A DNA stretch of 64,000 nt from Chryseobacterium sp. 3008163 (GTDB taxonomy: Bacteria; Bacteroidota; Bacteroidia; Flavobacteriales; Weeksellaceae), in assembly GCF_003669035.1 (NCBI RefSeq), contig NZ_CP033070.1, positions 3,720,001 to 3,784,000 of the forward strand, in the 5' to 3' direction. Of the stretch, positions 1-64,000 are shown one piece after another. A program made the position numbers and the translations under genes. The notes below the pieces were generated by a model. The model was not told where the DNA came from, made no database searches, and saw only the letters and a program-made list of their open reading frames with translations. How positions within the stretch are numbered: the stretch's first letter is position 1; each line of letters begins with the position of its first letter.

Positions 1-179
1 TCCAAAGACTGTATCAGTTCAAGCAAAACAGGCAATGACGGAATTGTTCTTCCATTCTCTATTCGTGAAACCAAACCGTTGCTCACATGAGCTTTTGAGG
101 CAAGATCGTTGATGGTAAGGTTGTTTTTCTTTCTAATATCTTTTAATCTTTTTCCGATACCTATTAAAAAATCACTCAT
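1..179 (-). CDS. XRE-family HTH transcriptional regulator, N-terminal part
   Basis: The reading frame starts at the ATG complementary to 177-179 and runs off the left edge, leaving 59 codons. Residues 8-59 form a classic Cro/C1 helix-turn-helix: a GKRLKDIRKKNNLT first helix, a DLASKA turn, and the SNGLVSRIENGRTIP recognition helix. Such proteins bind operator DNA; many in this family carry a C-terminal cupin or sensor domain, which cannot be seen here. Target unknown. It shares its strand with the small YceI-like remnant upstream. Confidence 0.85.
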   Translation of the reverse strand, partial: MSDFLIGIGKRLKDIRKKNNLTINDLASKAHVSNGLVSRIENGRTIPSLPVLLELIQSL

Positions 180-276
180 GTTATTTATTGTTTCAAGCTT
201 TTGTATTTATTTTGACTGTAAAATTAGCAAATAAATAAAATGCTATTGTAAATAAATGTTACAAATAGTAAATATT

Positions 277-453
277 TTATAAGATTATAGGTTTCTGACA
301 GGGACAGTGAAGATCACATTCGTGCATCGGAGATGTTCCGAAAATAGTGATCGCCGTACTTTTTTGGGCTAATCTTTGAGCATTTGAGAATTGCGGCAAT
401 AACATGCTTCCTAATACTAAACCAAGCGCCATAAGATGTTTCGTAGTTTTCAT
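277..453 (-). pseudogene. N-terminal remnant of a secreted YceI-like protein
   Basis: A 58-residue frame starting MKTTKHLMALGLVLGSM has a clear Sec signal peptide (cleavage after residues SNA, about 25). It continues with AITIFGTSPMHECDLH, which resembles the GTSxxHDW segment at the start of the mature domain of Bacteroidota YceI-like proteins. The stop comes after only about 30 mature residues, against about 170-190 for the family. I infer a truncated remnant; a genuine small secreted peptide with two close cysteines is the alternative. Confidence 0.45.
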
Positions 454-884
454 TTTGATACTATTTTATTGTTTTAATTATATTTTTTATACGATGAAGA
501 AGTGGGTAATTAATTTTACTCGTATAATAGGCGGATTTAAATTTTGTTTATCGTCACGATACGAGATTAGTATTGATTATACCGTGTTGATTTCTCTGAA
601 TTTTTGATTATTGAAGTTGATTTAAACTCATAGGACCAAGGTAAAATATGAGTAATGTTCAGAAAATGATGGTAATTTCATTCTTTCAGCTTCTCAAGGA
701 TCATTTTTATGATCATCTGAAATGTTTGTAATCCTATAATTATTGATCTTCATGATGTCTTTTCATTATTTAAATAGTGGTAATTAATTATCAATAGCTT
801 GTTTTACATAGGTTCATCAAATGTCATCCTGGGATTATAATTATTTGGGATACTAAATTGCTTTGCTGACAATCACAAAGATTA
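454..884. other. Intergenic region without a recognisable gene
   Basis: AT-rich sequence with no convincing coding frame on either strand. A 67-codon plus-strand frame over 404-607 is antisense to the signal-peptide remnant at 277-453 and lacks protein character. The only structured signals lie at the right end: the Crp/Fnr-type palindrome at 885 and the promoter at 921, described separately. Confidence 0.6.
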
Positions 885-898
885 ATGATGGGGGTCAT
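885..898 (+). promoter_or_regulatory. Crp/Fnr-type box and -7 promoter element upstream of the 42-aa ORF
   Basis: The site reads ATGAT-GGGG-GTCAT, matching the TGA-N6-TCA core of Crp/Fnr boxes. A Bacteroidota -7 element TAGATTTG lies at 921-928. The start-to-start distance is 36 bp, the same as for the BON and P-type ATPase promoters in this window. The palindrome centre would sit near -43, a class II activation position. It could drive the 42-aa ORF and perhaps alcohol dehydrogenase. Confidence 0.5.
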
Positions 899-965
899 TT
901 TCTGTATAAGGTTTTGTTTCTAGATTTGTTCAACTTTTTAAAATAACAACATAGAAACAATAGGC

Positions 966-1094
966 ATGACATCAACTAGCAAAACGATGAATCCGTTCAA
1001 TAATAAACTTGTGAAGTCATTTGATGAAATGACAGAGGAACAGCTTGAATCAAAAATCAAGCGGACAAAGCTTTCAAAAGCTGCAGGAAATTAG
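966..1094 (+). CDS. Small hypothetical protein (42 aa)
   Basis: Not recognised. The product begins MTSTSKTMNPFNNKLVKSFD and has a charged middle (EMTEEQLESKIKR) that should be helical. It lies 38 bp downstream of a good -7 element (921-928). After TAG-TGA the same frame stays open for 27 more codons (NYYNACGHHAQQIQ and onward to 1184), with residue usage that looks coding. The ORF may therefore be the front half of a 70-residue protein broken by tandem stops. No function can be assigned. Confidence 0.4.
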   Translation: MTSTSKTMNPFNNKLVKSFDEMTEEQLESKIKRTKLSKAAGN

Positions 1095-1296
1095 TGAAAT
1101 TTGAGCGGGCGTAATTATTACAACGCATGCGGTCATCATGCGCAACAAATCCAATCCATACCGTCTCCGGATGTCGCCTATTGATTATAGCGGGATGCTG
1201 CTAAACAGCGTTCTTTCTTATTTTTTCCCATTTAACCTTTAATCCAGCAATTAGCTTTACCATACAATAAAGCCGTTGCAACAGAACTTTATAATT

Positions 1297-2331
1297 ATGA
1301 TACCAAAAAAAATGAAAGCAGCGGTAATCCACACTTTTGGAGAGCCATTACAAATCGAAGAAATGCCGGTGAGAGAGCCGAGCGACAATGAAATATTAGT
1401 GAAAGTCATTGCTTGTGGTGTTTGCCATACCGATCTTCACGCATGTGAGGGAGATTGGCCCGCCAAACCAAAGATGCCTTTGGTTCCCGGACACGAGGCG
1501 ATAGGATATGTCGTTGCGTTAGGACACAGTGTAAAAAACGTGCAAGAAGGTGATATTGTCGGTGTACCATGGCTATACAGTGCCTGCGGATGTTGCGACT
1601 ACTGTTACACAGGCTGGGAAACCCTTTGTGAAAGTCAGAAAAATGGTGGTTATAGTGTAGACGGTGGTTTTGCAGAATATGTGGTCGCCGATGCAAGATA
1701 TGTTGCCCGCTTTCCTTCAGGTATCAATTTTGCAGAAATGGCACCGATCATTTGTGCAGGGGTTACTGTTTACAAAGGTCTGAAAGAAACCGGTGCTAAA
1801 CCTGGGGAATGGGTAGGTATTTCTGGGATCGGGGGATTGGGACATCTTGCCATTCAGTATGCCAAGGCGATGGGTCTGCATGTGGCAGCTATTGATATTG
1901 CCGAGGATAAACTAAAACTGGCAAAAGAATTAGGGGCAGATGTCACTGTAAATGCTAAAGAAAATGATCCGGGATTGTTCCTTAAGAAAGAGACCGGTGG
2001 GATGCACGGCATGCTAGTGACGGCACCATCGACAATGGCATTCAATCAGGCGCTCGGCGCCCTTCGACGTAAAGGAGTACTTTCCTTAAACGGTCTTCCC
2101 TCAGGTACCTTTGACCTGTCAATTTTCGATACGGTAATCAATGGAACCACTATTAAAGGTTCGATTGTGGGAACTCGAAAAGATATGGAAGAAGCGATCG
2201 CTTTTGCTGTGGAAGGAAAGGTGAAGACTACCGTAAAAACGGCCAGACTCGAAGATATTAATACTGTTTTTGATGAAATGAAAAAAGGAGATATTAGCGG
2301 CAGAATGGTTTTGGAAATCGCAAAACCATAG
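1297..2331 (+). CDS. adhP: Zinc-dependent alcohol dehydrogenase, AdhP type
   Basis: A 344-residue medium-chain dehydrogenase that would interconvert primary alcohols and aldehydes with NAD(H) in the cytosol. Catalytic zinc ligands are visible as C43 in GVCHTDLH and H66 in PGHE. The structural zinc site is C97, C100, C103 and C111 in ACGCCDYCYTGWETLC. A Rossmann GISGIGGLGHLA loop follows. Length matches the family (about 340). A TTG at 1276 would add seven residues; the ATG at 1297 fits the usual start near MKAAV better. In this stress island it probably serves redox balancing when respiration is limited (inference). Confidence 0.93.
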   Translation: MIPKKMKAAVIHTFGEPLQIEEMPVREPSDNEILVKVIACGVCHTDLHACEGDWPAKPKMPLVPGHEAIGYVVALGHSVKNVQEGDIVGVPWLYSACGCCDYCYTGWETLCESQKNGGYSVDGGFAEYVVADARYVARFPSGINFAEMAPIICAGVTVYKGLKETGAKPGEWVGISGIGGLGHLAIQYAKAMGLHVAAIDIAEDKLKLAKELGADVTVNAKENDPGLFLKKETGGMHGMLVTAPSTMAFNQALGALRRKGVLSLNGLPSGTFDLSIFDTVINGTTIKGSIVGTRKDMEEAIAFAVEGKVKTTVKTARLEDINTVFDEMKKGDISGRMVLEIAKP

Positions 2332-2436
2332 CGTTCGTTTGCTACAATATTAAAATCTCATTATGATAACAATAAGGCATGGGTATACTTAAAGATAAGT
2401 CCTCTAATTTAAAGTTCAACATTAAAAGTTTAATTT

Positions 2437-2688
2437 ATGTTTTTTCAGCATATTTATGATAAGAGCCTTGCACAGTCGAGTTACCTAATCGGCTGTCAGG
2501 CAGTTGGAGAAGCGATTGTTTTCGATCCCAAAAGAGATATCGATACCTATGTTCAGCTTGCCAAAGAAAATAATCTGACAATTACCCATATAATCGAAAC
2601 GCACATTCACGCAGATTTTCTCTCAGGTTCACGCGAACTTGCAGAAGCAACGGGTGCTAAGCTGTATTTTTCCAATGATAACCGTTAA
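2437..2688 (+). pseudogene. Truncated MBL-fold persulfide dioxygenase/rhodanese-type hydrolase
   Basis: The 83 residues match the start of Bacteroidota MBL-fold hydrolases of the ETHE1/persulfide dioxygenase group: [18 protein letters not shown] followed by the metal-binding [18 protein letters not shown] segment (THIHAD). These proteins normally have about 450 residues with C-terminal rhodanese domains. Here the frame stops at TAA right after YFSNDNR, and nothing downstream to 2846 continues the fold in any frame. I call it a genuine 3' truncation, since a single base change would not restore it. Confidence 0.75.
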
Positions 2689-2846
2689 GATTGACCATGT
2701 AATTTTCAGCTTGTTGGTTCAGCAATAAAAATCTAATATATATCGCCTTGAATTGAAATAAAAACAGTTTGATTTAATCAAATAATATTTGGTCATCCCA
2801 AATGACTTACCTACTTAATGTAAGTTGACCAGTATCAAATGACAGC

Positions 2847-2860
2847 GTGATGAGCATCAC
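2847..2860 (+). promoter_or_regulatory. Crp/Fnr-type box upstream of the BON-domain gene
   Basis: GTGAT-GAGC-ATCAC, with perfect 5-bp arms. A -7-like GAACTTTG lies at 2883-2890, exactly 36 bp start to start. A second GAACTTTG is at 2873. The same geometry recurs at 885/921 and 9889/9925, which argues that it is a functional operator. Confidence 0.55.
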
Positions 2861-2936
2861 TTTATTCAATCAGAACTTTGCGGAACTTTGAAATATTAAA
2901 CAGCAAAAGCCTATTTCAAAATTAAAATTAAAAAAA

Positions 2937-3599
2937 ATGAAAACAAATTCAGAATTACAAAAAGACGTTCAGGATGCCATTAAATGGGAACCACTGCTCA
3001 ATTCAGCAGAAATCGGAGTCATTGCTAAAGATGGTATTGTTTCTTTAACAGGTATTGTCGACAGCTATGCGAAAAAAACGGAGGCGGAAGAGGCTGCTAA
3101 AAGTGTAAGTGGTGTAAAAGCTTTGGTAGAAAACATCGAGGTGAAATTTCCCAATTCTTTTACGAAGACAGATCCGGAAATTGCAAGAGAAGTATTGGAT
3201 GCTTTGAAGGCTGCATGGGACGTTCCTGATGATAAAGTTTCGGTAAAGGTAGAAGATGGGTGGGTTACTTTAGAAGGAGTATTGCCATGGAATCATCAGA
3301 AAGAAGCGGCTAAAAGAGTGATCAAATATCTTAAAGGAGTGAAAGGGGTTTTTAATAATATTAAAATTAAATCTGAACTTCATGATGTAATAGAACAGAA
3401 AGCGGTAAAAGATGCTCTTAAAAGAAGTGCGATTGATGACAGCGATATTGATGTTGCCGTTTCAGGAACAACTGTAACTCTAACAGGATTGGTAAATTCC
3501 TTTTATGCAAGAGAAGAAGCAGGTCGCATAGCATGGAAAACACCTGGTATATGGCATGTGAAAAATGAACTGAAAGTAGATTATGAATATGCTTTCTAA
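2937..3599 (+). CDS. BON domain-containing protein (three BON repeats)
   Basis: A 220-residue protein made of three consecutive BON modules, roughly residues 6-71, 80-146 and 152-218. Each has the pattern helix, VxVxxGxVTLxGxV, helix, V.GV..V.N.I (for example DGIVSLTGIVDSYAKKTEAE and GVKGVFNNIKIK). BON domains are found in OsmY and are thought to bind phospholipid or membrane surfaces. No signal peptide is visible, unlike OsmY, so this copy is probably cytoplasmic. It has its own Crp/Fnr-type promoter and heads the PepSY-DUF1003-Usp stretch. Confidence 0.9.
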   Translation: MKTNSELQKDVQDAIKWEPLLNSAEIGVIAKDGIVSLTGIVDSYAKKTEAEEAAKSVSGVKALVENIEVKFPNSFTKTDPEIAREVLDALKAAWDVPDDKVSVKVEDGWVTLEGVLPWNHQKEAAKRVIKYLKGVKGVFNNIKIKSELHDVIEQKAVKDALKRSAIDDSDIDVAVSGTTVTLTGLVNSFYAREEAGRIAWKTPGIWHVKNELKVDYEYAF

Positions 3600-3609
3600 T
3601 CCATTTTAT

Positions 3610-3650
3610 AAAAAACTTAGAAGTACTGAATGTGCTTTTAAGTTTTTTTT
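3610..3650 (+). terminator. Rho-independent terminator after the BON gene
   Basis: An imperfect hairpin of AAAAACTTAGAAG against CTTTTAAGTTTTT with a loop of about 11 nt, ending in a run of eight T. It lies 10 bp after the stop codon. Confidence 0.6.
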
Positions 3651-3705
3651 GATGAAACTGCCCAGCGAAATGTATATGAATTTAAAGGTTGTAAAGATTG
3701 AGACA

Positions 3706-3909
3706 ATGAAAAATTTTGAAAAAAAATTTGCCTTGATAAAAGGTAGTTAAGGGATCACCGGAAAAGTTATCGTCTAGTTTTTTGTAGAAGAATGAGTTTA
3801 CGTTTTTTTGGTTGATTTCTTTGATGAGGCGTTGAAAGAAACCGCGAAGGAACATTTCAACGATTTTCTATAGATGACGGAAATTGTGTTCAATAGTTAT
3901 CCCAAGTAA
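3706..3909 (+). pseudogene. Decayed N-terminal part of a short-chain dehydrogenase/reductase
   Basis: Read in one frame, with four internal stops and no frameshift, the sequence gives MKNFEKKFALIKGS-stop-GITGKVIV-stop-FFVEE-stop-VYVFLVDFFDEALKETAKEHF. This follows the classic SDR opening: a strand (KVALVTGG), the GxxxGIG dinucleotide loop, helix A ending FVEEGA, and strand 2 (VVVxD). Several key residues are replaced by stops and the second GG is lost. It fills an otherwise empty 360-bp gap. The call is from pattern matching only. Confidence 0.55.
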
Positions 3910-3960
3910 TCACATAACGATAGATCGTAAAACCTTTTAACAGCTTATAAAATATACACC

Positions 3961-4539
3961 ATGAAAATCAAGGTTTTAAAATTTCTTGTACTGATCATGA
4001 CATCAGTTACATTAACAGTTAGCACAAAGGGTCAAAACCGAGAAAACACAGCAACTGAAACAATAAAGAACAAACCCGTTGAAATTCCAAAAACAGAAAT
4101 TCCTATTGATGTAGCTCAACATTTTGCTAAAGATCATCCGACTGCTAAAGAAGAACATTGGAGAGGTTATCCTACAAAAAATTTCAGAGATGTTTGGTAC
4201 GATCACGTTTCCTCGGAGAATTCTTCACCGGCTTCCGATTATTTTGTCGTAGAGTTTATTGAAGGAACGACACATCGGGAGGCAATGTATTGCCGGGAGG
4301 GAAAGGAAGTTGTTATTCGTAAAAAATTGATGTCAACTCTTCCGGCATCTATATATGATGCTATAAAAAAAGGACCATACAAAGAATGGAAGATTGCAAA
4401 AGAGAAAGAAGAAATATTTAGAGACAGTGTTCTAGATCAGTTTAAGGTCTATAAAATAAAAGTACAGAAAGGATCTTCAAAACATTATTTGTTCTATTCA
4501 GCTGATGGGGTTTTATTAAGAGATAAAATTATTCAGTAA
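3961..4539 (+). CDS. Secreted PepSY-like (DUF2874-type) protein
   Basis: A 192-residue protein with an N-terminal signal peptide (residues 1-24, cleavage near STKGQ). The mature part holds two segments of the beta-lactamase-inhibitor-like PepSY pattern: xxPIDVAQHFAKDHPTAKEEHWRG near 50-70, and LPASIYDAIKK...WKI..KEKEE near 125-150. The second is followed by FKVYKIKVQKGSSKHYLFYSADG. Such proteins are periplasmic or surface-located in Bacteroidota and have no settled function. It precedes the DUF1003 gene by 34 bp, so the two are probably co-transcribed. Confidence 0.7.
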   Translation: MKIKVLKFLVLIMTSVTLTVSTKGQNRENTATETIKNKPVEIPKTEIPIDVAQHFAKDHPTAKEEHWRGYPTKNFRDVWYDHVSSENSSPASDYFVVEFIEGTTHREAMYCREGKEVVIRKKLMSTLPASIYDAIKKGPYKEWKIAKEKEEIFRDSVLDQFKVYKIKVQKGSSKHYLFYSADGVLLRDKIIQ

Positions 4540-4573
4540 AATACACTGAACTTACGTCAATTAGTTATTAAAA

Positions 4574-5266
4574 ATGAAAACGAGTTATATCAGCAGTAGG
4601 GAAATACGAGAAGGCGAGGAGGTTTATGGTCATGATATCAGAGCCGGGATTTTTAATCTGATCAAAGAAGGTTTTCCAGGATTTGACGGGGATGATTTTA
4701 TATCTCTGACTGAACTGAACCTGTACCGACGTTTATATTTAACCTCTTTAATATCGCAGGAAAAAGGCGAATTGGAAATTATAGATCTTGATGTCATAGA
4801 TGCTATAAAAAATAATTCTATCCTTTCAGAAAATATACAGGATGAGATAGAGTCTGACCTTAGTGTTGGTGAAAAGCTTGCCGACAAAGTAGCATCTTTT
4901 GGAGGAAGCTGGACTTTCATTCTCGTTTTCTTCTTTTTCATTGTCGTATGGATATGCATTAATATCTGGTTTTTATCAATCAGTCCTTTTGATCCTTATC
5001 CATTTATTTTATTGAACTTGATTTTGTCCTGCCTTGCTGCGATTCAGGCACCCATCATTATGATGAGCCAAAATAGACAGGAACAGAAAGACCGAATCAG
5101 AGCCGAACACGATTACAAAATCAATCTAAAAGCTGAGCTGGAAATAAAACTGCTGAGCGAGAAAATAGATCATCTGTTGGTTAATCAAAATAAAAAACTA
5201 TTGGAAATTCAGGAATTACAGACGGATTATCTGGAAGACCTCATGAATGTTCTTAAAACGAAATAA
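4574..5266 (+). CDS. DUF1003 family membrane protein
   Basis: A 230-residue protein. Residues 98-190 carry the DUF1003 signature: LADKVASFGGSWTFI, two transmembrane helices (about 112-133 and 139-162) with FDPYPFILLN between them, then the conserved LAAIQAPIIMMSQNRQEQKDR and a basic RAEHDYKINLKAELEI coiled-coil tail. The first 90 residues are a soluble acidic segment found in longer family members. The family is membrane-bound and its function is unknown. It sits in a stress operon with the PepSY-like and Usp genes. Confidence 0.85.
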   Translation: MKTSYISSREIREGEEVYGHDIRAGIFNLIKEGFPGFDGDDFISLTELNLYRRLYLTSLISQEKGELEIIDLDVIDAIKNNSILSENIQDEIESDLSVGEKLADKVASFGGSWTFILVFFFFIVVWICINIWFLSISPFDPYPFILLNLILSCLAAIQAPIIMMSQNRQEQKDRIRAEHDYKINLKAELEIKLLSEKIDHLLVNQNKKLLEIQELQTDYLEDLMNVLKTK

Positions 5267-5334
5267 ACCTAATCCTATTTAATATAATTCTAAAAAATAG
5301 AATAACTAAAAACTAACTTAAACATTAAAAAAAA

Positions 5335-6180
5335 GTGGAAAAAATTCTTGTTACAACAGATTTCTCGGATCATTCAAAATCCGGATTGCGGTTTGCGATT
5401 CAGTTAGCAACCCAAAATGACTATCATCTTACTTTTATCAATGTTCATCATCTGCAAACTCCCTCTGCTTGGGATACCGTACGACTGGATGAATATCAGG
5501 ATGAACAGAAACAGCTGATACATGCGAAGCTCATTCATTTTGTAGAGAAAATATATGCTACGCTACATAAAGAACCTCAACATATTCAATATGCAGTAGA
5601 AATATCTGCTTTACCCGATGACAGTATCAAAGAATACGCTGAAGAAAATGAATATGATTATATCTGTATGAGTACCAGAGGTAGAGGTGCATTAAAAAAG
5701 ATTTTGGGAAGCGTGACATCGAACTTGATTAGTTTATCAAAAGTGCCTTTAATTATCGTTCCTCATGATTATAAAGTAAATGAAGTAAGAAGTGTTTTAT
5801 ACGCATCAGATCTTGATGATTATGAAAAAGAAGTAATTAAAGTCTTGTCATTTGCCAAACCAATCGGAGCATCTATAGAATTATTGAATTTTACGACAGA
5901 ACCTTTTGATGAAGAGAACAGGGAGATTTTGAAGAACAGAATAGAAAAGATCACACAATATCCTGTGAGCGTACACGTCGAAGAAAGGAATGGAGATGAT
6001 GACTTGCTTAAAGCCATAGAATCTGTTGTTAAAAAAACACAACCTTCAGTATTGGTCATGTTTACAGAGCAGAACAAAAATTGGTTTGAAAAGATATTTT
6101 ATGCAGGGCATTCTGCTGAATATTCATTTCATACAAAGGTTCCCTTGTTGATATTCAGGAAACAGGTTGAGGAGATTTGA
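5335..6180 (+). CDS. Universal stress protein, tandem UspA domains
   Basis: A 281-residue protein with two Usp domains. Domain 1 (1-145) starts KILVTTDFSDHSKSGLRFA and has the ATP-binding-type end TRGRGALKKILGSVTSNLISLSKVPLIIVP. Domain 2 (about 152-277) starts VRSVLYASDLDDYEKE and has lost the G-2X-G-9X-G nucleotide motif. The start is GTG at 5335, preceded by an A-rich leader. Usp proteins adjust metabolism under starvation or low oxygen. It ends a run of plus-strand stress genes and is followed by a convergent terminator. Confidence 0.9.
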   Translation: MEKILVTTDFSDHSKSGLRFAIQLATQNDYHLTFINVHHLQTPSAWDTVRLDEYQDEQKQLIHAKLIHFVEKIYATLHKEPQHIQYAVEISALPDDSIKEYAEENEYDYICMSTRGRGALKKILGSVTSNLISLSKVPLIIVPHDYKVNEVRSVLYASDLDDYEKEVIKVLSFAKPIGASIELLNFTTEPFDEENREILKNRIEKITQYPVSVHVEERNGDDDLLKAIESVVKKTQPSVLVMFTEQNKNWFEKIFYAGHSAEYSFHTKVPLLIFRKQVEEI

Positions 6181-6309
6181 TTTTTTTTAGCATAAATATC
6201 ATGTGAAATTCCTCTCATAAGATATCACTTGGTGTTTATAAGTTTTAAGATTTGATACGGATATTTTTCGTTCGTTTTGCAAATAATTGTGCTTAATTTT
6301 TTTTAAAAA

Positions 6310-6339
6310 AATTGACTTGCCATTAGTGACAAGTCAATT
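6310..6339. terminator. Bidirectional terminator between converging genes
   Basis: A perfect 10-bp stem, AATTGACTTG / CAAGTCAATT, with a 10-nt loop. It is flanked by A-rich sequence on the left and T-rich sequence on the right. It separates the plus-strand Usp gene from the minus-strand DUF3570 gene and can serve both. Confidence 0.75.
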
Positions 6340-6345
6340 AAATTT

Positions 6346-7515
6346 TTATTTAAACCTTAAATTCAACGAAATAATATCGGACTGCATCCCTACAGATTTT
6401 GTATAATGACCGTATCTGATTTCCAGCATATTGAGCCTTTCGATACCAAATAAACCATTTTTCGGACTGAATCGGATTCCGGCTCCGTAAAAATGACTGT
6501 CAAATTTAGACAGATCATAATTGCTGGTATAAAAGTCGTCAAAGGCAGTATGCTGCTGATAAGGTGCAAAATATTTCGCAGAAGTCTGTGAGTAATATCT
6601 GTAAAAAGGACTTACCGAAACAAAAGGTGAAATTTTCACAGGGGTTTCCAGACTGAATGTATTTGATTTTAATCCCCAATCATCTGTGTAATAGCGATAA
6701 TATGCTTTTATGATGAATTTATCTCCTAAAAAATAATTGGCTCTTACTCCTAAAGGAATTTTAAATCTTTTATCCGGCAATGCTTCCTGATGAACAGAAT
6801 TGTCCGTAAAATAAACCCTGTGAAAAGGTAAACTCAAATATCCGGTCTGTTGTATTCCGTCTGCCAAAAACTCCACTTGAAAATTCTGATTGATAATCTG
6901 AGAATAAGAGAGCGATAATGCAAAAGTATTTCTTGCGCTCGTTCCATTATTATCTGCAGTTCGCAATTCTATGGGAGCTATCATTTTTACCTGATCCAGA
7001 TAAGCCTGAAGTTTTGCAGTAAATTCACCCATTTTATTCGGCGTTTTCTTTGCAAAGCCAATGTTGGCACCGTAAGACTGGTAATCATATTCAGAAGAAA
7101 ATGAAACTCCAGCCATTAAAGTCGTTCCTTTATTTTCATTTTCTCTACTCCAGTTTAATGTTGGATAAATTCTGTTATCTGAACGAGATGCTGATGAATT
7201 GGCTTTCAGGTCGACCATATCGGAAGATGCGGAAGTGTAATGATCAATTCCGACACTGAAATCGAATTTATTTTTCCTTAAATTTTTATCGTACTTCACC
7301 ATTGTAATATCAATGGTATTGGAGACGTCGGTTAGTTTCTCAGTTCCGATTCCTCCTGTTACCGCAGAATTATTTCCGTCTTGTTTATAATAGCTCGATA
7401 CAAGATTAATCTCATCCAGACTTAGTTTTTTTGAAGGCTCAGTATTGGTATTTTCCTGCGCTTTTGCATTGAAAATTCCAAAAAGAGCAATGATACTTAT
7501 GATAATTTTTCTCAT
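6346..7515 (-). CDS. DUF3570 outer-membrane beta-barrel-like protein
   Basis: A 389-residue protein with a signal peptide (1-19, cleavage after AKA). It is rich in alternating beta-strand segments and ends LRFK, consistent with an outer-membrane beta-barrel. Family features include the early DEINLVSSYYKQDGNNSAVTGG region and the YYRYYTDDWGLKS stretch. DUF3570 genes regularly sit beside DUF4266, ApbE and thioredoxin-like genes in Bacteroidota, as here. No biochemical role is established. It is the last gene of the minus-strand cluster 9200-6346. Confidence 0.85.
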   Translation of the reverse strand: MRKIIISIIALFGIFNAKAQENTNTEPSKKLSLDEINLVSSYYKQDGNNSAVTGGIGTEKLTDVSNTIDITMVKYDKNLRKNKFDFSVGIDHYTSASSDMVDLKANSSASRSDNRIYPTLNWSRENENKGTTLMAGVSFSSEYDYQSYGANIGFAKKTPNKMGEFTAKLQAYLDQVKMIAPIELRTADNNGTSARNTFALSLSYSQIINQNFQVEFLADGIQQTGYLSLPFHRVYFTDNSVHQEALPDKRFKIPLGVRANYFLGDKFIIKAYYRYYTDDWGLKSNTFSLETPVKISPFVSVSPFYRYYSQTSAKYFAPYQQHTAFDDFYTSNYDLSKFDSHFYGAGIRFSPKNGLFGIERLNMLEIRYGHYTKSVGMQSDIISLNLRFK

Positions 7516-7551
7516 TTTAAATCACAATTAAATTTTACAATTACTCTTCTT

Positions 7552-7779
7552 TTAATTACATCCGCAACCTCCGCCCACTTTTCCAGCATTAGCGCCTGAG
7601 GAACCTTCTCTGTAAGACTGAAAGCTCAGCTCGGTTTTTTCTATAGTTCTGTTTCCAAGAACCATTTCAGCATCATTTAATTTGTTTTTTTCGTATTCTT
7701 TTACGGTTGTACAGGATTGTACAGAAGCGATGGTTACTAAAAAGCAAATTGCTGTTGTTATTTTTATGAAATTTTTCAT
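7552..7779 (-). CDS. DUF4266 small lipoprotein
   Basis: A 75-residue protein with a lipoprotein signal (VTIASVQSC, Cys23), the conserved KEYEKNKLNDAEM segment, and a Gly/Cys-rich tail GKVGGGCGCN that typifies DUF4266. The paired cysteines at the tail suggest metal binding or redox activity (inference). It lies 36 bp upstream of the DUF3570 gene and 43 bp after ApbE. Confidence 0.85.
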   Translation of the reverse strand: MKNFIKITTAICFLVTIASVQSCTTVKEYEKNKLNDAEMVLGNRTIEKTELSFQSYREGSSGANAGKVGGGCGCN

Positions 7780-7822
7780 TTGAATTAAATTTGTTTTTAA
7801 AATTTAAAATCCAAGATTGGAT

Positions 7823-8752
7823 TCATTTTAAATTAATGTTTTGAGATGAATATATTTTGTCCTGATCATCGATGATGATGCATTCCAGGTGATTGATCTG
7901 ATTCACCATATTGAGGGCAGAATCAATTCCCATAATGCTTACGGGGGTTGCCATAGCATCGGCAATTTCAGCGTTTGGACAAAAAATAGTTACACTTTTC
8001 ACACCCGAAACTGGCATTCCTGTTTTTGGGTTGATGGTATGAGAATATTTTTTACCGTTGATGACCACAAACTTTTCATAATTTCCTGAGGTAGCGATCG
8101 CCATATCGGTGATGTTCATATATGAGAACGGCTGTTTTGCATTTTCGGGATCGGCAATTCCAATGGTCCAGGGTTTTCCGTCTGCCTGATTTCCCCAGGT
8201 CGTCAAATCGCCGGAAGCATTTACAATTCCCGAAGCAACACCTCTTTTCTGAAGAAGTCTTTTTGCCATTTCCGCTGCATATCCTTTTCCGATTCCTCCG
8301 AAACCGATTCTCATTCCTTTTTCTTTCAGAAATACAGTTTGGTTATCACGATTCAGGATAATGTTTTGGTAATTGACTAACTTCAAATGATCTTTGATTA
8401 ATTCGGGATCAGGAAGCTGCTTCATCTCCCGGTCGAAATTCCAGAAACTTTTATCGATTCCGCCGTAGGATATATCAAAATAACCATCGGTAATATGGCT
8501 GATTCTCAGACTTCTTTCAATCAGTTCAAAAACTTCGCAATCAACTTTTACAGGTTGTATTCCTGCATTTTGATTGATAAGGTTGGTCTGGCTTTCTTCA
8601 CTGAAGGTGGTCAGTAGCTTTTCGATTCTCCGGATTTCTTCTATGGCAGCGTCAATGTGCTGTTGTGCCGTCTTTTCATCATCATTAACAACGGTAATTT
8701 CAAAAGCATTGCCCATTAATTTTTGAGGTCTTTTGAATTCTCTAAACATCAT
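7823..8752 (-). CDS. FAD:protein FMN transferase (ApbE family)
   Basis: A 309-residue enzyme of the family that attaches FMN from FAD to a Thr/Ser of target proteins outside the cytoplasm. Conserved blocks are present: GGIGKGYAAE near residue 153, the NASGDL segment, MAIATSGNYEKF, the KYSHTINPKTGMPV loop and the metal-binding AEIADAMAT region. No lipobox or clear signal peptide is seen at this start (MMFREFKRPQ), so export is uncertain. The start lies 3 bp after the upstream thioredoxin-like stop, so coupling is likely. Its substrate here is unknown. Confidence 0.9.
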   Translation of the reverse strand: MMFREFKRPQKLMGNAFEITVVNDDEKTAQQHIDAAIEEIRRIEKLLTTFSEESQTNLINQNAGIQPVKVDCEVFELIERSLRISHITDGYFDISYGGIDKSFWNFDREMKQLPDPELIKDHLKLVNYQNIILNRDNQTVFLKEKGMRIGFGGIGKGYAAEMAKRLLQKRGVASGIVNASGDLTTWGNQADGKPWTIGIADPENAKQPFSYMNITDMAIATSGNYEKFVVINGKKYSHTINPKTGMPVSGVKSVTIFCPNAEIADAMATPVSIMGIDSALNMVNQINHLECIIIDDQDKIYSSQNINLK

Positions 8753-8755
8753 TGT

Positions 8756-9200
8756 CTACTGTTTTTGATTTTCTTTTATTTCCCGGATCTCTTTACTGAA
8801 AGCCAAAGCGTTTTCAGAAGGTAGACCTTCCCAGCTTTTCAGTACCTTTCCTTCAGAATTTAATAAAAGGGTGTAAGGAAAGAGCCCTTTTTGATTATAC
8901 TGATCTGCAAGCGAAGCGTTCTCTTTTTTAATTCGGGAGAAAGCTGGTTTTTCTTGTTTCTCGGAAAATCTGCGTTAATGTAGATAATCACATTTTCTGT
9001 TTCCAGTTTTTTAAAATCTTCAGTTTCAATAATATTTTTATGAAGTTTGATGCACGGAATGCACCAGTCTGAACCCGAAAAATTGAGTAAAATAAGCTCC
9101 TTTTTATCAGTCGCTGTTTTTTTGCATCCTCAAAACGATTTTGAGCCTTAGCTGAGAAAGAAAGCATAACCATTGTTAGGCTTAGAAATAATGTTCTCAT
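8756..9200 (-). pseudogene. Thioredoxin-like periplasmic protein, two frameshifts
   Basis: The frame begins MRTLFLSLTMVMLSFSAKAQ (signal peptide). It shifts at the T7 run 9117-9123 and again at the T6 run 8924-8929. Adding one base at each restores a thioredoxin fold: LILLNFSGSDWCIPCIKLH with the CxxC-like WCIPC centre, then VIIYINADFPR, and GLFPYTLLLNSEGKVLKSWEG with the cis-proline. The restored length is about 148 residues. It would provide thiol redox function in the periplasm for the ApbE/DUF4266/DUF3570 cluster. Both defects are homopolymer contractions, so sequencing error is possible. Confidence 0.8.
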
Positions 9201-9321
9201 TATTTAAAATTTTATAATGATTTTATGTATTGATATGAAATACTTATAAACCTTTTATATAGATCTATAAAGAGTTGTTTAATTTGATCAGACTTTTGAC
9301 CAAATTTTATTGTAAGTAATG

Positions 9322-9711
9322 TTATGAATATAAGGATCTAGGAGGTTCCCAAACAGAATTTAAAAAGCCTTTGTAGCAAAAATCTATATCACTGAAAGGA
9401 ATCTTTTGGGAATGTACTGCAGGTAGATGTTCGTTTTTAATTTCAAATGCAAATCCCTTTTCTAATGTGAAAAACAGAATCAATGGAGCAGAGTGAACCA
9501 CAAACGGCAACTTTTGATCTTTCTTATAATCACCGTCTTTAACGGGATGATCGTAATGGGTTTTGAGAAATGCAGTAAGAGACATTTCAGGATTCAAAGC
9601 TTTGTGCTCGCAATAATGTTCTATCAGATCAGGAATTTTCAACAGCTGATACAGTTCGGTTGTAGAAACCAAATATAAAGTCATCAACAGTATGGAAATC
9701 AATTTTTTCAC
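9322..9711 (-). CDS. Hypothetical exported protein (129 aa)
   Basis: Not recognised at function level. It starts at a GTG with KKLISILLMTLYLVSTTELYQ, a hydrophobic signal segment. It then has a conserved-looking LIEHYCEHKALNPEMSLTAFLKTHYDHP stretch with several histidines and a cysteine, which would suit metal handling (inference). Proteins of this shape occur near metal or redox genes in Bacteroidota. It is transcribed away from the P-type ATPase gene. Confidence 0.65.
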   Translation of the reverse strand: MKKLISILLMTLYLVSTTELYQLLKIPDLIEHYCEHKALNPEMSLTAFLKTHYDHPVKDGDYKKDQKLPFVVHSAPLILFFTLEKGFAFEIKNEHLPAVHSQKIPFSDIDFCYKGFLNSVWEPPRSLYS

Positions 9712-9866
9712 TGATCAAAATTAGGAAATGTTTTGGTTAGAATGATTTTAAATTATTTGAATTACGATAACTTTTTATTGGTTCTGAAATAAACAAATAT
9801 TTTAGGTTTCAACTTTTTTAATCTGTATTTCCTATTCAAAACTCTGAAAACTTTTTCGAAAAATAT

Positions 9867-9932
9867 GTGATTTGCATCATTATTAAATTTGATCTTAATC
9901 AGGCAAAGAAATATGGGTAAATCGTATTTTTA
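9867..9932 (+). promoter_or_regulatory. Two Crp/Fnr-type boxes and promoter of the P-type ATPase
   Basis: Two palindromes lie 22 bp apart: GTGAT-TTGC-ATCAT (9867-9880) and TTGAT-CTTA-ATCAG (9889-9902). The latter is one base from the Fnr consensus. A -7-like TATTTTTA is at 9925-9932, 58 and 36 bp from the two box starts. These are the same two distances seen at the other island promoters. Confidence 0.6.
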
Positions 9933-9951
9933 GATAACAAATTTATTCGTT

Positions 9952-12453
9952 ATGTCTTACCATTTACCTACAGAATTTAAAGGCCTCACGAAAGAGGAAG
10001 TTTATTCTTCCAGACAACAGCATGGCTACAACCGGTTGGAGGGTATTCGTAAGAATACATGGTTAGATCTGCTGCTTAATATTTTGAAAGAGCCGATGCT
10101 CATCTTGCTGATCATTATATCCGTCATTTATTTTATTGTCGGAGATTATGGTGAGGCTGTTTTTATGCTGGTGGCTATTATTGCGGTGACTGCTATATCT
10201 TTTTATCAGGATAATCGGAGTAAAAAAGCTTTAGAAGAACTTGAAAAACTCAACGAACCTCTAAGTACGGTCATCAGAAACTCGGAGGTTGTAAAAATAC
10301 CAACACATGAGATTGTTGTAGGTGATTTATGTATTACTGAGGAAGGTCGGATTATCAACGCCGATGGTAAAATTGTACACAGTAATGATTTTTCGGTGAA
10401 TGAATCTTCGCTTACCGGAGAAAGTTTTTCAGTCTTTAAAGATAGCAATACAGAAAATAATCTCGTGTACAGTGGAACTGTAACTGTTTCTGGATTAGCT
10501 GTTTTTGAGGTTCGGGAAATAGGAAGGTTAACAAAGATCGGACAGATCAGCGAATCAATTCTAACTATTAAAGAGGAAATTTCTCCACTGCAGATCCAAA
10601 TCGGGAAATTTGTCAAAGGAATGGCTGCTATCGGTTTCATTATTTTTTTAACAGTGTGCATTTTCAATTACATAAAAACAGGAGATTTGGTAACAAGTCT
10701 TCTCAGTGGTCTTACATTAGCAATGTCGGTGTTACCCGAGGAAATTCCTGTAGCATTTACAACGTTTATGGCATTAGGAGCATGGAAACTTATGCGTCAG
10801 GGTATTATTATAAAGCGCAGTAGTATTGTAGAAACTTTAGGAAGTACAACGGTGATCTGTACCGATAAAACCGGAACCATTACTGAAAATTCAATGCATC
10901 TGAAGTATCTGTATGATTTCCGGTCAGGAAAGACCTACGAAGAAACCGATTTTAAAACTGATGAGGTAAAAGAACTGATCGCTTACGCTATGTGGAGTAG
11001 TGAACCGCTACCTTTTGATCCTATGGAAATCACACTTCACAAAATCTATGAGCAGACACAAAAAAATGATCAACGGAAAGAATTTCAAATGTTTCATGAA
11101 TATCCGCTGGAAGGCAAGCCCCCCATGATGACCCATCTTTTTGAAAATGTACATAAAAATAGAATCATTGCAGCGAAAGGAGCCGCTGAAGCCATTTTGA
11201 AGGTTTCAAAGCTGTCAGAAATCCAAAAACAAGAGATCAGAAACATTATACAGAAATTTGGAAAGCTGGGATACCGGGTTTTGGGAGTGGCCAAGTCCGA
11301 TTTTGAAGGAAATAATTTTCCTGCAAGACAACAGGATTTTGTTTTTGAGTTTTTAGGTTTGACGGTATTTTATGATCCTCCTAAAAAAGGAATTCAGGAT
11401 GTATTTCAAAGTATTTATAATGCAGGTATTAAAGTCAAAGTAATTACAGGAGACAATGAAGATACCACCCAAGCTATTGCAGTACAGGCTGGGATTGTAA
11501 ATTCCGCTCCTGCTGTCAATGGAAATGAAATTATCAATAGTTCCGAAGAAGATTTAATAAATATCTCAGAACGCAGTAATTTATTTACAAGGATGTTTCC
11601 CGATGCAAAACTAGCTGTCATTAATGCTTTAAAAAAGAAAGGAGAAGTAGTGGCGATGCTTGGAGATGGTGTGAACGATGGCCCTGCGCTTAAAGCTGCG
11701 CATATCGGTGTAGCCATGGGCAATAAAGGAACAGAAATTGCCAAATCTGCCGCCGCATTGGTGATCACGAATGATGATTTAGCAAAACTTATTGTTGGAA
11801 TCGCTGCAGGAAGAAGAATTTATGCGAATATTAAAAAGGCAGTTCAGTATATTATTTCTATTCATATTCCTATTATATTGACTGTTTCTTTACCGTTATT
11901 TCTGGGCTGGATATTCCCTCAAATATTTACTCCGGTTCATGTTATTTTTCTTGAGCTCGTCATGGGGCCGACCTGTTCCATTGTATACGAAAATGAACCG
12001 ATGGAAAAAAACACAATGACCCAACCTCCAAGAGCATTGGGAGAAACTTTTTTGAATTTCAGTGAGTTGGGGATCAGTATACTACAGGGACTGGTTATCA
12101 GTGTTGGGATTTTGTTCGTATATCAGTATAGCGTTCAACTTGGTGGCAGTGAAGAAAAAACCAGAGCCATGGTATTCAGCACACTCATCTTTGCCAATAT
12201 ACTCCTAAGCTTCGTTAATCGATCGTTTTACTATAGTGTATGGGAAAGTTTAAAAAACCGTAATCTCTTACTTATTGGTATTTCTTCTTTAGTCTTAGGG
12301 CTGTTGTTGGTTATATTATACGTGAAGCCAGTATCTTTTTTCTTTAAAGTAACTGTTCTTACTTTGAATGAATTAGGGATGTCATTTTTCATAGCAGCAG
12401 TCTCAGTGCTATGGTTTGAGATCTTTAAATATGTGAAAAGAAAAAGAGAGTGA
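9952..12453 (+). CDS. P-type cation-translocating ATPase (P2A-like)
   Basis: An 833-residue membrane pump that would move a cation, probably Ca2+ or another divalent ion, across the inner membrane using ATP. Visible features are an N-terminal cation-ATPase domain, the actuator TGES loop (155-158), PEEIP in membrane helix 4 (262-266), the phosphorylation site DKTGT with Asp305, the KGAAE nucleotide-binding segment, and the GDGVNDGPALK hinge. About eight to ten membrane helices fit a type II pump; the heavy-metal CPx motif is absent. Two Crp/Fnr-type boxes precede it. Confidence 0.9.
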   Translation: MSYHLPTEFKGLTKEEVYSSRQQHGYNRLEGIRKNTWLDLLLNILKEPMLILLIIISVIYFIVGDYGEAVFMLVAIIAVTAISFYQDNRSKKALEELEKLNEPLSTVIRNSEVVKIPTHEIVVGDLCITEEGRIINADGKIVHSNDFSVNESSLTGESFSVFKDSNTENNLVYSGTVTVSGLAVFEVREIGRLTKIGQISESILTIKEEISPLQIQIGKFVKGMAAIGFIIFLTVCIFNYIKTGDLVTSLLSGLTLAMSVLPEEIPVAFTTFMALGAWKLMRQGIIIKRSSIVETLGSTTVICTDKTGTITENSMHLKYLYDFRSGKTYEETDFKTDEVKELIAYAMWSSEPLPFDPMEITLHKIYEQTQKNDQRKEFQMFHEYPLEGKPPMMTHLFENVHKNRIIAAKGAAEAILKVSKLSEIQKQEIRNIIQKFGKLGYRVLGVAKSDFEGNNFPARQQDFVFEFLGLTVFYDPPKKGIQDVFQSIYNAGIKVKVITGDNEDTTQAIAVQAGIVNSAPAVNGNEIINSSEEDLINISERSNLFTRMFPDAKLAVINALKKKGEVVAMLGDGVNDGPALKAAHIGVAMGNKGTEIAKSAAALVITNDDLAKLIVGIAAGRRIYANIKKAVQYIISIHIPIILTVSLPLFLGWIFPQIFTPVHVIFLELVMGPTCSIVYENEPMEKNTMTQPPRALGETFLNFSELGISILQGLVISVGILFVYQYSVQLGGSEEKTRAMVFSTLIFANILLSFVNRSFYYSVWESLKNRNLLLIGISSLVLGLLLVILYVKPVSFFFKVTVLTLNELGMSFFIAAVSVLWFEIFKYVKRKRE

Positions 12454-12611
12454 TATATAAAGCTACCTAAGATCTTATAGAGTCCAAGACATTCATAATT
12501 AGGATTTCAAAGACTTTACGATTCATCTGCAATAAAAGATTGAAGATATAAAAAAAATCAATGATATACGCTACTGGCAAACCATTTAATCAAAAATAAA
12601 TAATTAAAAAT

Positions 12612-13435
12612 ATGAGAACAATTGTAGTACCCACAGATTTTTCAAAGCCGGCAAGAAATGCAGCGGTTTATGCACTTCATCTAGCTCATGCCCTGAAATC
12701 AGATATGCATCTTTGCCATTCTTTTGAGATTCCTATTGAAAGCCCCATGCTTGGGCAGACTGCCTGGGCTGTATATGAATATCCTGCCTTGCAGAAGGAT
12801 AACGACGAAGAACTTAAAAAGCTGGCGAAAACCTTAGAAGATAAGGAGAAAATACTATGGGGAGATGTCATCCAATTAGTCAATGATACTGCTGCCAAAA
12901 ATAAAACCCTTCTTATTGTGATGGGGATGCAGGGAGCCGGAATGCTTACCCGATTCCTTTTTGGAAGCAACAGTCTGAAAATGATGGAGAATACAAAGCA
13001 TCCTCTCCTTTTAATCCCTCCAAAACACAAGTTTAAAGGGTTGAAAAAAATTGCGTTTGCAACAGATCTTGATAAGAAGGATATAAAGACAGCCCAATCT
13101 TTAATTGAATTTGCTGAATACTTTGGCGCCGAGCTTTTGATTACGCACATTATTCAGAGCAGCAATGAGGTTATTGAAAATACAGAGTATGAGCACAGAA
13201 AAGAATTTTTTTAAAGAAATTTGACGGCAAAATATGTTATAACTGTATTTATAGCGAAGACATTGATTACGGTTTAGATATATTGAAAAATAAAGATATC
13301 GATATGTTAATTATGGGACATCAGCATAGAGGTTTTTTCGATAAATTAGTAGTCGTCAGCCACGCAGTTGAGCAGGCAAACCATCTGGAAATACCTCTAT
13401 TAATTATTCCGGAAGGGCAGACTGTATCTTTTTAG
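12612..13435 (+). pseudogene. Universal stress protein, tandem UspA domains, one frameshift
   Basis: Starts MRTIVVPTDFSKPARNAAVY and reads as Usp domain 1, with MGMQGAGMLTRFLFGSNS and TKHPLLLIPP. It then enters domain 2 (LKKIAFATDLDKKDIKTAQ). At the T7 run 13206-13212 the frame ends; one extra T restores LKKFDGKICYNC and then MLIMGHQHRGFFDKLVV...PLLIIPEGQ to 13435. The restored length is 274 residues, like its neighbour at 5335. It lies between the ATPase and the sensor kinase. Probably an intact gene mis-sequenced or a very recent mutation. Confidence 0.82.
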
Positions 13436-13576
13436 CAGCAAATGAAAATATTTTTAACGTACAAGATTTAAGTCCATTTTTTTACTAACAAGCTACTGTT
13501 TAATGAAAAAATCTTCATTGATCATGTTTACTGGATATAAAGTCTTAAATTTATAAGATTCAGATACTTGTAAATT

Positions 13577-14761
13577 ATGGAAAGCGCAAAGCTGTTATAT
13601 GCCATTATAAACACTGCTATTGACGGTATTATCACCATTGACAACAGGGGACGAATAGAAAGTATGAATCCTTCAGCACGTAAAATTTTTGGCTATACGG
13701 AAGAGGAACTTAAAGGTAAAAATATTTCGGTACTAATGCCGGAACCTGATAAAAGCAGACACGACGGTTATTTATCTCATTATCATAATACCGGAGAGAA
13801 AAAAATTATCGGTAAGGGTAGGGAGGTTAGAGGTTTAAGAAAAGACGGCAGCCAATTTCCCTTTAGGCTTGCGGTAAGTGAAGTCCAATACGAAGACAGA
13901 GTAATTTATGCAGGTTTTATCCATGATCTTTCTAAAGAAAAGGAAGCTGAAGAAAATTTAAAAAAGTACACTTTTGAGCTAGAGGAACTGGTGGAAAACA
14001 GAACCAAAACCCTGAAGCAGATGCTCTGTGAGTTAGAAGAGGCGAAGGAAGAAGCCAACAATTCTCTTGAAAAAGAAAAGGAGCTCAGCCGTATGAAAAG
14101 CCGATTTGTATCGATGGCCTCTCACGAATTCAGAACTCCCCTAAGTTCTATGCAGCTTTCAGTGGTATTAATAGAAAAGTATCTTCAAATTTCCGATGAT
14201 GAGCAGATCTTAAAACATCTTCATAAAGTTAAACATTCGATAACCGGATTAAATTCTATCCTGAATGATTTTCTCTCGTTGGAAAAATTGGATTCGGGAA
14301 TTGTAGAGGCTCAATATGAGTCATTTGATATCCTTCAGTTTTGTGAAGAAATTGCTGAAGAAATGCAACTCATCAGCAAAGAAGACCAGATTATCATTTA
14401 CCAGCATTCAGGATCTGAAAAGATCGTCTGCTTAGATCAGAATTTACTAAGAAACTGTTTGATTAATTTAATAAGCAATGCGATTAAATATTCAGGTGAG
14501 CACACGCTTATTGAGTTTTTTTCTGAAGTAAATGAAGAACAATATGTGTTCTCCATAAAAGATAATGGCCTGGGGATACCGGAGGAAGATCAGCCTTTCC
14601 TTTTTCAGCCTTTTTTCAGAGCTCACAATACCGGAAATATCCCGGGAACGGGTTTAGGTCTTAATATTGTGCTCAGATATGTCAATCTGATGAATGGAAG
14701 TATTAAATATGAAAGTAGATCGGGAGAAGGAACTCTGTTCACACTTTCATTTCAGAAATAA
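13577..14761 (+). CDS. PAS-domain sensor histidine kinase, FixL-like
   Basis: A 394-residue soluble kinase with no membrane helices. A PAS domain covers about 5-125, a coiled coil 126-172, HisKA 173-240 with phospho-acceptor His183 in ASHEFRTPLS, and a HATPase domain follows (NLISNAIKYS, DNGLGIP, GTGLGLNIV). The PAS segment SRHDGYLSHY...IIGKGREV closely follows rhizobial FixL: His62 aligns with the haem ligand (His200 of Bradyrhizobium FixL) and Arg82 with Arg220. It is followed 36 bp later by a response regulator, its likely partner. Oxygen or NO sensing is plausible but unproven. Confidence 0.9.
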   Translation: MESAKLLYAIINTAIDGIITIDNRGRIESMNPSARKIFGYTEEELKGKNISVLMPEPDKSRHDGYLSHYHNTGEKKIIGKGREVRGLRKDGSQFPFRLAVSEVQYEDRVIYAGFIHDLSKEKEAEENLKKYTFELEELVENRTKTLKQMLCELEEAKEEANNSLEKEKELSRMKSRFVSMASHEFRTPLSSMQLSVVLIEKYLQISDDEQILKHLHKVKHSITGLNSILNDFLSLEKLDSGIVEAQYESFDILQFCEEIAEEMQLISKEDQIIIYQHSGSEKIVCLDQNLLRNCLINLISNAIKYSGEHTLIEFFSEVNEEQYVFSIKDNGLGIPEEDQPFLFQPFFRAHNTGNIPGTGLGLNIVLRYVNLMNGSIKYESRSGEGTLFTLSFQK

Positions 14762-14797
14762 AAAAGTAATCCACATTAAAACTATTCTTTTTACGCA

Positions 14798-15850
14798 ATG
14801 GAAAAAAAACGAATTCTAATCATTGAAGATAATGACGATATCCGTGAAAGTACTTCAGAGATTCTTCAATTGGCCAACTACGAGGTCTTTCAGGCTGTGA
14901 ACGGAAAAAAAGGAATTGAACTGGCTATTAAACATATACCAGATGTTATTCTATGTGACATTATGATGCCTGAGCTTGACGGATATGGTGTATTGCATCT
15001 TTTAGGCAAGAGAGAGGATACCGAATTGATTCCTTTTATTTTTATAACGGCAAAAACTGAACGCATGGAGATCAGAAAGGGAATAGAAATGGGTGCAGAT
15101 GATTATCTTACAAAACCTTTTGATGATATTGAGCTTTTGGGAGCGATAGAAAGCAGGCTGAAAAAAAAGGAACGCCAAAAGAAAATTTACAGTGCTAATC
15201 TCAATAAGATGACGAATTTACTTGAGGGTTCTCAAGGTCTTGATGAACTGAAAAAAACTTTTGATGAAAGCAAAGTAAAATCATTTAAAAAGAAACAAGT
15301 CATTTACTACGAAGGCGATGCCGCCCATACTGCCTATCTTGTAATTTCGGGCTCGGTAAAAACCACCAAGATGAATGAAGGCGGAAAAGAGCTCATGACC
15401 GGGATTTATCACCCAGAAGATTATTTTGGAATTACATCGCTGTTTTCAGGTAACGAATACAAGGAAACTGCAGAGGTTTTGGAAGATACAGAATTGTGTT
15501 TTCTACCGAAAGATTTAGTCAATGCACTCTTGTATAAATATCCTGATATTGCGAAGAAATTTATCAGTATTTTAGCGCAAAATGTCAATGATCACGAAGA
15601 ACAATTGCTGCAGCTGGCTTACTGTTCAGTTAGAAAGAGGATGGCGGAAGTTTTACTAAGGTTGCATGCAAGCTATTCTTCTAATGACTGTTTTGAAATT
15701 TCAAGAGAAAATCTTGCTTCAATGGCTGGCATGGCCAGTGAGACTGTTAGCAGAATCCTTACAGATTTTAAATCTGAAAAACTCATCGATAAAACTGCAG
15801 GAAAAATCACCCTTCTCAACATCACGAATCTTCAAAGACTTAAAAATTAA
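14798..15850 (+). CDS. Response regulator fused to a Crp/Fnr-type DNA-binding module
   Basis: A 350-residue protein with a receiver domain 4-122 (phospho-acceptor Asp54 in LCDIMMPELDG, Lys106 in LTKPF), a linker, a cyclic-nucleotide-binding-type beta-roll about 150-265, and a Crp HTH 270-345 (SRENLASMAGMASETVSRILTDF). This makes a phosphorylation-controlled Crp-like activator. No cysteine cluster for an Fnr Fe-S centre is visible. It is paired with the FixL-like kinase and is a good candidate to bind the TGA-N6-TCA boxes of this island (inference). Confidence 0.92.
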   Translation: MEKKRILIIEDNDDIRESTSEILQLANYEVFQAVNGKKGIELAIKHIPDVILCDIMMPELDGYGVLHLLGKREDTELIPFIFITAKTERMEIRKGIEMGADDYLTKPFDDIELLGAIESRLKKKERQKKIYSANLNKMTNLLEGSQGLDELKKTFDESKVKSFKKKQVIYYEGDAAHTAYLVISGSVKTTKMNEGGKELMTGIYHPEDYFGITSLFSGNEYKETAEVLEDTELCFLPKDLVNALLYKYPDIAKKFISILAQNVNDHEEQLLQLAYCSVRKRMAEVLLRLHASYSSNDCFEISRENLASMAGMASETVSRILTDFKSEKLIDKTAGKITLLNITNLQRLKN

Positions 15851-15925
15851 AATCACTTATTTAAATGCGCATCAGCATTTTTTCTCTCTATTCTATACAA
15901 TACATTTGCCTATTGAATAGAAATC

Positions 15926-16285
15926 ATGAAGGTCATCGTTTACAATATTAGTCAGGAAGACAAAGAAAATCTGGCGCACATCAACCGCAAAAAACATAAG
16001 ATTACTGCGATCAAAGATCCTTTGACTGAGCTTAATGCTGATTTCGCGCATCATAAAGACGCTGTAATTATCATTAACAGAGATTATTGCGTGTCTGCTA
16101 TTCTGATCCAAAAACTTCAGTTGATTGGTATCAAGTTGATCATATCTTGGTCTCTGCAAGATCTTATTGTCGACGGTTCGATGAGTAACGATTCAGACTT
16201 TGAATATATTACCATTAAAACAACAGATTCTAAAGCAGCAGCTGCACGCACTATTGAGGTGCTCGACCAGTGGGGAAAAAAGTGA
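15926..16285 (+). CDS. Short protein resembling the N-terminal lobe of D-lactate dehydrogenase
   Basis: A 119-residue protein starting MKVIVYNISQEDKENLAHIN. The pattern KHKITAIKDPLTELNADFAHHKDAVIIINRDYCVSA.. then LQLIGIKLIISWSLQ mirrors the catalytic-domain start of D-2-hydroxyacid dehydrogenases (KDAVxxFxNDDVSxxVLxxLxxxGIKYIxxRS). The tail AAARTIEVLDQWGKK resembles the extreme C-terminus of such enzymes. The NAD-binding domain and the Arg/Glu/His catalytic residues are absent. I infer an internally deleted derivative; activity is unlikely. It could also be an unrelated small protein. Confidence 0.45.
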   Translation: MKVIVYNISQEDKENLAHINRKKHKITAIKDPLTELNADFAHHKDAVIIINRDYCVSAILIQKLQLIGIKLIISWSLQDLIVDGSMSNDSDFEYITIKTTDSKAAAARTIEVLDQWGKK

Positions 16286-16347
16286 TCACTATCATTTCGA
16301 AATGCGATAGCAGTCATTTCTTAAAATTTATTTCGTAACTATCTTTG
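16282..16347 (+). promoter_or_regulatory. Crp/Fnr-type box and promoter of the hsp20 gene
   Basis: GTGAT-CACT-ATCAT at 16282-16295, overlapping the end of the preceding gene. A perfect -7 element TATCTTTG lies at 16340-16347. Start-to-start distance is 58 bp, identical to the pckA promoter. Confidence 0.6.
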
Positions 16348-16373
16348 AGCAAGTAATTTAAAAATATTTTATT

Positions 16374-16793
16374 ATGAAAGCTATAGAAATGACTACACAG
16401 AAATCATTAAATGATATTGTAGAAGACTTTTGGAGTAAAGACGGATTCTTGCCTGATTTTTCTAAAATAGATCCTACTATTAATATTGCTGATAAAAATG
16501 GAGTCTACAAGATCAATGTTTCGGCTCCCGGATATAAGAAAAAAGATTTCCATATAGCGGTGGAAGACGGAGCGCTAATTATCAGTGCTGAAACCAAAAC
16601 CGAGAAAGAAAAAAACAAAGAAAATTATGTGAGAAAGGAATTTTCTGCTTCTTCATTCAGTCGCCGTTTTCGTTTACCGGACAGTGTTAATATAGGACAC
16701 ATAAAAGCTAAGTATAATGACGGTTTGTTAAAAATAACCATCAATAAGGCTAAACTGGACCACAAAGAAGTTAAGCAGATTAAAATTAATTAG
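16374..16793 (+). CDS. Hsp20/alpha-crystallin small heat-shock protein
   Basis: A 139-residue ATP-independent holdase chaperone. The alpha-crystallin domain spans about 36-130: NGVYKINVSAPGYKKKDFHIAVEDG, then YVRKEFSASSFSRRFRLPDSV and the closing KAKYNDGLLKITINKAK with the GLL motif. Length and order are normal. It has its own promoter with a Crp/Fnr-type box 58 bp upstream of the -7 element, suggesting control by oxygen or energy state rather than heat alone (inference). Confidence 0.93.
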   Translation: MKAIEMTTQKSLNDIVEDFWSKDGFLPDFSKIDPTINIADKNGVYKINVSAPGYKKKDFHIAVEDGALIISAETKTEKEKNKENYVRKEFSASSFSRRFRLPDSVNIGHIKAKYNDGLLKITINKAKLDHKEVKQIKIN

Positions 16794-16826
16794 AGGTTAG
16801 CACAATTAATCTTTGAAAATCTTATC

Positions 16827-17109
16827 ATGAATACTATTATTCTAAAATCTCTCGGGGGCAGAAACAATTACAGGATCCAAACATCTATTAAAGACCTCGG
16901 AACTTAATATTTTAATTGATTGCGGGTTGTTTCAGGGCATCAAATCTTTGCGTGAACAAAATTGGCAACCGTTAAACTTAGATATAGCTGAAACTGATAT
17001 TGTAATTCTTACCCATACCCATCTTGATCATTGTGGCTATATTCCTCTTCTTGTTAAGAATGGTTTCAAAGTTTCATTATTAGAAATTTTAGAAAGTATG
17101 ATTAAATGA
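16827..17109 (+). pseudogene. Truncated and frameshifted MBL-fold RNA-processing (beta-CASP) hydrolase
   Basis: The frame from ATG 16827 gives MNTIILKSLGG, then shifts in the G5 run 16851-16855. In the next frame it reads ETITGSKHLLKTSELNILID, then CGLFQG and the metal site THTHLDHCGYIP. Full-length relatives (MBL fold, beta-CASP and RMMBL, RNA exonuclease or cleavage-factor type) have about 450 residues. Here the frame ends after about 93 with an unrelated tail (VSLLEILES). Both the shift and the large 3' loss point to a real remnant. Confidence 0.75.
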
Positions 17110-17149
17110 TTCATAAATGAATGATAAACTAATAAAAATAATCATTCTA

Positions 17150-17754
17150 TCAATGACGATTTTTAACATAACTATAGGCAAATGCAATATTGATATCATC
17201 AAGATTCCATTTAGATATTTCATTTTCAATAAGGTCAGGGTGCTTTTTTTTATATCCCTCAATGAGTTCCCCACCGACTTCCGAAGGTATTCGCTTGTGC
17301 TTGCTTTATGAATGGAAATAAGCTTTATTGCTTCCTCAGGGTATTCTCTGAAATAAGAGCGGTTTGTCCAAATTCTCAATCCTTCTGTAACCGCTCTGCA
17401 AACATTGGGGTTTTCATCGGTTAACCATTCTTTGATCTGAGGTAGAGAATTTTCATATCCGCTATCCTTGCAAAATTGGTCAAATGCCTTTGCTATTATC
17501 TCTTGAACCTGCCAGCTACTATCTAATTTAGCATGTTCTTTTAGAGTATGAAGAGCAGATTTGTCCTCAGAAGATATGAAGCCTAAAATAAAGACTGCAC
17601 ATGACCGGATTTGATAAAAATTACTTTTTAACAGATTTAAAGCAATATTTTTAGAAGCTATCATTGAATGTGAATCTATTATTTTTACTGCTTCCTCTTC
17701 GAAAGGTTTAAATCCATGATTAATCTTTGCAAGTTTTGTAATAAGTTCGTCCAT
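17150..17754 (-). pseudogene. HEAT-repeat/AlkD-like DNA alkylation repair family protein, one frameshift
   Basis: Starts MDELITKLAKINHGFKPFEE and is built of helical repeats typical of AlkD-type alkylpurine glycosylase relatives (SCAVFILGFISSEDKSALHTLK; SSWQVQEIIAKAFDQFCK; NPNVCRAVTEGLRIWTNR). At the T8 run 17244-17251 the frame shifts; with one more base it ends KKKHPDLIENEISKWNLDDI and INIAFAYSYVKNRH at 17150, about 202 residues. Whether it is a glycosylase is unclear; the catalytic Asp cannot be placed with confidence. Confidence 0.72.
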
Positions 17755-17780
17755 ATTTGAATATTTTTAAAGTAACATCA

Positions 17781-18505
17781 TTATCTCAGTTTTCTTTTTA
17801 TATGATAATATTTAGCTAATAATCTATCATACCACAAGGCGAATAATAGTAAACAGGCTGGGATAAGAAGTGTTTTTAATTGAAAATGCTGATAGGTGAG
17901 TGCCCCAATAATTCCTCCCGAAAAGAAACAAATGATGATCATTATTTTTAAAAATATACTTTTATTTACTTGTGCTCTCTTTTCTTTTTGCTTTTGAAAA
18001 AACAGCAGCGATAGCTCAATTCCCAAATCTGTAAAAAGTCCTGTTAGATGAGTTGTTCTTACTACAGACTGTGAAACACGGGTAACGAGAGCATTTTGCA
18101 ATCCCATGGCAAAAAGTAATACGGAAGAAATCACCAATGGAGCAGAGGAATTATCCGGAAATAATTCAGGTGAGAAACCGATGAGAAGCATTAGAACAAT
18201 TTCAATAGATAAAGGAATGATATATGAGTTATGGGGGTTGTACTTTGCAGTCCATTCAATTAGCAGTCCTGAAATAAAAGCACCTAATAAAAAAATAAAA
18301 TGTATAGCAAATAAATAAATGCCATTTTATAATTTCTTAAAAATAGTTGTTCGGAAAAAAAAGCAAAGTGTCCCGTTACATTTGTTGTAAGGTTGTTAAC
18401 GGACAGAACTCCTGTAATATTCACTAATCCTGCAACACCAGATAATATAGAAGCCAGTTTCAAATTATGGGAATATGTTCTTCCTTTCCCTTTGTGTCTA
18501 AACAT
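17781..18505 (-). pseudogene. DUF1275 (YoaK-type) membrane protein, one frameshift
   Basis: The first part, MFRHKGKGRTYSHNLKLASI, continues with the DUF1275 signature AGLVNITGVLSVNNLTTNVTGHFAFF. The frame ends at the A7 run 18289-18295. One extra base joins it to LLGAFISGLLIEW and the second open part to 17781 (LLFAMGLQNALVTRVSQSVVRTTHLTG). About six transmembrane helices and 241 residues result, the usual size. ATG at 18505 is preferred over the TTG two codons upstream. Function of the family is unknown. Confidence 0.82.
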
Positions 18506-18601
18506 GAGCAATTCTTTTAAGTGAAATTTTTAAAAAGGTAAATTTTTGAATACAGATTTTTACAGACAGTTCCTTGAAATGTGTAAAGACAATTATTACC
18601 T

Positions 18602-19282
18602 TTAGATATTCGCAATACGGGTAAGGCGTTCCAAATCTATTAATAGAATTTTTCTTCCTTCCATAACGATAAGATGATCTTCCCGGAAATCATGAAGAAT
18701 ACGGGCTAACGTTTCATTGGCAGTTCCTACCATATTGGCAAGATCTGTTCTGGATAATGTAATATAAGTTTTATCCTCTGCTATATTAGATTTATATTTT
18801 CTATGCAGAATTAATAAACTTAATGCTACACGTTCCCTGACCGTTCGTTGTGACAGAACGGTCATTAGATTAGCCATCACACTAAATTCATGGCTAAGAC
18901 TTTTGAGAAGTAATTTTGAGAAAAAGTCTGACTGATCAAGAATCCTCAAAAAATTTTCTTTTGAAATAAAAGCAATAACAGAGTTTTCTATCGCTAGTGT
19001 AGTATCTCCATATGTATCATTACTTAATATGGCTGAATATCCAAAAAATTCTCCGGCATTATAGATATAGATGATCTGCTCTCTTCCATCATTATCCACC
19101 TTATACTTTTTAACCTTACCATTTTTTAAAAAAAATATACCGTTAGGAATGGTTCCCTCAGTAAATATGGCTTCATTTTTACGGTAATTTTTAACCTGCA
19201 TTACCTTTTGAAGGGTCTCTTTATCATATTGGGGAAGATCCTCAAAAAGATATTGATTATTAAAAATAAACTTTGAAATCAT
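18602..19282 (-). CDS. Crp/Fnr family transcriptional regulator
   Basis: A 226-residue protein with a cNMP-binding beta-roll (about 15-130; FTEGTIPNGIFFLKNGKVKKYK, AGEFFGYSAIL) and a Crp-type winged HTH (150-220; LSRTDLANMVGTANETLARIL). It lacks the N-terminal cysteine cluster of oxygen-sensing Fnr. It diverges from pckA, and the Fnr-type box at 19320-19333 lies between the two starts, so auto-regulation and control of pckA are likely (inference). Confidence 0.92.
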   Translation of the reverse strand: MISKFIFNNQYLFEDLPQYDKETLQKVMQVKNYRKNEAIFTEGTIPNGIFFLKNGKVKKYKVDNDGREQIIYIYNAGEFFGYSAILSNDTYGDTTLAIENSVIAFISKENFLRILDQSDFFSKLLLKSLSHEFSVMANLMTVLSQRTVRERVALSLLILHRKYKSNIAEDKTYITLSRTDLANMVGTANETLARILHDFREDHLIVMEGRKILLIDLERLTRIANI

Positions 19283-19319
19283 GGTCTACTAAATTAAGCA
19301 ATTTTGCGATGATATAAAT

Positions 19320-19385
19320 TTGACTTAAATCAAGTTTATGAACGATGTGCATCATTTCTTCTTCCTTTTAAAGCTCCTACTTTTG
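19320..19385 (+). promoter_or_regulatory. Fnr-type box and pckA promoter
   Basis: TTGAC-TTAA-ATCAA (19320-19333) is one base from the Fnr consensus TTGAT-N4-ATCAA. The -7 element TACTTTTG lies at 19378-19385, 58 bp start to start, as at hsp20. It sits between the divergent Crp/Fnr gene and pckA. Confidence 0.65.
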
Positions 19386-19411
19386 TGAACATAACAAATC
19401 TGCATTGATTT

Positions 19412-21008
19412 ATGGAATATCTAGAATCTCTAAGAAATATTGGAATTGTACCCAGTAAAGAAGTTTATTGGAATTTATCCGTACCGCAACTAATATCCCA
19501 GACTCTAAAAAATGGTCAGGGGATCATCACAGAGTCAGGAGCGTTGGCTTGTGATACCGGTGAATTCACGGGACGTTCTCCGAAGGATAAGTACATCGTG
19601 AAGGATGATGAGACCAAAGATTCTATTTGGTGGGGAGAGGTCAATCACCCTTTTACGCCAGAGGATTTTGATAGATTGTATGACAGTGTTTTAACCCACC
19701 TTTCAGGTAGAGATATTTATGTTAGGGATGCTTGCGCTTGTGCAAAGCCTGAATACAAACTGAACATAAAAGTCATCACTGAGACTCCATGGGCAAATTT
19801 GTTTGTGAACAATCTTTTTTGAGACCTACAGAAAAGGAATTGGAAACCTTTCAACATGAATGGCTGATTCTTAATGCTCCCGAGTTTAAAGCAATGCCTG
19901 AAATTCATAAAACCCGTCAGCATAATTTTACGATTATCAATTTCACTAAGAAAATAATTCTCATTGGGGGTAGTGGATATACCGGAGAAATTAAAAAAGG
20001 GATTTTTACGGTATTGAATTATATCCTCCCATTTGAACAAAATATACTCTCCATGCACTGCTCTGCTAACATAGGAGCTAATGGGGATACTTCTGTATTT
20101 TTTGGTCTTTCCGGAACAGGCAAGACTACGCTCTCTGCAGATCCTTTAAGAAAGCTAATCGGTGATGATGAACATGGCTGGGATCATGAAAGTGTTTTTA
20201 ATTTTGAAGGGGGGTGCTACGCTAAATGCGTCAACTTAAGCGAGGAAAAAGAACCACAAATATTTTCAGCAATCCGTTCCGGAACTTTGCTTGAAAATGT
20301 ACGTTTTTTGAAGGAACGGATAGGGTGGACTATGATAATATTTTGGTGACAGAAAATACGAGAGCAGCTTATCCAATCGATTTTATTGATAATGCAGTGC
20401 ATCCTTCCATAGGTAAAACACCCAATAATATTTTCTTTTTAACCTGTGATGCTTTTGGAGTTCTTCCTCCGATATCAAAATTATCGGTAGGACAGGCCAT
20501 GTACCATTTTATTTCAGGTTATACTGCAAAAGTGGCGGGAACTGAAGCTGGGATTACAGAACCTCAGACAACATTTTCAGCATGTTTTGGAAAGCCTTTT
20601 TTACCGCTTCATCCCACTCAATATGCAGATCTATTAGGAAAAAAATTAAAAGAAAATAATATAAAGGTGTGGTTAATTAATACCGGTTGGTCGGGAGGGA
20701 TGTATGGTAAAGGAGAACGTATTAAGTTAACTTTTACCAGATCAATGATTTCGGCAGTACTTGAAAATAAATTTGAAAATGTGGATTTTGTGCGTGATGC
20801 TGTATTTGGACTTCAAATGCCGGTAGAATGCGAAGGTGTCCCATCTGAAATTTTAAATCCTAAAAATACATGGGATGACAAGTCGGCATATGGCGAAAAA
20901 GCACTGCATCTTGCTGAGCAGTTTGTACAAAACTTTAAGTCCTTTGAGTCTTTTGCGGATGAAGAAATACTGAATGGAGGTCCCATTATTCAAAATAAAA
21001 TTAAATAA
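19412..21008 (+). pseudogene. pckA: ATP-dependent phosphoenolpyruvate carboxykinase, two frameshifts
   Basis: Catalyses oxaloacetate + ATP to PEP + CO2 + ADP. Three overlapping open parts join into one 532-residue enzyme if one T is added in each of two T6 runs (19815-19820, 20304-20309). Motifs are in order: TGRSPKDKYIV, the PEPCK-specific [12 protein letters not shown], the P-loop [11 protein letters not shown], the metal-binding [22 protein letters not shown] and the adenine-binding region. All active-site elements survive. Both shifts are homopolymer losses, so the gene may be intact in the organism. It heads the operon with gcvH. Confidence 0.88.
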
Positions 21009-21047
21009 ATTGAATAAGCATATAAACTTAATAAAAGAACTGCAATA

Positions 21048-21428
21048 ATGAAGATCCCTGAAAACCTCTTGTATACTGAAGATCATGAGTGGGTTAGATT
21101 AGAAAAGGACATGGCGTATATTGGAATTACCGATTTTGCCCAATGTGAATTAGGAGATATAGTATATGTTGAAATAGAAACCCTTGGGGAAATCTTAAAA
21201 CAACATGGGATATTTGGAACAATTGAAGCTGTAAAGACAGTGTCTGACCTTTTCCTACCCATTGCGGGAAAAATATTGGAGATTAATCCCAAATTAGAAT
21301 CCAATCCTGAACTCGTAAATTCTGATCCTTATGGAGAGGGGTGGATGATAAAAATTAAAATGGCAAATCTTTTTGATACAGAATGGCTGCTGAGACCTGA
21401 TGTATATAAATGTCTAATAGGATTATAA
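21048..21428 (+). CDS. gcvH: Glycine cleavage system H protein
   Basis: A 126-residue lipoyl carrier. Canonical blocks: LLYTEDHEWVRLEKDMAYIGITDFAQCELGDIVYVEI, then the lipoylation site IEAVKTVSDL (Lys64) and VNSDPYGEGWMIKI. It carries the aminomethyl group between P and T proteins, or acts as a lipoyl donor. It lies 39 bp after pckA and 6 bp before gcvT, in an operon that lacks gcvP. Confidence 0.92.
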   Translation: MKIPENLLYTEDHEWVRLEKDMAYIGITDFAQCELGDIVYVEIETLGEILKQHGIFGTIEAVKTVSDLFLPIAGKILEINPKLESNPELVNSDPYGEGWMIKIKMANLFDTEWLLRPDVYKCLIGL

Positions 21429-21434
21429 TACAAT

Positions 21435-22532
21435 ATGGAGTCTGTAAAAACAAAGAAAACAGCATTTAATGCAATCCATCACATCCTTGGTGGGAAAATG
21501 GTAGAATATGCCGGTTTTGAAATGCCCGTCCAGTACAAAGGAGTAACGTGCGAGCATGAAACGGTAAGAAGCAGTGTTGGAGTTTTTGATGTGTCACATA
21601 TGGGAGAGATCTCGATACAAGGAAAAGGTTCTTTTGAATTAATGCAGAAACTCACGACCAATGATGTGTCAAAACTTTATCCTGGTAAAGTACAATACAG
21701 CTGTATGCCCAATGATACAGGCGGAATTATTGACGATTTGCTGGTTTATAAAATAAGTGAAAACGACTACCTTCTTGTGGTTAATGCTTCAAACATACAA
21801 AAAGATCTGGATTGGATTAAAAGACATAATTCTTTTGGAGCAGAAGTAACCAATATTTCAGATTCAATTTCTTTATTGGCTGTTCAGGGGCCAAAATCTT
21901 TAAAAGTATTACAGAAGCTGACAGATATTAATTTAAAAGAATTAGAATCTTATAGTTTCACCATTGATGAATTAGCCCGTATTCCGAATGCTTTGATCTC
22001 AGCAACAGGATATACAGGAGAAACTGGGTTTGAAATCTATGTAGAGAACAAATATGCAGCTCATCTATGGGAAGCGATATTTGAGGCAGGAAAAGATGAA
22101 GGTATTGAACCGATTGGATTAGCCGCCAGAGATACATTGCGATTGGAAATGGGTTATTGCCTCTATGGAAATGATATTAATGATTACACTTCGCCTTTGG
22201 AAGCAGGTCTTGGCTGGATAACAAAATTTACCAAAGATTTTATTTACAACGGATTTTTAAAAATTCAAAAAGAAAAGGGTGTTACTAAAAAGCTGGTAGG
22301 TTTTGAAATTGAAGGCAAAGGCATTCCCCGCCATGGATATGAAATTTGGGATCATAATCATCAAATTATTGGAACGGTTACCTCGGGAACACTTTCTCCT
22401 ACACTCAAAAAAGGAATAGGGATGGGATACGTCTGTTTTGGAAGTGCTAAACACGGAAGTGAAATTTTTATTAATATAAGAAATAAACCGGTCAAAGGTA
22501 TCATTGTGAAAACTCCATTTATTAAAGATTAG
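21435..22532 (+). CDS. gcvT: Aminomethyltransferase (glycine cleavage T protein)
   Basis: A 365-residue enzyme that moves the methylene unit from the H protein to tetrahydrofolate. Visible motifs: MVEYAGFEMPVQYKGV, VGVFDVSHMGEI, DDLLVYKI, GYTGETGFEIY, the catalytic-site ARDTLRLEMGYCLYGNDI, and the C-terminal barrel KGIGMGYV. Normal length. It sits between two gcvH-like genes with 6- and 13-bp gaps. Without a neighbouring P protein it depends on one encoded elsewhere, or has a modified role. Confidence 0.93.
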   Translation: MESVKTKKTAFNAIHHILGGKMVEYAGFEMPVQYKGVTCEHETVRSSVGVFDVSHMGEISIQGKGSFELMQKLTTNDVSKLYPGKVQYSCMPNDTGGIIDDLLVYKISENDYLLVVNASNIQKDLDWIKRHNSFGAEVTNISDSISLLAVQGPKSLKVLQKLTDINLKELESYSFTIDELARIPNALISATGYTGETGFEIYVENKYAAHLWEAIFEAGKDEGIEPIGLAARDTLRLEMGYCLYGNDINDYTSPLEAGLGWITKFTKDFIYNGFLKIQKEKGVTKKLVGFEIEGKGIPRHGYEIWDHNHQIIGTVTSGTLSPTLKKGIGMGYVCFGSAKHGSEIFINIRNKPVKGIIVKTPFIKD

Positions 22533-22545
22533 ATCAAATAACTGT

Positions 22546-22917
22546 ATGCTTGTTCCCAAAAACCATTATTATACAGAAAATCATCTGTGGTTAAGAAAAA
22601 TAGGACTATACGATTTCTGTGTAGGGATTACCGACTTTGCTCAAAAGGAGATAGGAGAAATCCATCTGGTTGAATATATCAGGCAAGAATCTATCATAGG
22701 TAAAGAGAACCATTTTGGAGCTATACATGGAATCAATAAGACTTTTTCGCTTGTTGCTCCATGTGACTTTCAAATTGTAGAGATGAATGAAAATGTAGCT
22801 GTAAAACCTTCCCATATTAACACAGACCCATATAATTCTTGGTTTTTTATTCTTTCAACTCATATTTCAACAAATGAATTTTTAACATACGAAGAATATT
22901 TAAAATTAATAAAATGA
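22546..22917 (+). CDS. Divergent GcvH-like lipoyl-domain protein
   Basis: A 123-residue paralogue of the gcvH product. It keeps the opening NHYYTENHLWLR, the FCVGITDFAQKEIGEI beta segment and the closing HINTDPYNSWFFIL. The lipoylation loop has become AIHGINKTFSLVAP, but a lysine stays at the modification position (VKT versus NKT). The acidic residue before it is lost. It may accept lipoate yet interact with a different partner. It overlaps the following methyltransferase by 4 bp (ATGA), indicating translational coupling. Confidence 0.8.
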   Translation: MLVPKNHYYTENHLWLRKIGLYDFCVGITDFAQKEIGEIHLVEYIRQESIIGKENHFGAIHGINKTFSLVAPCDFQIVEMNENVAVKPSHINTDPYNSWFFILSTHISTNEFLTYEEYLKLIK

Positions 22918-23509
22918 TTTTTCAACAAATTAGGAAGAATATTGATGTAAAAGATGCCATTTTTAATGAAATATATCCTCCAAACATAAAGGTCGTTGCA
23001 GAAAAACACTGGACTCCTGTTGCTGTAGCCAAAATGGCTGCAAAATATTTGGTAGAAAAACCAGGTACGAAAGTGCTTGATATTGGTGCGGGTGCAGGTA
23101 AGTTTTGTCTGGTCGGTGCTGCTTCTACAGAAGGTTTTTTTTATGGAGTAGAGCAGAGGTCTTCCCTCACTAAAATATCAAAAAAATAGCAGTGAGGCAT
23201 AATATTGAGAATGTAGAATTCATCCATTCCAATATTGATAAAATTAGCTTTTCTGATTATGAAGCCTTTTACTTTTTTAATTCTTTTTTTGAAAATATAG
23301 ATACTTCAAATCCGATTGATGATACCATACTTCCTGACAGTGATTTATACCATGCTTATTCAGATTATGTAAAACAGCAACTCAATAAAACTCCTGTGGG
23401 GACCCGCTTAGTTACTTATTGGAGTAAATGGGACGAAATTCCCACAAACTTTGAATTTGTAGACTCTGCCTGCAATGGGTTTTTAAGTTTCTGGAAAAAG
23501 GTATCCTAG
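22914..23509 (+). pseudogene. Class I SAM-dependent methyltransferase, one frameshift
   Basis: Starts MIFQQIRKNIDVKDAIFNE and contains the SAM-binding loop VLDIGAGAGKFCLVGA (about 59-74) and the acidic GVEQR after strand 2. The frame ends at the A7 run 23180-23186. One extra A restores KKIAVRHNIENVEFIHSN (adenine pocket) and the remainder to 23509, 198 residues. Substrate unknown. It is the last gene of the pckA-gcvH-gcvT-gcvH-like operon, so a link to the lipoyl or one-carbon proteins is possible. Confidence 0.78.
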
Positions 23510-23596
23510 CTGAATTTTTTTAAACTGTTAGAATTAATTCTTACAATATCCGCGCTTTCAAAAACACCTGTGAAAATGATCGGAGTTTATTCGAAG

Positions 23597-24004
23597 AGAA
23601 TACCTCGAGGCTTGCCTCGGAGTCAAAAGAGTACAAGTTTGAAAAATGGATGGTTTTTCAAAAAATAGAAAGATGTAGTTTCGATTTATGGATGATCATA
23701 TTTTAAAACAACATAATAAAATTTTACTTCTGTACCATATTGTTTTTCCTGTGAATACAGAAATTCGATTATTAATGAAGAAGTTGGAATAGGCTTGAAA
23801 AGAATATGTATTGAAATTTCTCACCGTTTTTGATAACTTGTATTATATAGTTCGAACTTGGTTAAGCACATAGACCAGAAGCCGGATTTTATTAATTACA
23901 TAAATTAATTTTTTTTGATTATCAGTATTTTACTTATTGAGTATAAATATTATAAAAATAAAAAGCACCAATTAGAAATAATTAGTGCTTTTCGGTTGTA
24001 CCCA
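23597..24004 (+). mobile_element. Non-autonomous IS200/RAYT-type element, copy 1
   Basis: 408 bp, nearly identical to 44927-45334 in the same orientation. The left end has a hairpin CGAGGC-TT-GCCTCG. The interior (from ATG 23689) reads MDDHILKQHNKILLLYHIVF and, after one missing base, YRNSIINEEVGIGL and KRICIEISHRF, the start of a Y1 (IS200/REP-associated) transposase. The catalytic HUH region is missing. The right end is a 14-bp-arm hairpin, AAAAGCACCAATTA/TAATTAGTGCTTTT, at 23961-23992. Both copies share the same coding defects, so the element probably moves with a transposase supplied in trans. Confidence 0.65.
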
Positions 24005-24368
24005 TAACCGAAGAAATATCGAAATATTTGATAGAATATTTGAAAAGAATTTTAGAAATAGGGAATCCTATTTTGTGACCAAGACGAGCGTATCTTCAAA
24101 CACTTTTATAGATGATTTGATTCGTTTGAGCCAACTAAAACAAGAATTACAAAGATTTTAATAATTTTCGTTACTATAGATATTATAATCTTTAGCAAAT
24201 TAATTTTTAAAATTCAAAATACGTAGAAATTGTCATCTTATTTTGCACCTAAGGAATATCGAAACACTTACTTAAGGATTACATTTAATTTTATGCAAAA
24301 AAATAGAAATATTGAAAGTCAGAAGCATTATTAAAACCATCAAAATTATTAAGCTTAAGAAGCAATTA
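24005..24368. other. Intergenic region, no recognisable gene
   Basis: 364 bp of AT-rich sequence between the element copy and the metallophosphoesterase stop. A short frame near 24070-24160 (KTSVSSNTFIDDLIRLSQLK) has protein-like composition but no start and no family that I recognise. It may be residue of an older gene. Confidence 0.5.
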
Positions 24369-26171
24369 TTATAAATTTAAAATTTCCCTTTTCTTAAAAT
24401 CAATTTTGAAATGGTCTGCGGGATCTCCCGAAGACAGTTTATTTAAAATTTTGAAGAATGTTTTCAGCTGATTTAGAAATTCATCTTCTGTGTTCACTTT
24501 TTCGAAATTTTCGTGTAAAATTTTGAATTGTGAAAGGCGTTTTTCAGGAATGTCTTTTTTTGCTAATTCGTCTGCAGACTGCAATTGATAAAGATTTAAT
24601 AAAGCATCTTCAAAATTCCATGTTTTAAAATTCCCTACATTTATTTTATTTGAATTTGCGATGCCAATACTTAAATATAGTAAATCTTCTCCTGAAAGTT
24701 TGGAGGCCTTTTTAATAAAATCTTTAGGCCAATCTGAAGGAACAAATCTCAGTCGCACCAGTTCTTTTAAATGAAATAATGTGAAATCATGATAATTCTT
24801 TGTTTTTAAAATGTCAAGGTTCCAAATATCTTTTATATTCTGACTTTTTAAAACATCAAACTCTTTCAGATACAAAGGAAATAGCTCATCAAAACGTGGA
24901 ACATCAGTAATAGAAACCGTTTCCACTTCAAAATCAGCGGGAGAATTCACCGTTAAAATTTTATATCCCGGAAGATAAGCTGCCAACGAAGGAACCTGAA
25001 TGTTGACCAGCATTTTTCCGTTTTCAAACTTTTTGATTCCGGTGTCGTTGATGTGCATGTGACCTGCGAAATGAAGTTTCAGTCCTGCATCGGCAAAAAC
25101 CTGAGCAACCTGATCATCTGGTACTCTGTCAAGCTGCCATTTATTTTCACCTAATAAATTTTTAATATCTTCAGAAACTCCGTCATTGTAATCAAGCATC
25201 GGATAATGCGTAAATGCAATAAGAACTTTGTGGTTTTTTTCTGCTTCTTTTGAAATGTTTTTCACCCAATCAATCAAATGTTTTTTATTGGTAAGTACAT
25301 TGTTGTATCCAACAGAAGCACCATGAAAATTATCGGGATTTGTTGGATTTCCATTAATGTTTTTTGGCAAATAGGTATTTCCGTCAATTGCTAAAAGCCA
25401 AATTCCTTTTACAGGTTCTACCACATAACTCAAATCAGGAACAGAAAATCCGTGACTAACTTCATACATTCTGTTAGAATATTCTGAACTTTTTAAAGCA
25501 TTTTTAAAACTATAATCTTTGTAAGAATTATGATTAAATGGAGTTTCCCAAAACAGATCTTTTTCAGCAGGGAAGAACCCAAATTCTTTGAGCTCGTTCA
25601 TAATTTCAAGATAGCCAGACATCGCAATATCTTTGGTAATGAAGGTTTCCTGACCATTATTTTGAACTAAATTTTTATTACTGAAAATATTAACAGGGCT
25701 TCCATTTTCGCCTAAAAAATCATCTTTACCACCATCCTTCAAAAACGGACTTACCGGATCGTGATTTCCTGTGGTAATAAAAAACCTCATTCCATACTTT
25801 TTCTCATACTCATTTAAAATCTGTTTTAATCCTCTTAAATTGTAGGCTTGTCCGTCATCAGTATAATCACCGGGAAGTGCGACGATTTTAATTCCCCGTT
25901 TTGCTACATCATCCAAAGCTGCCAGAAAAGCAAAATAATTTTCATTAAAAATTCTTGTCGAATGGAGCTGAGAATCCATTGTTCTCAATAAGGTTTTCTT
26001 TTTGGTTTTTAGATTTTCTACTCCTCTGAATGTATTATCTGAAAAATTACCATAAAGATCCTGAAAATGAACATCTGCCAAAAATGCTATTTGAATCGCC
26101 TTATGTTGTGCAAATACGTTTAGCGAAAGCAGTAAAGCAATCAAAAGATAAATAGATAAATTTTTTATCAA
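24369..26171 (-). CDS. Secreted calcineurin-like metallophosphoesterase
   Basis: A 600-residue phosphoesterase with a signal peptide (1-21, ending FAQ). The dimetal ligands are in order: FLADVHFQD, LPGDYTDDG, TTGNHD, FTHYPM and FAGHMHIND. A C-terminal helical region of about 200 residues is of unknown role. The first in-frame start is TTG at 26171, since no ATG precedes the signal peptide. It lies 32 bp after the GDPD/alkaline phosphatase gene on the same strand. It probably releases phosphate from organic esters outside the inner membrane. Confidence 0.9.
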   Translation of the reverse strand: MIKNLSIYLLIALLLSLNVFAQHKAIQIAFLADVHFQDLYGNFSDNTFRGVENLKTKKKTLLRTMDSQLHSTRIFNENYFAFLAALDDVAKRGIKIVALPGDYTDDGQAYNLRGLKQILNEYEKKYGMRFFITTGNHDPVSPFLKDGGKDDFLGENGSPVNIFSNKNLVQNNGQETFITKDIAMSGYLEIMNELKEFGFFPAEKDLFWETPFNHNSYKDYSFKNALKSSEYSNRMYEVSHGFSVPDLSYVVEPVKGIWLLAIDGNTYLPKNINGNPTNPDNFHGASVGYNNVLTNKKHLIDWVKNISKEAEKNHKVLIAFTHYPMLDYNDGVSEDIKNLLGENKWQLDRVPDDQVAQVFADAGLKLHFAGHMHINDTGIKKFENGKMLVNIQVPSLAAYLPGYKILTVNSPADFEVETVSITDVPRFDELFPLYLKEFDVLKSQNIKDIWNLDILKTKNYHDFTLFHLKELVRLRFVPSDWPKDFIKKASKLSGEDLLYLSIGIANSNKINVGNFKTWNFEDALLNLYQLQSADELAKKDIPEKRLSQFKILHENFEKVNTEDEFLNQLKTFFKILNKLSSGDPADHFKIDFKKREILNL

Positions 26172-26203
26172 AATTGTATATTTTAGAAAAAATAATTGTA
26201 ATA

Positions 26204-27984
26204 CTAATTTGCTTTCAAAGTTTTTAATATTTTATGGAAAATCTCATTATTCTCGTATACTCCCGTAAAAATTTCTGAGCCTGAACCGTATGAAAACACA
26301 GGAATTAATGTAGCTGAATGGTCGTCTGTCGTAAAATCACCTTCAACAATGCTCGTTTTCAGATCACCATGAGGAATACTAAAACCACCTGTCTCGTGAT
26401 CTGCAGTAATAATCACCAAAGTCCCTGGGTTTTGATCTGCAAACTGTACTGCTTTTGTAATTGCCCTGTCAAAATCAATACCTTCAGTAACGATGGTTCC
26501 TACATTATTGCTGTGACCGCCGCTGTCAATCTGCGCCGCCTCAATCATGATGAAGAATGGTTTTTTCTTGCTTTTTAAAAATTGCAGCCCACTTTCTACA
26601 GTTTCAGCCAAAAGATTGCCTCGACCTTTCAAAACTTGTGGAACACCGTTATCTGAAAGATAGTAAGCTAAACGATCTGCTTTACTTTCTGCAACCTGCT
26701 TCGTGCTTTCGGCTAATTTAAAATCATGCAGACCCGAAACTTTAGATTTACCACCCGCTGCAAAAAAGTTGAGTTTTGATTTTGGCAAATCTTGAGCAAT
26801 TTCCTTTTCCATACCACGGTCTTTTTGATGAGCATAAAATGCAGAAGGCGTTGCTCCTACAATTTCGTCAGTCGTAATAATTCCGGTGCTGAAACCTTTT
26901 TCTGAAAGAATTTCGGTAAGGTTTGCCGTTTTTTTTCCTTCAGAATCTACTCCTATAAATCTGTTCTTTGTTTTTTTTCCTGTTGCAAAAGCAGTTGCTC
27001 CTGCTGCAGAATCTGTGGTGAAATTGTCAGTGGAAGAAGTTTTAATTAATCCAATGTTTTTAAGCTGCGTTAAAGTAAGCTCACCTTTATTTGCTAAAAC
27101 GGATGAAGAAATTTCTGAAAGACCATTTCCGTCACCGATCAACAAAATAACATTTTTCACAGGAACATTTTTCTTCAAATAGGAAAATTTTGGCTGATAA
27201 ACTTCTGAAAATAGATTATTCTTAAAAGTTCTTTTCTCCAAAGAATTTACATATTCCACACATTCTTTCGGATGATCTGTATTAATAAAATCAACGCCGT
27301 TGTGTGTGAAAAATTCCCATGAAGTTTTCCCATCGGGAATTGCCCAGAATCTGAATGGTTTCCCAAACGATTTCGCTTTTTTGATGACTTCGGTTATTTT
27401 CGGCAAATCTTCTTCCGTTAAGCCTCCTTTACCATTCCATTTAGAGTACTGCGGAAAGCTTAAACTTACCAAGGCAACTTTCTTCCATTGATCTGCTGTT
27501 AAATTATCCAATTTTTGATAATCAAAAACAATGAATTCAGGATAAGAAGCATATTCTTCCGGTTTTGGCTGATTTCCTGAAATTACAAAACTTACTTTTT
27601 TTGAGCAGTCAATGCAGGATATTTCTCAATCGATTTTACAATCTGTTGCAAGGTTGTTTTTGCATCTGTCTTTATATCAATCAAAATCTGTAGAGATTCC
27701 TGCGTAATCATGTTCATTCCTAAAGCTTTATCAATAGAATTCAAATATAAACTTTCAAAAGTTCGTTCCTTGGTTATATTTTTTTTGTCGTGGGCTACAA
27801 AAAGCTCGTTGTTTTCAAGAAAAACATCAACTTCAATTGAATTTGCACCAGAACCTAAAGCATACCAAAACGGAACTTTTTGTTCGTAATCATTATGAGA
27901 ATGTACTTTTGTTGTTTGACCAAAAACAGTCGCAACAAAAAGCAAAACGATAAAACCTGTGATTTTTTTTAAATGTAAGCACAT
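26204..27984 (-). pseudogene. GDPD-like/alkaline phosphatase fusion, one frameshift
   Basis: Residues 1-20 are a signal peptide (ending FGQ). Residues 25 to about 240 form a glycerophosphodiesterase/PI-PLC-like barrel: VHSHNDYEQKVPFWYAL, IEVDVFLENNELFVAHD and ILIDIKTD. From about 275 onward there is an alkaline phosphatase: LLIGDGNGLSE, nucleophile region TTDSAAGATAF, IDSGGHSNN and ITADHETGGFS. The frame breaks at the T7 run 27596-27602; one added base gives an uninterrupted 593-residue protein. The fusion could take a phosphodiester to free phosphate in two steps within one chain (inference). Confidence 0.82.
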
Positions 27985-28005
27985 AAGATTGTAGTAAAAT
28001 TCAAA

Positions 28006-29133
28006 TTATTTAATAGAAATTCCGTTTTTTTTCAACGCTTCAACAAGCTTGTGATAGATTGTGTTGTTTGGGTAAACACCAGAGAAAAGCTCTTGATTTT
28101 TTCCCATTGCAAAAACAGGAACCAAAGCCGCTGTATGTTGATTATCGATGAAATTCACCTGTACTTTATTTCCGATTTCTTTTTCCTTCCCTGTCACCGG
28201 ATCTTTTTCCGAATATTTTCCGATGCTTGCGCCACCAGTTTCGTGGTCTGCTGTAACAACTAATAATGTATTTGGATTTTTTTTGATGAATTCCATCACC
28301 ACACCAATTGTTTTGTCGAAGTCTAAAACTTCTTTCACCATCATTTCGCCATCTTTTGCATGACCGCCCCAATCTATAAAAGAACCTTCCACCATAAGAA
28401 AGAATGGTTTATTATTCTTTGATAAATAATCTAAAGCCGTCTGTGTAGCTTCAGGAAGGAAATCGCCTCTTCCCTGAACTTTATTGGGAAGCTCGTCCTG
28501 CGCTAGGAGGTAGAAGTTGTTTTTATTTTGAATAGGTTTTGAAAGTTTCAAAGTGTCTATATTGTAATTAAGTTTTTTAAATTCATTCAAAAGATTTTTT
28601 CCATCTTTTCTTTTATTGAAAAATTTTAATCCGCCGCCTGCTAAGAAATTTACGTTTGCTTTTACCAAATCTAGCGCAATATCTTCGTGAAGATCTCTGT
28701 CTTTAACATGAGCATAGTAAGAAGCAGGGGTTGCATGAGTAATGCTTGTAAGACTTATTAATCCTGTCTGATAATTTTTTTTCTGAAGTTGTTCTAATAT
28801 AGTGGGTAATGCAATTGAATCTTTATTAACACCAATTGCACGTTTGTAAGTTTTTTCGCCGGTTGATAAAGCCGTTGCTCCGGCAGCAGAATCGGTAACC
28901 CAATCGCTGGTGGAAGAAGTTTCAGAAAGACCGACAACTTTAAACTTCTGAAAGTTGGGTTCTGAATTTCCAAAATAGAATGCTGAAGTGACTTGAGAAA
29001 CACCCATCCCATCGCCAATCATAAAAATAATATTAAGGGGTTTTTGGGTTTGAGCTTTAATTAATGCTGTGAAAAGAAGCAAAGATAATAATATTACTTT
29101 GTTGGATTTAGTAATTATGTAAATAAATTTCAT
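28006..29133 (-). CDS. Secreted alkaline phosphatase
   Basis: A 375-residue enzyme hydrolysing phosphate monoesters. Signal peptide 1-28 (LLLFTALIKA). Motifs: FMIGDGMGVSQ (metal Asp), WVTDSAAGATAL with the nucleophilic Ser, FIDWGGHAKDGE, and VVTADHETGGASIG. ATG 29133 is chosen because the 16 residues upstream from 29181 precede a normal signal peptide and would overlap the promoter. First gene of the three-gene minus-strand phosphatase operon. Confidence 0.92.
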   Translation of the reverse strand: MKFIYIITKSNKVILLSLLLFTALIKAQTQKPLNIIFMIGDGMGVSQVTSAFYFGNSEPNFQKFKVVGLSETSSTSDWVTDSAAGATALSTGEKTYKRAIGVNKDSIALPTILEQLQKKNYQTGLISLTSITHATPASYYAHVKDRDLHEDIALDLVKANVNFLAGGGLKFFNKRKDGKNLLNEFKKLNYNIDTLKLSKPIQNKNNFYLLAQDELPNKVQGRGDFLPEATQTALDYLSKNNKPFFLMVEGSFIDWGGHAKDGEMMVKEVLDFDKTIGVVMEFIKKNPNTLLVVTADHETGGASIGKYSEKDPVTGKEKEIGNKVQVNFIDNQHTAALVPVFAMGKNQELFSGVYPNNTIYHKLVEALKKNGISIK

Positions 29134-29178
29134 AATGATTGAATTTTTGATAATTTTAATTAATGCGAAATCAGTGTG

Positions 29179-29398
29179 CAAAATTACTTACAAATCATGC
29201 TTTCAAAAGCATCATGAAAAGCTTTGAAATCAATGTTAACAAGTATTTTATTGATTAAAAGTTTCTTATGGAATATGGTGGTGAAAAAGTTTATGTAAAT
29301 TTAATTTTCGGCAACAAAATTCACATTGTATTAACTTTTTAATATTCATTTGTTAAAGCTTAATTAACATATTCTGACGTTCGACGATCCTAATTTTG
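29179..29398. promoter_or_regulatory. Divergent promoter region between alkaline phosphatase and susC
   Basis: A minus-strand -7 element TAATTTTG (29179-29186) faces alkaline phosphatase. A plus-strand TAATTTTG (29391-29398) faces susC. Between them an 11-bp-period array starts at 29331, with TTAA at 29331, 29353 and 29364. An 11-bp direct-repeat spacing is typical of PhoB-type response regulator boxes, so a phosphate-starvation operator is possible (inference). Confidence 0.5.
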
Positions 29399-29411
29399 CA
29401 CAAAAAAAAGA

Positions 29412-32174
29412 ATGAAACGTATTTATCTTGTGCCGACTGTTTTGATGAGTTGTGTCAGTTTAACATTTGCGCAAAAAAAAGAATCCGATACTATCAAGGA
29501 TGAGAGCAAATTGAAAGATATTGAAGAAGTAGTAATGGTGGGATACGGAAGTCAGAAAAGATCTGATGTTACTGGAGCAATAGGATCTGTGAAAAGTGAA
29601 GATTTTAATAAAGGTCTTGTAGCCAATGTAGGGCAACTTCTTCAAGGAAAGGTTGCCGGAGTAAATGTTGCCAACGTAAGTGGTGAACCGGGAGCCAACC
29701 AAAATATTATCATTCGTGGAGTAGGAAGTCTTCGTTCAGGAACGACGCCTTTATACGTGATTGACGGTTTTGTAATCGATAACAGTAATACTGGAGTTGC
29801 CTCAAACCCGATGAACTTCATCAATCCTGAAGATATTGCTTCAATGGATGTTCTAAAAGATGCTTCTGCATCTGCAATCTACGGAGCGAGAGGAGCAAAT
29901 GGTGTTATTGTCATCACAACCAAAAAAGGGAAAAAAGGAAGAACAGAAATGAATCTTTCTTCATCGCTTACCGTTTCTAATCTTGCCAATAAAATGAATG
30001 TTTTCAGCGCAGATGAATTCAGAAAGCAGGTAAATGGAATGGGAGCGAAGATTGATGATATGGGTGGAAGTACAGACTGGCAGGATGAGTTGACTCGTAC
30101 AGCGATTTCTAAAAATATAAATTTCTCAGCAGCAGGAGCTACGGAAAATTCTAATTATTATGCAGCTTTAGGTTACGAAGATCAGGAAGGAATTCTTTAT
30201 AACAGTGCTTTAAGAAGATATTCGGGACGTGTGAATGTTTCTCAGAAAGCCTTTAACGGAAGAATGAATATTGATTTCAACATCAACGGAACAAAAACTG
30301 AAAACAGCAGACCAACTACAAGCAGTATTGTTTCTACGATGTTGACTCTGAATCCCACTTATCCTGCTTTTACAAACGGTTCTCCTACAACAGTTTTTAA
30401 TAACGGATCTTTCAATCCTCTGATCCGTCAAGATATTTACAGTGATCTGACTGATAATAACAGAATATTGGCAAATGTTTCTCCGTCAATTGAGATTATT
30501 AAGGGCTTAACGTATAAATTAAATTTAGGAGTTGATTACTCAAAAGCAGACAGAGCTGTACAAAATATTCCTCATGCAATTCCGCAGGAAGACGGGAGTT
30601 TAAGCTTAGAATATTTCTCCAACAACAATACTTTGGTTGAAAACTATTTAACCTATAAATTTAAAGTCAAAAATCACGATTTTAATGTGATGGCGGGTCA
30701 TTCATTCCAAAGACTTTATATGGAAGTAAGAGGATGGAATTACAGAGGTTTCCCAAACAACGGGATCGAACCAAAATATCAGATCACAGCTTATAAAGAA
30801 TTATTATCTTCATCTTCAGCGGCAAGCAGAAACGAGCTTCAGTCTTGGTTTGGAAGATTAAACTATGGCTTTCAGGATAAATATTTGTTGACGGCAACTT
30901 TAAGAGCAGACGGATCTTCTAAATTCGGTGAAAACAACAGATACGGAGTTTTCCCTTCAGTTGCCGTAGGTTGGAATATCAGTAAAGAAAATTTCCTTTC
31001 GAATGTTGAAATGGTCAATAACTTAAAGCTAAGAGGAAGTTGGGGTAAAACGGGAAATCAGGAAATTCCCAATAAAATTACAAAAAGAAGCTATAAATCT
31101 GCCTCCGATGGTGGCGGACAAGCAACTTACCCGATGGATGACTCAGGAACTTATCCTGTAGGAATTTATCTTGTAAGAGCCGAAAACCCAAACATTCAGT
31201 GGGAAGTTACTACACAGACCAATATTGGTGTTGATTTCGGTTTGTTTAATAATCGTTTGACAGGTACGGTTGATTACTTTAAAAAGGTTTCAGATAAAGT
31301 TTTGCTTGAAATGACTCCTACAGACCCGATCAGCGCACAACCAACAATTTGGCAGAATATCCCGAATGTAAGCATTCATAATCAGGGTTGGGAATTTGCT
31401 TTAAATTACAACAGTGATCTGAATAAAGCCTTTACTTACAGTATCGGTGGTAATGCATCTGTCATAAAAAATAAAGTAAAGGATTCCCCTTACAAAGTAA
31501 TTTCTACCGGAGAAGCTCAAGGTCCCGGAACAACCAATGCGGTGATTAACGGATATTTGAACGGACAACCCATCGGAACATTCTATGTGAAAGAATTTTT
31601 AGGTCTTAATCAAAACGGAACCAATGTTTTCAGGGATGTAGACGGTGACGGAACAATCACTGATAACGATAGAGTTGCTGCAGGAAGTGCACTTCCGGAT
31701 TTTACATATAATATTTACTTAAAAGCGGCTTACAAAAACTTTGATTTAGGATTAAATTTCAATGGTGTTGCAGGAAATATGATCTATAATAATACTGCCT
31801 CAACATTATTTACAAGAGGTCGCCTTGGTCTTTCTCAAAACACAACGGATGCAGCTACCCAGTTTCCGAATGAAAGTACGAACAATACCAACGTAATTTC
31901 TACAAGATATCTTGAGAAAGGAGATTACTTCCGTTTGAATAACGCAACTTTAGGTTATAATCTGAATCCTAAATTCTTAGGAATCGGCGATCACATCAGA
32001 AACATCAGATTCTCCGTAACTGCTCAAAATTTATTCATCATTACAAAATATTCAGGATTTGATCCTGAAATCAACACGGGTATTTCTCAAGGTGGAGTGC
32101 AGTCATTCGGAATTGATTACGCTACTTATCCGAAAGCGAGAAGTTTTGTATTTGGAGTAAATGTCGCATTTTAA
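29412..32174 (+). CDS. SusC/RagA-type TonB-dependent outer-membrane transporter
   Basis: A 920-residue outer-membrane barrel that takes up a large substrate with energy from TonB. Signal peptide 1-20. The TonB-box/plug start is IEEVVMVGYGSQKRSDVTGAIGSV; the plug carries LLQGKVAGVNV, IIIRGVGS and the SusC-specific DVLKDASASAIYGARGANGV. The barrel ends FVFGVNVAF. The usual N-terminal carboxypeptidase-like domain is absent. With the adjacent SusD it should import what the divergent phosphatases release or cannot cleave. Confidence 0.95.
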   Translation: MKRIYLVPTVLMSCVSLTFAQKKESDTIKDESKLKDIEEVVMVGYGSQKRSDVTGAIGSVKSEDFNKGLVANVGQLLQGKVAGVNVANVSGEPGANQNIIIRGVGSLRSGTTPLYVIDGFVIDNSNTGVASNPMNFINPEDIASMDVLKDASASAIYGARGANGVIVITTKKGKKGRTEMNLSSSLTVSNLANKMNVFSADEFRKQVNGMGAKIDDMGGSTDWQDELTRTAISKNINFSAAGATENSNYYAALGYEDQEGILYNSALRRYSGRVNVSQKAFNGRMNIDFNINGTKTENSRPTTSSIVSTMLTLNPTYPAFTNGSPTTVFNNGSFNPLIRQDIYSDLTDNNRILANVSPSIEIIKGLTYKLNLGVDYSKADRAVQNIPHAIPQEDGSLSLEYFSNNNTLVENYLTYKFKVKNHDFNVMAGHSFQRLYMEVRGWNYRGFPNNGIEPKYQITAYKELLSSSSAASRNELQSWFGRLNYGFQDKYLLTATLRADGSSKFGENNRYGVFPSVAVGWNISKENFLSNVEMVNNLKLRGSWGKTGNQEIPNKITKRSYKSASDGGGQATYPMDDSGTYPVGIYLVRAENPNIQWEVTTQTNIGVDFGLFNNRLTGTVDYFKKVSDKVLLEMTPTDPISAQPTIWQNIPNVSIHNQGWEFALNYNSDLNKAFTYSIGGNASVIKNKVKDSPYKVISTGEAQGPGTTNAVINGYLNGQPIGTFYVKEFLGLNQNGTNVFRDVDGDGTITDNDRVAAGSALPDFTYNIYLKAAYKNFDLGLNFNGVAGNMIYNNTASTLFTRGRLGLSQNTTDAATQFPNESTNNTNVISTRYLEKGDYFRLNNATLGYNLNPKFLGIGDHIRNIRFSVTAQNLFIITKYSGFDPEINTGISQGGVQSFGIDYATYPKARSFVFGVNVAF

Positions 32175-32196
32175 TTAATATTTAAAAAAAGAAAAA

Positions 32197-33933
32197 ATGA
32201 AAAATAAGTTTTTAATAAGAATTTTAAGTCTGAGTGCTTTAGTGAATATAGGATGCAGTGATCTTTCAGAACAAATTATTGACGAATCTCTTGATGCACA
32301 GACTGATAACGTTGCAATATCGGTAATGGCGGCTGCTTATGGTCCTCTTCCGGATGCGTTTACACATACCAAAAACTATGGCTTGCAGTTGGTGAGTTCA
32401 GATCAGGCAATTTTGCCACCGAGAGGAAGCGGAAACGATTGGTATGATGGCGGAAAATATATAGAACTTCATCAACATACACCAACAACTACCAATGTTG
32501 TCGTGAAAGATACTTGGAGCGCTTTTACATTAATGATTTCAAGAACGGTGACGGCTATTGAAAGATTACAGCCAATGGCGGCAACTGATCCTGAAGCGGC
32601 AAAAGCTTTGGCAGAAATGAGAGGTTTAAGAGCTTATTATAATATGTTGATGCTTGATTATTGGGGAATTGTATTTAAAAAAGATGCATCCGCTCAAAAT
32701 TCTATTATTTTGAGAAGAGCAGAAGCGGTAACTTATGTTGAAAGTGAGTTTTTGGCGGTTGTGAATCAAGTAGACAATACAAAAGGACCGGGAAGAATTT
32801 CTCAGGCATCAATTAACGGATTTTTAGCTCAATTATATCTAAATGCTGGCGTGTACAGAAATCCTTACGGAACGGCTAGTTTCTCTGCAACTGATATGGA
32901 TAAAGTAATTGAATATACCAATAAAGTAATTAATTCGGGGTTATTCATTTTGTCGCCAGAATATTTCTCTATTTTCGACGATAATAATCATTCAAACAAA
33001 GAATTGATTTTCGCAATCGATCAACGCTCAAATCTAACAACTTCACACAACAGATTAGCATACTGGTCGCTTTCAGGAAGTCAATATCCATTAGCAGCTT
33101 TCCCAAAAGCAAACGGAACAGACGGTCCTGCTTTAACTAAATATTTCTATAACACTTGGGTACAAGCTTACGGAAGTACAGATCCTGCGCAAGCTGATGC
33201 GAGATTTTACAAAGAGAACCTAGTGATTCCACAGAATTTACAGAATCTTACCGGAATAACCCCGGCTAATGATTCTGATCATTATTTTCTGGTAAACGGT
33301 GCAACGTACCAAATTAACAGAGGTATTCAGCGTGGTATTCAGTGGGGTTTAAGAAATCCGGCTAATGGACAGCCTTTCAAGATGGAAAACGGCCAGTATA
33401 AAATTTATCCGATGATTGAGCAGAGAAATGGTTTTACAACTTATGTAAACCACACTATTGATATTGATCTTGAAAATCCTAATAATAAAGATTACTCAGA
33501 CGGTTACAGAGTAGCAAAATATCAATTCAGCAGCACTTCAGATACAGGAAGAAACAAAGGTCAGGCTGATATTGTTTTGCTAAGGTTGGCTGATATTTAT
33601 TTGATGAGAGCCGAGGCTCAATTGAGAAAAGGAAATAACGGTGCGGCTTTAGCTGATGTGAATTTTGTAAGAGCTTCAAGAACGGCTCGTCCGCTCGTTA
33701 CGCCACCCGCTTTAACTTCAATTAATCTTGATTTGCTTTACCGTGAAAGAGGTTTTGAACTGTATTGGGAATATAGCAGAAGAACAGATATGATCAGATT
33801 TGGTCACTTTGAAGATACGTATGCTTCAAAAACCAATGCTGATGTCAGAAAAAGACTGTTTCCAATTCCTCAATCTGCGATCGATGGAGCGTCAAGTGCG
33901 CCAGGATATCTGGTTCAGAACGAAGGATATTAA
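32197..33933 (+). CDS. SusD/RagB-type substrate-binding lipoprotein
   Basis: A 578-residue surface lipoprotein forming the lid of the SusC transporter. Lipobox LVNIGC with Cys20. TPR-like helices occupy about 90-350. The C-terminal signature IVLLRLADIYLMRAEAQLRKGN, ADVNFVRASR and LDLLYRERGFELYWE is typical. 22 bp after susC. A perfect terminator hairpin follows. Confidence 0.94.
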   Translation: MKNKFLIRILSLSALVNIGCSDLSEQIIDESLDAQTDNVAISVMAAAYGPLPDAFTHTKNYGLQLVSSDQAILPPRGSGNDWYDGGKYIELHQHTPTTTNVVVKDTWSAFTLMISRTVTAIERLQPMAATDPEAAKALAEMRGLRAYYNMLMLDYWGIVFKKDASAQNSIILRRAEAVTYVESEFLAVVNQVDNTKGPGRISQASINGFLAQLYLNAGVYRNPYGTASFSATDMDKVIEYTNKVINSGLFILSPEYFSIFDDNNHSNKELIFAIDQRSNLTTSHNRLAYWSLSGSQYPLAAFPKANGTDGPALTKYFYNTWVQAYGSTDPAQADARFYKENLVIPQNLQNLTGITPANDSDHYFLVNGATYQINRGIQRGIQWGLRNPANGQPFKMENGQYKIYPMIEQRNGFTTYVNHTIDIDLENPNNKDYSDGYRVAKYQFSSTSDTGRNKGQADIVLLRLADIYLMRAEAQLRKGNNGAALADVNFVRASRTARPLVTPPALTSINLDLLYRERGFELYWEYSRRTDMIRFGHFEDTYASKTNADVRKRLFPIPQSAIDGASSAPGYLVQNEGY

Positions 33934-33957
33934 TTTTACTTATTTTTTTTACTTTCC

Positions 33958-33993
33958 AAAAAAACTGTCAGCAGAAATTCTGCTGACAGTTTT
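33958..33993 (+). terminator. Rho-independent terminator after susD
   Basis: A perfect 15-bp stem, AAAACTGTCAGCAGA / TCTGCTGACAGTTTT, with a 3-nt loop, followed by T-rich sequence. The strongest terminator in the window. Confidence 0.85.
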
Positions 33994-34154
33994 GATTTTA
34001 TAGAACAATTTAATCATTTTATGTAGTACAGAAATATTACTGAATTTTGATCTAAATCAGAATTAAAGTCCAAGGTAAAGATTACAAGCTAAAAGCCTTA
34101 GAAAAGGGTAATTCTTACAACCAATATCCGATGTAATTTGTAAACTTTAAAATT

Positions 34155-34775
34155 CTATTGTTTTGCCAGAATTTCCATCAGTAGGAGTAAAGTGATCAGT
34201 TTCTTAGAAGATTGGTAATCGGGATTTAGTTTTTCGCGTATTTCGCCTAGAGTTTTACTTAGTTTGTTGCTTACCGTTTTGTTACTTATACCCAAAGCTT
34301 CTGCGGTTTCGTCAACAGACATATTTTTACGTATTCTCATATCAAAAACTTTTTGTTCGGTCATCGGAAGCTGTGAAACTACGGTGTCAATCATTTCAAA
34401 TAGAGCAGAAATATCATTTTCTTCAAGAATTTCAAAATATTCTGTATCTGTGATTTCTATTAACATGTCAGATTCATCAATGCTTATAATTGATGAATCT
34501 TTTTTTGAACTATTATAAAAGTCAATTATTCTGTAATGCAGATGACGCAACAGGTAGCCTTTTGCATTTTCAGACTCATCAGATTGTATTGTATCTGTAT
34601 CTTCAAGAATTTTAATCCAGAGGTTTTGTAAAATCTCTTCTGCGATTTCTCTATTCTTCGTTCTTCCCAAAACAAAAGCATAAAGACTATCCCAATATCT
34701 TTCATACAAAAGCATAAAAGCAGTTCTGTCTCCAGTTTTTATTTTATTCAATAAAGCTTGATCTGTCAGGTTCAT
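34155..34775 (-). CDS. ECF RNA polymerase sigma factor
   Basis: A 206-residue FecI-like sigma factor. Region 2 covers about 10-80 (FMLLYERYWDSLYAFVLGRT, EIAEEILQNLWIKI). Region 4 covers 125-180 (LPMTEQKVFDMRIRKNMSVDETAEALGISNKTVSNKL). A short hydrophobic tail follows. It diverges from the fecR-like gene; the 238-bp gap holds both promoters. It would switch on the TonB receptor unit when the FecR partner signals. Confidence 0.9.
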   Translation of the reverse strand: MNLTDQALLNKIKTGDRTAFMLLYERYWDSLYAFVLGRTKNREIAEEILQNLWIKILEDTDTIQSDESENAKGYLLRHLHYRIIDFYNSSKKDSSIISIDESDMLIEITDTEYFEILEENDISALFEMIDTVVSQLPMTEQKVFDMRIRKNMSVDETAEALGISNKTVSNKLSKTLGEIREKLNPDYQSSKKLITLLLLMEILAKQ

Positions 34776-35013
34776 AATTGCACTTGCAAAATTACCTAAT
34801 GTAAAATTAACTTTTTGTGAACTTTCGTAAATCCAGTATTAATTATTTCGAAGAAATAGCTTTCAAATATGAATGGAATGTTGATAATGTATCATAAACG
34901 GATAAGATTGTGAACAAGTTGGCTGTAATGTTAATTAGATGTTACACTGGCTCTGGGGAAGTTTTTCAATTTCACAGTCTTATCAGTAGTAGGCATTTAG
35001 AATTAAATATTTT

Positions 35014-35958
35014 ATGAAGAGTTTAAATTATAAGAAAGTTGAAGCATTTGTTTTCAGACTTTGGTACCGAGAAGTTTCCGGAGAAAAAATCTCACAGAAG
35101 GAAACTGAAATTTTGGAAAAATGGAAATTTCAGGTTGGGAAAGATTTGGATGTCAATCAGATCAACGAATCAAAGCAAAAAATTTTATTGTCATTAGAGC
35201 CTTATTTTATTCAATCAAAACATATTAATCAGAAAAACACCTCTGGAAAATATTGGTATCAGGCTGCAGCAATTATGCTGTTCTTAATATCATTGGGCGG
35301 AATTTTCACCTATCATACTTACTTTAAGCCAGATGTATATGTTGCAGATCTGGGAAACCGAAAAATTCATCTGGCTGACGGTTCCACGGTAACCTTATTT
35401 CACGGTGCTGAACTTACGGTAGAAAAATCTTTTCCTGCAGATACCAGAATTGTTGCTTTAAAAGGAGATGCAATATTTTCTGTGGCAAAATCTAAAATAC
35501 ATCCATTTATTGTAAATGCCGATGGTTTCAAAACTAAAGTTTTAGGAACGGTTTTTAAAATCTCGCAGTCAGGAAATGATAAAGCGGTTGATCTTTATGA
35601 GGGTAAAGTAGCTGTTTCTTATGCAGGTGTTCCGATATCTTATCTGAAGCCCAATCAGGTGTGGACTAATTTCGGGATAACCCGTACAGCAGCAGTATAT
35701 ACGAAGAATCCTGATTCACCATCGGGCAGAAAGAGTTCAAAAATAGAATCTTTAAGTTTTAATGAGGTACCGTTTGGTGAAATTATAGAAGTCTTGAAAA
35801 AGCATTACAGTATCAATATTTTTTATCCTGCAGGAATAGGAACTAAAAAGATTTCAGCAGAACTTAAAGGAAATATAGATGAAAATATTGAAGTTTTGGC
35901 TTTTGCCGTAGGAATGGAAGTTCAGAAAGATAATAATACATATACCCTGAAAAAGTAG
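35014..35958 (+). CDS. FecR-type anti-sigma/sigma-regulator protein
   Basis: A 314-residue inner-membrane protein: cytoplasmic sigma-binding part 1-80, transmembrane helix about 86-105 (AAAIMLFLISLGGIF), and a periplasmic FecR domain 110-205 (VADLGNRKIHLADGSTVTLFHGAELTV). A C-terminal DUF4974 domain about 245-314 (LSFNEVPFGEIIEVLKKHY) contacts the receptor STN domain. It stands 48 bp before the TonB receptor gene. Confidence 0.93.
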   Translation: MKSLNYKKVEAFVFRLWYREVSGEKISQKETEILEKWKFQVGKDLDVNQINESKQKILLSLEPYFIQSKHINQKNTSGKYWYQAAAIMLFLISLGGIFTYHTYFKPDVYVADLGNRKIHLADGSTVTLFHGAELTVEKSFPADTRIVALKGDAIFSVAKSKIHPFIVNADGFKTKVLGTVFKISQSGNDKAVDLYEGKVAVSYAGVPISYLKPNQVWTNFGITRTAAVYTKNPDSPSGRKSSKIESLSFNEVPFGEIIEVLKKHYSINIFYPAGIGTKKISAELKGNIDENIEVLAFAVGMEVQKDNNTYTLKK

Positions 35959-36006
35959 CAGACAATTCTATAAAATATTCTTCTAATAAAAAGGAAATAA
36001 ATAATA

Positions 36007-39000
36007 ATGAGAAAAATAAAATGTGGGCTAACGGTAGCGGCTGTGTTTTTTGCAGTATCGTTGCAAGCACAGGAATTGACACAAAAAGTATCTTTTGCCT
36101 TTCCTGCAGGTAGCCCTTTAGTTAAAACCCTGGAGGAATTTGCGGCAAGAACGGGTTTGGGGTTTACCTATTCTAAAGAAGATTTTAAAGGACTTAAAAT
36201 AAAAAATGTTAAATGCGAAAGCATTCCGGTGAACGATTGCTTACAGGAAGTTATAACAGGGCTTCCGATAGCCTTCAGAATGAGAGGGAATTTAATATCT
36301 CTGAAATATAATGGCTCAAATGCTGTAGTATCGGGAAACGGGCATCTTTCGGGAAAAATTGTAAATGAAGTTGGAGAACCTGTTACAAGAGCAGTGGTAA
36401 GTGTTGCAGGAAAAATCGTGGTTACCGATAACAATGGGGATTTTTCTCTGGATCTTCCATCTGGAGAATACACACTTACCGTAAAAGCTGAAAAATACAG
36501 CTCACTGCGTGTAGAAAAGCTTACAGTAAAAGGTAATGAAACTAACACTGTTTCTTTTGTGATGAGATCTGCATCTGAAAATGAAACATCTATCAAAGAA
36601 GTGGTGATTACCGGTATCCGAAAGGCAGATACACAAGCTGGTTTACTGGCACAGCAGAAAAAGGCAGCCCAGATGAGCGACGGTATTTCTGCAGAGCAAA
36701 TCTCCAAAACACCGGATAGTGATGTAGGAGCTACACTGAAAAGAGTAACCGGTGTTACTACGGTGGACAATAAATATGTGGTAGTGCGTTCTATGGGCGA
36801 ACGTTGGAATACGGCAGCGATGGACGGTATCAATCTTCCAAGCACAGAAGCGTATAACAATAATTTTTCATTCGATATTATCCCTACTGCGATGGTAGAG
36901 AGTGTGGTAGTAAGTAAAACGGCTACTCCAGATATGAACGCCAGCTTTGCAGGAGGTTATGTGGAAGTACATACAAAAGACATCCCGAATAAAGATTTCT
37001 TAACGCTTAGTATGGGTTCTTCTTATAACGATATTTCTACGTTTAAGGAGTTTCTTACAAGACAGAGAGGGAAGAACGATTACTGGGGATATGATGACGG
37101 GACAAGGAATTTCCCAAAAGGGCTGGAGCCAATGGACTGGAATAATCCTCAGTTTTTCGAGCAGTCTAAACAGTTTAAGGACAACTTTTCTACTTTTAAA
37201 ACAACAGCAGACCTAAACTCAAATTATCAGTTGGCTTTCGGAAAAAGCTTTAAGATGAAAAACAATAACAAGTGGGGATTTGCAGGAGCTGTAACTGTAA
37301 GAAATGAACAGAATAAATTAGATATAGACCACACGGGTAGAGGAAACTGGCTGGATACCGCAGGACCCATAGGGAAAGAGCAGCAGCAGGGCTTGGCACC
37401 GGTAAAATTTTACAACTTCAAAAATAAAGGAGCTTCTTATTCTTACAATTCTACAGTGGCAGGAATGTTGAATTTCGGATTGCAGTTGGGGAAAAGCAGA
37501 ATTTCGTTCCGCAATTCGTATACCCATATTTATGATAATACCCTTACAAGGGTAACCGGATGGAACGAATATACCGGAGGAAGCGGAATGCCGGAAAATG
37601 CAGAGGCATCATACAACTATTTTTATAACGGAGTAATTCCGAATAATGATCCTTCTCAGCTTCAGTCGATGGATAGACCTTATACGGATAATACAGTTTA
37701 TCCGGTTTATCAGACTTTACTGCAAAATAAATTAGAAGGAAGCCATAAAATAGGAAACGCCGAGCTGAGCTGGTTTGCAGCAAGAACAGGGGTAGAATCA
37801 GACACAAAAGACTATACACAACATCAAACCTATTATCAATTTATTGGTAACGAAATTTTAACCTACAATCAAATTTATAATTCCGGTAATAATTTTTCCA
37901 GAGGATATATAGAAAGCAAAGAGACCGATTACAATTTTGGGACATCGTTCAAATGGAGTATGGATGTGGGAAACTTCAAAAATGATATTAAAGTAGGTTA
38001 TGCCGGAGCATTGAAAAACAATACCAATGCACAGGAAAAATTCTTCTTAAAAGTAGATGAAAATCGAGCAAATGTCCCAATCAACGAACGAAATTATTTA
38101 ATGATGTATGGGGCTTTGACAGATTGGTTTGATGGTTCTCACTATACAACAGGCGGAATCGGCTGGCAGACCAAACCATTGTATAAAAACAGCAAATACG
38201 AGGGCGAGGTTACCCAACACGCTCCTTATTTGATGTTGGATAACCGTTTGGGAAATAAGCTACGTTTGGTATGGGGTGTTCGGGCAGAGTATTTTAAATA
38301 TGAGCAAATTTCACAGCAGTTAGATCCTGATGATTCACGAAATCTTAACAAAGAACCAATTGAAGACAGGGTTTGGCAATGGATGCCTTCTGCCAACTTT
38401 ACGTATAGTCCAACCAATAAAATGAATCTTAGGTTAGCCTATGGCCGTTCTGTATTACGTCCGCAGTTTAACGAAAGAACAGGCCTCCCTTACTTTGATC
38501 CGGTAGCTAATGCTTTGATTTATAATACGGAATTAACTTCATCTGTAATTGATAATTACGATTTTAAGTTTGAGTGGTTTCCTGGATTAGGGGAAATTAT
38601 CTCTGCAGGGTTGTATTACAAAGATATTGCCCGCCCTATTGAAAGGGAAGGATATATTTCCAATGAGGGCAATTTATATCTCTATAACGGAAATTCAGCC
38701 AATGCAAAGCTTAAAGGTTTTGAAGTAGAGGTAAGAAAAAATCTTGGCTTCATAGCAGAAAATACATTGCTGAATAACTTATTTGTGAGTGGAAATTTCA
38801 CTTATAATGATACGAAAGTTGTGGCATTTAAAAACCGTTTCAATACTGAAAATAATGCTGAAACCTACGAAGTAGAGCGTCCACTCTATGGGCAGACTCC
38901 TTGGGCATATAATCTGGGATTATCGTATGACGGAGAACGATTAGGACTAAACTTCCTCTACAATGCTAAAGGTGAACAATATATTACCGTGGGCTATGAC

Positions 39001-39309
39001 TATAACGGAGAAGAAATCCAGAGACCTTATGCCGTGGCAGATGCACAGGTGTCATATAAACTGCTTAAAGATAAAAACCTTGAAATAAAATTCAATGCTA
39101 AAAACATTTTTAACAGAGTAATAGAATATTATAACAATTATAATTCTTATTCGGTGCAAACAGCAGATGGAAATACTATCGCTGCAACAAGGGAGGGTTT
39201 AGGACTGATGCCTGGAGCAACGGATAAGTATGATAAGGATATAGACAAAATCCTGTTCCGTGCATACAGAGGCAGAACTTTAGGATTGAGCATAAATTAT
39301 ACATTTTAA
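36007..39309 (+). CDS. TonB-dependent receptor with STN signalling domain (FecA-like)
   Basis: A 1100-residue receptor. Signal peptide 1-22; STN domain about 25-95 (FAARTGLGFTYSKEDFKG); CarboxypepD_reg-like domain about 110-190 (LSGKIVNEVGEPVTRAVVSV); plug about 200-330 (EVVITGIRKADTQ, VRSMGERWN, VESVVVSKTATPDMNASFAGG); then the beta-barrel ending LGLSINYTF. The STN domain and the FecI/FecR neighbours mean that it signals substrate binding. The substrate is not deducible from sequence; iron complexes are the usual one. Confidence 0.94.
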   Translation: MRKIKCGLTVAAVFFAVSLQAQELTQKVSFAFPAGSPLVKTLEEFAARTGLGFTYSKEDFKGLKIKNVKCESIPVNDCLQEVITGLPIAFRMRGNLISLKYNGSNAVVSGNGHLSGKIVNEVGEPVTRAVVSVAGKIVVTDNNGDFSLDLPSGEYTLTVKAEKYSSLRVEKLTVKGNETNTVSFVMRSASENETSIKEVVITGIRKADTQAGLLAQQKKAAQMSDGISAEQISKTPDSDVGATLKRVTGVTTVDNKYVVVRSMGERWNTAAMDGINLPSTEAYNNNFSFDIIPTAMVESVVVSKTATPDMNASFAGGYVEVHTKDIPNKDFLTLSMGSSYNDISTFKEFLTRQRGKNDYWGYDDGTRNFPKGLEPMDWNNPQFFEQSKQFKDNFSTFKTTADLNSNYQLAFGKSFKMKNNNKWGFAGAVTVRNEQNKLDIDHTGRGNWLDTAGPIGKEQQQGLAPVKFYNFKNKGASYSYNSTVAGMLNFGLQLGKSRISFRNSYTHIYDNTLTRVTGWNEYTGGSGMPENAEASYNYFYNGVIPNNDPSQLQSMDRPYTDNTVYPVYQTLLQNKLEGSHKIGNAELSWFAARTGVESDTKDYTQHQTYYQFIGNEILTYNQIYNSGNNFSRGYIESKETDYNFGTSFKWSMDVGNFKNDIKVGYAGALKNNTNAQEKFFLKVDENRANVPINERNYLMMYGALTDWFDGSHYTTGGIGWQTKPLYKNSKYEGEVTQHAPYLMLDNRLGNKLRLVWGVRAEYFKYEQISQQLDPDDSRNLNKEPIEDRVWQWMPSANFTYSPTNKMNLRLAYGRSVLRPQFNERTGLPYFDPVANALIYNTELTSSVIDNYDFKFEWFPGLGEIISAGLYYKDIARPIEREGYISNEGNLYLYNGNSANAKLKGFEVEVRKNLGFIAENTLLNNLFVSGNFTYNDTKVVAFKNRFNTENNAETYEVERPLYGQTPWAYNLGLSYDGERLGLNFLYNAKGEQYITVGYDYNGEEIQRPYAVADAQVSYKLLKDKNLEIKFNAKNIFNRVIEYYNNYNSYSVQTADGNTIAATREGLGLMPGATDKYDKDIDKILFRAYRGRTLGLSINYTF

Positions 39310-39703
39310 AATGTTCATTGTCATTCCGATGAGTAACCTTAGGCCTGTTAACGAATCCATAAAATATCTCGACAGACTTGATACGACAGAGAAACAGAAT
39401 AAACATCAGCCCGTAAGCTGAAAAAGCGCAGCGTTCATTCAACCGTAAAACCATTATCTGAGGAAAACCCGCCTTTCGGAGTGAGAAATCTTAGAGCGTA
39501 TAGCATAACAACCGTGCTCGTCAAGTGCTGGTTTTGCAAAGATTTTGGAATTTCGGTAATACCTTCACGATGTTGTGCCTTTCGGCATTGCGAAGATCAT
39601 AAACAAAAAATGGAGACAAAAAGGCATTGTCTCCCGGCTAATTAACCTGTTTCGGGCAATAAAATGCGAAGCCCGAGACAAAACTACTAAATTACTAAAT
39701 ATT
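39310..39703. other. Intergenic region with two small hairpins, no gene
   Basis: 394 bp upstream of the lipoprotein gene. Two stems stand out: GGAGACAA/TTGTCTCC at 39612-39634 and CGGGC/GCCCG at 39653-39675, just before the start codon. They could form an untranslated leader or a weak attenuator. No coding frame is convincing. Confidence 0.5.
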
Positions 39704-39726
39704 ATGAAAATTTCTTTCTGGTAGCG

Positions 39727-40998
39727 ATGACAGCTCTATCATTTACAGCTTGTCGCCAAAATGATTCTTTAGCAGAATCAGATTCGAACTTTAATATGAA
39801 GTCTACATCAGCAGAATATTCATCTGTTTGTAGTCGTCCTGTACAGACTGTTTCGGGAGATGTAGGATCTTCTACAGCTCCAATTCATTGGACTGCTGAC
39901 AAGATTTGGGAAATTGACGGTATTTTAAATGTACCAAGTGGGGTTACCCTTACAATTGATGCTGGGACTTACATCAAATCTAAGCCGAAAGCAAATAATA
40001 CTGCGAGTGGTGTTTTGGTAGTGCAAAAAGGTGGTAAATTAAATGCCAACGGTACAGTTGCCGCTCCTGTTGTATTTACCAGTTATAACTTATTAGATTG
40101 TGATGCTGAAACAACGGGAGCCCCTGGAGATTTCGGTGGAATAGTAATTTTGGGAGATGCCCCTACAAATAACGGAAATACCACTACTACAATAGAAGGG
40201 CTTAACGGTCCTAATTACCAGTATGGAGGGACTAACACTACCCATAATGGAGGATCTTTAACTTACGTACGTATAGAGTTTGCCGGTTTTGACCTTTTAG
40301 CACCTAACTCAGGTAATGAGATCAACGGTTTGACATTAGGGGGTGTAGGCTCTGGAACTACCTTAAACAGCATTCAGGTTTCGTATGGTAAAGATGATTC
40401 TTTCGAGTTCTTCGGTGGAACAGTAAATGCTTCTAATTTGGTGTCATTTGCTGCAGATGATGATAATTTTGATTTTGATCAGGGTTATACAGGTACTATT
40501 ACCAATGCGCTTTCATTAGCAAATTACAATTCTACTCATAGCCTAAGTGGTGGTAACCCTGATTCTAATGGAATCGAATTAGACAACAATTCAGGAGGTA
40601 CATCTACAACATTGCTTACGCATCCGATCATCAATAACCTGACAATTATAGGTGCTAAAAATAATACACAGGGAGCTTTATATGAAAATGGAGTTCATGT
40701 AAGAAGATATGGGCAGCTTACCCTAAACGACGCATTGGTTACTGGATATCCTACAGGTATTAGAGTAGAAGGTACAGGTTCTGCATTGGCAACACTTAAT
40801 CTTTCTACTATTTATGCACATGGTTTTACAACTGCTGTTACTGGAACTGGTACGTCAGGTATCACTAACATAGCAACAGGTACTCCTGCGGCAACTTTCT
40901 TCCTGACGGGAGGAAACCCATTCTTTAACGAAGGTAGCTGGAGTATTGCTCCAAGAAGCTGGAGTTATAATGGAACTTGGACAAATTATTCATTTTAA
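39727..40998 (+). CDS. Beta-helix repeat lipoprotein
   Basis: A 423-residue protein, mostly short beta strands with turns, such as GVTLTIDAGTYIKSKPKAN, GVLVVQKGGKLNANGT and AAPVVFTSY. These are characteristic of right-handed parallel beta-helix surface proteins paired with TonB receptors. From ATG 39727 the signal is too short. An ATG at 39704 gives MKISF and, with one base inserted near 39716-39721, LVAMTALSFTAC, a proper lipobox signal. I therefore suspect a missing base and a true start at 39704. A role as surface partner of the receptor is inferred. Confidence 0.75.
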   Translation: MTALSFTACRQNDSLAESDSNFNMKSTSAEYSSVCSRPVQTVSGDVGSSTAPIHWTADKIWEIDGILNVPSGVTLTIDAGTYIKSKPKANNTASGVLVVQKGGKLNANGTVAAPVVFTSYNLLDCDAETTGAPGDFGGIVILGDAPTNNGNTTTTIEGLNGPNYQYGGTNTTHNGGSLTYVRIEFAGFDLLAPNSGNEINGLTLGGVGSGTTLNSIQVSYGKDDSFEFFGGTVNASNLVSFAADDDNFDFDQGYTGTITNALSLANYNSTHSLSGGNPDSNGIELDNNSGGTSTTLLTHPIINNLTIIGAKNNTQGALYENGVHVRRYGQLTLNDALVTGYPTGIRVEGTGSALATLNLSTIYAHGFTTAVTGTGTSGITNIATGTPAATFFLTGGNPFFNEGSWSIAPRSWSYNGTWTNYSF

Positions 40999-41068
40999 TT
41001 CTCAAAGTAATTAACCCGAAAGCAGGCGGCGGTAAGCTGTCACCTGCTTTCTTTATATAATTTTAATT

Positions 41069-42088
41069 ATGAAAAATATAAACCAGTTTTTAGTTTTCTT
41101 TAGTCTAATATTATCCGGTGTTATTCATGCACAGGTACTTGTTTGGGAAAATACCTTTAATACTCCACAGGAAAGAGCCGGGTGGATATTCTATGACGGA
41201 AACAATAATAATAACACGTGGAATATAGGAAAACATGTGGTGCGCAATGCTGCAACTCCCAATATGTATGAGGAGGTGTCACCCGATTATGTTTTGAGGC
41301 ACAGCGCATATAAACCAAATGTTATTGGAGGTCCGGCGAATTTTCAGGATGGTTATCTCAACGATTTTGAAGATTGGGTAATTTCGCCAGAAATAGATTT
41401 AACGACAGCTTCGGGAACCATTACTCTGGCGGCTATGATTGGAAGAGTAATTACTTATAACACCACTTCTGCAAGTAATAATACCAACAGACACATTTTT
41501 GTTTATGTAAGCACACCGACAAAACCAGTTCCTGGTGTAGCCGATTTCCAAGCTCTCCGTACTGATATTACAACAGCTAATAATAACGGTAGTAATCCTA
41601 ATGTAATTCCTAAATTGCTAAGCATTACCAATGCAGATTATATTGCTGAGAGCAATGCTTTATTCTCCCAGGCAACGGCTGACCTTTCCCAATATGCAGG
41701 GCAGAAAATCTATATTGGATTTTGGAATAATGTTAACTTTGCAAGCAATTCATCAGCAATCAGTACATTACCATTTAAAGATACAAACTCATCAAATACC
41801 TTTCAAATAGATGAGATACAGGTTTATGCAGACTCAAATTTTTTAGGTACATCAGAGGCAAAAGCCAAATCTACAATAACGGTATATCCTAACCCTGTGA
41901 CAGATGTGCTGTACCTGAAAAATATAAGCAAAGCTACTGTGAAAATATATAATCCGGCAGGACAGCAGTTACTTTCCACGGTGGTAAGCAATGGGCAGAT
42001 CAACGTAAATGAATTACCAAAAGGTATTTATACTCTAACGGTAGAAACAGGCAGTAACCTAAGCACAACAAAGTTTATCAAGAAATAA
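41069..42088 (+). CDS. T9SS-sorted protein with choice-of-anchor J-like domain
   Basis: A 339-residue secreted protein. Signal peptide 1-21 (IHAQ). Residues 25-255 resemble a choice-of-anchor J/adhesin lectin-like domain (VLVWENTFNTPQERAGWIFYD, FEDWVISPEIDL). The C-terminal 80 residues are a type IX secretion sorting domain (TITVYPNPVTDVLYLKN, PKGIYTLTVETG, FIKK). It is therefore exported by T9SS and attached to the cell surface or released. It belongs to the receptor-linked operon. Confidence 0.88.
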   Translation: MKNINQFLVFFSLILSGVIHAQVLVWENTFNTPQERAGWIFYDGNNNNNTWNIGKHVVRNAATPNMYEEVSPDYVLRHSAYKPNVIGGPANFQDGYLNDFEDWVISPEIDLTTASGTITLAAMIGRVITYNTTSASNNTNRHIFVYVSTPTKPVPGVADFQALRTDITTANNNGSNPNVIPKLLSITNADYIAESNALFSQATADLSQYAGQKIYIGFWNNVNFASNSSAISTLPFKDTNSSNTFQIDEIQVYADSNFLGTSEAKAKSTITVYPNPVTDVLYLKNISKATVKIYNPAGQQLLSTVVSNGQINVNELPKGIYTLTVETGSNLSTTKFIKK

Positions 42089-42203
42089 TTTTTTTCACCT
42101 CATCAAAAACAATGGCTGATATTCTTTTTAAAAACCCATTGAATGATACCTATGGCTACGGTATATAGAGAACGAATATACAAGAGCTTGTTTTGTAAAA
42201 TAT

Positions 42204-42236
42204 AGCCCTTTGTTTTAACAGTGAAGGGCTTTATTT
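42204..42236 (+). terminator. Rho-independent terminator
   Basis: Stem AGCCCTT/AAGGGCT with a 13-nt loop, then TTATTTC. It lies 115 bp after the T9SS protein gene. Downstream, 42257-42307 reads ILLIGALFGSTVFANV then stop, a signal-peptide-like remnant without a start codon. Confidence 0.6.
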
Positions 42237-42358
42237 CAATATCAAAAAAATAAAAAATTCTATTAATTGGAGCTCTCTTTGGATCCACTGTTTTTGCAAA
42301 TGTCTAAAATGAAGCAGTAAGATCGAACATAAAATTGAAATTATAAATTAATCTATAT

Positions 42359-43108
42359 ATGAAAAAGATAATTGCACTCACTGCATTGATGAGCTTGTTT
42401 TCCTGCACAGATGAATCGTTGCAGCCCTATGATGTAGCCCAAAAACCAGCAGAGGTCAATATTAAAGGATACTCCAAGCCCGATATCTTACAGCTTCGAT
42501 TGAACGGAGAACCTGTGTCTATCAACGGGAATACGTCTTACACCAATAGTATTACTACCAAACTCAGTTTTGTGCTGGATAAAGGAGAAACCGATATACT
42601 TGGGATTTATAACAAAGATACCGGAGCAGAAATCAAAATATTCAATATTAACTATGATAATGTTGATCAATATAAAATATTGAATTTCTTCAACCTGCCG
42701 GGAATTTTCCTTCAGGCTTCTGCGGTAAAACCAACAGTCAATCTCGGAAAAGTAGGCTATGTCTTCATTTTTCCGAATATTGGGGAATTTTCAGGTTCAG
42801 ATTTAGAAAGTGTGAAGGGTATTTTGAAAAGAGATAACGGGACTGTACTGGCGAGCTTTGATGAAATCGGGAAGAAATCATTTACTAGTGTTCAGGTATA
42901 CAACAATTTTAATATCAATACACCAGTCTATTTCGAACTCTACAAGCCTGGAACTATCGACCCTTATATCGGTACAACTTCCGTAATGGTAACACTAAAG
43001 CAAGTACACATCAATAACGACCGAGTGAATATGATCGTTTTACAGGAAAAACAGGAAAACGGAAATTTAGTTATAAAAGGCGATATTGATGTAGCAGATT
43101 ATCTGTAA
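42359..43108 (+). CDS. Hypothetical lipoprotein (249 aa)
   Basis: Not recognised. Lipoprotein signal MKKIIALTALMSLFSC (Cys16). The mature part is beta-rich with no motif I know; segments such as TTKLSFVLDKGETDILGIYN and VGYVFIFPNIGEF suggest two or three immunoglobulin-like sheets. It lies between the T9SS protein and an S41 peptidase lipoprotein, and is probably part of the same surface system. Confidence 0.75.
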   Translation: MKKIIALTALMSLFSCTDESLQPYDVAQKPAEVNIKGYSKPDILQLRLNGEPVSINGNTSYTNSITTKLSFVLDKGETDILGIYNKDTGAEIKIFNINYDNVDQYKILNFFNLPGIFLQASAVKPTVNLGKVGYVFIFPNIGEFSGSDLESVKGILKRDNGTVLASFDEIGKKSFTSVQVYNNFNINTPVYFELYKPGTIDPYIGTTSVMVTLKQVHINNDRVNMIVLQEKQENGNLVIKGDIDVADYL

Positions 43109-43198
43109 ATAATAAAAACTATCTGAACAAAAGAGATCATAAGAATCTGAAAAAAGATCCTATTAAATTATAACTGACTGTTTTCAACCAAAATCACA

Positions 43199-44575
43199 AT
43201 GAACATAACATTAATTAAAAATCTTTACGGAAATCAGTTTAAATTTCTGCTTTTGTCATTTTTCGCCTTTATCTCGATTGTTTCCTGCAGGCGGGATGAT
43301 GAGGGAATTCCTGATTTTCCTGAAGGCAGTACAGAATCTGTTAACTTGTGGGTGCAGGACAGTATGAGACGTTATTATTATTGGGCGGAGCAAATGCCTT
43401 CAAAACCTAATTATAGTCTTCCTACAAAAGATTTCTTCAAGAATCTTTTATCTCCACAGGATAGGTTTTCATTTATTTTGGATACGAAAGACGCATCTAC
43501 TTATCCGAAATCAGTTCGCAGTAGGTATGGTTTTGATTATACGATACTTCAACAGCCGGATGGAAAAATTGTAACGGTTATTAAACTGATCTTGCAGAAT
43601 TCGCCGGCTCAAAATGCAGGTCTGAAACGTGGAATGGTTATTACCAAAATTAATGGGGCGGTGATTACTTCTGCAAATATGGGAACAATATCATCCTCTA
43701 TCATCAATTCCACGGTTCTTCATCTTTCTGTCGGAGATTGGAATAACGGGAATATTACTAACGAAAAAGACATTACGGTATATTACGGTTTCACCCTTGA
43801 TCAGTCTTTAGTTTCAAAGATTTTTGAATACAATGGTAAGAAAACCGCCTATTTGTATATTTATGATTTTCCGGATGGAATGGCTCAGCTTCTTTTACAG
43901 AAATTCTCTGAGTTTAAAGGATTAGGAGTTCAGGCTTTGGTTTTAGATTTAAGATATAATTACGGAGGTTCGGTAGCTTCTGCGGCTGCGCTCTGTGCGA
44001 TGATTCCGGCAGGAATTTCTGCCAATTCTCCTTTCATTATTTATAGAGGGAATAAAAACGGAGGAGAAGTAAAAATGAATTTTTCACAACAAATCGCTTA
44101 TGATAAAAGTGCACCGGGTTTTAATATTTTACACGCTAATACTTTAGGGTTTAACAAAGTCTATATTTTAACTTCCGAAAGCACAGCGTCAGCTTCCGAA
44201 ATTGTGATTAATAATCTTAAACCCTACATAGAAGTAATTCAGGTAGGTGGAACTACTCTAGGAAAAGATATGGCAGGTTTTGCTATTGAAGATAAGCGTA
44301 ATCCTCCTAAAATTTCCTGGCAGATTCATCCGGTAATTTATAAAGTTTATAATGCCAACGAGGAAGGAGAATATAGTAACGGAATTTCACCCCAGATTTC
44401 TGTTAATGAATTTTCTTTTTTGCCATTATTACCTTTAGGAGATCCTAATGAAACCATACTTTCTTCTGCATTGAGCAAGATTTACTCAAAAACTTCAGGG
44501 AATGAAATGCCGGATTATTCGTTGAAAATATTGTGGGAAAGCGATTGGCAACATGGAATTAATATGAAGAAATAA
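43199..44575 (+). CDS. S41 family (C-terminal processing) peptidase lipoprotein
   Basis: A 458-residue serine peptidase. Lipobox ISIVSC (Cys30). PDZ-like domain about 110-190 (SPAQNAGLKRGMVITKING). Catalytic S41 core about 205-430 with the nucleophile region LTSESTASASEIVINNL (Ser331 likely) and LRYNYGG. Bacteroidota often encode such lipoproteins beside TonB receptors; the substrate is unknown. Confidence 0.88.
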   Translation: MNITLIKNLYGNQFKFLLLSFFAFISIVSCRRDDEGIPDFPEGSTESVNLWVQDSMRRYYYWAEQMPSKPNYSLPTKDFFKNLLSPQDRFSFILDTKDASTYPKSVRSRYGFDYTILQQPDGKIVTVIKLILQNSPAQNAGLKRGMVITKINGAVITSANMGTISSSIINSTVLHLSVGDWNNGNITNEKDITVYYGFTLDQSLVSKIFEYNGKKTAYLYIYDFPDGMAQLLLQKFSEFKGLGVQALVLDLRYNYGGSVASAAALCAMIPAGISANSPFIIYRGNKNGGEVKMNFSQQIAYDKSAPGFNILHANTLGFNKVYILTSESTASASEIVINNLKPYIEVIQVGGTTLGKDMAGFAIEDKRNPPKISWQIHPVIYKVYNANEEGEYSNGISPQISVNEFSFLPLLPLGDPNETILSSALSKIYSKTSGNEMPDYSLKILWESDWQHGINMKK

Positions 44576-44598
44576 TTTAGTAATATCATTAAAGTATA

Positions 44599-44880
44599 AT
44601 GAAAAGAATTGATACTAAAGAGCATCAGGATCTGATAAATGTTTTTGAACGTTATAAACAATTTTACGATCTGTATGGAAATATTACGGTTACAGAAGAT
44701 GATGATAAAATCTTAAGACAAAGAATTACTGAACTTCAGGGAACGTATGATTATTACCAAGTTTTGCTTTTCGAGCTTAGTAAATGTCTGAGAACATACC
44801 AATTAACAAGTGCTATTCTGCGATCAAAAATGTATTCTCCAGTAAGAAAGATGACAACAATAAATAAAAAGTCTAAATAG
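44599..44880 (+). CDS. Small hypothetical protein (93 aa)
   Basis: Not recognised. A helical, charged protein without signal peptide (MKRIDTKEHQDLINVFERYK, then LRQRITELQGTYDYYQVLLFELSKCLRTYQ). It follows the S41 gene by 23 bp and ends 46 bp before the repeated element, so it is the last gene of the operon. Confidence 0.6.
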   Translation: MKRIDTKEHQDLINVFERYKQFYDLYGNITVTEDDDKILRQRITELQGTYDYYQVLLFELSKCLRTYQLTSAILRSKMYSPVRKMTTINKKSK

Positions 44881-44926
44881 TTTTCATAAGGAAGTTAACT
44901 TAGATTAATTTTTTATTTTAATCTAA

Positions 44927-45334
44927 AGAATTCCTCGAAGCTCTGCCTCGGGGTTAAAAGAGGAAAAGTTTGAAAAACGGATGGTTTTTCAAAAAATAAA
45001 AAGATGTAGTTTCGATTTATGGATGATCATATTTTAAAACAACATAATAAAATTTCACTTCTGTACCATATTGTTTTTCCTGTGAATACAGAAATTCGAT
45101 TATTAATGAAGAAGTTGGAATAGGCTTGAAAGAAATATGTATTGAAATTTCTCACCGTTTTTGATAATTTGTATTATATAGTTCGAACTTGGTTAAGCAC
45201 ATAGACCAGAAGCCGGATTTTATTAATTACATAAATTATTTTTTTTGATTATCAGTGTTTTACTTATTGAGTATAAATGTTATAAAAATAAAAAGCACCA
45301 ATTAGAAATAATTAGTGCTTTTCGGTTGTACCCA
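44927..45334 (+). mobile_element. Non-autonomous IS200/RAYT-type element, copy 2
   Basis: Same 408-bp unit and orientation as 23597-24004, with scattered single-base differences. Its left hairpin reads CGAAGC-TCT-GCCTCG. The defective transposase start is at 45019, with the same missing base in the GTGAATAC stretch. The right hairpin is at 45291-45322. Homology stops abruptly after TTGTACCCA in both copies, which marks the element end. It abuts the left end of the integrative element. Confidence 0.65.
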
Positions 45335-45438
45335 GTACCAGAGTTGAAATAGTTAAATGTTATTCATCTGTAATATTACTTTTTCAAGTGTATGTTTATC
45401 TTATGTAACTGATATTTAATGTTTTGAAGCGGGTTTAT

Positions 45439-45526
45439 TATTTAATTGAATTTAATCTTATTTAACTGAATTTAGGTTGTATGGGAACAATTTGGGAGCA
45501 TATTTGGAACGTATTTAATATCTTTG
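45439..45526 (+). promoter_or_regulatory. Repeats and promoter upstream of the integrase
   Basis: Two 16-bp direct repeats, TATTTAATTGAATTTA (45439) and TATTTAACTGAATTTA (45459), are 20 bp apart. Three tandem units of 11-12 bp follow (GGGAACAATTT, GGGAGCATATTT, GGAACGTATTT; 45483-45516). A -7 element TATCTTTG is at 45519-45526. The first set would suit integrase arm sites or Xis binding, the second an operator over the promoter. Confidence 0.5.
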
Positions 45527-45548
45527 TATAAATCAATTTCAATTAATT

Positions 45549-46884
45549 ATGAAAGTTTCAGCATTTTTAAGGAAGTCCGCAAATAAAAATAATACCGAAA
45601 TCCAAGCAACAATTTATTTTCGCTTACGTGATAAGAATAAAGATATTAAATCGGCAAGTGAGTTAACTATTAATCCAAATCATTGGAATGCGGAAAAACA
45701 AGGTTATAAAGATAGGGTAGCGTTAATTGGCGATAGTGAAAAAATAAAGTTGAAAAATGATATTCAAAATATTATTTCTTTTATCACTCAAAATTATGAT
45801 GAAGATGCAGATGGAGAATGGCTAAACGTAATGATTGATAAATATCATCACCCAGACAAGTATAAAAATAAAGAACAGATAGAAGCTGAAAGAAATCTAT
45901 CTTTTGCAGAACTTTTTGATGATTTTCTACTAAAGCACAAGCTATCAGAAGTTAGAAAAAAAATTTCCGAGTAATTAAAAGAATTCTCCTGCGGTATGAA
46001 TTATATGTAAGAAATACAAAAAAAATAAAGGTTCATTTACTTTGAACATTAATCATATCACTTCCGATACATTATATGACATATCAGATTTTTTAGAAAA
46101 TGAGCACATATATTATGAATTGTATCCTTCTATATATGAGCAAATTCCTGAAAAGCGAGTTCCAAAACAACGAGGAAAAAATACCATAATTGATTGTCTT
46201 TGTAAAATAAGGACATTCTTTTTATGGTGCTATAAACATAATAAAACGATAAATAAACCTTTCGATAAGTTTAAAATTGATGATTGTACTTATGGAACAC
46301 CTTTTTATATTACAATTGAAGAGCGTGATAAGTTATATGAAAAGGATTTTTCCGAAAATAAACATTTAGAATTGCAGCGGGATATATTTGTATTTCAGTC
46401 ATTGATAGGTTGTCGTATTGGCGATTTTTATCGTATGACTAAACAAAATATAATAAATGATGCCATTGAATATGTCCCAAGAAAAACAAAAGATGGCAAT
46501 CCTATCACTGTTCGTGTTCCCCTTAATAATAAAGCGAAGGATATATTAAAAAAATACGAAGCATATGATGGTAAGATGCTTTTGCCTTTTATTTCAGAGC
46601 AGAAATATAATGATGCAATAAAGAAAGCATTTAAATTGGCAGAAATAGATAGAATTGTTACAGTACTTGACCCACTTACTAATGAAGGTGTCAAAAAATA
46701 CCTTTATGAGGTTGCTAGTAGCCATATGGCTCGCAGAACGTTTATTGGCAACATTTACAAAAAAGTAAAAGACCCTAATTTGATTGGGGCTTTGAGTGGA
46801 CACAAAGAGGGAAGTAAAGCTTTCAGTCGTTATAGAGAAATAGATGAAGATATGAAAAAAGAATTGGTAAACTTATTAGATTGA
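45549..46884 (+). pseudogene. Tyrosine-type integrase of the mobilizable element, two frameshifts
   Basis: The N-terminal arm-binding part (MKVSAFLRKSANKNNTEIQA..) runs to the A8 run 45956-45963. A core-binding stretch (FRVIKRILLRYELYVRNTKK) continues to a second A8 run at 46018-46025, and the catalytic part follows. One A added at each gives 445 residues. Catalytic residues are present: Arg in LIGCRIGDF, HMARRTF, LSGHKEGS, and the final Tyr in AFSRYREI. It would integrate and excise the element. Both breaks are homopolymer losses. Confidence 0.85.
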
Positions 46885-46930
46885 TTTTATAAGTAATTCA
46901 AAATCATATCAGAAACAAAACTTAATCTAA

Positions 46931-47796
46931 ATGGAACTAAATACTTTTTTACTAGAAATAAAAAATGGAAAGAATCTCATATAGAGCAATATGATCTATT
47001 TGAAGAATATATGAACAGAAAAGATAATGCTGGCTACGACAAGATTTTTCAAATGGCTACCTCAATTATCCCAAAATATAAAAGTGCTATTTCGAGAAAA
47101 TTAAATCAAGGTTCTTTTGACGATATTTCAGATTTTAACATTTTATTTTCCGAAAACAATGTTGCTGAATATTTAGTCAGTAATTTTCAGAATATTCCGA
47201 AAAATTCTATTATTCCGGCGATGCTTGCTTGGCTATATTTTGGAAAAAGCTTTGAGAGAATGGTAGAACGGGGACTGGAAATGAGGAAAAAACAAACACT
47301 AAACTATGTTGAAAAACAATTTATTGTTTCAATAATGAAGCAGGTAATAGAATTTTCAATAAGTTCTGGTTTGCGTATAAAATCAGATTGGGAAAATCAT
47401 TTTCAGCAACTACAGTTAGCTGATGGAAATAATTTAGAGAATTGGCTTATTCAAGATTCAATCACTGAAAAGAAAAACGTTGGAAGAAAACCTGATACTC
47501 AAGAATTACCACAACATCTTTTAGAAAAAATTGGCAAGTATCTCGAAAATAATAAATCTGAAAATCATTTAGCATATTTAAAAATAGCATTAGAGGAACT
47601 AAAATTTTCTAAACCAAAAGGAATAAAAGCATTTAGAGAAATTTTGAATAAAAAATATGGAAATATTATTTCAGAGAGAGGAATACAGAGTGCATATAAA
47701 ACATTAACAGACACTATGAGTAATGGAGAATTTCAAAAAGATCTAAAACAACACCGTCCATTCATTGATCAATTAAAGGAAATGCTATCCAACTAA
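46931..47796 (+). pseudogene. Hypothetical element-borne protein, one frameshift
   Basis: The ATG at 46931 opens MELNTFLLEIKK. At the A6 run 46960-46965 one base is missing, after which WKESHIEQYDLFEEYMNRKD leads into an open frame to 47796, 288 residues in total. No family recognised. It is mostly helical and soluble, with a late conserved-looking KALTDTMSNGEFQKDLKQHRP-like end. Genes of this size between integrase and excisionase occur in Bacteroidota mobilizable transposons. Confidence 0.6.
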
Positions 47797-47879
47797 ATTC
47801 GTTTAATTCGTTTTTACATTTCACGAATTAAACGAGGTTTAAATAGCTGATAATCAGGTTTTATTTGATATAATTTTGT

Positions 47880-47917
47880 GCCGCTATCCAATAACTGGAT
47901 AGTGGCTTTCTTTTTTT
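47880..47917 (+). terminator. Terminator or leader hairpin upstream of the excisionase-like gene
   Basis: Stem GCCGCTATCCA/TGGATAGTGGC (one wobble) with a 5-nt loop, then TTTCTTTTTTT. It stands between the hypothetical gene and the HTH gene and could end the former or attenuate the latter. Confidence 0.65.
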
Positions 47918-47963
47918 TAATCCACTATAAAAAGAAAGTTTAATCAATGGTGGGGAATAAAAA

Positions 47964-48269
47964 ATGAAAAATATATTGTCAATTATTCAAGATGAGAAGG
48001 TCAGTATTAAACTTGAAGTTTCGGGTGAAGATTTACTGAATTTCTCTAATGAACTAATTAATCGTGCTAAGAATGAGCTATCGCTCGAGATAGCAGAAGC
48101 TAGAAAAGAAAGATATCTTACCAGAGAAGAAACGAAACAAATTTGTGGCGTCTGTGATGCAACACTTTGGCACTGGAACAAAAAAAATTATCTGAATACT
48201 GTCAAAATTGGAAACAAAGTTCGATACCGAATGTCAGATATTCAAAAAATATTAGAGGGAAAAAAATAA
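47964..48269 (+). CDS. Excisionase-like helix-turn-helix protein
   Basis: A 101-residue protein: a short N-terminal helix, then the MerR/excisionase-like DNA-binding module YLTREETKQICGVCDATLWHWNKK..L...KIGNKVRYRMSDIQKIL. Such proteins, encoded next to rep in NBU-like elements, bend DNA for excision. The start follows the sequence GGTGGGGAATAAAAA. It precedes rep by 34 bp. Confidence 0.8.
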   Translation: MKNILSIIQDEKVSIKLEVSGEDLLNFSNELINRAKNELSLEIAEARKERYLTREETKQICGVCDATLWHWNKKNYLNTVKIGNKVRYRMSDIQKILEGKK

Positions 48270-48303
48270 GGAGTTATCTATAAAATAAAGCAATTACATA
48301 CAG

Positions 48304-49293
48304 ATGGAAAGTAAAATTTTCACTCCAAAAACTCGAAAGAAAGTGCTTATTTCTAATGATTTTCGGGAGGTTTTAATTTCTCAGGAGACAACCATTATTG
48401 AACAGAGAATTTTGGTGGTCATCTTATCTGCGATAAAAGAAGAACAGTCTTTATTTATATCAGTGAAATCGCCAATTAAGAAGACAGAAGAGAATCAGCT
48501 TTCATTTGATGATTACTACGAAGGATGGGCAAATCAAGGAACGGTAGATTTTTTATTACCACTCAACGATTTAAATCCGGATCGAAGAATGAAAAATGAG
48601 TATATCCAATCCGCATTGATCAATATGGCCAATATCAACTGGCTGAGATTAAAAGATGAAACTATCAACGGTTACAAGGCTGTCCCTTTTATAATTGAGC
48701 CGGGATGGAACAAGAAAAATATATTTTTCAAAATGGATAAGGCTGTAATAAGACATCTTGTCAATATGAGTTCCTATTTTTCAATCAAAAAAGATCTCCC
48801 TTACCAAACTTCAACCTCGAATACACTTAGGTTTTTATTATGGTTGTTGAAATACAAACAACAGGGAGGAATCATAAAATCGTATTCGCAGATACTTAAA
48901 GAGTTATTCATTCCTAAAGAATACTATGAAGGGCATTACCGCTTTGAGAGAGATTTTTTGAATAATGTAAAGGCAGATCTGGATAGTTATAATGAGCTAA
49001 GTTTTAATTATGCCTATAACAAAGGCAATTATAATTTTTTGATATACTACACAAAGAACTCCGTCGGTTCCGGAGAAATGTTTTCATCATTAAACAATCT
49101 TCAGACGGATCGGGCATTGAAATACTTAAAAAAGACACGGAAGCTTGACGAAAGAAGTTTATCCGTCCTACGAAAGCTTTTTGAAGTAAGAGGTTACAAA
49201 GAGCTATCGATTCGATTGAAACGAAAAATTGATCCGAATTTGACAGGAATTGATTACGTAAAAGCAGTGTTTCAATTACTGGAAAATGAGTAG
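48304..49293 (+). CDS. Rep_3/RepB-type replication initiator
   Basis: A 329-residue initiator of the iteron-binding family. The N-terminal winged helix (ISQETTIIEQRILVVILSAI, then the EYIQSALINMANINWLRLK region) and the second winged helix (YQTSTSNTLRFLLWLLKYKQQGG, SYSQILKELFIPKEYY, then FERDFLNNVKADLDSY) are visible. The stop codon overlaps the first unit of a six-unit iteron array. The element can therefore probably replicate after excision. Confidence 0.9.
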   Translation: MESKIFTPKTRKKVLISNDFREVLISQETTIIEQRILVVILSAIKEEQSLFISVKSPIKKTEENQLSFDDYYEGWANQGTVDFLLPLNDLNPDRRMKNEYIQSALINMANINWLRLKDETINGYKAVPFIIEPGWNKKNIFFKMDKAVIRHLVNMSSYFSIKKDLPYQTSTSNTLRFLLWLLKYKQQGGIIKSYSQILKELFIPKEYYEGHYRFERDFLNNVKADLDSYNELSFNYAYNKGNYNFLIYYTKNSVGSGEMFSSLNNLQTDRALKYLKKTRKLDERSLSVLRKLFEVRGYKELSIRLKRKIDPNLTGIDYVKAVFQLLENE

Positions 49294-49418
49294 GATATTA
49301 TCTCCGTACTTCTGGATATTACCTCCGTTTTTTTAGATATTATCTCCGATATTCTGGATATTATTTCCGAAAAAACAGATATTATCTCCGTATTTCTGGA
49401 TTTTATCTCCGAATAATA
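49293..49418 (+). repeat. Iteron array (six 21-bp units), probable replication origin
   Basis: Six units begin at 49293, 49314, 49335, 49356, 49377 and 49398, exactly 21 bp apart. Each has a conserved 14-mer close to GGATATTATCTCCG and a variable 7-nt spacer. Period 21 is two helical turns, as expected for Rep binding. A seventh copy is at 49616-49629. The AT-rich stretch 49440-49610 between them is a candidate unwinding region. Directly behind rep, this is the likely oriV. Confidence 0.85.
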
Positions 49419-49678
49419 ACGGCTCACCCCTTTTTAAGCTGTTCATTTTCAAAATCTTATAAGTCTTTTGAAAATCTGCTTAATTATATTAATACCTATT
49501 AAGTATTATAATCTTAATAATTAAAATAATAATTGTGGATAAAATATCAAGAATTATTTATTTGCAATGGATTGAAAATCAATTGTTTTAAAAATAGAAA
49601 AGTTGTTGACAATTTGGATATTATCTCCGTCAATATTTTTGATGGTGAAAGAAAAAAAATAGCAAAAAAAAATAGAAA

Positions 49679-50557
49679 ATGAACTGCAAACAATTCAACA
49701 TTATATCGTTGGAAGAAGTCCTCCTTTCTCTCGGACACCTTCCCACGAAACAAAATGAAAGAGAAGCTTGGTATCTCAACCCCTTTACCAGCGAATCCCA
49801 AGCCTCTTTTAAAATCAATAAAAGTATAAACAAGTGGTACTTATTTTCACAAGGAATCGGTGGAAATAATACTGACTTTATGAAGAAGTATCTGAATACT
49901 TCAGTAAATGGAGTTTTAAGTTGGGCAGAAAATCAGAAGTTTTCTTCTTTTCTAAATCAAAATATTCCTGATCAGAAGTTCGAAAACCCGAGTAAAAATT
50001 ATGAGATACTTGATGTGAATGAAATGCAGCATCCTGCACTTCTGGAATATTTAAGAGAAAGAAATGTCGGAAATCAAACTCAGTTCTTACAAGAAATTCA
50101 TTACCGAATGAACGATAAAAACTATTTCGGAATTGGTTTCAAAAACGATTCTGAGGGTTACGAAATTCGCAATAAATATTCAAAAATTTGTTTAGGCAAA
50201 AAAGATGTTTCTACTATAAAAAATGGATCAGAATCGCTTCGGGTTTTCGAAGGTTTTTTCGATTTTCTTTCATTTAAAAATGTAGAGAATCTTTTAGAAA
50301 AAGAGCCTTCTGATTATCTCGTTTTGAATTCCGTTTCGATGATTTCAAACATTAAAAAAACACTCGATAACTATGCAAATATTGAGCTTTATTTTGACAA
50401 TGACGAAGCCGGAAATCGTGCAGTTGAAATCATAAGTAATCAAAATCAAGACGTGAAAGATTGTCGGATTTTATATTCACATTTTAAAGACTTAAATGAT
50501 TGGATGATTCACAAAAATCCATCACCTGAAAGACAAGTGAAACAAAAGCGAAGGTGA
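49679..50557 (+). CDS. Toprim-domain primase-like protein of the element
   Basis: A 292-residue protein. The N-terminal region resembles the zinc-binding/primase start without a clear CHC2 set (LPTKQNEREAWYLNPFTSE.QASF). A Toprim domain covers about 180-275, with the catalytic Glu in RVFEGFFDFLS and the acidic pair in LYFDNDEAGNRAV. It resembles the PrmN1-type primases of NBU-like mobilizable transposons, which prime the transferred or replicating strand. Confidence 0.85.
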   Translation: MNCKQFNIISLEEVLLSLGHLPTKQNEREAWYLNPFTSESQASFKINKSINKWYLFSQGIGGNNTDFMKKYLNTSVNGVLSWAENQKFSSFLNQNIPDQKFENPSKNYEILDVNEMQHPALLEYLRERNVGNQTQFLQEIHYRMNDKNYFGIGFKNDSEGYEIRNKYSKICLGKKDVSTIKNGSESLRVFEGFFDFLSFKNVENLLEKEPSDYLVLNSVSMISNIKKTLDNYANIELYFDNDEAGNRAVEIISNQNQDVKDCRILYSHFKDLNDWMIHKNPSPERQVKQKRR

Positions 50558-50605
50558 GTAAAATAAATACAGGTAAAATATGGTGGTATGTTAGTGCAAA
50601 AAGTA

Positions 50606-50648
50606 CCCAAAGTTTACAATAAGCGTATCCGCTGATTGCAAAATTGGG
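50606..50648. other. Candidate oriT stem-loops
   Basis: In the 148-bp gap before the mobilization genes, an inner stem AGCG-TATC-CGCT (50622-50633) is nested in CCCAA/TTGGG (50606-50610 and 50644-50648). Nested inverted repeats immediately upstream of mob genes are where oriT usually lies. No nick consensus is recognised, so this is tentative. Confidence 0.35.
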
Positions 50649-50705
50649 ATTTTTGATTTCTTCCTATCGTCAGAAATGTTTTGAAACACACTAAAATTTA
50701 ACACA

Positions 50706-51155
50706 ATGGAAAAAAACTTTTTACAAGAATTTATACACCAAGTTGCCAAAGAAAATGAAGCAACGATTGCTCAGGAAAAGAGAAGAAAACATTTCCAGGA
50801 ACTTGGTCGGAAAGGCGGTTTGAAGACCAAAGAAAATAAAAAATTGGATAAAGTGATTTCAATCAGAATGACCAATTCCGAATATTATGTTTTAGTTCAA
50901 AAACAAGAAAAATATCCGCTAAAATTGTCTGCTTATATCCGGAATGTTTTGTTCGAAAAAGAACTAAAAATCAATGAATTTCAAACCGATGAGATCTTAC
51001 TCCAATATGGAACTCATTTCAAAAAAATCACCAATCTTTTACGAAATCGGGAATGGAATGTTTTTGAAAATAAGAAAGAAATTTTATTGAGAATTGAAAA
51101 TCTGATCGAATTGATTCATCAGTATTTATATTCAAAAATTAAGAAAAATGAATAA
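50706..51155 (+). CDS. MobC-like mobilization accessory protein
   Basis: A 149-residue basic protein. The RKGGLKTKENKKLDKVISIRMTNSEYYVL segment is the ribbon-helix-helix region of plasmid mobilization relaxosome proteins. The C-terminal half is helical (LLQYGTHFKKITNLLRNREWN). It would bind oriT and load the relaxase. It overlaps the relaxase gene by 8 bp, a typical coupled arrangement. Confidence 0.85.
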   Translation: MEKNFLQEFIHQVAKENEATIAQEKRRKHFQELGRKGGLKTKENKKLDKVISIRMTNSEYYVLVQKQEKYPLKLSAYIRNVLFEKELKINEFQTDEILLQYGTHFKKITNLLRNREWNVFENKKEILLRIENLIELIHQYLYSKIKKNE

Positions 51156-52296
51156 TTCCGCAACCACAAGATCCATTACAAAAATCGCTTTGGAATATAA
51201 TGCGAACGACAAAGGAACAGCGGAGATGGTGGCTTCGAATTATCTTTTGAGTGATACTGCGGAAGGTCAGTTTTACGAAATGAAAACTGTAGCTGAACGA
51301 AACCAAAAAGTAAAGAAGTGGGCATTGACAGGTTATATTTCTCAACCGGACGAAATTGGCAGAAAATTGAAGGATGAAGAATTAAAACAAATTGCGATGG
51401 AAGCTCTTGTAAACGTAGGTGTGACGGATAAAAATCAATACCGATTGGATATTCATAATAGTACAAAACATAAGCATATCCATTTTGTTGTCAACAGGAT
51501 TGATATTTCGGGAAAGTGCACAGTGAAAGCACACGATATCGGAAGACGATTTGGTGAAGCTGTCAGAGAAGTTTGTAAAGAAAAAGGATTATTGACCGAT
51601 GTTGAAATTGGAATTCAGAAAAAAGCGGTGATGCTGCAAGGCTTGACCGAAGCTATCAGGTCAGAAGATAATTTTGATGATCTGATCTTAGCAATGAAGA
51701 AAAAAGGTTTTGAAATTCAATTGTCTTCAAATGTTAAAGACGGGATTTCGGGAATGCGGATTGTGATGGAAAAAGACAAAAATTTTCAAACTGAAAGAAT
51801 TTATAAAGCTGGTTACAAATTATCTGAAATCTCAAATCAACTAAAAATTTCTGAAATAAAATCTCTGTTTGAAGTTAAAAAAGCGATTAAGGGAGTACAA
51901 AGAAATGCTGACAATTTAAAGGAATTTCGGGAAAATCTACGACAAAAAGGATTTTCTGTAAAGATCCAATATAACGGAGAATTTAAAGCCAATCAAAAAA
52001 ATAAAATTAAAGATATATGGATCAATAAAGTTGAAAGTAATCAACAGAAAAACGGATTCTTTTTCCGGAAAAATTTCGGGTTCTCTCTTTCTGCAATAGA
52101 TTCTGATCTTGGTGATCTGGTAAAATCATTAAATCAAAGTAGTATAAAAAATGATGTAAGTGATTATTTGAAATCAGAAACAAATGAAAGCTTAATAGAA
52201 ATTGCAGGCGGATTATTGGGTAACGTACTTAACCCAACTTATGTTTCCCACGACGAGGATGAACTTTGGAAAAAGAAGCGAAAATTAAGACGATAA
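51148..52296 (+). CDS. Relaxase/mobilization nuclease
   Basis: A 382-residue HUH relaxase of the MobP type common in Bacteroidota. The metal-binding motif KHKHIHFVVNRID is at about 107-119. N-terminal candidate tyrosines are in IALEYNAND and AEGQFYEM. KAHDIGRRFGEAVREVCKEKGL follows. It nicks oriT and pilots the strand through a helper conjugation system; no type IV secretion genes are in view, so the element is mobilizable rather than self-transmissible. Confidence 0.9.
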   Translation: MNNSATTRSITKIALEYNANDKGTAEMVASNYLLSDTAEGQFYEMKTVAERNQKVKKWALTGYISQPDEIGRKLKDEELKQIAMEALVNVGVTDKNQYRLDIHNSTKHKHIHFVVNRIDISGKCTVKAHDIGRRFGEAVREVCKEKGLLTDVEIGIQKKAVMLQGLTEAIRSEDNFDDLILAMKKKGFEIQLSSNVKDGISGMRIVMEKDKNFQTERIYKAGYKLSEISNQLKISEIKSLFEVKKAIKGVQRNADNLKEFRENLRQKGFSVKIQYNGEFKANQKNKIKDIWINKVESNQQKNGFFFRKNFGFSLSAIDSDLGDLVKSLNQSSIKNDVSDYLKSETNESLIEIAGGLLGNVLNPTYVSHDEDELWKKKRKLRR

Positions 52297-52318
52297 TTAA
52301 AATTAAAGAAAAATAAAT

Positions 52319-52930
52319 ATGGAAAATGAAAATAAAGAATCTAAAAGTAACGGAATGGAGCTTTTAGAAAATGTGATCAAATCAAATACGGAAAATACTG
52401 AACAAAATATCAAACTTCAGTCTGCTATCGAAGACCATACGATTCTGCTGAACGATGTACAAATGAGTTTGCAAGATATGCATTCGATCTATGATGATGC
52501 AGTTAGTTTTTCAAAATTAGAGGAAGCCAAGAGAACTGAATTCCTCGCCAGTATTCCTACTCAGATAGAGACAGTTCTTTCAAAAGAAACTAAAGATGAT
52601 TTGGAAAGTTTTGGAAAGGATATAAGATGGAGGAAGAAATTTATTTGGAGCGGAATTGGAGTCTTTGTTATTGCGGTTTTAGTACTGATCGTCTCCATCA
52701 ATTTCGCAACCAATTGGTACAAAGAAAGCATCAAAGCCAAAAGTGAACTACGTCAAGATATTTTAAATGAAATTGCTGATGAAGGGAGAAAAATTTACGA
52801 TGAAAATGAGATTAAAATTTTGAGAGAAAATACAAAAGTGATGCAATTGTGGATTAAGAATAATCCTAAAAAAGCGGAAGATTTTCAGAGGTTTAAAGAT
52901 GGATTTGATGCTAATAAAAATAAAAACTAA
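52319..52930 (+). CDS. Mobilization-associated membrane protein with coiled coil
   Basis: A 203-residue protein. Residues 15-65 are coiled-coil. One transmembrane helix lies at about 115-138 (FIWSGIGVFVIAVLVLIVSI), followed by a charged helical tail. Such genes regularly follow the relaxase in NBU-like elements, possibly anchoring the relaxosome to the membrane (inference). 22 bp after the relaxase stop. Confidence 0.7.
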   Translation: MENENKESKSNGMELLENVIKSNTENTEQNIKLQSAIEDHTILLNDVQMSLQDMHSIYDDAVSFSKLEEAKRTEFLASIPTQIETVLSKETKDDLESFGKDIRWRKKFIWSGIGVFVIAVLVLIVSINFATNWYKESIKAKSELRQDILNEIADEGRKIYDENEIKILRENTKVMQLWIKNNPKKAEDFQRFKDGFDANKNKN

Positions 52931-53034
52931 ATACAATTTTCCAAAAGTAAATGAAAGTTAATCGATAGTAACATCATAATTATTTATTTCAGGTTTCTTT
53001 TGGTATATTTAGAATCTGAAAACTATGAAACCTA

Positions 53035-56000
53035 ATGAAATTCAACGAAGATTCACGAGTGAAAATACCAGCATTGCTGCATTTAATGCGATTAGGTTAT
53101 CAATATATTCCACTAAATCAACAAAACAGAATTGAGGAAAATAATATATTCTCTGCTATTTTTATTTCTCAAATTTCAAAAATAAATAGGATAACAGAAG
53201 AGGAAGCAGGACGTGTATTAGACGATATTAATCTTGAATTGGATTATGAAGATCTTGGGAAAAAGTTTTATGAACGCTTAGTGGCTACTTCAGGAGTTAA
53301 ATTAATTGATTTTGAGCATTTTAATAACAATAGTTTTCACATTACCACAGAATTAACTTGTAAAGCAGGGGATGAAGAATTTCGCCCAGATATTACAGTT
53401 ATAATTAATGGTTTGCCACTGGCTTTTATTGAAGTAAAAAAACCTCATAACAAAGAGGGTGTAATTAATGAACGTAATAGAATCAATACTCGTTTTAAAA
53501 ATAAACAATTTCGCCGTTTTGTAAACATTTCTCAATTGTTAGTTTTTTCCAATAATATGGAATACGAAGACGGAATTGTAGAGCCAATTTTTGGTGCATT
53601 TTACGCAACGCCATCTTATGAACAAGTCAATTTTAATTATTTCCGAGAGGATTTAGACTACCCAGTAAAACAAACCTTAGGAGGTGTTGAAGAAAAAAAT
53701 GAAAATGATTTACTCAAAGACAACAACTTGGTTGTCATTAAAAACAGTCCGGAATACATTACCAACAAACAGGAGAACACACCTACCAATCGAATTTTAA
53801 GTTCAGTTTTTACCAAAGAACGTTTGCAGTTTATTTTGCGATATGCTATTGCTTATATAGAAGAAGAAAATTCAGGTAAAATTACGTACCAGAAACACAT
53901 TATGCGTTATCCGCAAATATTTGCAACGCAGGCAATTGCTACAAAATTGGATGCTGGACAAAACAAAGGTATCATTTGGCACACGCAAGGTTCAGGAAAA
54001 ACGGCTTTAGCTTACTTTAACGTTAAGCATCTCACTGATCATTATGCTGCAAAGGGAATTGTACCTAAGTTTTATTTTATCGTTGATCGTTTAGATTTAT
54101 TAATACAAGCTTCCAGTGAATTTAATAATCGTGGGTTAAAAGTTAATTCTGTAAATTCTAAACAAGATTTCATCAAAGACTTACAGGTTATTGGAGCTTT
54201 GCATAATGACAGTGGAATTCCAGAAATTACTGTTGTCAATATTCAGAAATTTTCGGAAGATGCAACGGCTTTATTGAATGTCAATTATGATATCAAGATT
54301 CAGCGTGTTTATTTTTTAGATGAAGCGCACCGAAGCTATAATCCAAAAGGTAATTATTTAGCAAATCTTATTAATTCAGATCGGAATGCGGTTATTATTG
54401 CCTTGACCGGAACTCCATTATTAAAAGAAGTTGCGAAAGATTATGACTCTAAAATGCTTTTTGGTAATTATTTTCATAAATATTACTACAATATGTCCAT
54501 TGCAGACGGATATACATTACGTTTAATTCGTGAACAGATTGAAGGAAACTTTAAGATGGAAATGAAAGAGGTGATGGATCAAATTAAAGTATTGCAAGGT
54601 GATATAACTACCCGAAATATTTATGCGCATCCTAAGTTTGCAGAACCTTTGTTAGATTATATTACAAAGGATTTAATCAAATTTAGAAGGGATTTAGATG
54701 ACAACTCTTTAGGTGGATTAGTAGTTTGCGATTCAGCAGATCAAGCCAAAGAATTGTTTCGTTTGTTTCAAGAGAAGTATGGAGAACAAGAAACAGATGC
54801 AAGTCTATTAATGGTTGCAGAACCAAAAGCAAAATACGGGCGAAATGAAGATGTTAAATTAACTTCTGCTCTGATTCTTCACGATGAAAATGATAAGTCT
54901 GTTCGGAAAGAATTAATCAGTGCTTACAAAAAAGCTAAAGTTGATATTCTCTTTGTTTACAATATGTTGCTGACAGGTTTTGATGCAAAACGTTTGAAAA
55001 AATTATATTTGGCGCGTGTAATTCAAGATCACAACTTATTGCAAACATTGACAAGAGTCAATCGTCCTTACAAAAAATATCAGTATGGTTATGTCGTGGA
55101 CTTTGCAGATATCTCAAAAGCATTCGATCGTACCAATAAATTGTATTTCGATGAATTGCAAGATCAGCTTGGTGATGAAATGGAAATGTATTCTCACTTA
55201 TTCAAGACAGAAGAAGAAATCCAGCAAGATATTAAAGAAATTAAGGAAACATTGTTTCATTATGATACTCAAAATAGGGAAATTTTCTCCCAACAAATTG
55301 CCCAAATCACAGATAAAAGTAGGCTTACTCAATTAATAAAAGCTTTAAGAACTGCAAAAGAATTAAAAAATATCATTGCTGTTAACGGCTATGAAGCTTT
55401 GGACGGAATTGCAGATTTTGAAATTTGGAATAGATTATTAATAGAAGCTCAAGGCAGATTGGATAATCTAAATTTTGTAGAAAGTATTGGCAATGATGAT
55501 GCTTCTAAAAATTTGTTGAATACAGCACTTGAAGATATTATTTTTCAATTTATAAAAGTAGATGAGAGTGAATTGGTTTTAGCAGATGAGTTTAAAAATA
55601 TCCTGCGCAAAGCCAGAGAATCACTTCAAAATAATTTCGATCAATTTGATCCTCAATTTGTAAGTTTACGTCAAGAACTAGAAAGGATTTTTAAGAAGAA
55701 AAACCTGAGTGAAATCAATCAAACTGATATGATTGAAAATATGCATCTTTTACAAAAACTTTACGATCAGGCCAAAGAGCTTAATCGTAAAAATGCTTTA
55801 CTGAAAGCCAAATACGAAAACGACGAAAAATACTCTCGAATTCATAAAAGATTAAGCGAAAAGGGAGATCTTAACGCCAAAGAAATGCAATTGCATAAAG
55901 CACTGATGCAAGTAAAACAACAGGTCGATGACAAATTAGAAGGACAAGAAGATTTAATTAAAAACGAAGCTTTCTTCAAACGTTATCTTTTGCAATTGGT

Positions 56001-56109
56001 TGTACAGGAATTTAAGAAGAAGGAACAAATTGAAATGGATCAGGCAATGAAAAATAATATTAGTAATTTAATAGCAAATGAATATTTGCAACAATTTCAA
56101 TACAGATAA
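53035..56109 (+). CDS. hsdR: Type I restriction endonuclease subunit R
   Basis: A 1024-residue motor and nuclease subunit. The N-terminal nuclease domain shows FRPDITVIINGLPLAFIEVKK (PD..ExK). The helicase core has Walker A in THTQGSGKTALAYF-like sequence (WHTQGSGKTALA), DEAH in LDEAHRSYNPKG, LTGTPLL, and a C-terminal helicase half with LLTGFDAKRLKKLYLARV and QTLTRVNRPY. The helical end contacts HsdM. Cargo of the mobilizable element; 5 bp before hsdM. Confidence 0.95.
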   Translation: MKFNEDSRVKIPALLHLMRLGYQYIPLNQQNRIEENNIFSAIFISQISKINRITEEEAGRVLDDINLELDYEDLGKKFYERLVATSGVKLIDFEHFNNNSFHITTELTCKAGDEEFRPDITVIINGLPLAFIEVKKPHNKEGVINERNRINTRFKNKQFRRFVNISQLLVFSNNMEYEDGIVEPIFGAFYATPSYEQVNFNYFREDLDYPVKQTLGGVEEKNENDLLKDNNLVVIKNSPEYITNKQENTPTNRILSSVFTKERLQFILRYAIAYIEEENSGKITYQKHIMRYPQIFATQAIATKLDAGQNKGIIWHTQGSGKTALAYFNVKHLTDHYAAKGIVPKFYFIVDRLDLLIQASSEFNNRGLKVNSVNSKQDFIKDLQVIGALHNDSGIPEITVVNIQKFSEDATALLNVNYDIKIQRVYFLDEAHRSYNPKGNYLANLINSDRNAVIIALTGTPLLKEVAKDYDSKMLFGNYFHKYYYNMSIADGYTLRLIREQIEGNFKMEMKEVMDQIKVLQGDITTRNIYAHPKFAEPLLDYITKDLIKFRRDLDDNSLGGLVVCDSADQAKELFRLFQEKYGEQETDASLLMVAEPKAKYGRNEDVKLTSALILHDENDKSVRKELISAYKKAKVDILFVYNMLLTGFDAKRLKKLYLARVIQDHNLLQTLTRVNRPYKKYQYGYVVDFADISKAFDRTNKLYFDELQDQLGDEMEMYSHLFKTEEEIQQDIKEIKETLFHYDTQNREIFSQQIAQITDKSRLTQLIKALRTAKELKNIIAVNGYEALDGIADFEIWNRLLIEAQGRLDNLNFVESIGNDDASKNLLNTALEDIIFQFIKVDESELVLADEFKNILRKARESLQNNFDQFDPQFVSLRQELERIFKKKNLSEINQTDMIENMHLLQKLYDQAKELNRKNALLKAKYENDEKYSRIHKRLSEKGDLNAKEMQLHKALMQVKQQVDDKLEGQEDLIKNEAFFKRYLLQLVVQEFKKKEQIEMDQAMKNNISNLIANEYLQQFQYR

Positions 56110-56114
56110 TAAAA

Positions 56115-57734
56115 ATGACGCAGGACATTAATTTTATGACCAAAACCAAATCGTTGATAGACAACCTAAAAAGTGTTTGTGCTAACTATGGCTTAGGAAA
56201 TGATGGAAACGAATTTAAAATTATAACACAAGTATTTCTTTACAAATTCTTAAACGATAAATTTCGATATGCTGTAAAAAAAGAAATGCCAAAGTTAGCA
56301 GAATCCGAGAATTTTTCAATTGCCTTAAAATCGCTTTCTGAAGATGATTACTCAGATTTAATTGATGCACTAGATCCAAACATTCCAAGATTACAACCAG
56401 AGCATTTAATTTCTCATTTGTTTGTAAAACAAAATGATAGTGATTTTGCTAAATTGTTTGATGATACCTTGCGCCAGGTTTCGATTGAAAATGCCGATGT
56501 TTTTTCGGTAAAATCTTTCACCGGTGCAAAAGATACCTTGTTTGATGAACTTACACAGTTTATTTCGGATTCTTCGCAACGAGATGCATTTGCAAAAGCA
56601 TTAATCAATAAATTATTTGAGTTTTCTTTCGAAGAAATGTTTGAACAGAAATACGATTTTTTTGCCACTATTTTTGAATATTTGATTAAAGACTATAACA
56701 CTGATTCTGGAGGAAAATACGCCGAATATTATACGCCTCATTCAGTTGCTCGTATAATGGCGCAAATTTTAGTTCCAGAACCCGTAAAAGGTGTGAAATG
56801 TTACGATCCAAGTGCAGGATCGGGAACTTTATTAATGAGTTTAGCTCACGAGATTGGCGAAGAAAACTGTACTATCTATTCAGAAGATATTTCTCAAAAG
56901 TCGAGCAATATGTTGCGTTTGAATTTGGTTTTGAATAACCTGACGCATTCAATCCCGAATATCATTAAAACGAATACCATTGCGCTTCCTTTCTATATGG
57001 ATACAAAATTTGAATACATTGTTTCAAATCCACCATTTAAATTAGATTTTTCTGATTTCCACGCAGATTTGGATAAAGACGCTTTTAAAAAAAGGTTCTT
57101 TGCAGGAATTCCTAATATTCCGAAAAGCAAAAAAGAATCGATGTCAATTTATTTATTGTTTATCCAACATATTATGCACAGTTTGAGCGATAATGGAAAA
57201 TCAGCAATTGTAGTTCCAACAGGTTTTATCACTGCACAAACCGGTATTGAGAAAAAGATTCGTGAGCGCCTAATTGAAAATGGATGGCTTCGTGGTGTAG
57301 TAAGTATGCCGAGCAATATTTTTGCAAGTACAGGTACTAATGTTTCTGTTTTATTGTTGGATAAAAAAGCAGATAACCAACATATAGTCTTGATGGACGC
57401 CTCTAAATTGGGAGAAACCGTAAAAGAAGGTAAAAACCAACGTACAGTTTTAAAACCAGAAGAAGAAGCGAAAATTATTGATACATTCAATCAGAAAATT
57501 GCAGTTGAAGATCTATCCGTTGTCGTTAGCAAAGAAGATATTGCGGCTAAAAATTATTCGTTTTCAGCTGGACAATATTTTGAAGTAAAAATAGAATATG
57601 TTGACATTACCGCTGAAGAATTTGCAGAAAAAATGAATGATTTTGAAACAAACTTACAATCTCTTTTTGAAGAAGGAACTGCTTTAGATTTGGAGATTCG
57701 GAAGCAATTAAAAGTGTTGAAATATGATGAATAA
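56115..57734 (+). CDS. hsdM: Type I restriction-modification DNA methyltransferase subunit M
   Basis: A 539-residue N6-adenine methyltransferase. N-terminal helical domain; SAM motif CYDPSAGSGTLLMSL; catalytic motif IV NPPF in YIVSNPPFKLD; and the KYAEYYTPHSVARIMAQILV region. It overlaps hsdS by 11 bp. Together with HsdS it methylates the target; with HsdR it restricts unmodified DNA. Confidence 0.95.
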   Translation: MTQDINFMTKTKSLIDNLKSVCANYGLGNDGNEFKIITQVFLYKFLNDKFRYAVKKEMPKLAESENFSIALKSLSEDDYSDLIDALDPNIPRLQPEHLISHLFVKQNDSDFAKLFDDTLRQVSIENADVFSVKSFTGAKDTLFDELTQFISDSSQRDAFAKALINKLFEFSFEEMFEQKYDFFATIFEYLIKDYNTDSGGKYAEYYTPHSVARIMAQILVPEPVKGVKCYDPSAGSGTLLMSLAHEIGEENCTIYSEDISQKSSNMLRLNLVLNNLTHSIPNIIKTNTIALPFYMDTKFEYIVSNPPFKLDFSDFHADLDKDAFKKRFFAGIPNIPKSKKESMSIYLLFIQHIMHSLSDNGKSAIVVPTGFITAQTGIEKKIRERLIENGWLRGVVSMPSNIFASTGTNVSVLLLDKKADNQHIVLMDASKLGETVKEGKNQRTVLKPEEEAKIIDTFNQKIAVEDLSVVVSKEDIAAKNYSFSAGQYFEVKIEYVDITAEEFAEKMNDFETNLQSLFEEGTALDLEIRKQLKVLKYDE

Positions 57735-58434
57735 AGAGATACTAATTTCGACTTTGATCGATGAAATTTCTATGGGACCATTTGGCTCAGATATAAAAGT
57801 GGATAATTTTATTAATGTAGGAGTACCTGTTTTGAACGGATCTAATTTAGTAGCATATAAGCTTACTGAAAATTCCTTTAGATATGTGAGTGAGGAAAAA
57901 GCAAATACATATGGAAAAGCGATTGCAAAAAGAGGAGATATTGTAATCACACATCGAGGCACGTTAGGACAAATTTCATTTATTCCTACAGATTCAAAAT
58001 TTGAAAAATACGTGATTTCACAAAGCCAATTTAGAGTAAGGTTTAATGACAAAAAAGTAAGTTCACAATTTATCGTCTATTTATTTCATACTGAATATGG
58101 TCAGAAAAAGCTTTTGTCATTTAAGAACCACGTTGGCGTACCTGCTTTGGCTCAAGCGACAACAAACTTTAAGGCATTAAAACTAACTTTACCAGATTTA
58201 ACAATCCAACAAAAAATTGCATCTGTACTTTCCAAACTAGATGATAAAATTGAGCTCAATAATAAAATAAATGATAATTTAGATCTTCTTGCAAAAACGA
58301 TGTACGATTACTGGTTTGTGCAATTTGATTTTCCAGATGAAACCGGAAAACCCTACAAATCAAGTGGTGGCAAAATGATTTGGAATGAAGTATTGAAGAG
58401 AAAGATCCCGGAAAGTTGGGAAATAGAAAATTGA
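57724..58434 (+). CDS. hsdS: Type I restriction-modification specificity subunit S, first half (TRD1a)
   Basis: A 236-residue N-terminal half of HsdS. The target-recognition domain 1 is about 1-150 (SMGPFGSDIKVDNFINVGVPVLNG, then KRGDIVITHRGT). The central conserved helices follow (TIQQKIASVLSKLDDKIELNNKINDNL and MYDYWFVQFDFPDETGKPY). The frame ends in WEIEN-stop because one A is missing near 58430; the next frame continues as TRD2a. The central part contains the 14-bp recombination site at 58268. Confidence 0.88.
   Translation: MMNKEILISTLIDEISMGPFGSDIKVDNFINVGVPVLNGSNLVAYKLTENSFRYVSEEKANTYGKAIAKRGDIVITHRGTLGQISFIPTDSKFEKYVISQSQFRVRFNDKKVSSQFIVYLFHTEYGQKKLLSFKNHVGVPALAQATTNFKALKLTLPDLTIQQKIASVLSKLDDKIELNNKINDNLDLLAKTMYDYWFVQFDFPDETGKPYKSSGGKMIWNEVLKRKIPESWEIEN
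58268..58281 (+). repeat. 14-bp candidate recombination site, copy 1
   Basis: TAAATGATAATTTA: arms TAAAT/ATTTA around a GATA spacer, as for a small tyrosine-recombinase core. It lies in the hsdS central region, encoding I-N-D-N-L in frame. The 120 bp from here to 58390 are repeated at 60482-60603. Confidence 0.75.
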
Positions 58435-58970
58435 TTGATGTAGCAAATATCACTATGGACAATCTCCAATAGGAGAATCGTACAATGAAGGTCAAAATGG
58501 GATGATTTTTTTCAAGGTTCCACAGATTTCGGATGGAGATATCCTCAGACTCGTATGTATACAACTGCACCACAAGATATGCATTGGAAGATGATATATT
58601 GCTCAGCATCAGGGCTCCAATTGGAACTATAAATATAGCAATGGATAACTGTTGTATTGGCGAGGTCTCTCAGCTCTCAATAGCAGAGATCATTCTCAGT
58701 CTTTTTAATCTACCAGATGAATAATTTTAAGAAAAAGTTTGACTATTTGAATTTAGTAGGAACAACCTTTGTTCTATGACTAAGGATGAATTACAAAATT
58801 AGAGTTAGCTTACCCTAAAAAGGATTTATTGCAATTATTTGAGTCTAAGTTTCATTTATTGGAAAAAAATTAAAGTAATACAAACAAAATCAACAACTTA
58901 GCAAACTACGAGACTGGCTTTTGCCTATGTGATGAATGGCAGGTTAAAATTGAGTGATTTTGTAAAATAA
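58435..58970 (+). pseudogene. hsdS second half (TRD2a and C-terminal repeat), many one-base losses
   Basis: With about ten single-base corrections this reads KLIDVANITMGQSP, then FFQGSTDFGWRYPQTR, LEDDILLSIRAPIGTINIA, GRGLSALNS, and the conserved end LSKLRDWLLP and MNGRLKLSDFVK. That is a normal TRD2 and C-terminal conserved region of HsdS. Each lesion removes one base from a short run (A, G, C or T). This may be real decay of a silent half or a poor consensus from a mixed invertible locus. Confidence 0.72.
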
Positions 58971-59420
58971 ATTATCATTTATTCGATTGTTTAAATCAAT
59001 CTTATTGTCAATATCTCCCAGGATATTGGCAATTTTCTTTTGGACATCAAGAGTAGGTAATTGTATTTTCAAATTATAATAACTATCAAACGTCATACTT
59101 GGAACTCCGGTTCCAGTATTTAGATTTTTTAAATCTAATATTTTCAAATAGTTATAGAGAAAATAAGGTTCTGTAATGTTTTCAATAATTTCAGTGTAAT
59201 AAATTGTGTCAACTGTCCAGAAGGGTATTTTCGAAAATTGAATATTATCTAAGGTTCCTTTTCTTGGGAGCAAAATACTAGGCTTGTTATACAAAAACTG
59301 ATTGCCATATCGCATAATTCCGCCACTTCCAAAAATAGGAATATTACCATTCGGAATAGTTTTGTGGTCTTTACCATTTTTTATTTTAAGTAGATCTTTT
59401 AGTAGGTATTCTTTCGTCAT
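58944..59420 (-). CDS. hsdS: Inverted spare HsdS half (TRD1b)
   Basis: A 158-residue N-terminal HsdS half on the opposite strand. Target-recognition domain: YLLKDLLKIKNGKDHKTIPN, PIFGSGGIMRYGN, and TGTGVPSMTFDSYYNLKIQLP. Central helix: DVQKKIANILGDIDNKIDLNNRINDNL, then an artificial tail FYKITQF read through the inverted 14-bp site. Its ATG overlaps the recombinase stop (TAATG). It could act as a half-subunit, or be joined to TRD2b by inversion of 58968-60495, which keeps the frame. Confidence 0.85.
   Translation of the reverse strand: MTKEYLLKDLLKIKNGKDHKTIPNGNIPIFGSGGIMRYGNQFLYNKPSILLPRKGTLDNIQFSKIPFWTVDTIYYTEIIENITEPYFLYNYLKILDLKNLNTGTGVPSMTFDSYYNLKIQLPTLDVQKKIANILGDIDNKIDLNNRINDNLFYKITQF
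58968..58981 (-). repeat. 14-bp candidate recombination site, copy 2 (inverted)
   Basis: Reverse complement of TAAATGATAATTTA. It covers the TAA stop of the plus-strand hsdS end and, on the minus strand, the I-N-D-N-L codons of TRD1b. Confidence 0.75.
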
Positions 59421-60412
59421 TAACTTATAAATTTTCTATGGGCAATCTTAACATTTGCTTGATTAACCATTACGTAATGCATTGTGGTGTCAATTTTCAC
59501 GTGACCTAATAATTTTTGAACCTGCTCAATAGGCATCCCTTTGTCTATTGCCATAGTTGCAAGAGTTCGTCTGAATTTATGAGGATGTACTTTGTTGATT
59601 TGAGTTTTTAGTCCCAATTTTCGTAATACATTTTCCACACCACCAATAGAAAGCCTTTGATGAGGTTTTGACAGTGAAACGAAAAGGGCTTCGTTGTCAT
59701 CAGTCCGTGATTTTAGATATTGTGTTAAATGAATTTTGCTTCGTGCATCAAAATAAACTTCTCGTTCCTTATTTCCTTTTCCGGTCACAATACAAGAACG
59801 TTCGTGAAAATTAATATCTTTTCGGTTAATTTTCACAAGTTCGCCAACCCTTATTCCTGTAGAAATGAGTATTTCGATTAATGTTAAATCTCTGATTTCT
59901 TTGCAATTGTCTCGCAAAACTTCTATTTCTTCATCACTCAGAATTTCTTTAATAATTCTAGGAGATTTTATTTTATGAATTCGTCTAACAGGACTTTTCA
60001 AAATGTAATCTTCGTCTTCAAGCCAAGAAAAAAAGCTAGAAAATATTCTTCGGATATTATCAATCGTAACCTTGCTTGATTTCCTGACTTCTTGATAATC
60101 AGAAAGGTAAAATCTTAAATCATTGGTGGAAATATTAGTAATATTTTTCTTTAGTTTTAGAAGCAAATTCTCAATCGTTGAAAAATAATATTTCAAAGAT
60201 TTTTCGGAGCAACCTTCCACTTTTTTAGAAGAAATAAAAAGGCTTAGAATCGATTGATTGCTGTCTTTAAAGTTTTGATTTTCTTTATTTTGTAAAGTAA
60301 TTTCTACATTGTGAAAACTTTGATGAATTACCTTTTCCAGCATCATTATCTGTTGAAAATTCAAAACCGCATTCATTGCATTCATAATTTCTTGTTTCAC
60401 TAATTCCTTCAT
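59420..60412 (-). CDS. Tyrosine recombinase inside the hsdS locus
   Basis: A 330-residue XerC/D-like recombinase, chosen start MKELVKQEIMNAMNAVLNFQ at ATG 60412. N-terminal SAM-like core-binding domain about 60-150. Catalytic residues: Arg in STGIRVGEL, Lys in GKGNKERE, HKFRRTLAT, LLGHVKIDTT and Tyr in MHYVMVN. Enzymes of this kind flip DNA between inverted repeats in hsdS loci of Bacteroidota and Gram-positive bacteria. Stop overlaps the TRD1b start. No homopolymer damage is seen here. Confidence 0.9.
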   Translation of the reverse strand: MKELVKQEIMNAMNAVLNFQQIMMLEKVIHQSFHNVEITLQNKENQNFKDSNQSILSLFISSKKVEGCSEKSLKYYFSTIENLLLKLKKNITNISTNDLRFYLSDYQEVRKSSKVTIDNIRRIFSSFFSWLEDEDYILKSPVRRIHKIKSPRIIKEILSDEEIEVLRDNCKEIRDLTLIEILISTGIRVGELVKINRKDINFHERSCIVTGKGNKEREVYFDARSKIHLTQYLKSRTDDNEALFVSLSKPHQRLSIGGVENVLRKLGLKTQINKVHPHKFRRTLATMAIDKGMPIEQVQKLLGHVKIDTTMHYVMVNQANVKIAHRKFIS

Positions 60413-60481
60413 TGGGATCTTATTTTTTAAATTTTTCGAGCCGCAAAGAAATGAAAAACAAAAATAGCTAAAGTTGTACGC

Positions 60482-60495
60482 TAAATGATAATTTA
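60482..60495 (+). repeat. 14-bp candidate recombination site, copy 3
   Basis: Same orientation as the copy at 58268 and followed by the same 120 bp. Inversion between this site and the one at 58968 would turn TRD1b and the recombinase round and fuse TRD1b in frame to TRD2b. Confidence 0.75.
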
Positions 60496-61214
60496 GATCT
60501 TCTTGCAAAAACGATGTACGATTACTGGTTTGTGCAATTTGATTTTCCAGATGAAACCGGAAAACCCTACAAATCAAGTGGTGGCAAAATGATTTGGAAT
60601 GAAAATTGAGAAGAGATATTCCGATTGGTTGGGAGGTTAGAAAGCTTTGCGAAATTGAATCAAAATAATTACAGGAAAGACACCGTCAACCTTAGTTGAA
60701 GAATATTTTGGAGGTGATATTCCATTTGTAACTATTGATGATGTTAGGCAACAATTATTTATTTTAAAAAGTTACAGAACACTAACTGAATTAGGTGCTT
60801 CAACTCAATCAACTAAATTTTATACGAAGGTGATATTTGTGTTTCCTGTATAGGAACTGTTGGTGTCATTGGAATTGTGGGAAAAAATGTCAACTAATCA
60901 ACAAATTAATTCTATTTCTAACATCAATAACAGTAACAGATATTTCTTTTAAATGCTCTAAAAATGTATTTTGAATTTAACAAAGGTGCAAAGCAAGGAG
61001 CCGTTCTTTCAAATATGAATAAAGTTGAGTTCTCAGAAATTACGATTCTCGACTCTACCAATGACATCAAAATAAATATTATAGGAAAGTCTATTCATTT
61101 TATGAAAAAATTATGAGCAATCAGCAACAAAACCAGCAACTTAGCTCTATCCGCGACTGGCTTTTACCAATGCTGATGAATGGCAGGTTAAAGTGGAATG
61201 ATTTTGTAAAATAA
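60482..61214 (+). pseudogene. Promoterless hsdS second half (TRD2b), several one-base losses
   Basis: Starts in the middle of the conserved central region (NDNLDLLAKTMYDYWFVQFD), without a first TRD. After one missing A near 60601 it reads LRRDIPIGWEV, then ITGKTPSTLVEEYFGGDIPF and VTIDDVRQQLFILKSYRTL, CIGTVGVIGIVG, and the end LSSIRDWLLPMLMNGRLKWN. This is a second TRD2 of different specificity. At least five one-base losses are present. It is silent as drawn and would be activated by inversion or exchange at the 14-bp sites. Confidence 0.75.
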
Positions 61215-61225
61215 ATTATCATTTA
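61212..61225 (-). repeat. 14-bp candidate recombination site, copy 4 (inverted)
   Basis: Inverted copy at the end of TRD2b, overlapping its stop codon exactly as copy 2 does for TRD2a. The shared flank TTTGTAAAATAAATTATC continues to its left. Confidence 0.75.
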
Positions 61226-61323
61226 TCTGATTTTTTAGATCAAATGATTCAACAAAAAAAGAGACATAACCATACGGCAATGCCTCTCCAATGAAAAAGT
61301 AATTATCCCGAATTACTTATATT

Positions 61324-61722
61324 TTATTTGTTAATGAGCTTTTCTAATTTTTCAATCATCTCTTTTTGTTGTTGTATCATACGTTCATATAATTCAACCA
61401 TCTTATCCAATGGGTTAAATGTTGGAGAATTATTAATAACGCCTGCAAATTGTGGATTAGAATGATCGTGATTATTAAATGTATTTGCTATAACATTTAT
61501 TGCTGCCTCCTCGTCAAAATTCTGGAATGCTTCCACAGGAATTTTAAGTGCATTAGAAATTGCTTTTAAAAGATCTTCTTCAATCACATCTTTCTGCTCC
61601 AACAAAGAAATTTTCTTCTGATTCCATTCATCACCCAAGTCAAAAGCTAAAGCCTCCTGCTTTATCCCAAGCATTTCTCTAAAACGTTTTACATTTCTTC
61701 CCTGATGTACTTTCTGTTCCAT
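61324..61722 (-). CDS. XRE-family regulator with C-terminal coiled coil
   Basis: A 132-residue protein: HTH at about 8-65 (VKRFREMLGIKQEALAFDLGDEWNQKKISLLEQ), a middle linker, and a C-terminal coiled coil (MVELYERMIQQQKEMIEKLEKLINK). ATG 61722 is preferred to a TTG four codons earlier. It converges on the hsdS locus from the right and may regulate the element or be a chromosomal neighbour; the right element boundary is not visible. Confidence 0.8.
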   Translation of the reverse strand: MEQKVHQGRNVKRFREMLGIKQEALAFDLGDEWNQKKISLLEQKDVIEEDLLKAISNALKIPVEAFQNFDEEAAINVIANTFNNHDHSNPQFAGVINNSPTFNPLDKMVELYERMIQQQKEMIEKLEKLINK

Positions 61723-61900
61723 AGCGGTTATCAAATTTTAAAGGCTTAAAGATAAAGCCATTTCTATTAAATCGTCTGAATTGTAAAGTTAAAAAATTAT
61801 CCTGTAAAATATCCACTTTAGCAGATATAATATGCAGTTTAAGTATTGATTATGCACTCTTGATAGTTGTAATTCGCACTAAGATAAAAACTTAATTATT

Positions 61901-62434
61901 ATGAAAAAGAAGAAAATAGATTTTGAAGCTGAGTTCTGGGACAGCTACAGAAAACATACTTGTCTGTCATTGATTGAGGCATTCTTTGAAATGGATTACC
62001 TATCTGCCGTAAAAGATAGATTGTTTGACATCATAAATTATTCTACGAAATGTGAAGTTCTGATGAAGGATGATCCTTCGCTCGTCTTTCACTATTACCT
62101 ATGTATGCGCTCATTTGTTAGAGCAAGTTATCTATTACAATTCAAAGCAAAAAAATGGAAATTGAATGATCCTCTGGAATATACATCCAGATTATTACAG
62201 GGCTCACTTTCCAATGAAGAGTATGATAATCCATTTCTTGTTTTCCAGAACGCTTTTAAAGAATTTACCTTACAGGAGTTTGAGTATTTCAATACACAGA
62301 TTGTTTATTTCTCTCTAGGAGCGTATTCAGATGAACCGGAAGCTAATATCATTACTCTTTTTATCCACCTAAACAAAATGCTGGATGCTGCACAAATCAT
62401 TCGTGAACGTGGGATTGAAAAAATCAAAACGTAA
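61901..62434 (+). CDS. Hypothetical protein (177 aa)
   Basis: Not recognised. A helical, soluble protein (MKKKKIDFEAEFWDSYRKHT; MDYLSAVKDRLFDIINYS; FVRASYLLQFKAKKWKL). No membrane span or signal. First of three genes on the plus strand with gaps of 87 and -4 bp; the region looks like an accessory module. Confidence 0.6.
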   Translation: MKKKKIDFEAEFWDSYRKHTCLSLIEAFFEMDYLSAVKDRLFDIINYSTKCEVLMKDDPSLVFHYYLCMRSFVRASYLLQFKAKKWKLNDPLEYTSRLLQGSLSNEEYDNPFLVFQNAFKEFTLQEFEYFNTQIVYFSLGAYSDEPEANIITLFIHLNKMLDAAQIIRERGIEKIKT

Positions 62435-62521
62435 GATATGCTCTCTTTCGGATAATTCATACACTTTCAAACTTGAATAGGCTTTCGTGCTTTCCCAACT
62501 TTAAGTAACTAAAAAATTGAT

Positions 62522-63169
62522 ATGAAAAAGAAAACTGAAAGCCGTTTGATCACAAATATTGATCAAACGCAAATTACTTTTCCAATGCTTTTGGAGAAAC
62601 GGCAGAGAGAAGAATTGATAGACGGGATATTCAAACTAATCCAAAAATTAGAAAATCCTGAGATTGACAGACTTTTAGACCATTATGAAGATTTCATACA
62701 GAATTATGATCTAAAAGATCTGCTCTATGGAAACATTGAAGTCCTGAATGCAAGCAGGCTTGACACCAAGACAGCAGCAATAATGTCCTGCCTGCTGGCA
62801 TTGATCGCCTTCAGCTCAGAACTTTTAGATAATGAAGGAAGAATGATTCCACTAAGCAACATACCAAAAGAGAATATTGCTGTATCAGCAATTGAATATA
62901 TCATAAGTTCTATCGCGTTAGATGATCTTTTAGAATATTTGCTGTATAGCATAATTTCTATAGTAGGTGTTGTATACTATACGGCATTTCAGCAAAAAAT
63001 AGGAAGCAAGAATTTTGCAAACGAACATATCCTTCATCTTGAAAATGATGCAGAGTTGAAAGAACACATCGATCTGATGGCGTGGTTTGCGGTAATTCGA
63101 TTATTCTTAGAATCTGTTTACTTTTATTTTAATGATGAAAATTACAATACCAAAAAACCATTACAATGA
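62522..63169 (+). CDS. Hypothetical protein (215 aa)
   Basis: Not recognised. N-terminal polar helices (FPMLLEKRQREELIDGIFKLIQ), then two hydrophobic stretches at about 80-95 and 120-160 (LLEYLLYSIISIVGVVYYTAF) that could be membrane-associated. It overlaps the next gene by 4 bp (ATGA), so the products are probably made together. Confidence 0.6.
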   Translation: MKKKTESRLITNIDQTQITFPMLLEKRQREELIDGIFKLIQKLENPEIDRLLDHYEDFIQNYDLKDLLYGNIEVLNASRLDTKTAAIMSCLLALIAFSSELLDNEGRMIPLSNIPKENIAVSAIEYIISSIALDDLLEYLLYSIISIVGVVYYTAFQQKIGSKNFANEHILHLENDAELKEHIDLMAWFAVIRLFLESVYFYFNDENYNTKKPLQ

Positions 63170-64000
63170 AAACTTCAAATCAATTTCATCTTACACAGCT
63201 TGGTAACGAATTTTTAGATAGTTCAATCAATCAACTTTTCAGACAACATTATCTTATTCTTCAGATATTCTTCAATCAGACTGAAGATTCAGGCTGTGCT
63301 TATCTCATAATTGTGGTGGAACACAAAAAGGATGTTGATGAGTTAATGCGAAAAAAATGGATAGATAAAGCTTTCAGAGAGTACAAAGTCAAAGTCTGTA
63401 TGTTTTATTCTTCACAAATAAACCATAGATTTTCTCTTGGAGATCCTTTCATTCAGCTTTATTGTAGACCATCAGCAATCATTTATCAAAATGCTGATTA
63501 TGGAAAACCATTGGTTAGTAAAAGGAATTGGAAAAAATTCAGTAGTAAGTTTCAGGACTATAAAGATTCTCTGTTTCACGATCACGATCTTTTATTTACA
63601 CAGGTTAGAGGATTTGTCACGGACGAATCATCAGTAAGTGCCTTGTTAGCTTATGAAAATGTTTTTAATTATGATTTGGGATACTTGGAAGAATTATATA
63701 CTGGAAATAGTTCCAATTCAGAAAATCTGAACGAAAGAATTAGGAGCCTTTCAAAACATATTCCCGAGATACAAAGCCATTTCGTTTCGCAAAGCCGAAG
63801 CGAATATTACCTGATTCATTTAATCGGAAAAGCGAGAGAAGCGTCAAAAGATGATCTGTTTTTTAAAAGTGAAATGTTCGAAGCGTTCCGTATAGCTGAG
63901 GATAGTCTTTCCGGAATGATTGAAAAACGTTTGCATCAGCTAAAACAAATGATAAAAATAGGTTATTCTGAAAAGGAAGACATTAATGAAATAGCAGAGG
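63166..64000 (+). CDS. Hypothetical protein, 5' part (runs off the window)
   Basis: Open from ATG 63166 to the edge, 278 codons. The N-terminal domain (LTQLGNEFLDSSINQLFRQH, CAYLIIVVEHKKDVDELMRK, then VCMFYSSQINHRFSLGDPF) has an alternating strand/helix layout. The C-terminal part (EYYLIHLIGKAREASKDDLFF, then a long helix) resembles a HEPN-like helical bundle. A nucleotidyltransferase-like plus HEPN-like composition is a guess from pattern only. No catalytic GS or RxxxxH motif is certain. Confidence 0.6.
   Translation, partial: MKTSNQFHLTQLGNEFLDSSINQLFRQHYLILQIFFNQTEDSGCAYLIIVVEHKKDVDELMRKKWIDKAFREYKVKVCMFYSSQINHRFSLGDPFIQLYCRPSAIIYQNADYGKPLVSKRNWKKFSSKFQDYKDSLFHDHDLLFTQVRGFVTDESSVSALLAYENVFNYDLGYLEELYTGNSSNSENLNERIRSLSKHIPEIQSHFVSQSRSEYYLIHLIGKAREASKDDLFFKSEMFEAFRIAEDSLSGMIEKRLHQLKQMIKIGYSEKEDINEIAE

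Follow-up and report, generated by a model that had tools for sequence, protein, structure and literature searches.

How could a type I restriction-modification locus change its specificity when its second-half cassettes lie between very short repeated sites, beside a recombinase gene? We addressed this question in a window of 64,000 nucleotides from Chryseobacterium sp. 3008163, in which a single locus combines hsdR and hsdM with four TRDs and one tyrosine recombinase.

Genes, cassettes and 14-bp sites

The genes for the restriction subunit, hsdR (53035..56109, plus strand; Pfam HSDR_N and SWI2_SNF2), and the methyltransferase subunit, hsdM (56115..57734, plus strand; Pfam N6_Mtase), are intact. 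They are followed on the plus strand by TRD1a, the first half of the hsdM-linked hsdS (57724..58267; Pfam Methylase_S; open reading frame 57724-58434), and by cassette slot 1, which holds TRD2a in forward orientation (58268..58981). On the minus strand lie TRD1b, part of a second hsdS that is currently a half gene (58944..59420; Pfam Methylase_S; translation ending in ...INDNLFYKITQF*), and the recombinase gene (59420..60412 from its first ATG, MKELVKQEI...), whose stop codon shares one base with the start of TRD1b. Cassette slot 2 (60482..61225, plus strand) holds TRD2b in forward orientation, with no first half ahead of it. TRD2a and TRD2b were identified through similarity to relatives, and small gaps disrupt the frames of both.

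The recombinase matches Pfam Phage_integrase and Phage_int_SAM_4 and an XerA-like NCBIfam entry, and its catalytic domain was recognized with an E-value of 1.2e-34 (Pfam PF00589); the open stretch 59420-60430 served as the query in our searches. By eye we found GIRVGEL, HPHKFRRT and HYVMVN, which we take to be the R, HxxR and Y motifs of a tyrosine recombinase. Upstream mobile-element genes occupy 46042..52296, all on the plus strand, and encode an integrase (46042-46884), a Toprim/primase protein (49679-50557), a NikA/MbpA-like protein (50706-51155) and a relaxase (51148-52296). These genes make it plausible that the hsdS locus is carried on a mobilizable element, as an earlier note on this DNA had suggested.

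The same note had reported four palindromic sites, and we found TAAATGATAATTTA in four exact copies, at 58268, 58968, 60482 and 61212 in the order +, -, +, -. By chance 0.02 copies are expected per window, and none of 100 shuffled sequences contained four. The whole 4.56-Mb genome holds six copies, four of them within the hsdS locus, and the pattern read backwards occurs once. The site has arms TAAAT and ATTTA around an asymmetric spacer, GATA. As previously described, the sites flank both TRD2 cassettes, and TRD1b and the recombinase lie between these on the minus strand.

Could the 14-mer be merely conserved coding for I-N-x-N-L in the central helix of HsdS, and not a recombination site? I-N-D-N-L had been claimed for every site, and three of the four copies do encode it, which is what conserved coding would give. 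Site S1 (58268..58281, plus strand) encodes it in the central helix, and site S2 (58968..58981, minus strand) encodes it within TRD1b on the minus strand. However, site S3 (60482..60495, plus strand), which separates TRD2b from the upstream region of the recombinase gene, gives L-N-D-N-L, is preceded by just four open codons and has no gene in front. S2 is also the end of TRD2a on the plus strand, and site S4 (61212..61225, minus strand) forms the distal end of slot 2; the TAA that closes the conserved TRD2 tail supplies the first bases of S2 and S4 on the plus strand. Both sites double as gene ends, which, like the position of S3, speaks against coding conservation.

HsdS loci of the genus that lack this recombinase provided a control (29 loci; L134 was excluded because it is a recombinase locus). 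We located 16 motifs in them, assigned by judgement to the central helix (6) or to the vicinity of the C-terminus (10, at positions above 350), and the 5-bp arms were present in none of the 16. A single stray TAAAT-N4-ATTTA occurred in two of the 29 loci, and two copies occurred in none. The most similar control motif, in L138, reads INTEL and has no palindrome, and the same holds for G077 by protein. L147 encodes L-N-E-N-L with TAAAT-N4-ATTTA, which favours coding conservation, but in a frame of doubtful HsdS identity. Block ends in the relative G087, described below, coincide with the 14-mer and already contradict this explanation, to which we give almost no credence.

Arrangements in relatives

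In G087, the locus was assembled twice, in two arrangements, at the overlapping ends of one contig. The collinear blocks of the two copies terminate exactly at the first or last base of 14-bp sites. Both cassettes are swapped and inverted, and over 1605 nt of the recombinase block the two copies do not differ. The fused frames break after the site (67 codons in copy A, 54 codons in copy B). As both copies lie in one contig, they might represent a true duplication. However, the similarity extends from base 1 to the contig's very end (about 20.4 kb), which is the pattern of an uncircularized end overlap, and the contig tail, which is more poorly polished, shows gaps and no mismatches: its last 8,355 nt equal the start region at 99.56% identity with 0 mismatches and 37 gaps. 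We consider a duplication very unlikely, and even a true one would have identical breakpoints. We believe that the locus appears twice because the contig ends overlap.

The earlier note had called for a search of relatives for alternative arrangements, and G256 and L044 supplied further ones. In G256, the closest relative found (HsdM, 95%), TRD1a, TRD1b and the recombinase are collinear with the window and the TRD2a homologue is inverted. TRD1b and this homologue form one complete open frame of 403 codons, and TRD1a is cut short, ending 27 codons past the site. An inner inversion, which had been predicted for 58968-60495 to join TRD1b to TRD2b and yield a second complete hsdS, is present in L044, which has two complete hsdS genes. 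L119, L120, L182, L041 and L043 have a single complete hsdS per arrangement, and L185 has none. In both L044 and L185 the recombinase block is flipped and all four sites are retained.

Arrangement states were scored in 34 cases, for which we required that hsdM be found and that exactly two sites lie between hsdM and the recombinase. The counts leave out L121, in which slot 1 has TRD2-start sequence at both ends, L122/L039 (the same genome), in which N gaps duplicate the sites, and L081, which has four CATC sites and in which hsdM was not found. Flank conservation drops at the edge of the 14-mer, both beside the recombinase (33 loci) and at the distal end (29 loci). At the level of assembled sequence, the relatives establish both states of the locus, breakpoints at the sites and inversion of a homologous cassette.

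It is conceivable that homologous recombination between longer imperfect repeats, and not the recombinase, produced these differences. An exact 122-nt repeat begins at S1 and again at S3, and the surroundings of S2 and S4 share 70 nt at 90%. However, both of these repeats are direct ones. Between sites in inverted orientation, the similarity covers 38 nt at 82% (S1/S2) or 32 nt at 84% (S1/S4), and homologous recombination is not efficient between repeats as short and imperfect as these. Additionally, the available part of the report on SsuCC20p, a Streptococcus suis system, states that switching there depends on xerD (PMC10790761). We find homologous recombination a highly improbable source of the arrangements.

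Disrupted cassettes and a model for switching

Both TRD2 cassettes of the window are out of frame at several places, and the hsdS frame ends at 58434. As neither cassette has an intact frame, the deposited sequence encodes no full HsdS. TRD2b shows 12 deletion and 5 insertion positions against an intact relative, and TRD2a shows 19 and 5 against G256. In DNA searches with the two cassettes, each over 171 genus genomes, a full-length homologue of TRD2b was found only in G077 and none was found for TRD2a. This disruption could mean that the locus is dead, with both cassettes decayed to pseudogenes and the sites left as relics. However, mismatches fall mainly at third codon positions (114 of 184 in TRD2b, 99 of 168 in TRD2a), which indicates that the TRD2 frames were under selection until recently. 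Against G256, hsdR and hsdM have 0 gaps across the 2219 and 1574 nt compared, TRD1b plus the recombinase has one gap, and the TRD1a frame is still open despite eight gap positions in two openings. Moreover, the two G087 copies of one cassette differ by the same kind of gap cluster, and the adjoining block is identical. We therefore regard a dead locus as unlikely. Most simply, the gap clusters in the window may reflect a poor consensus from mixed arrangements, and the sequenced culture was probably mixed in this way. Consensus errors limited to cassettes would be a warning that switching specificity genes can look like pseudogenes in finished genomes when they are not.

The G087 breakpoints and the arrangements in relatives support the idea that this hsdS locus is invertible and carries a recombinase of its own. 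We propose that the tyrosine recombinase at 59420-60412 very probably pairs 14-bp sites in inverted orientation and relocates both TRD2 cassettes. Slot 1 would sit between two head-to-head first halves, TRD1a and TRD1b. When slot 1 is forward, the hsdM-linked gene would be complete (TRD1a-TRD2) and TRD1b would be a half gene. Conversely, a reversed slot 1 would complete TRD1b, on the opposite strand and immediately behind the recombinase gene, and TRD1a would be a half gene. Slot 2 would hold a reserve cassette. In all, 16 arrangements can be reached through inversion. The outcome would be a cell population that changes its methylation and restriction target. The target sequences probably differ between arrangements, and TRD1b is probably expressed. 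We infer that the window recombinase acts on the window's own sites. Also in favour of the model, switching of SsuCC20p depends on xerD, and the window recombinase is 64% identical to that of the S. suis relative L060, which carries the SsuCC20p sites.

A common site rule and known systems

At least two TAAAT/CAAAT-N4-ATTTA/G sites with a common spacer were present in 53 of 80 relatives, compared with 1 of 1600 random sequences; the same pattern found no such pair in 27 of the 80. The carriers are both bacterial and archaeal. Judged from these patterns, the locus is part of a very wide family with the site rule TAAAT-N4-ATTTA (in some cases CAAAT) and a lineage-specific spacer. As a directly searchable rule, it would reveal how frequent such switches are, archaea included. 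More tentatively, and with somewhat less than even confidence, we suggest that one recombinase family and this grammar drive hsdS shuffling in bacteria and archaea. The enzyme may read the arms, and the 4-base spacer, which also encodes x, the residue that varies in the I-N-x-N-L helix, may be the address that determines which sites exchange. One spacer per locus would lead to flipping, and two (start versus end) to exchange without flipping; cassettes would move in coupled pairs of events, with their relative orientation kept within a lineage.

When the site letters were searched for in the literature, only work on S. suis proved relevant, and a search for hsdS, inverted repeats and Chryseobacterium found nothing. 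Huang et al. 2020 reportedly found hsdS invertons in 16 phyla. A REBASE-based survey of hsdS inversion set a minimum repeat length of 20 bp and, by its authors' own account, misses shorter repeats.

Two further systems are described in sources available to us in part. Like the window, S. pneumoniae cod/SpnIII has a tyrosine recombinase adjoining its hsdS genes, and its 15-bp inverted repeat supports inversion that is strictly PsrA-dependent; unlike the window, it has three kinds of repeat (15, 85 and 298 bp) and three hsdS genes, of which hsdSA alone is described as functional (PMC7096588). Shufflon BB of Bacteroides fragilis NCTC 9343, also from the Bacteroidota, has a tyrosine integrase beside shuffling hsdS genes but four repeat sets and eight combinations, and its printed 38-bp repeat has at least 14 mismatches in 38 anywhere in the window on either strand (PMC3090145).

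The very short central-helix site had been put forward as new. However, the accessible part of the SsuCC20p report already describes this set of parts, including sites of 14 bp, TAAATCATCATTTA / TAAATGATGATTTA (PMC10790761). As far as that part goes, both loci have four TRDs, two TRD2-type cassettes between identical 14-bp TAAAT/ATTTA sites and one tyrosine recombinase between hsdS genes; a mobile-element location, described for SsuCC20p, is plausible for the window. In SsuCC20p one complete hsdS accompanies truncated ones, which holds for some of the window's relatives, and the two cassettes change together, as they probably do in the window locus. The spacers differ (GATA in the window, CATC in SsuCC20p), and the window recombinase block faces hsdM, so that one cassette is common to two head-to-head TRD1 genes. 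According to the same portion, inversion of the recombinase block was unseen in S. suis, and in five strains of S. agalactiae xerD is inverted and the sites are lost, unlike L044 and L185 with their four sites. Its authors state that SsuCC20p is restricted to streptococci and that the mechanism of paired cassette movement is unknown; this movement now becomes testable by comparison. The design itself is thus known from Streptococcus suis, and what is new, as far as we searched, is its occurrence in another phylum, as a member from the Bacteroidota, together with the common site rule.

The hsdS locus and its recombinase

In the window genome, a single contig of 4.56 Mb, relaxase and integrase genes lie upstream of hsdR, hsdM and hsdS. 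Four copies of the palindromic 14-mer TAAATGATAATTTA are present at 58268(+), 58968(-), 60482(+) and 61212(-), exactly where the earlier note had placed them (S1 to S4). Their positions and strands give the layout TRD1a–S1–TRD2a–S2–(TRD1b and a tyrosine recombinase, both minus)–S3–TRD2b–S4, in which TRD1 denotes first halves of hsdS and TRD2 second-half cassettes, held in slot 1 (S1 to S2) and slot 2 (S3 to S4). The 122 nt downstream of S1 and of S3 are identical. Two further exact copies lie outside the locus (G000:C1:1712927 and 3998212).

Beyond S4 (61212-61243, minus strand), a stretch of about 18 nt is similar to the end of a TRD1 (D-L-K-N-Q-I-N-D-N-L) and is perhaps the remnant of a third first half. 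The gap between S3 and the recombinase contains TATTTTTG (60440-60481, reverse strand), which is also present in G087, G041, G032 and G007; it matches TAnnTTTG, the Bacteroidota -7 element. At a threshold of E up to 1e-60, the recombinase was found in 6 of 173 genomes of the genus, in 10 of 320 of the family (the same six included), and in 3 of 395 in a sample of the order, G000 (the window genome) and G087 among them.

Alternative arrangements and broken cassette frames

Related genomes, in which the earlier note had proposed to look for other arrangements, contain both states (G087, G256, G007, L044 and L185). The contig ends of G087, a genome of the same genus, overlap by about 20.4 kb, so its assembly holds two copies of the locus. 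Copy A joins TRD1a to cassette Y and leaves the other first half, TRD1c, incomplete, as a half gene; copy B joins TRD1c to cassette X and has TRD1a as the half gene. The cassettes are swapped and inverted between copies, with matches running 2-3 nt beyond the sites. The collinear blocks (copy A 1-3343, 4097-5701 and 6469-13052) have their boundaries on a terminal base, first or last, of the sites at 3330, 4097, 5688 and 6469, except that the two outermost boundaries are set by the limits of the stretch or match. The recombinase block (1605 nt) is identical in both copies.

The closest relative found, G256, belongs to another genus of the same family (HsdM 95%, recombinase 93%). TRD1a, TRD1b and the recombinase are collinear with the window, whereas the TRD2a homologue, which shares 541 of 709 aligned bases with the window, lies in the opposite orientation; TRD1b and TRD2a together form a single 403-codon frame and TRD1a stops 27 codons past the site. 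G007 shares this phase and carries a different TRD1a. In L044 (HsdM 74%) the recombinase block is flipped and there are two complete hsdS genes, as had been predicted for inversion of the inner segment. The block is also flipped in L185 (HsdM 75%), where both first halves are truncated.

Compared with G256, TRD2a has 19 deletion and 5 insertion positions. In the parts compared there are no gaps in hsdR (2219 nt) or hsdM (1574 nt), one in TRD1b plus recombinase, and eight, in two openings, in TRD1a. TRD2b differs from an intact relative by 12 deletion and 5 insertion positions, some pairs of which cancel, and most mismatches in both cassettes fall on third codon positions. In the G087 deposit both fused frames are broken, with stops 67 (copy A) and 54 (copy B) codons past the site. 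Its two copies of cassette Y differ by 26 gaps and no mismatches in BLAST, and MAFFT aligns them with 24 gapped and 30 mismatched columns; by BLAST, cassette X has 2 gaps, the left block 6 in 3.3 kb and the right block 1 in 6.6 kb. In G032 (L121, 9840-10505) TRD2-start sequence stands at both ends of one cassette slot, which looks like a consensus that merges two orientations, and in a G091 scaffold unknown bases adjoin duplicated sites. The simplest reading is that the broken frames are consensus errors from mixed reads of two arrangements. The window culture probably also held mixed arrangements.

The site and its spacers

Conservation drops at the edge of the 14-mer on the recombinase-side flank (33 loci) and the distal flank (29 loci); on the coding flanks it continues. 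Thus, the element common to all four kinds of site is about 14 bp. The site survey covered the 80 best of the 467 recombinase relatives from genome_contigs; four of these 80 (L037-L040) are apparently genomes also covered by the genus and family searches. In 53 of the 80, at least two TAAAT/CAAAT-N4-ATTTA/G sites had a common spacer, compared with 1 of 1600 random first-order sequences, the two arm forms being sought in separate draws. The spacers, counted by locus, were GATA (16), CATC (12), CAGA (11), CATA (4), CGCA (4) and AAAA (2), and AATA in 4 CAAAT-armed loci; second spacers were AACA in the four AATA loci and GGGA in three GATA loci. The relatives include records from Bacteroidota, streptococci, clostridia, Methanobrevibacter and Pectobacterium. 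HsdS loci in the genus that lack the recombinase served as a control: none of 16 located motifs, only 6 of which are central-helix positions, had the arms; a single stray TAAAT-N4-ATTTA occurred in 2 of 29 such loci and two in none. The stray palindrome in L147 encodes L-N-E-N-L in an at most putative HsdS frame.

In two clostridial loci (L073, 4600-8200; L074, 2300-6000) the spacer is AATA at cassette starts and AACA at ends. The same TRD2 cassette (96% identical) occupies slot 1 in one and slot 2 in the other with unchanged orientation, as though it had been exchanged with no inversion; the cassette of the other slot contains, 44 nt from its edge, a near-copy of the start site. Downstream of hsdM and the recombinase, Prevotella-like loci (L054, 7061-9711; L056, 3687-6982; L061) have GATA at cassette starts and GGGA at their ends, in direct order. 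Four Bacteroidales loci (L047, L090, L108 and L109, ~5240-7010) have a slot-2 cassette whose frame, when it lies in one of the two orientations, continues into the recombinase, 572-590 codons from the site.

Possible cassette coupling and known systems

Among GATA loci that have four sites and an identified hsdM, both cassettes point in the same direction in 11 of 12 arrangements, or in 10 of 11 if the second G087 copy is not counted; these figures leave out L121 and L122. They are opposed in all seven CATC/CATA loci whose recombinase lies on the same strand as hsdM, and agree in 2 of 8 Bacteroidales loci. Binomial p values, which ignore kinship and apply to groups formed post hoc, are 0.006, 0.016 and 0.29, respectively. 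The recombinase faces hsdM in 10 of the 12 GATA arrangements, where slot 2 has no effect on the number of complete hsdS genes; thus, selection for one complete gene fails to explain the GATA bias, which paired cassette changes would explain. For the seven same-strand loci, such selection would suffice. L045 is the odd GATA arrangement, and TRD2a kept slot 1 in G256 whereas the G087 cassettes switched slots, so a single kind of change cannot account for all arrangements. These results are suggestive of coupled cassette movement. In Streptococcus suis, concurrent cassette changes were seen and coordinated double recombination was put forward as speculation (PMC10790761).

The S. suis invertible locus SsuCC20p, whose switching requires the recombinase gene xerD, differs from the window in that the orientation of the window's recombinase block was not found in S. 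suis (PMC10790761). It has the same parts and site form, and the earlier note's view of the short site as new therefore fails. Thus, the window locus belongs to an already known kind.
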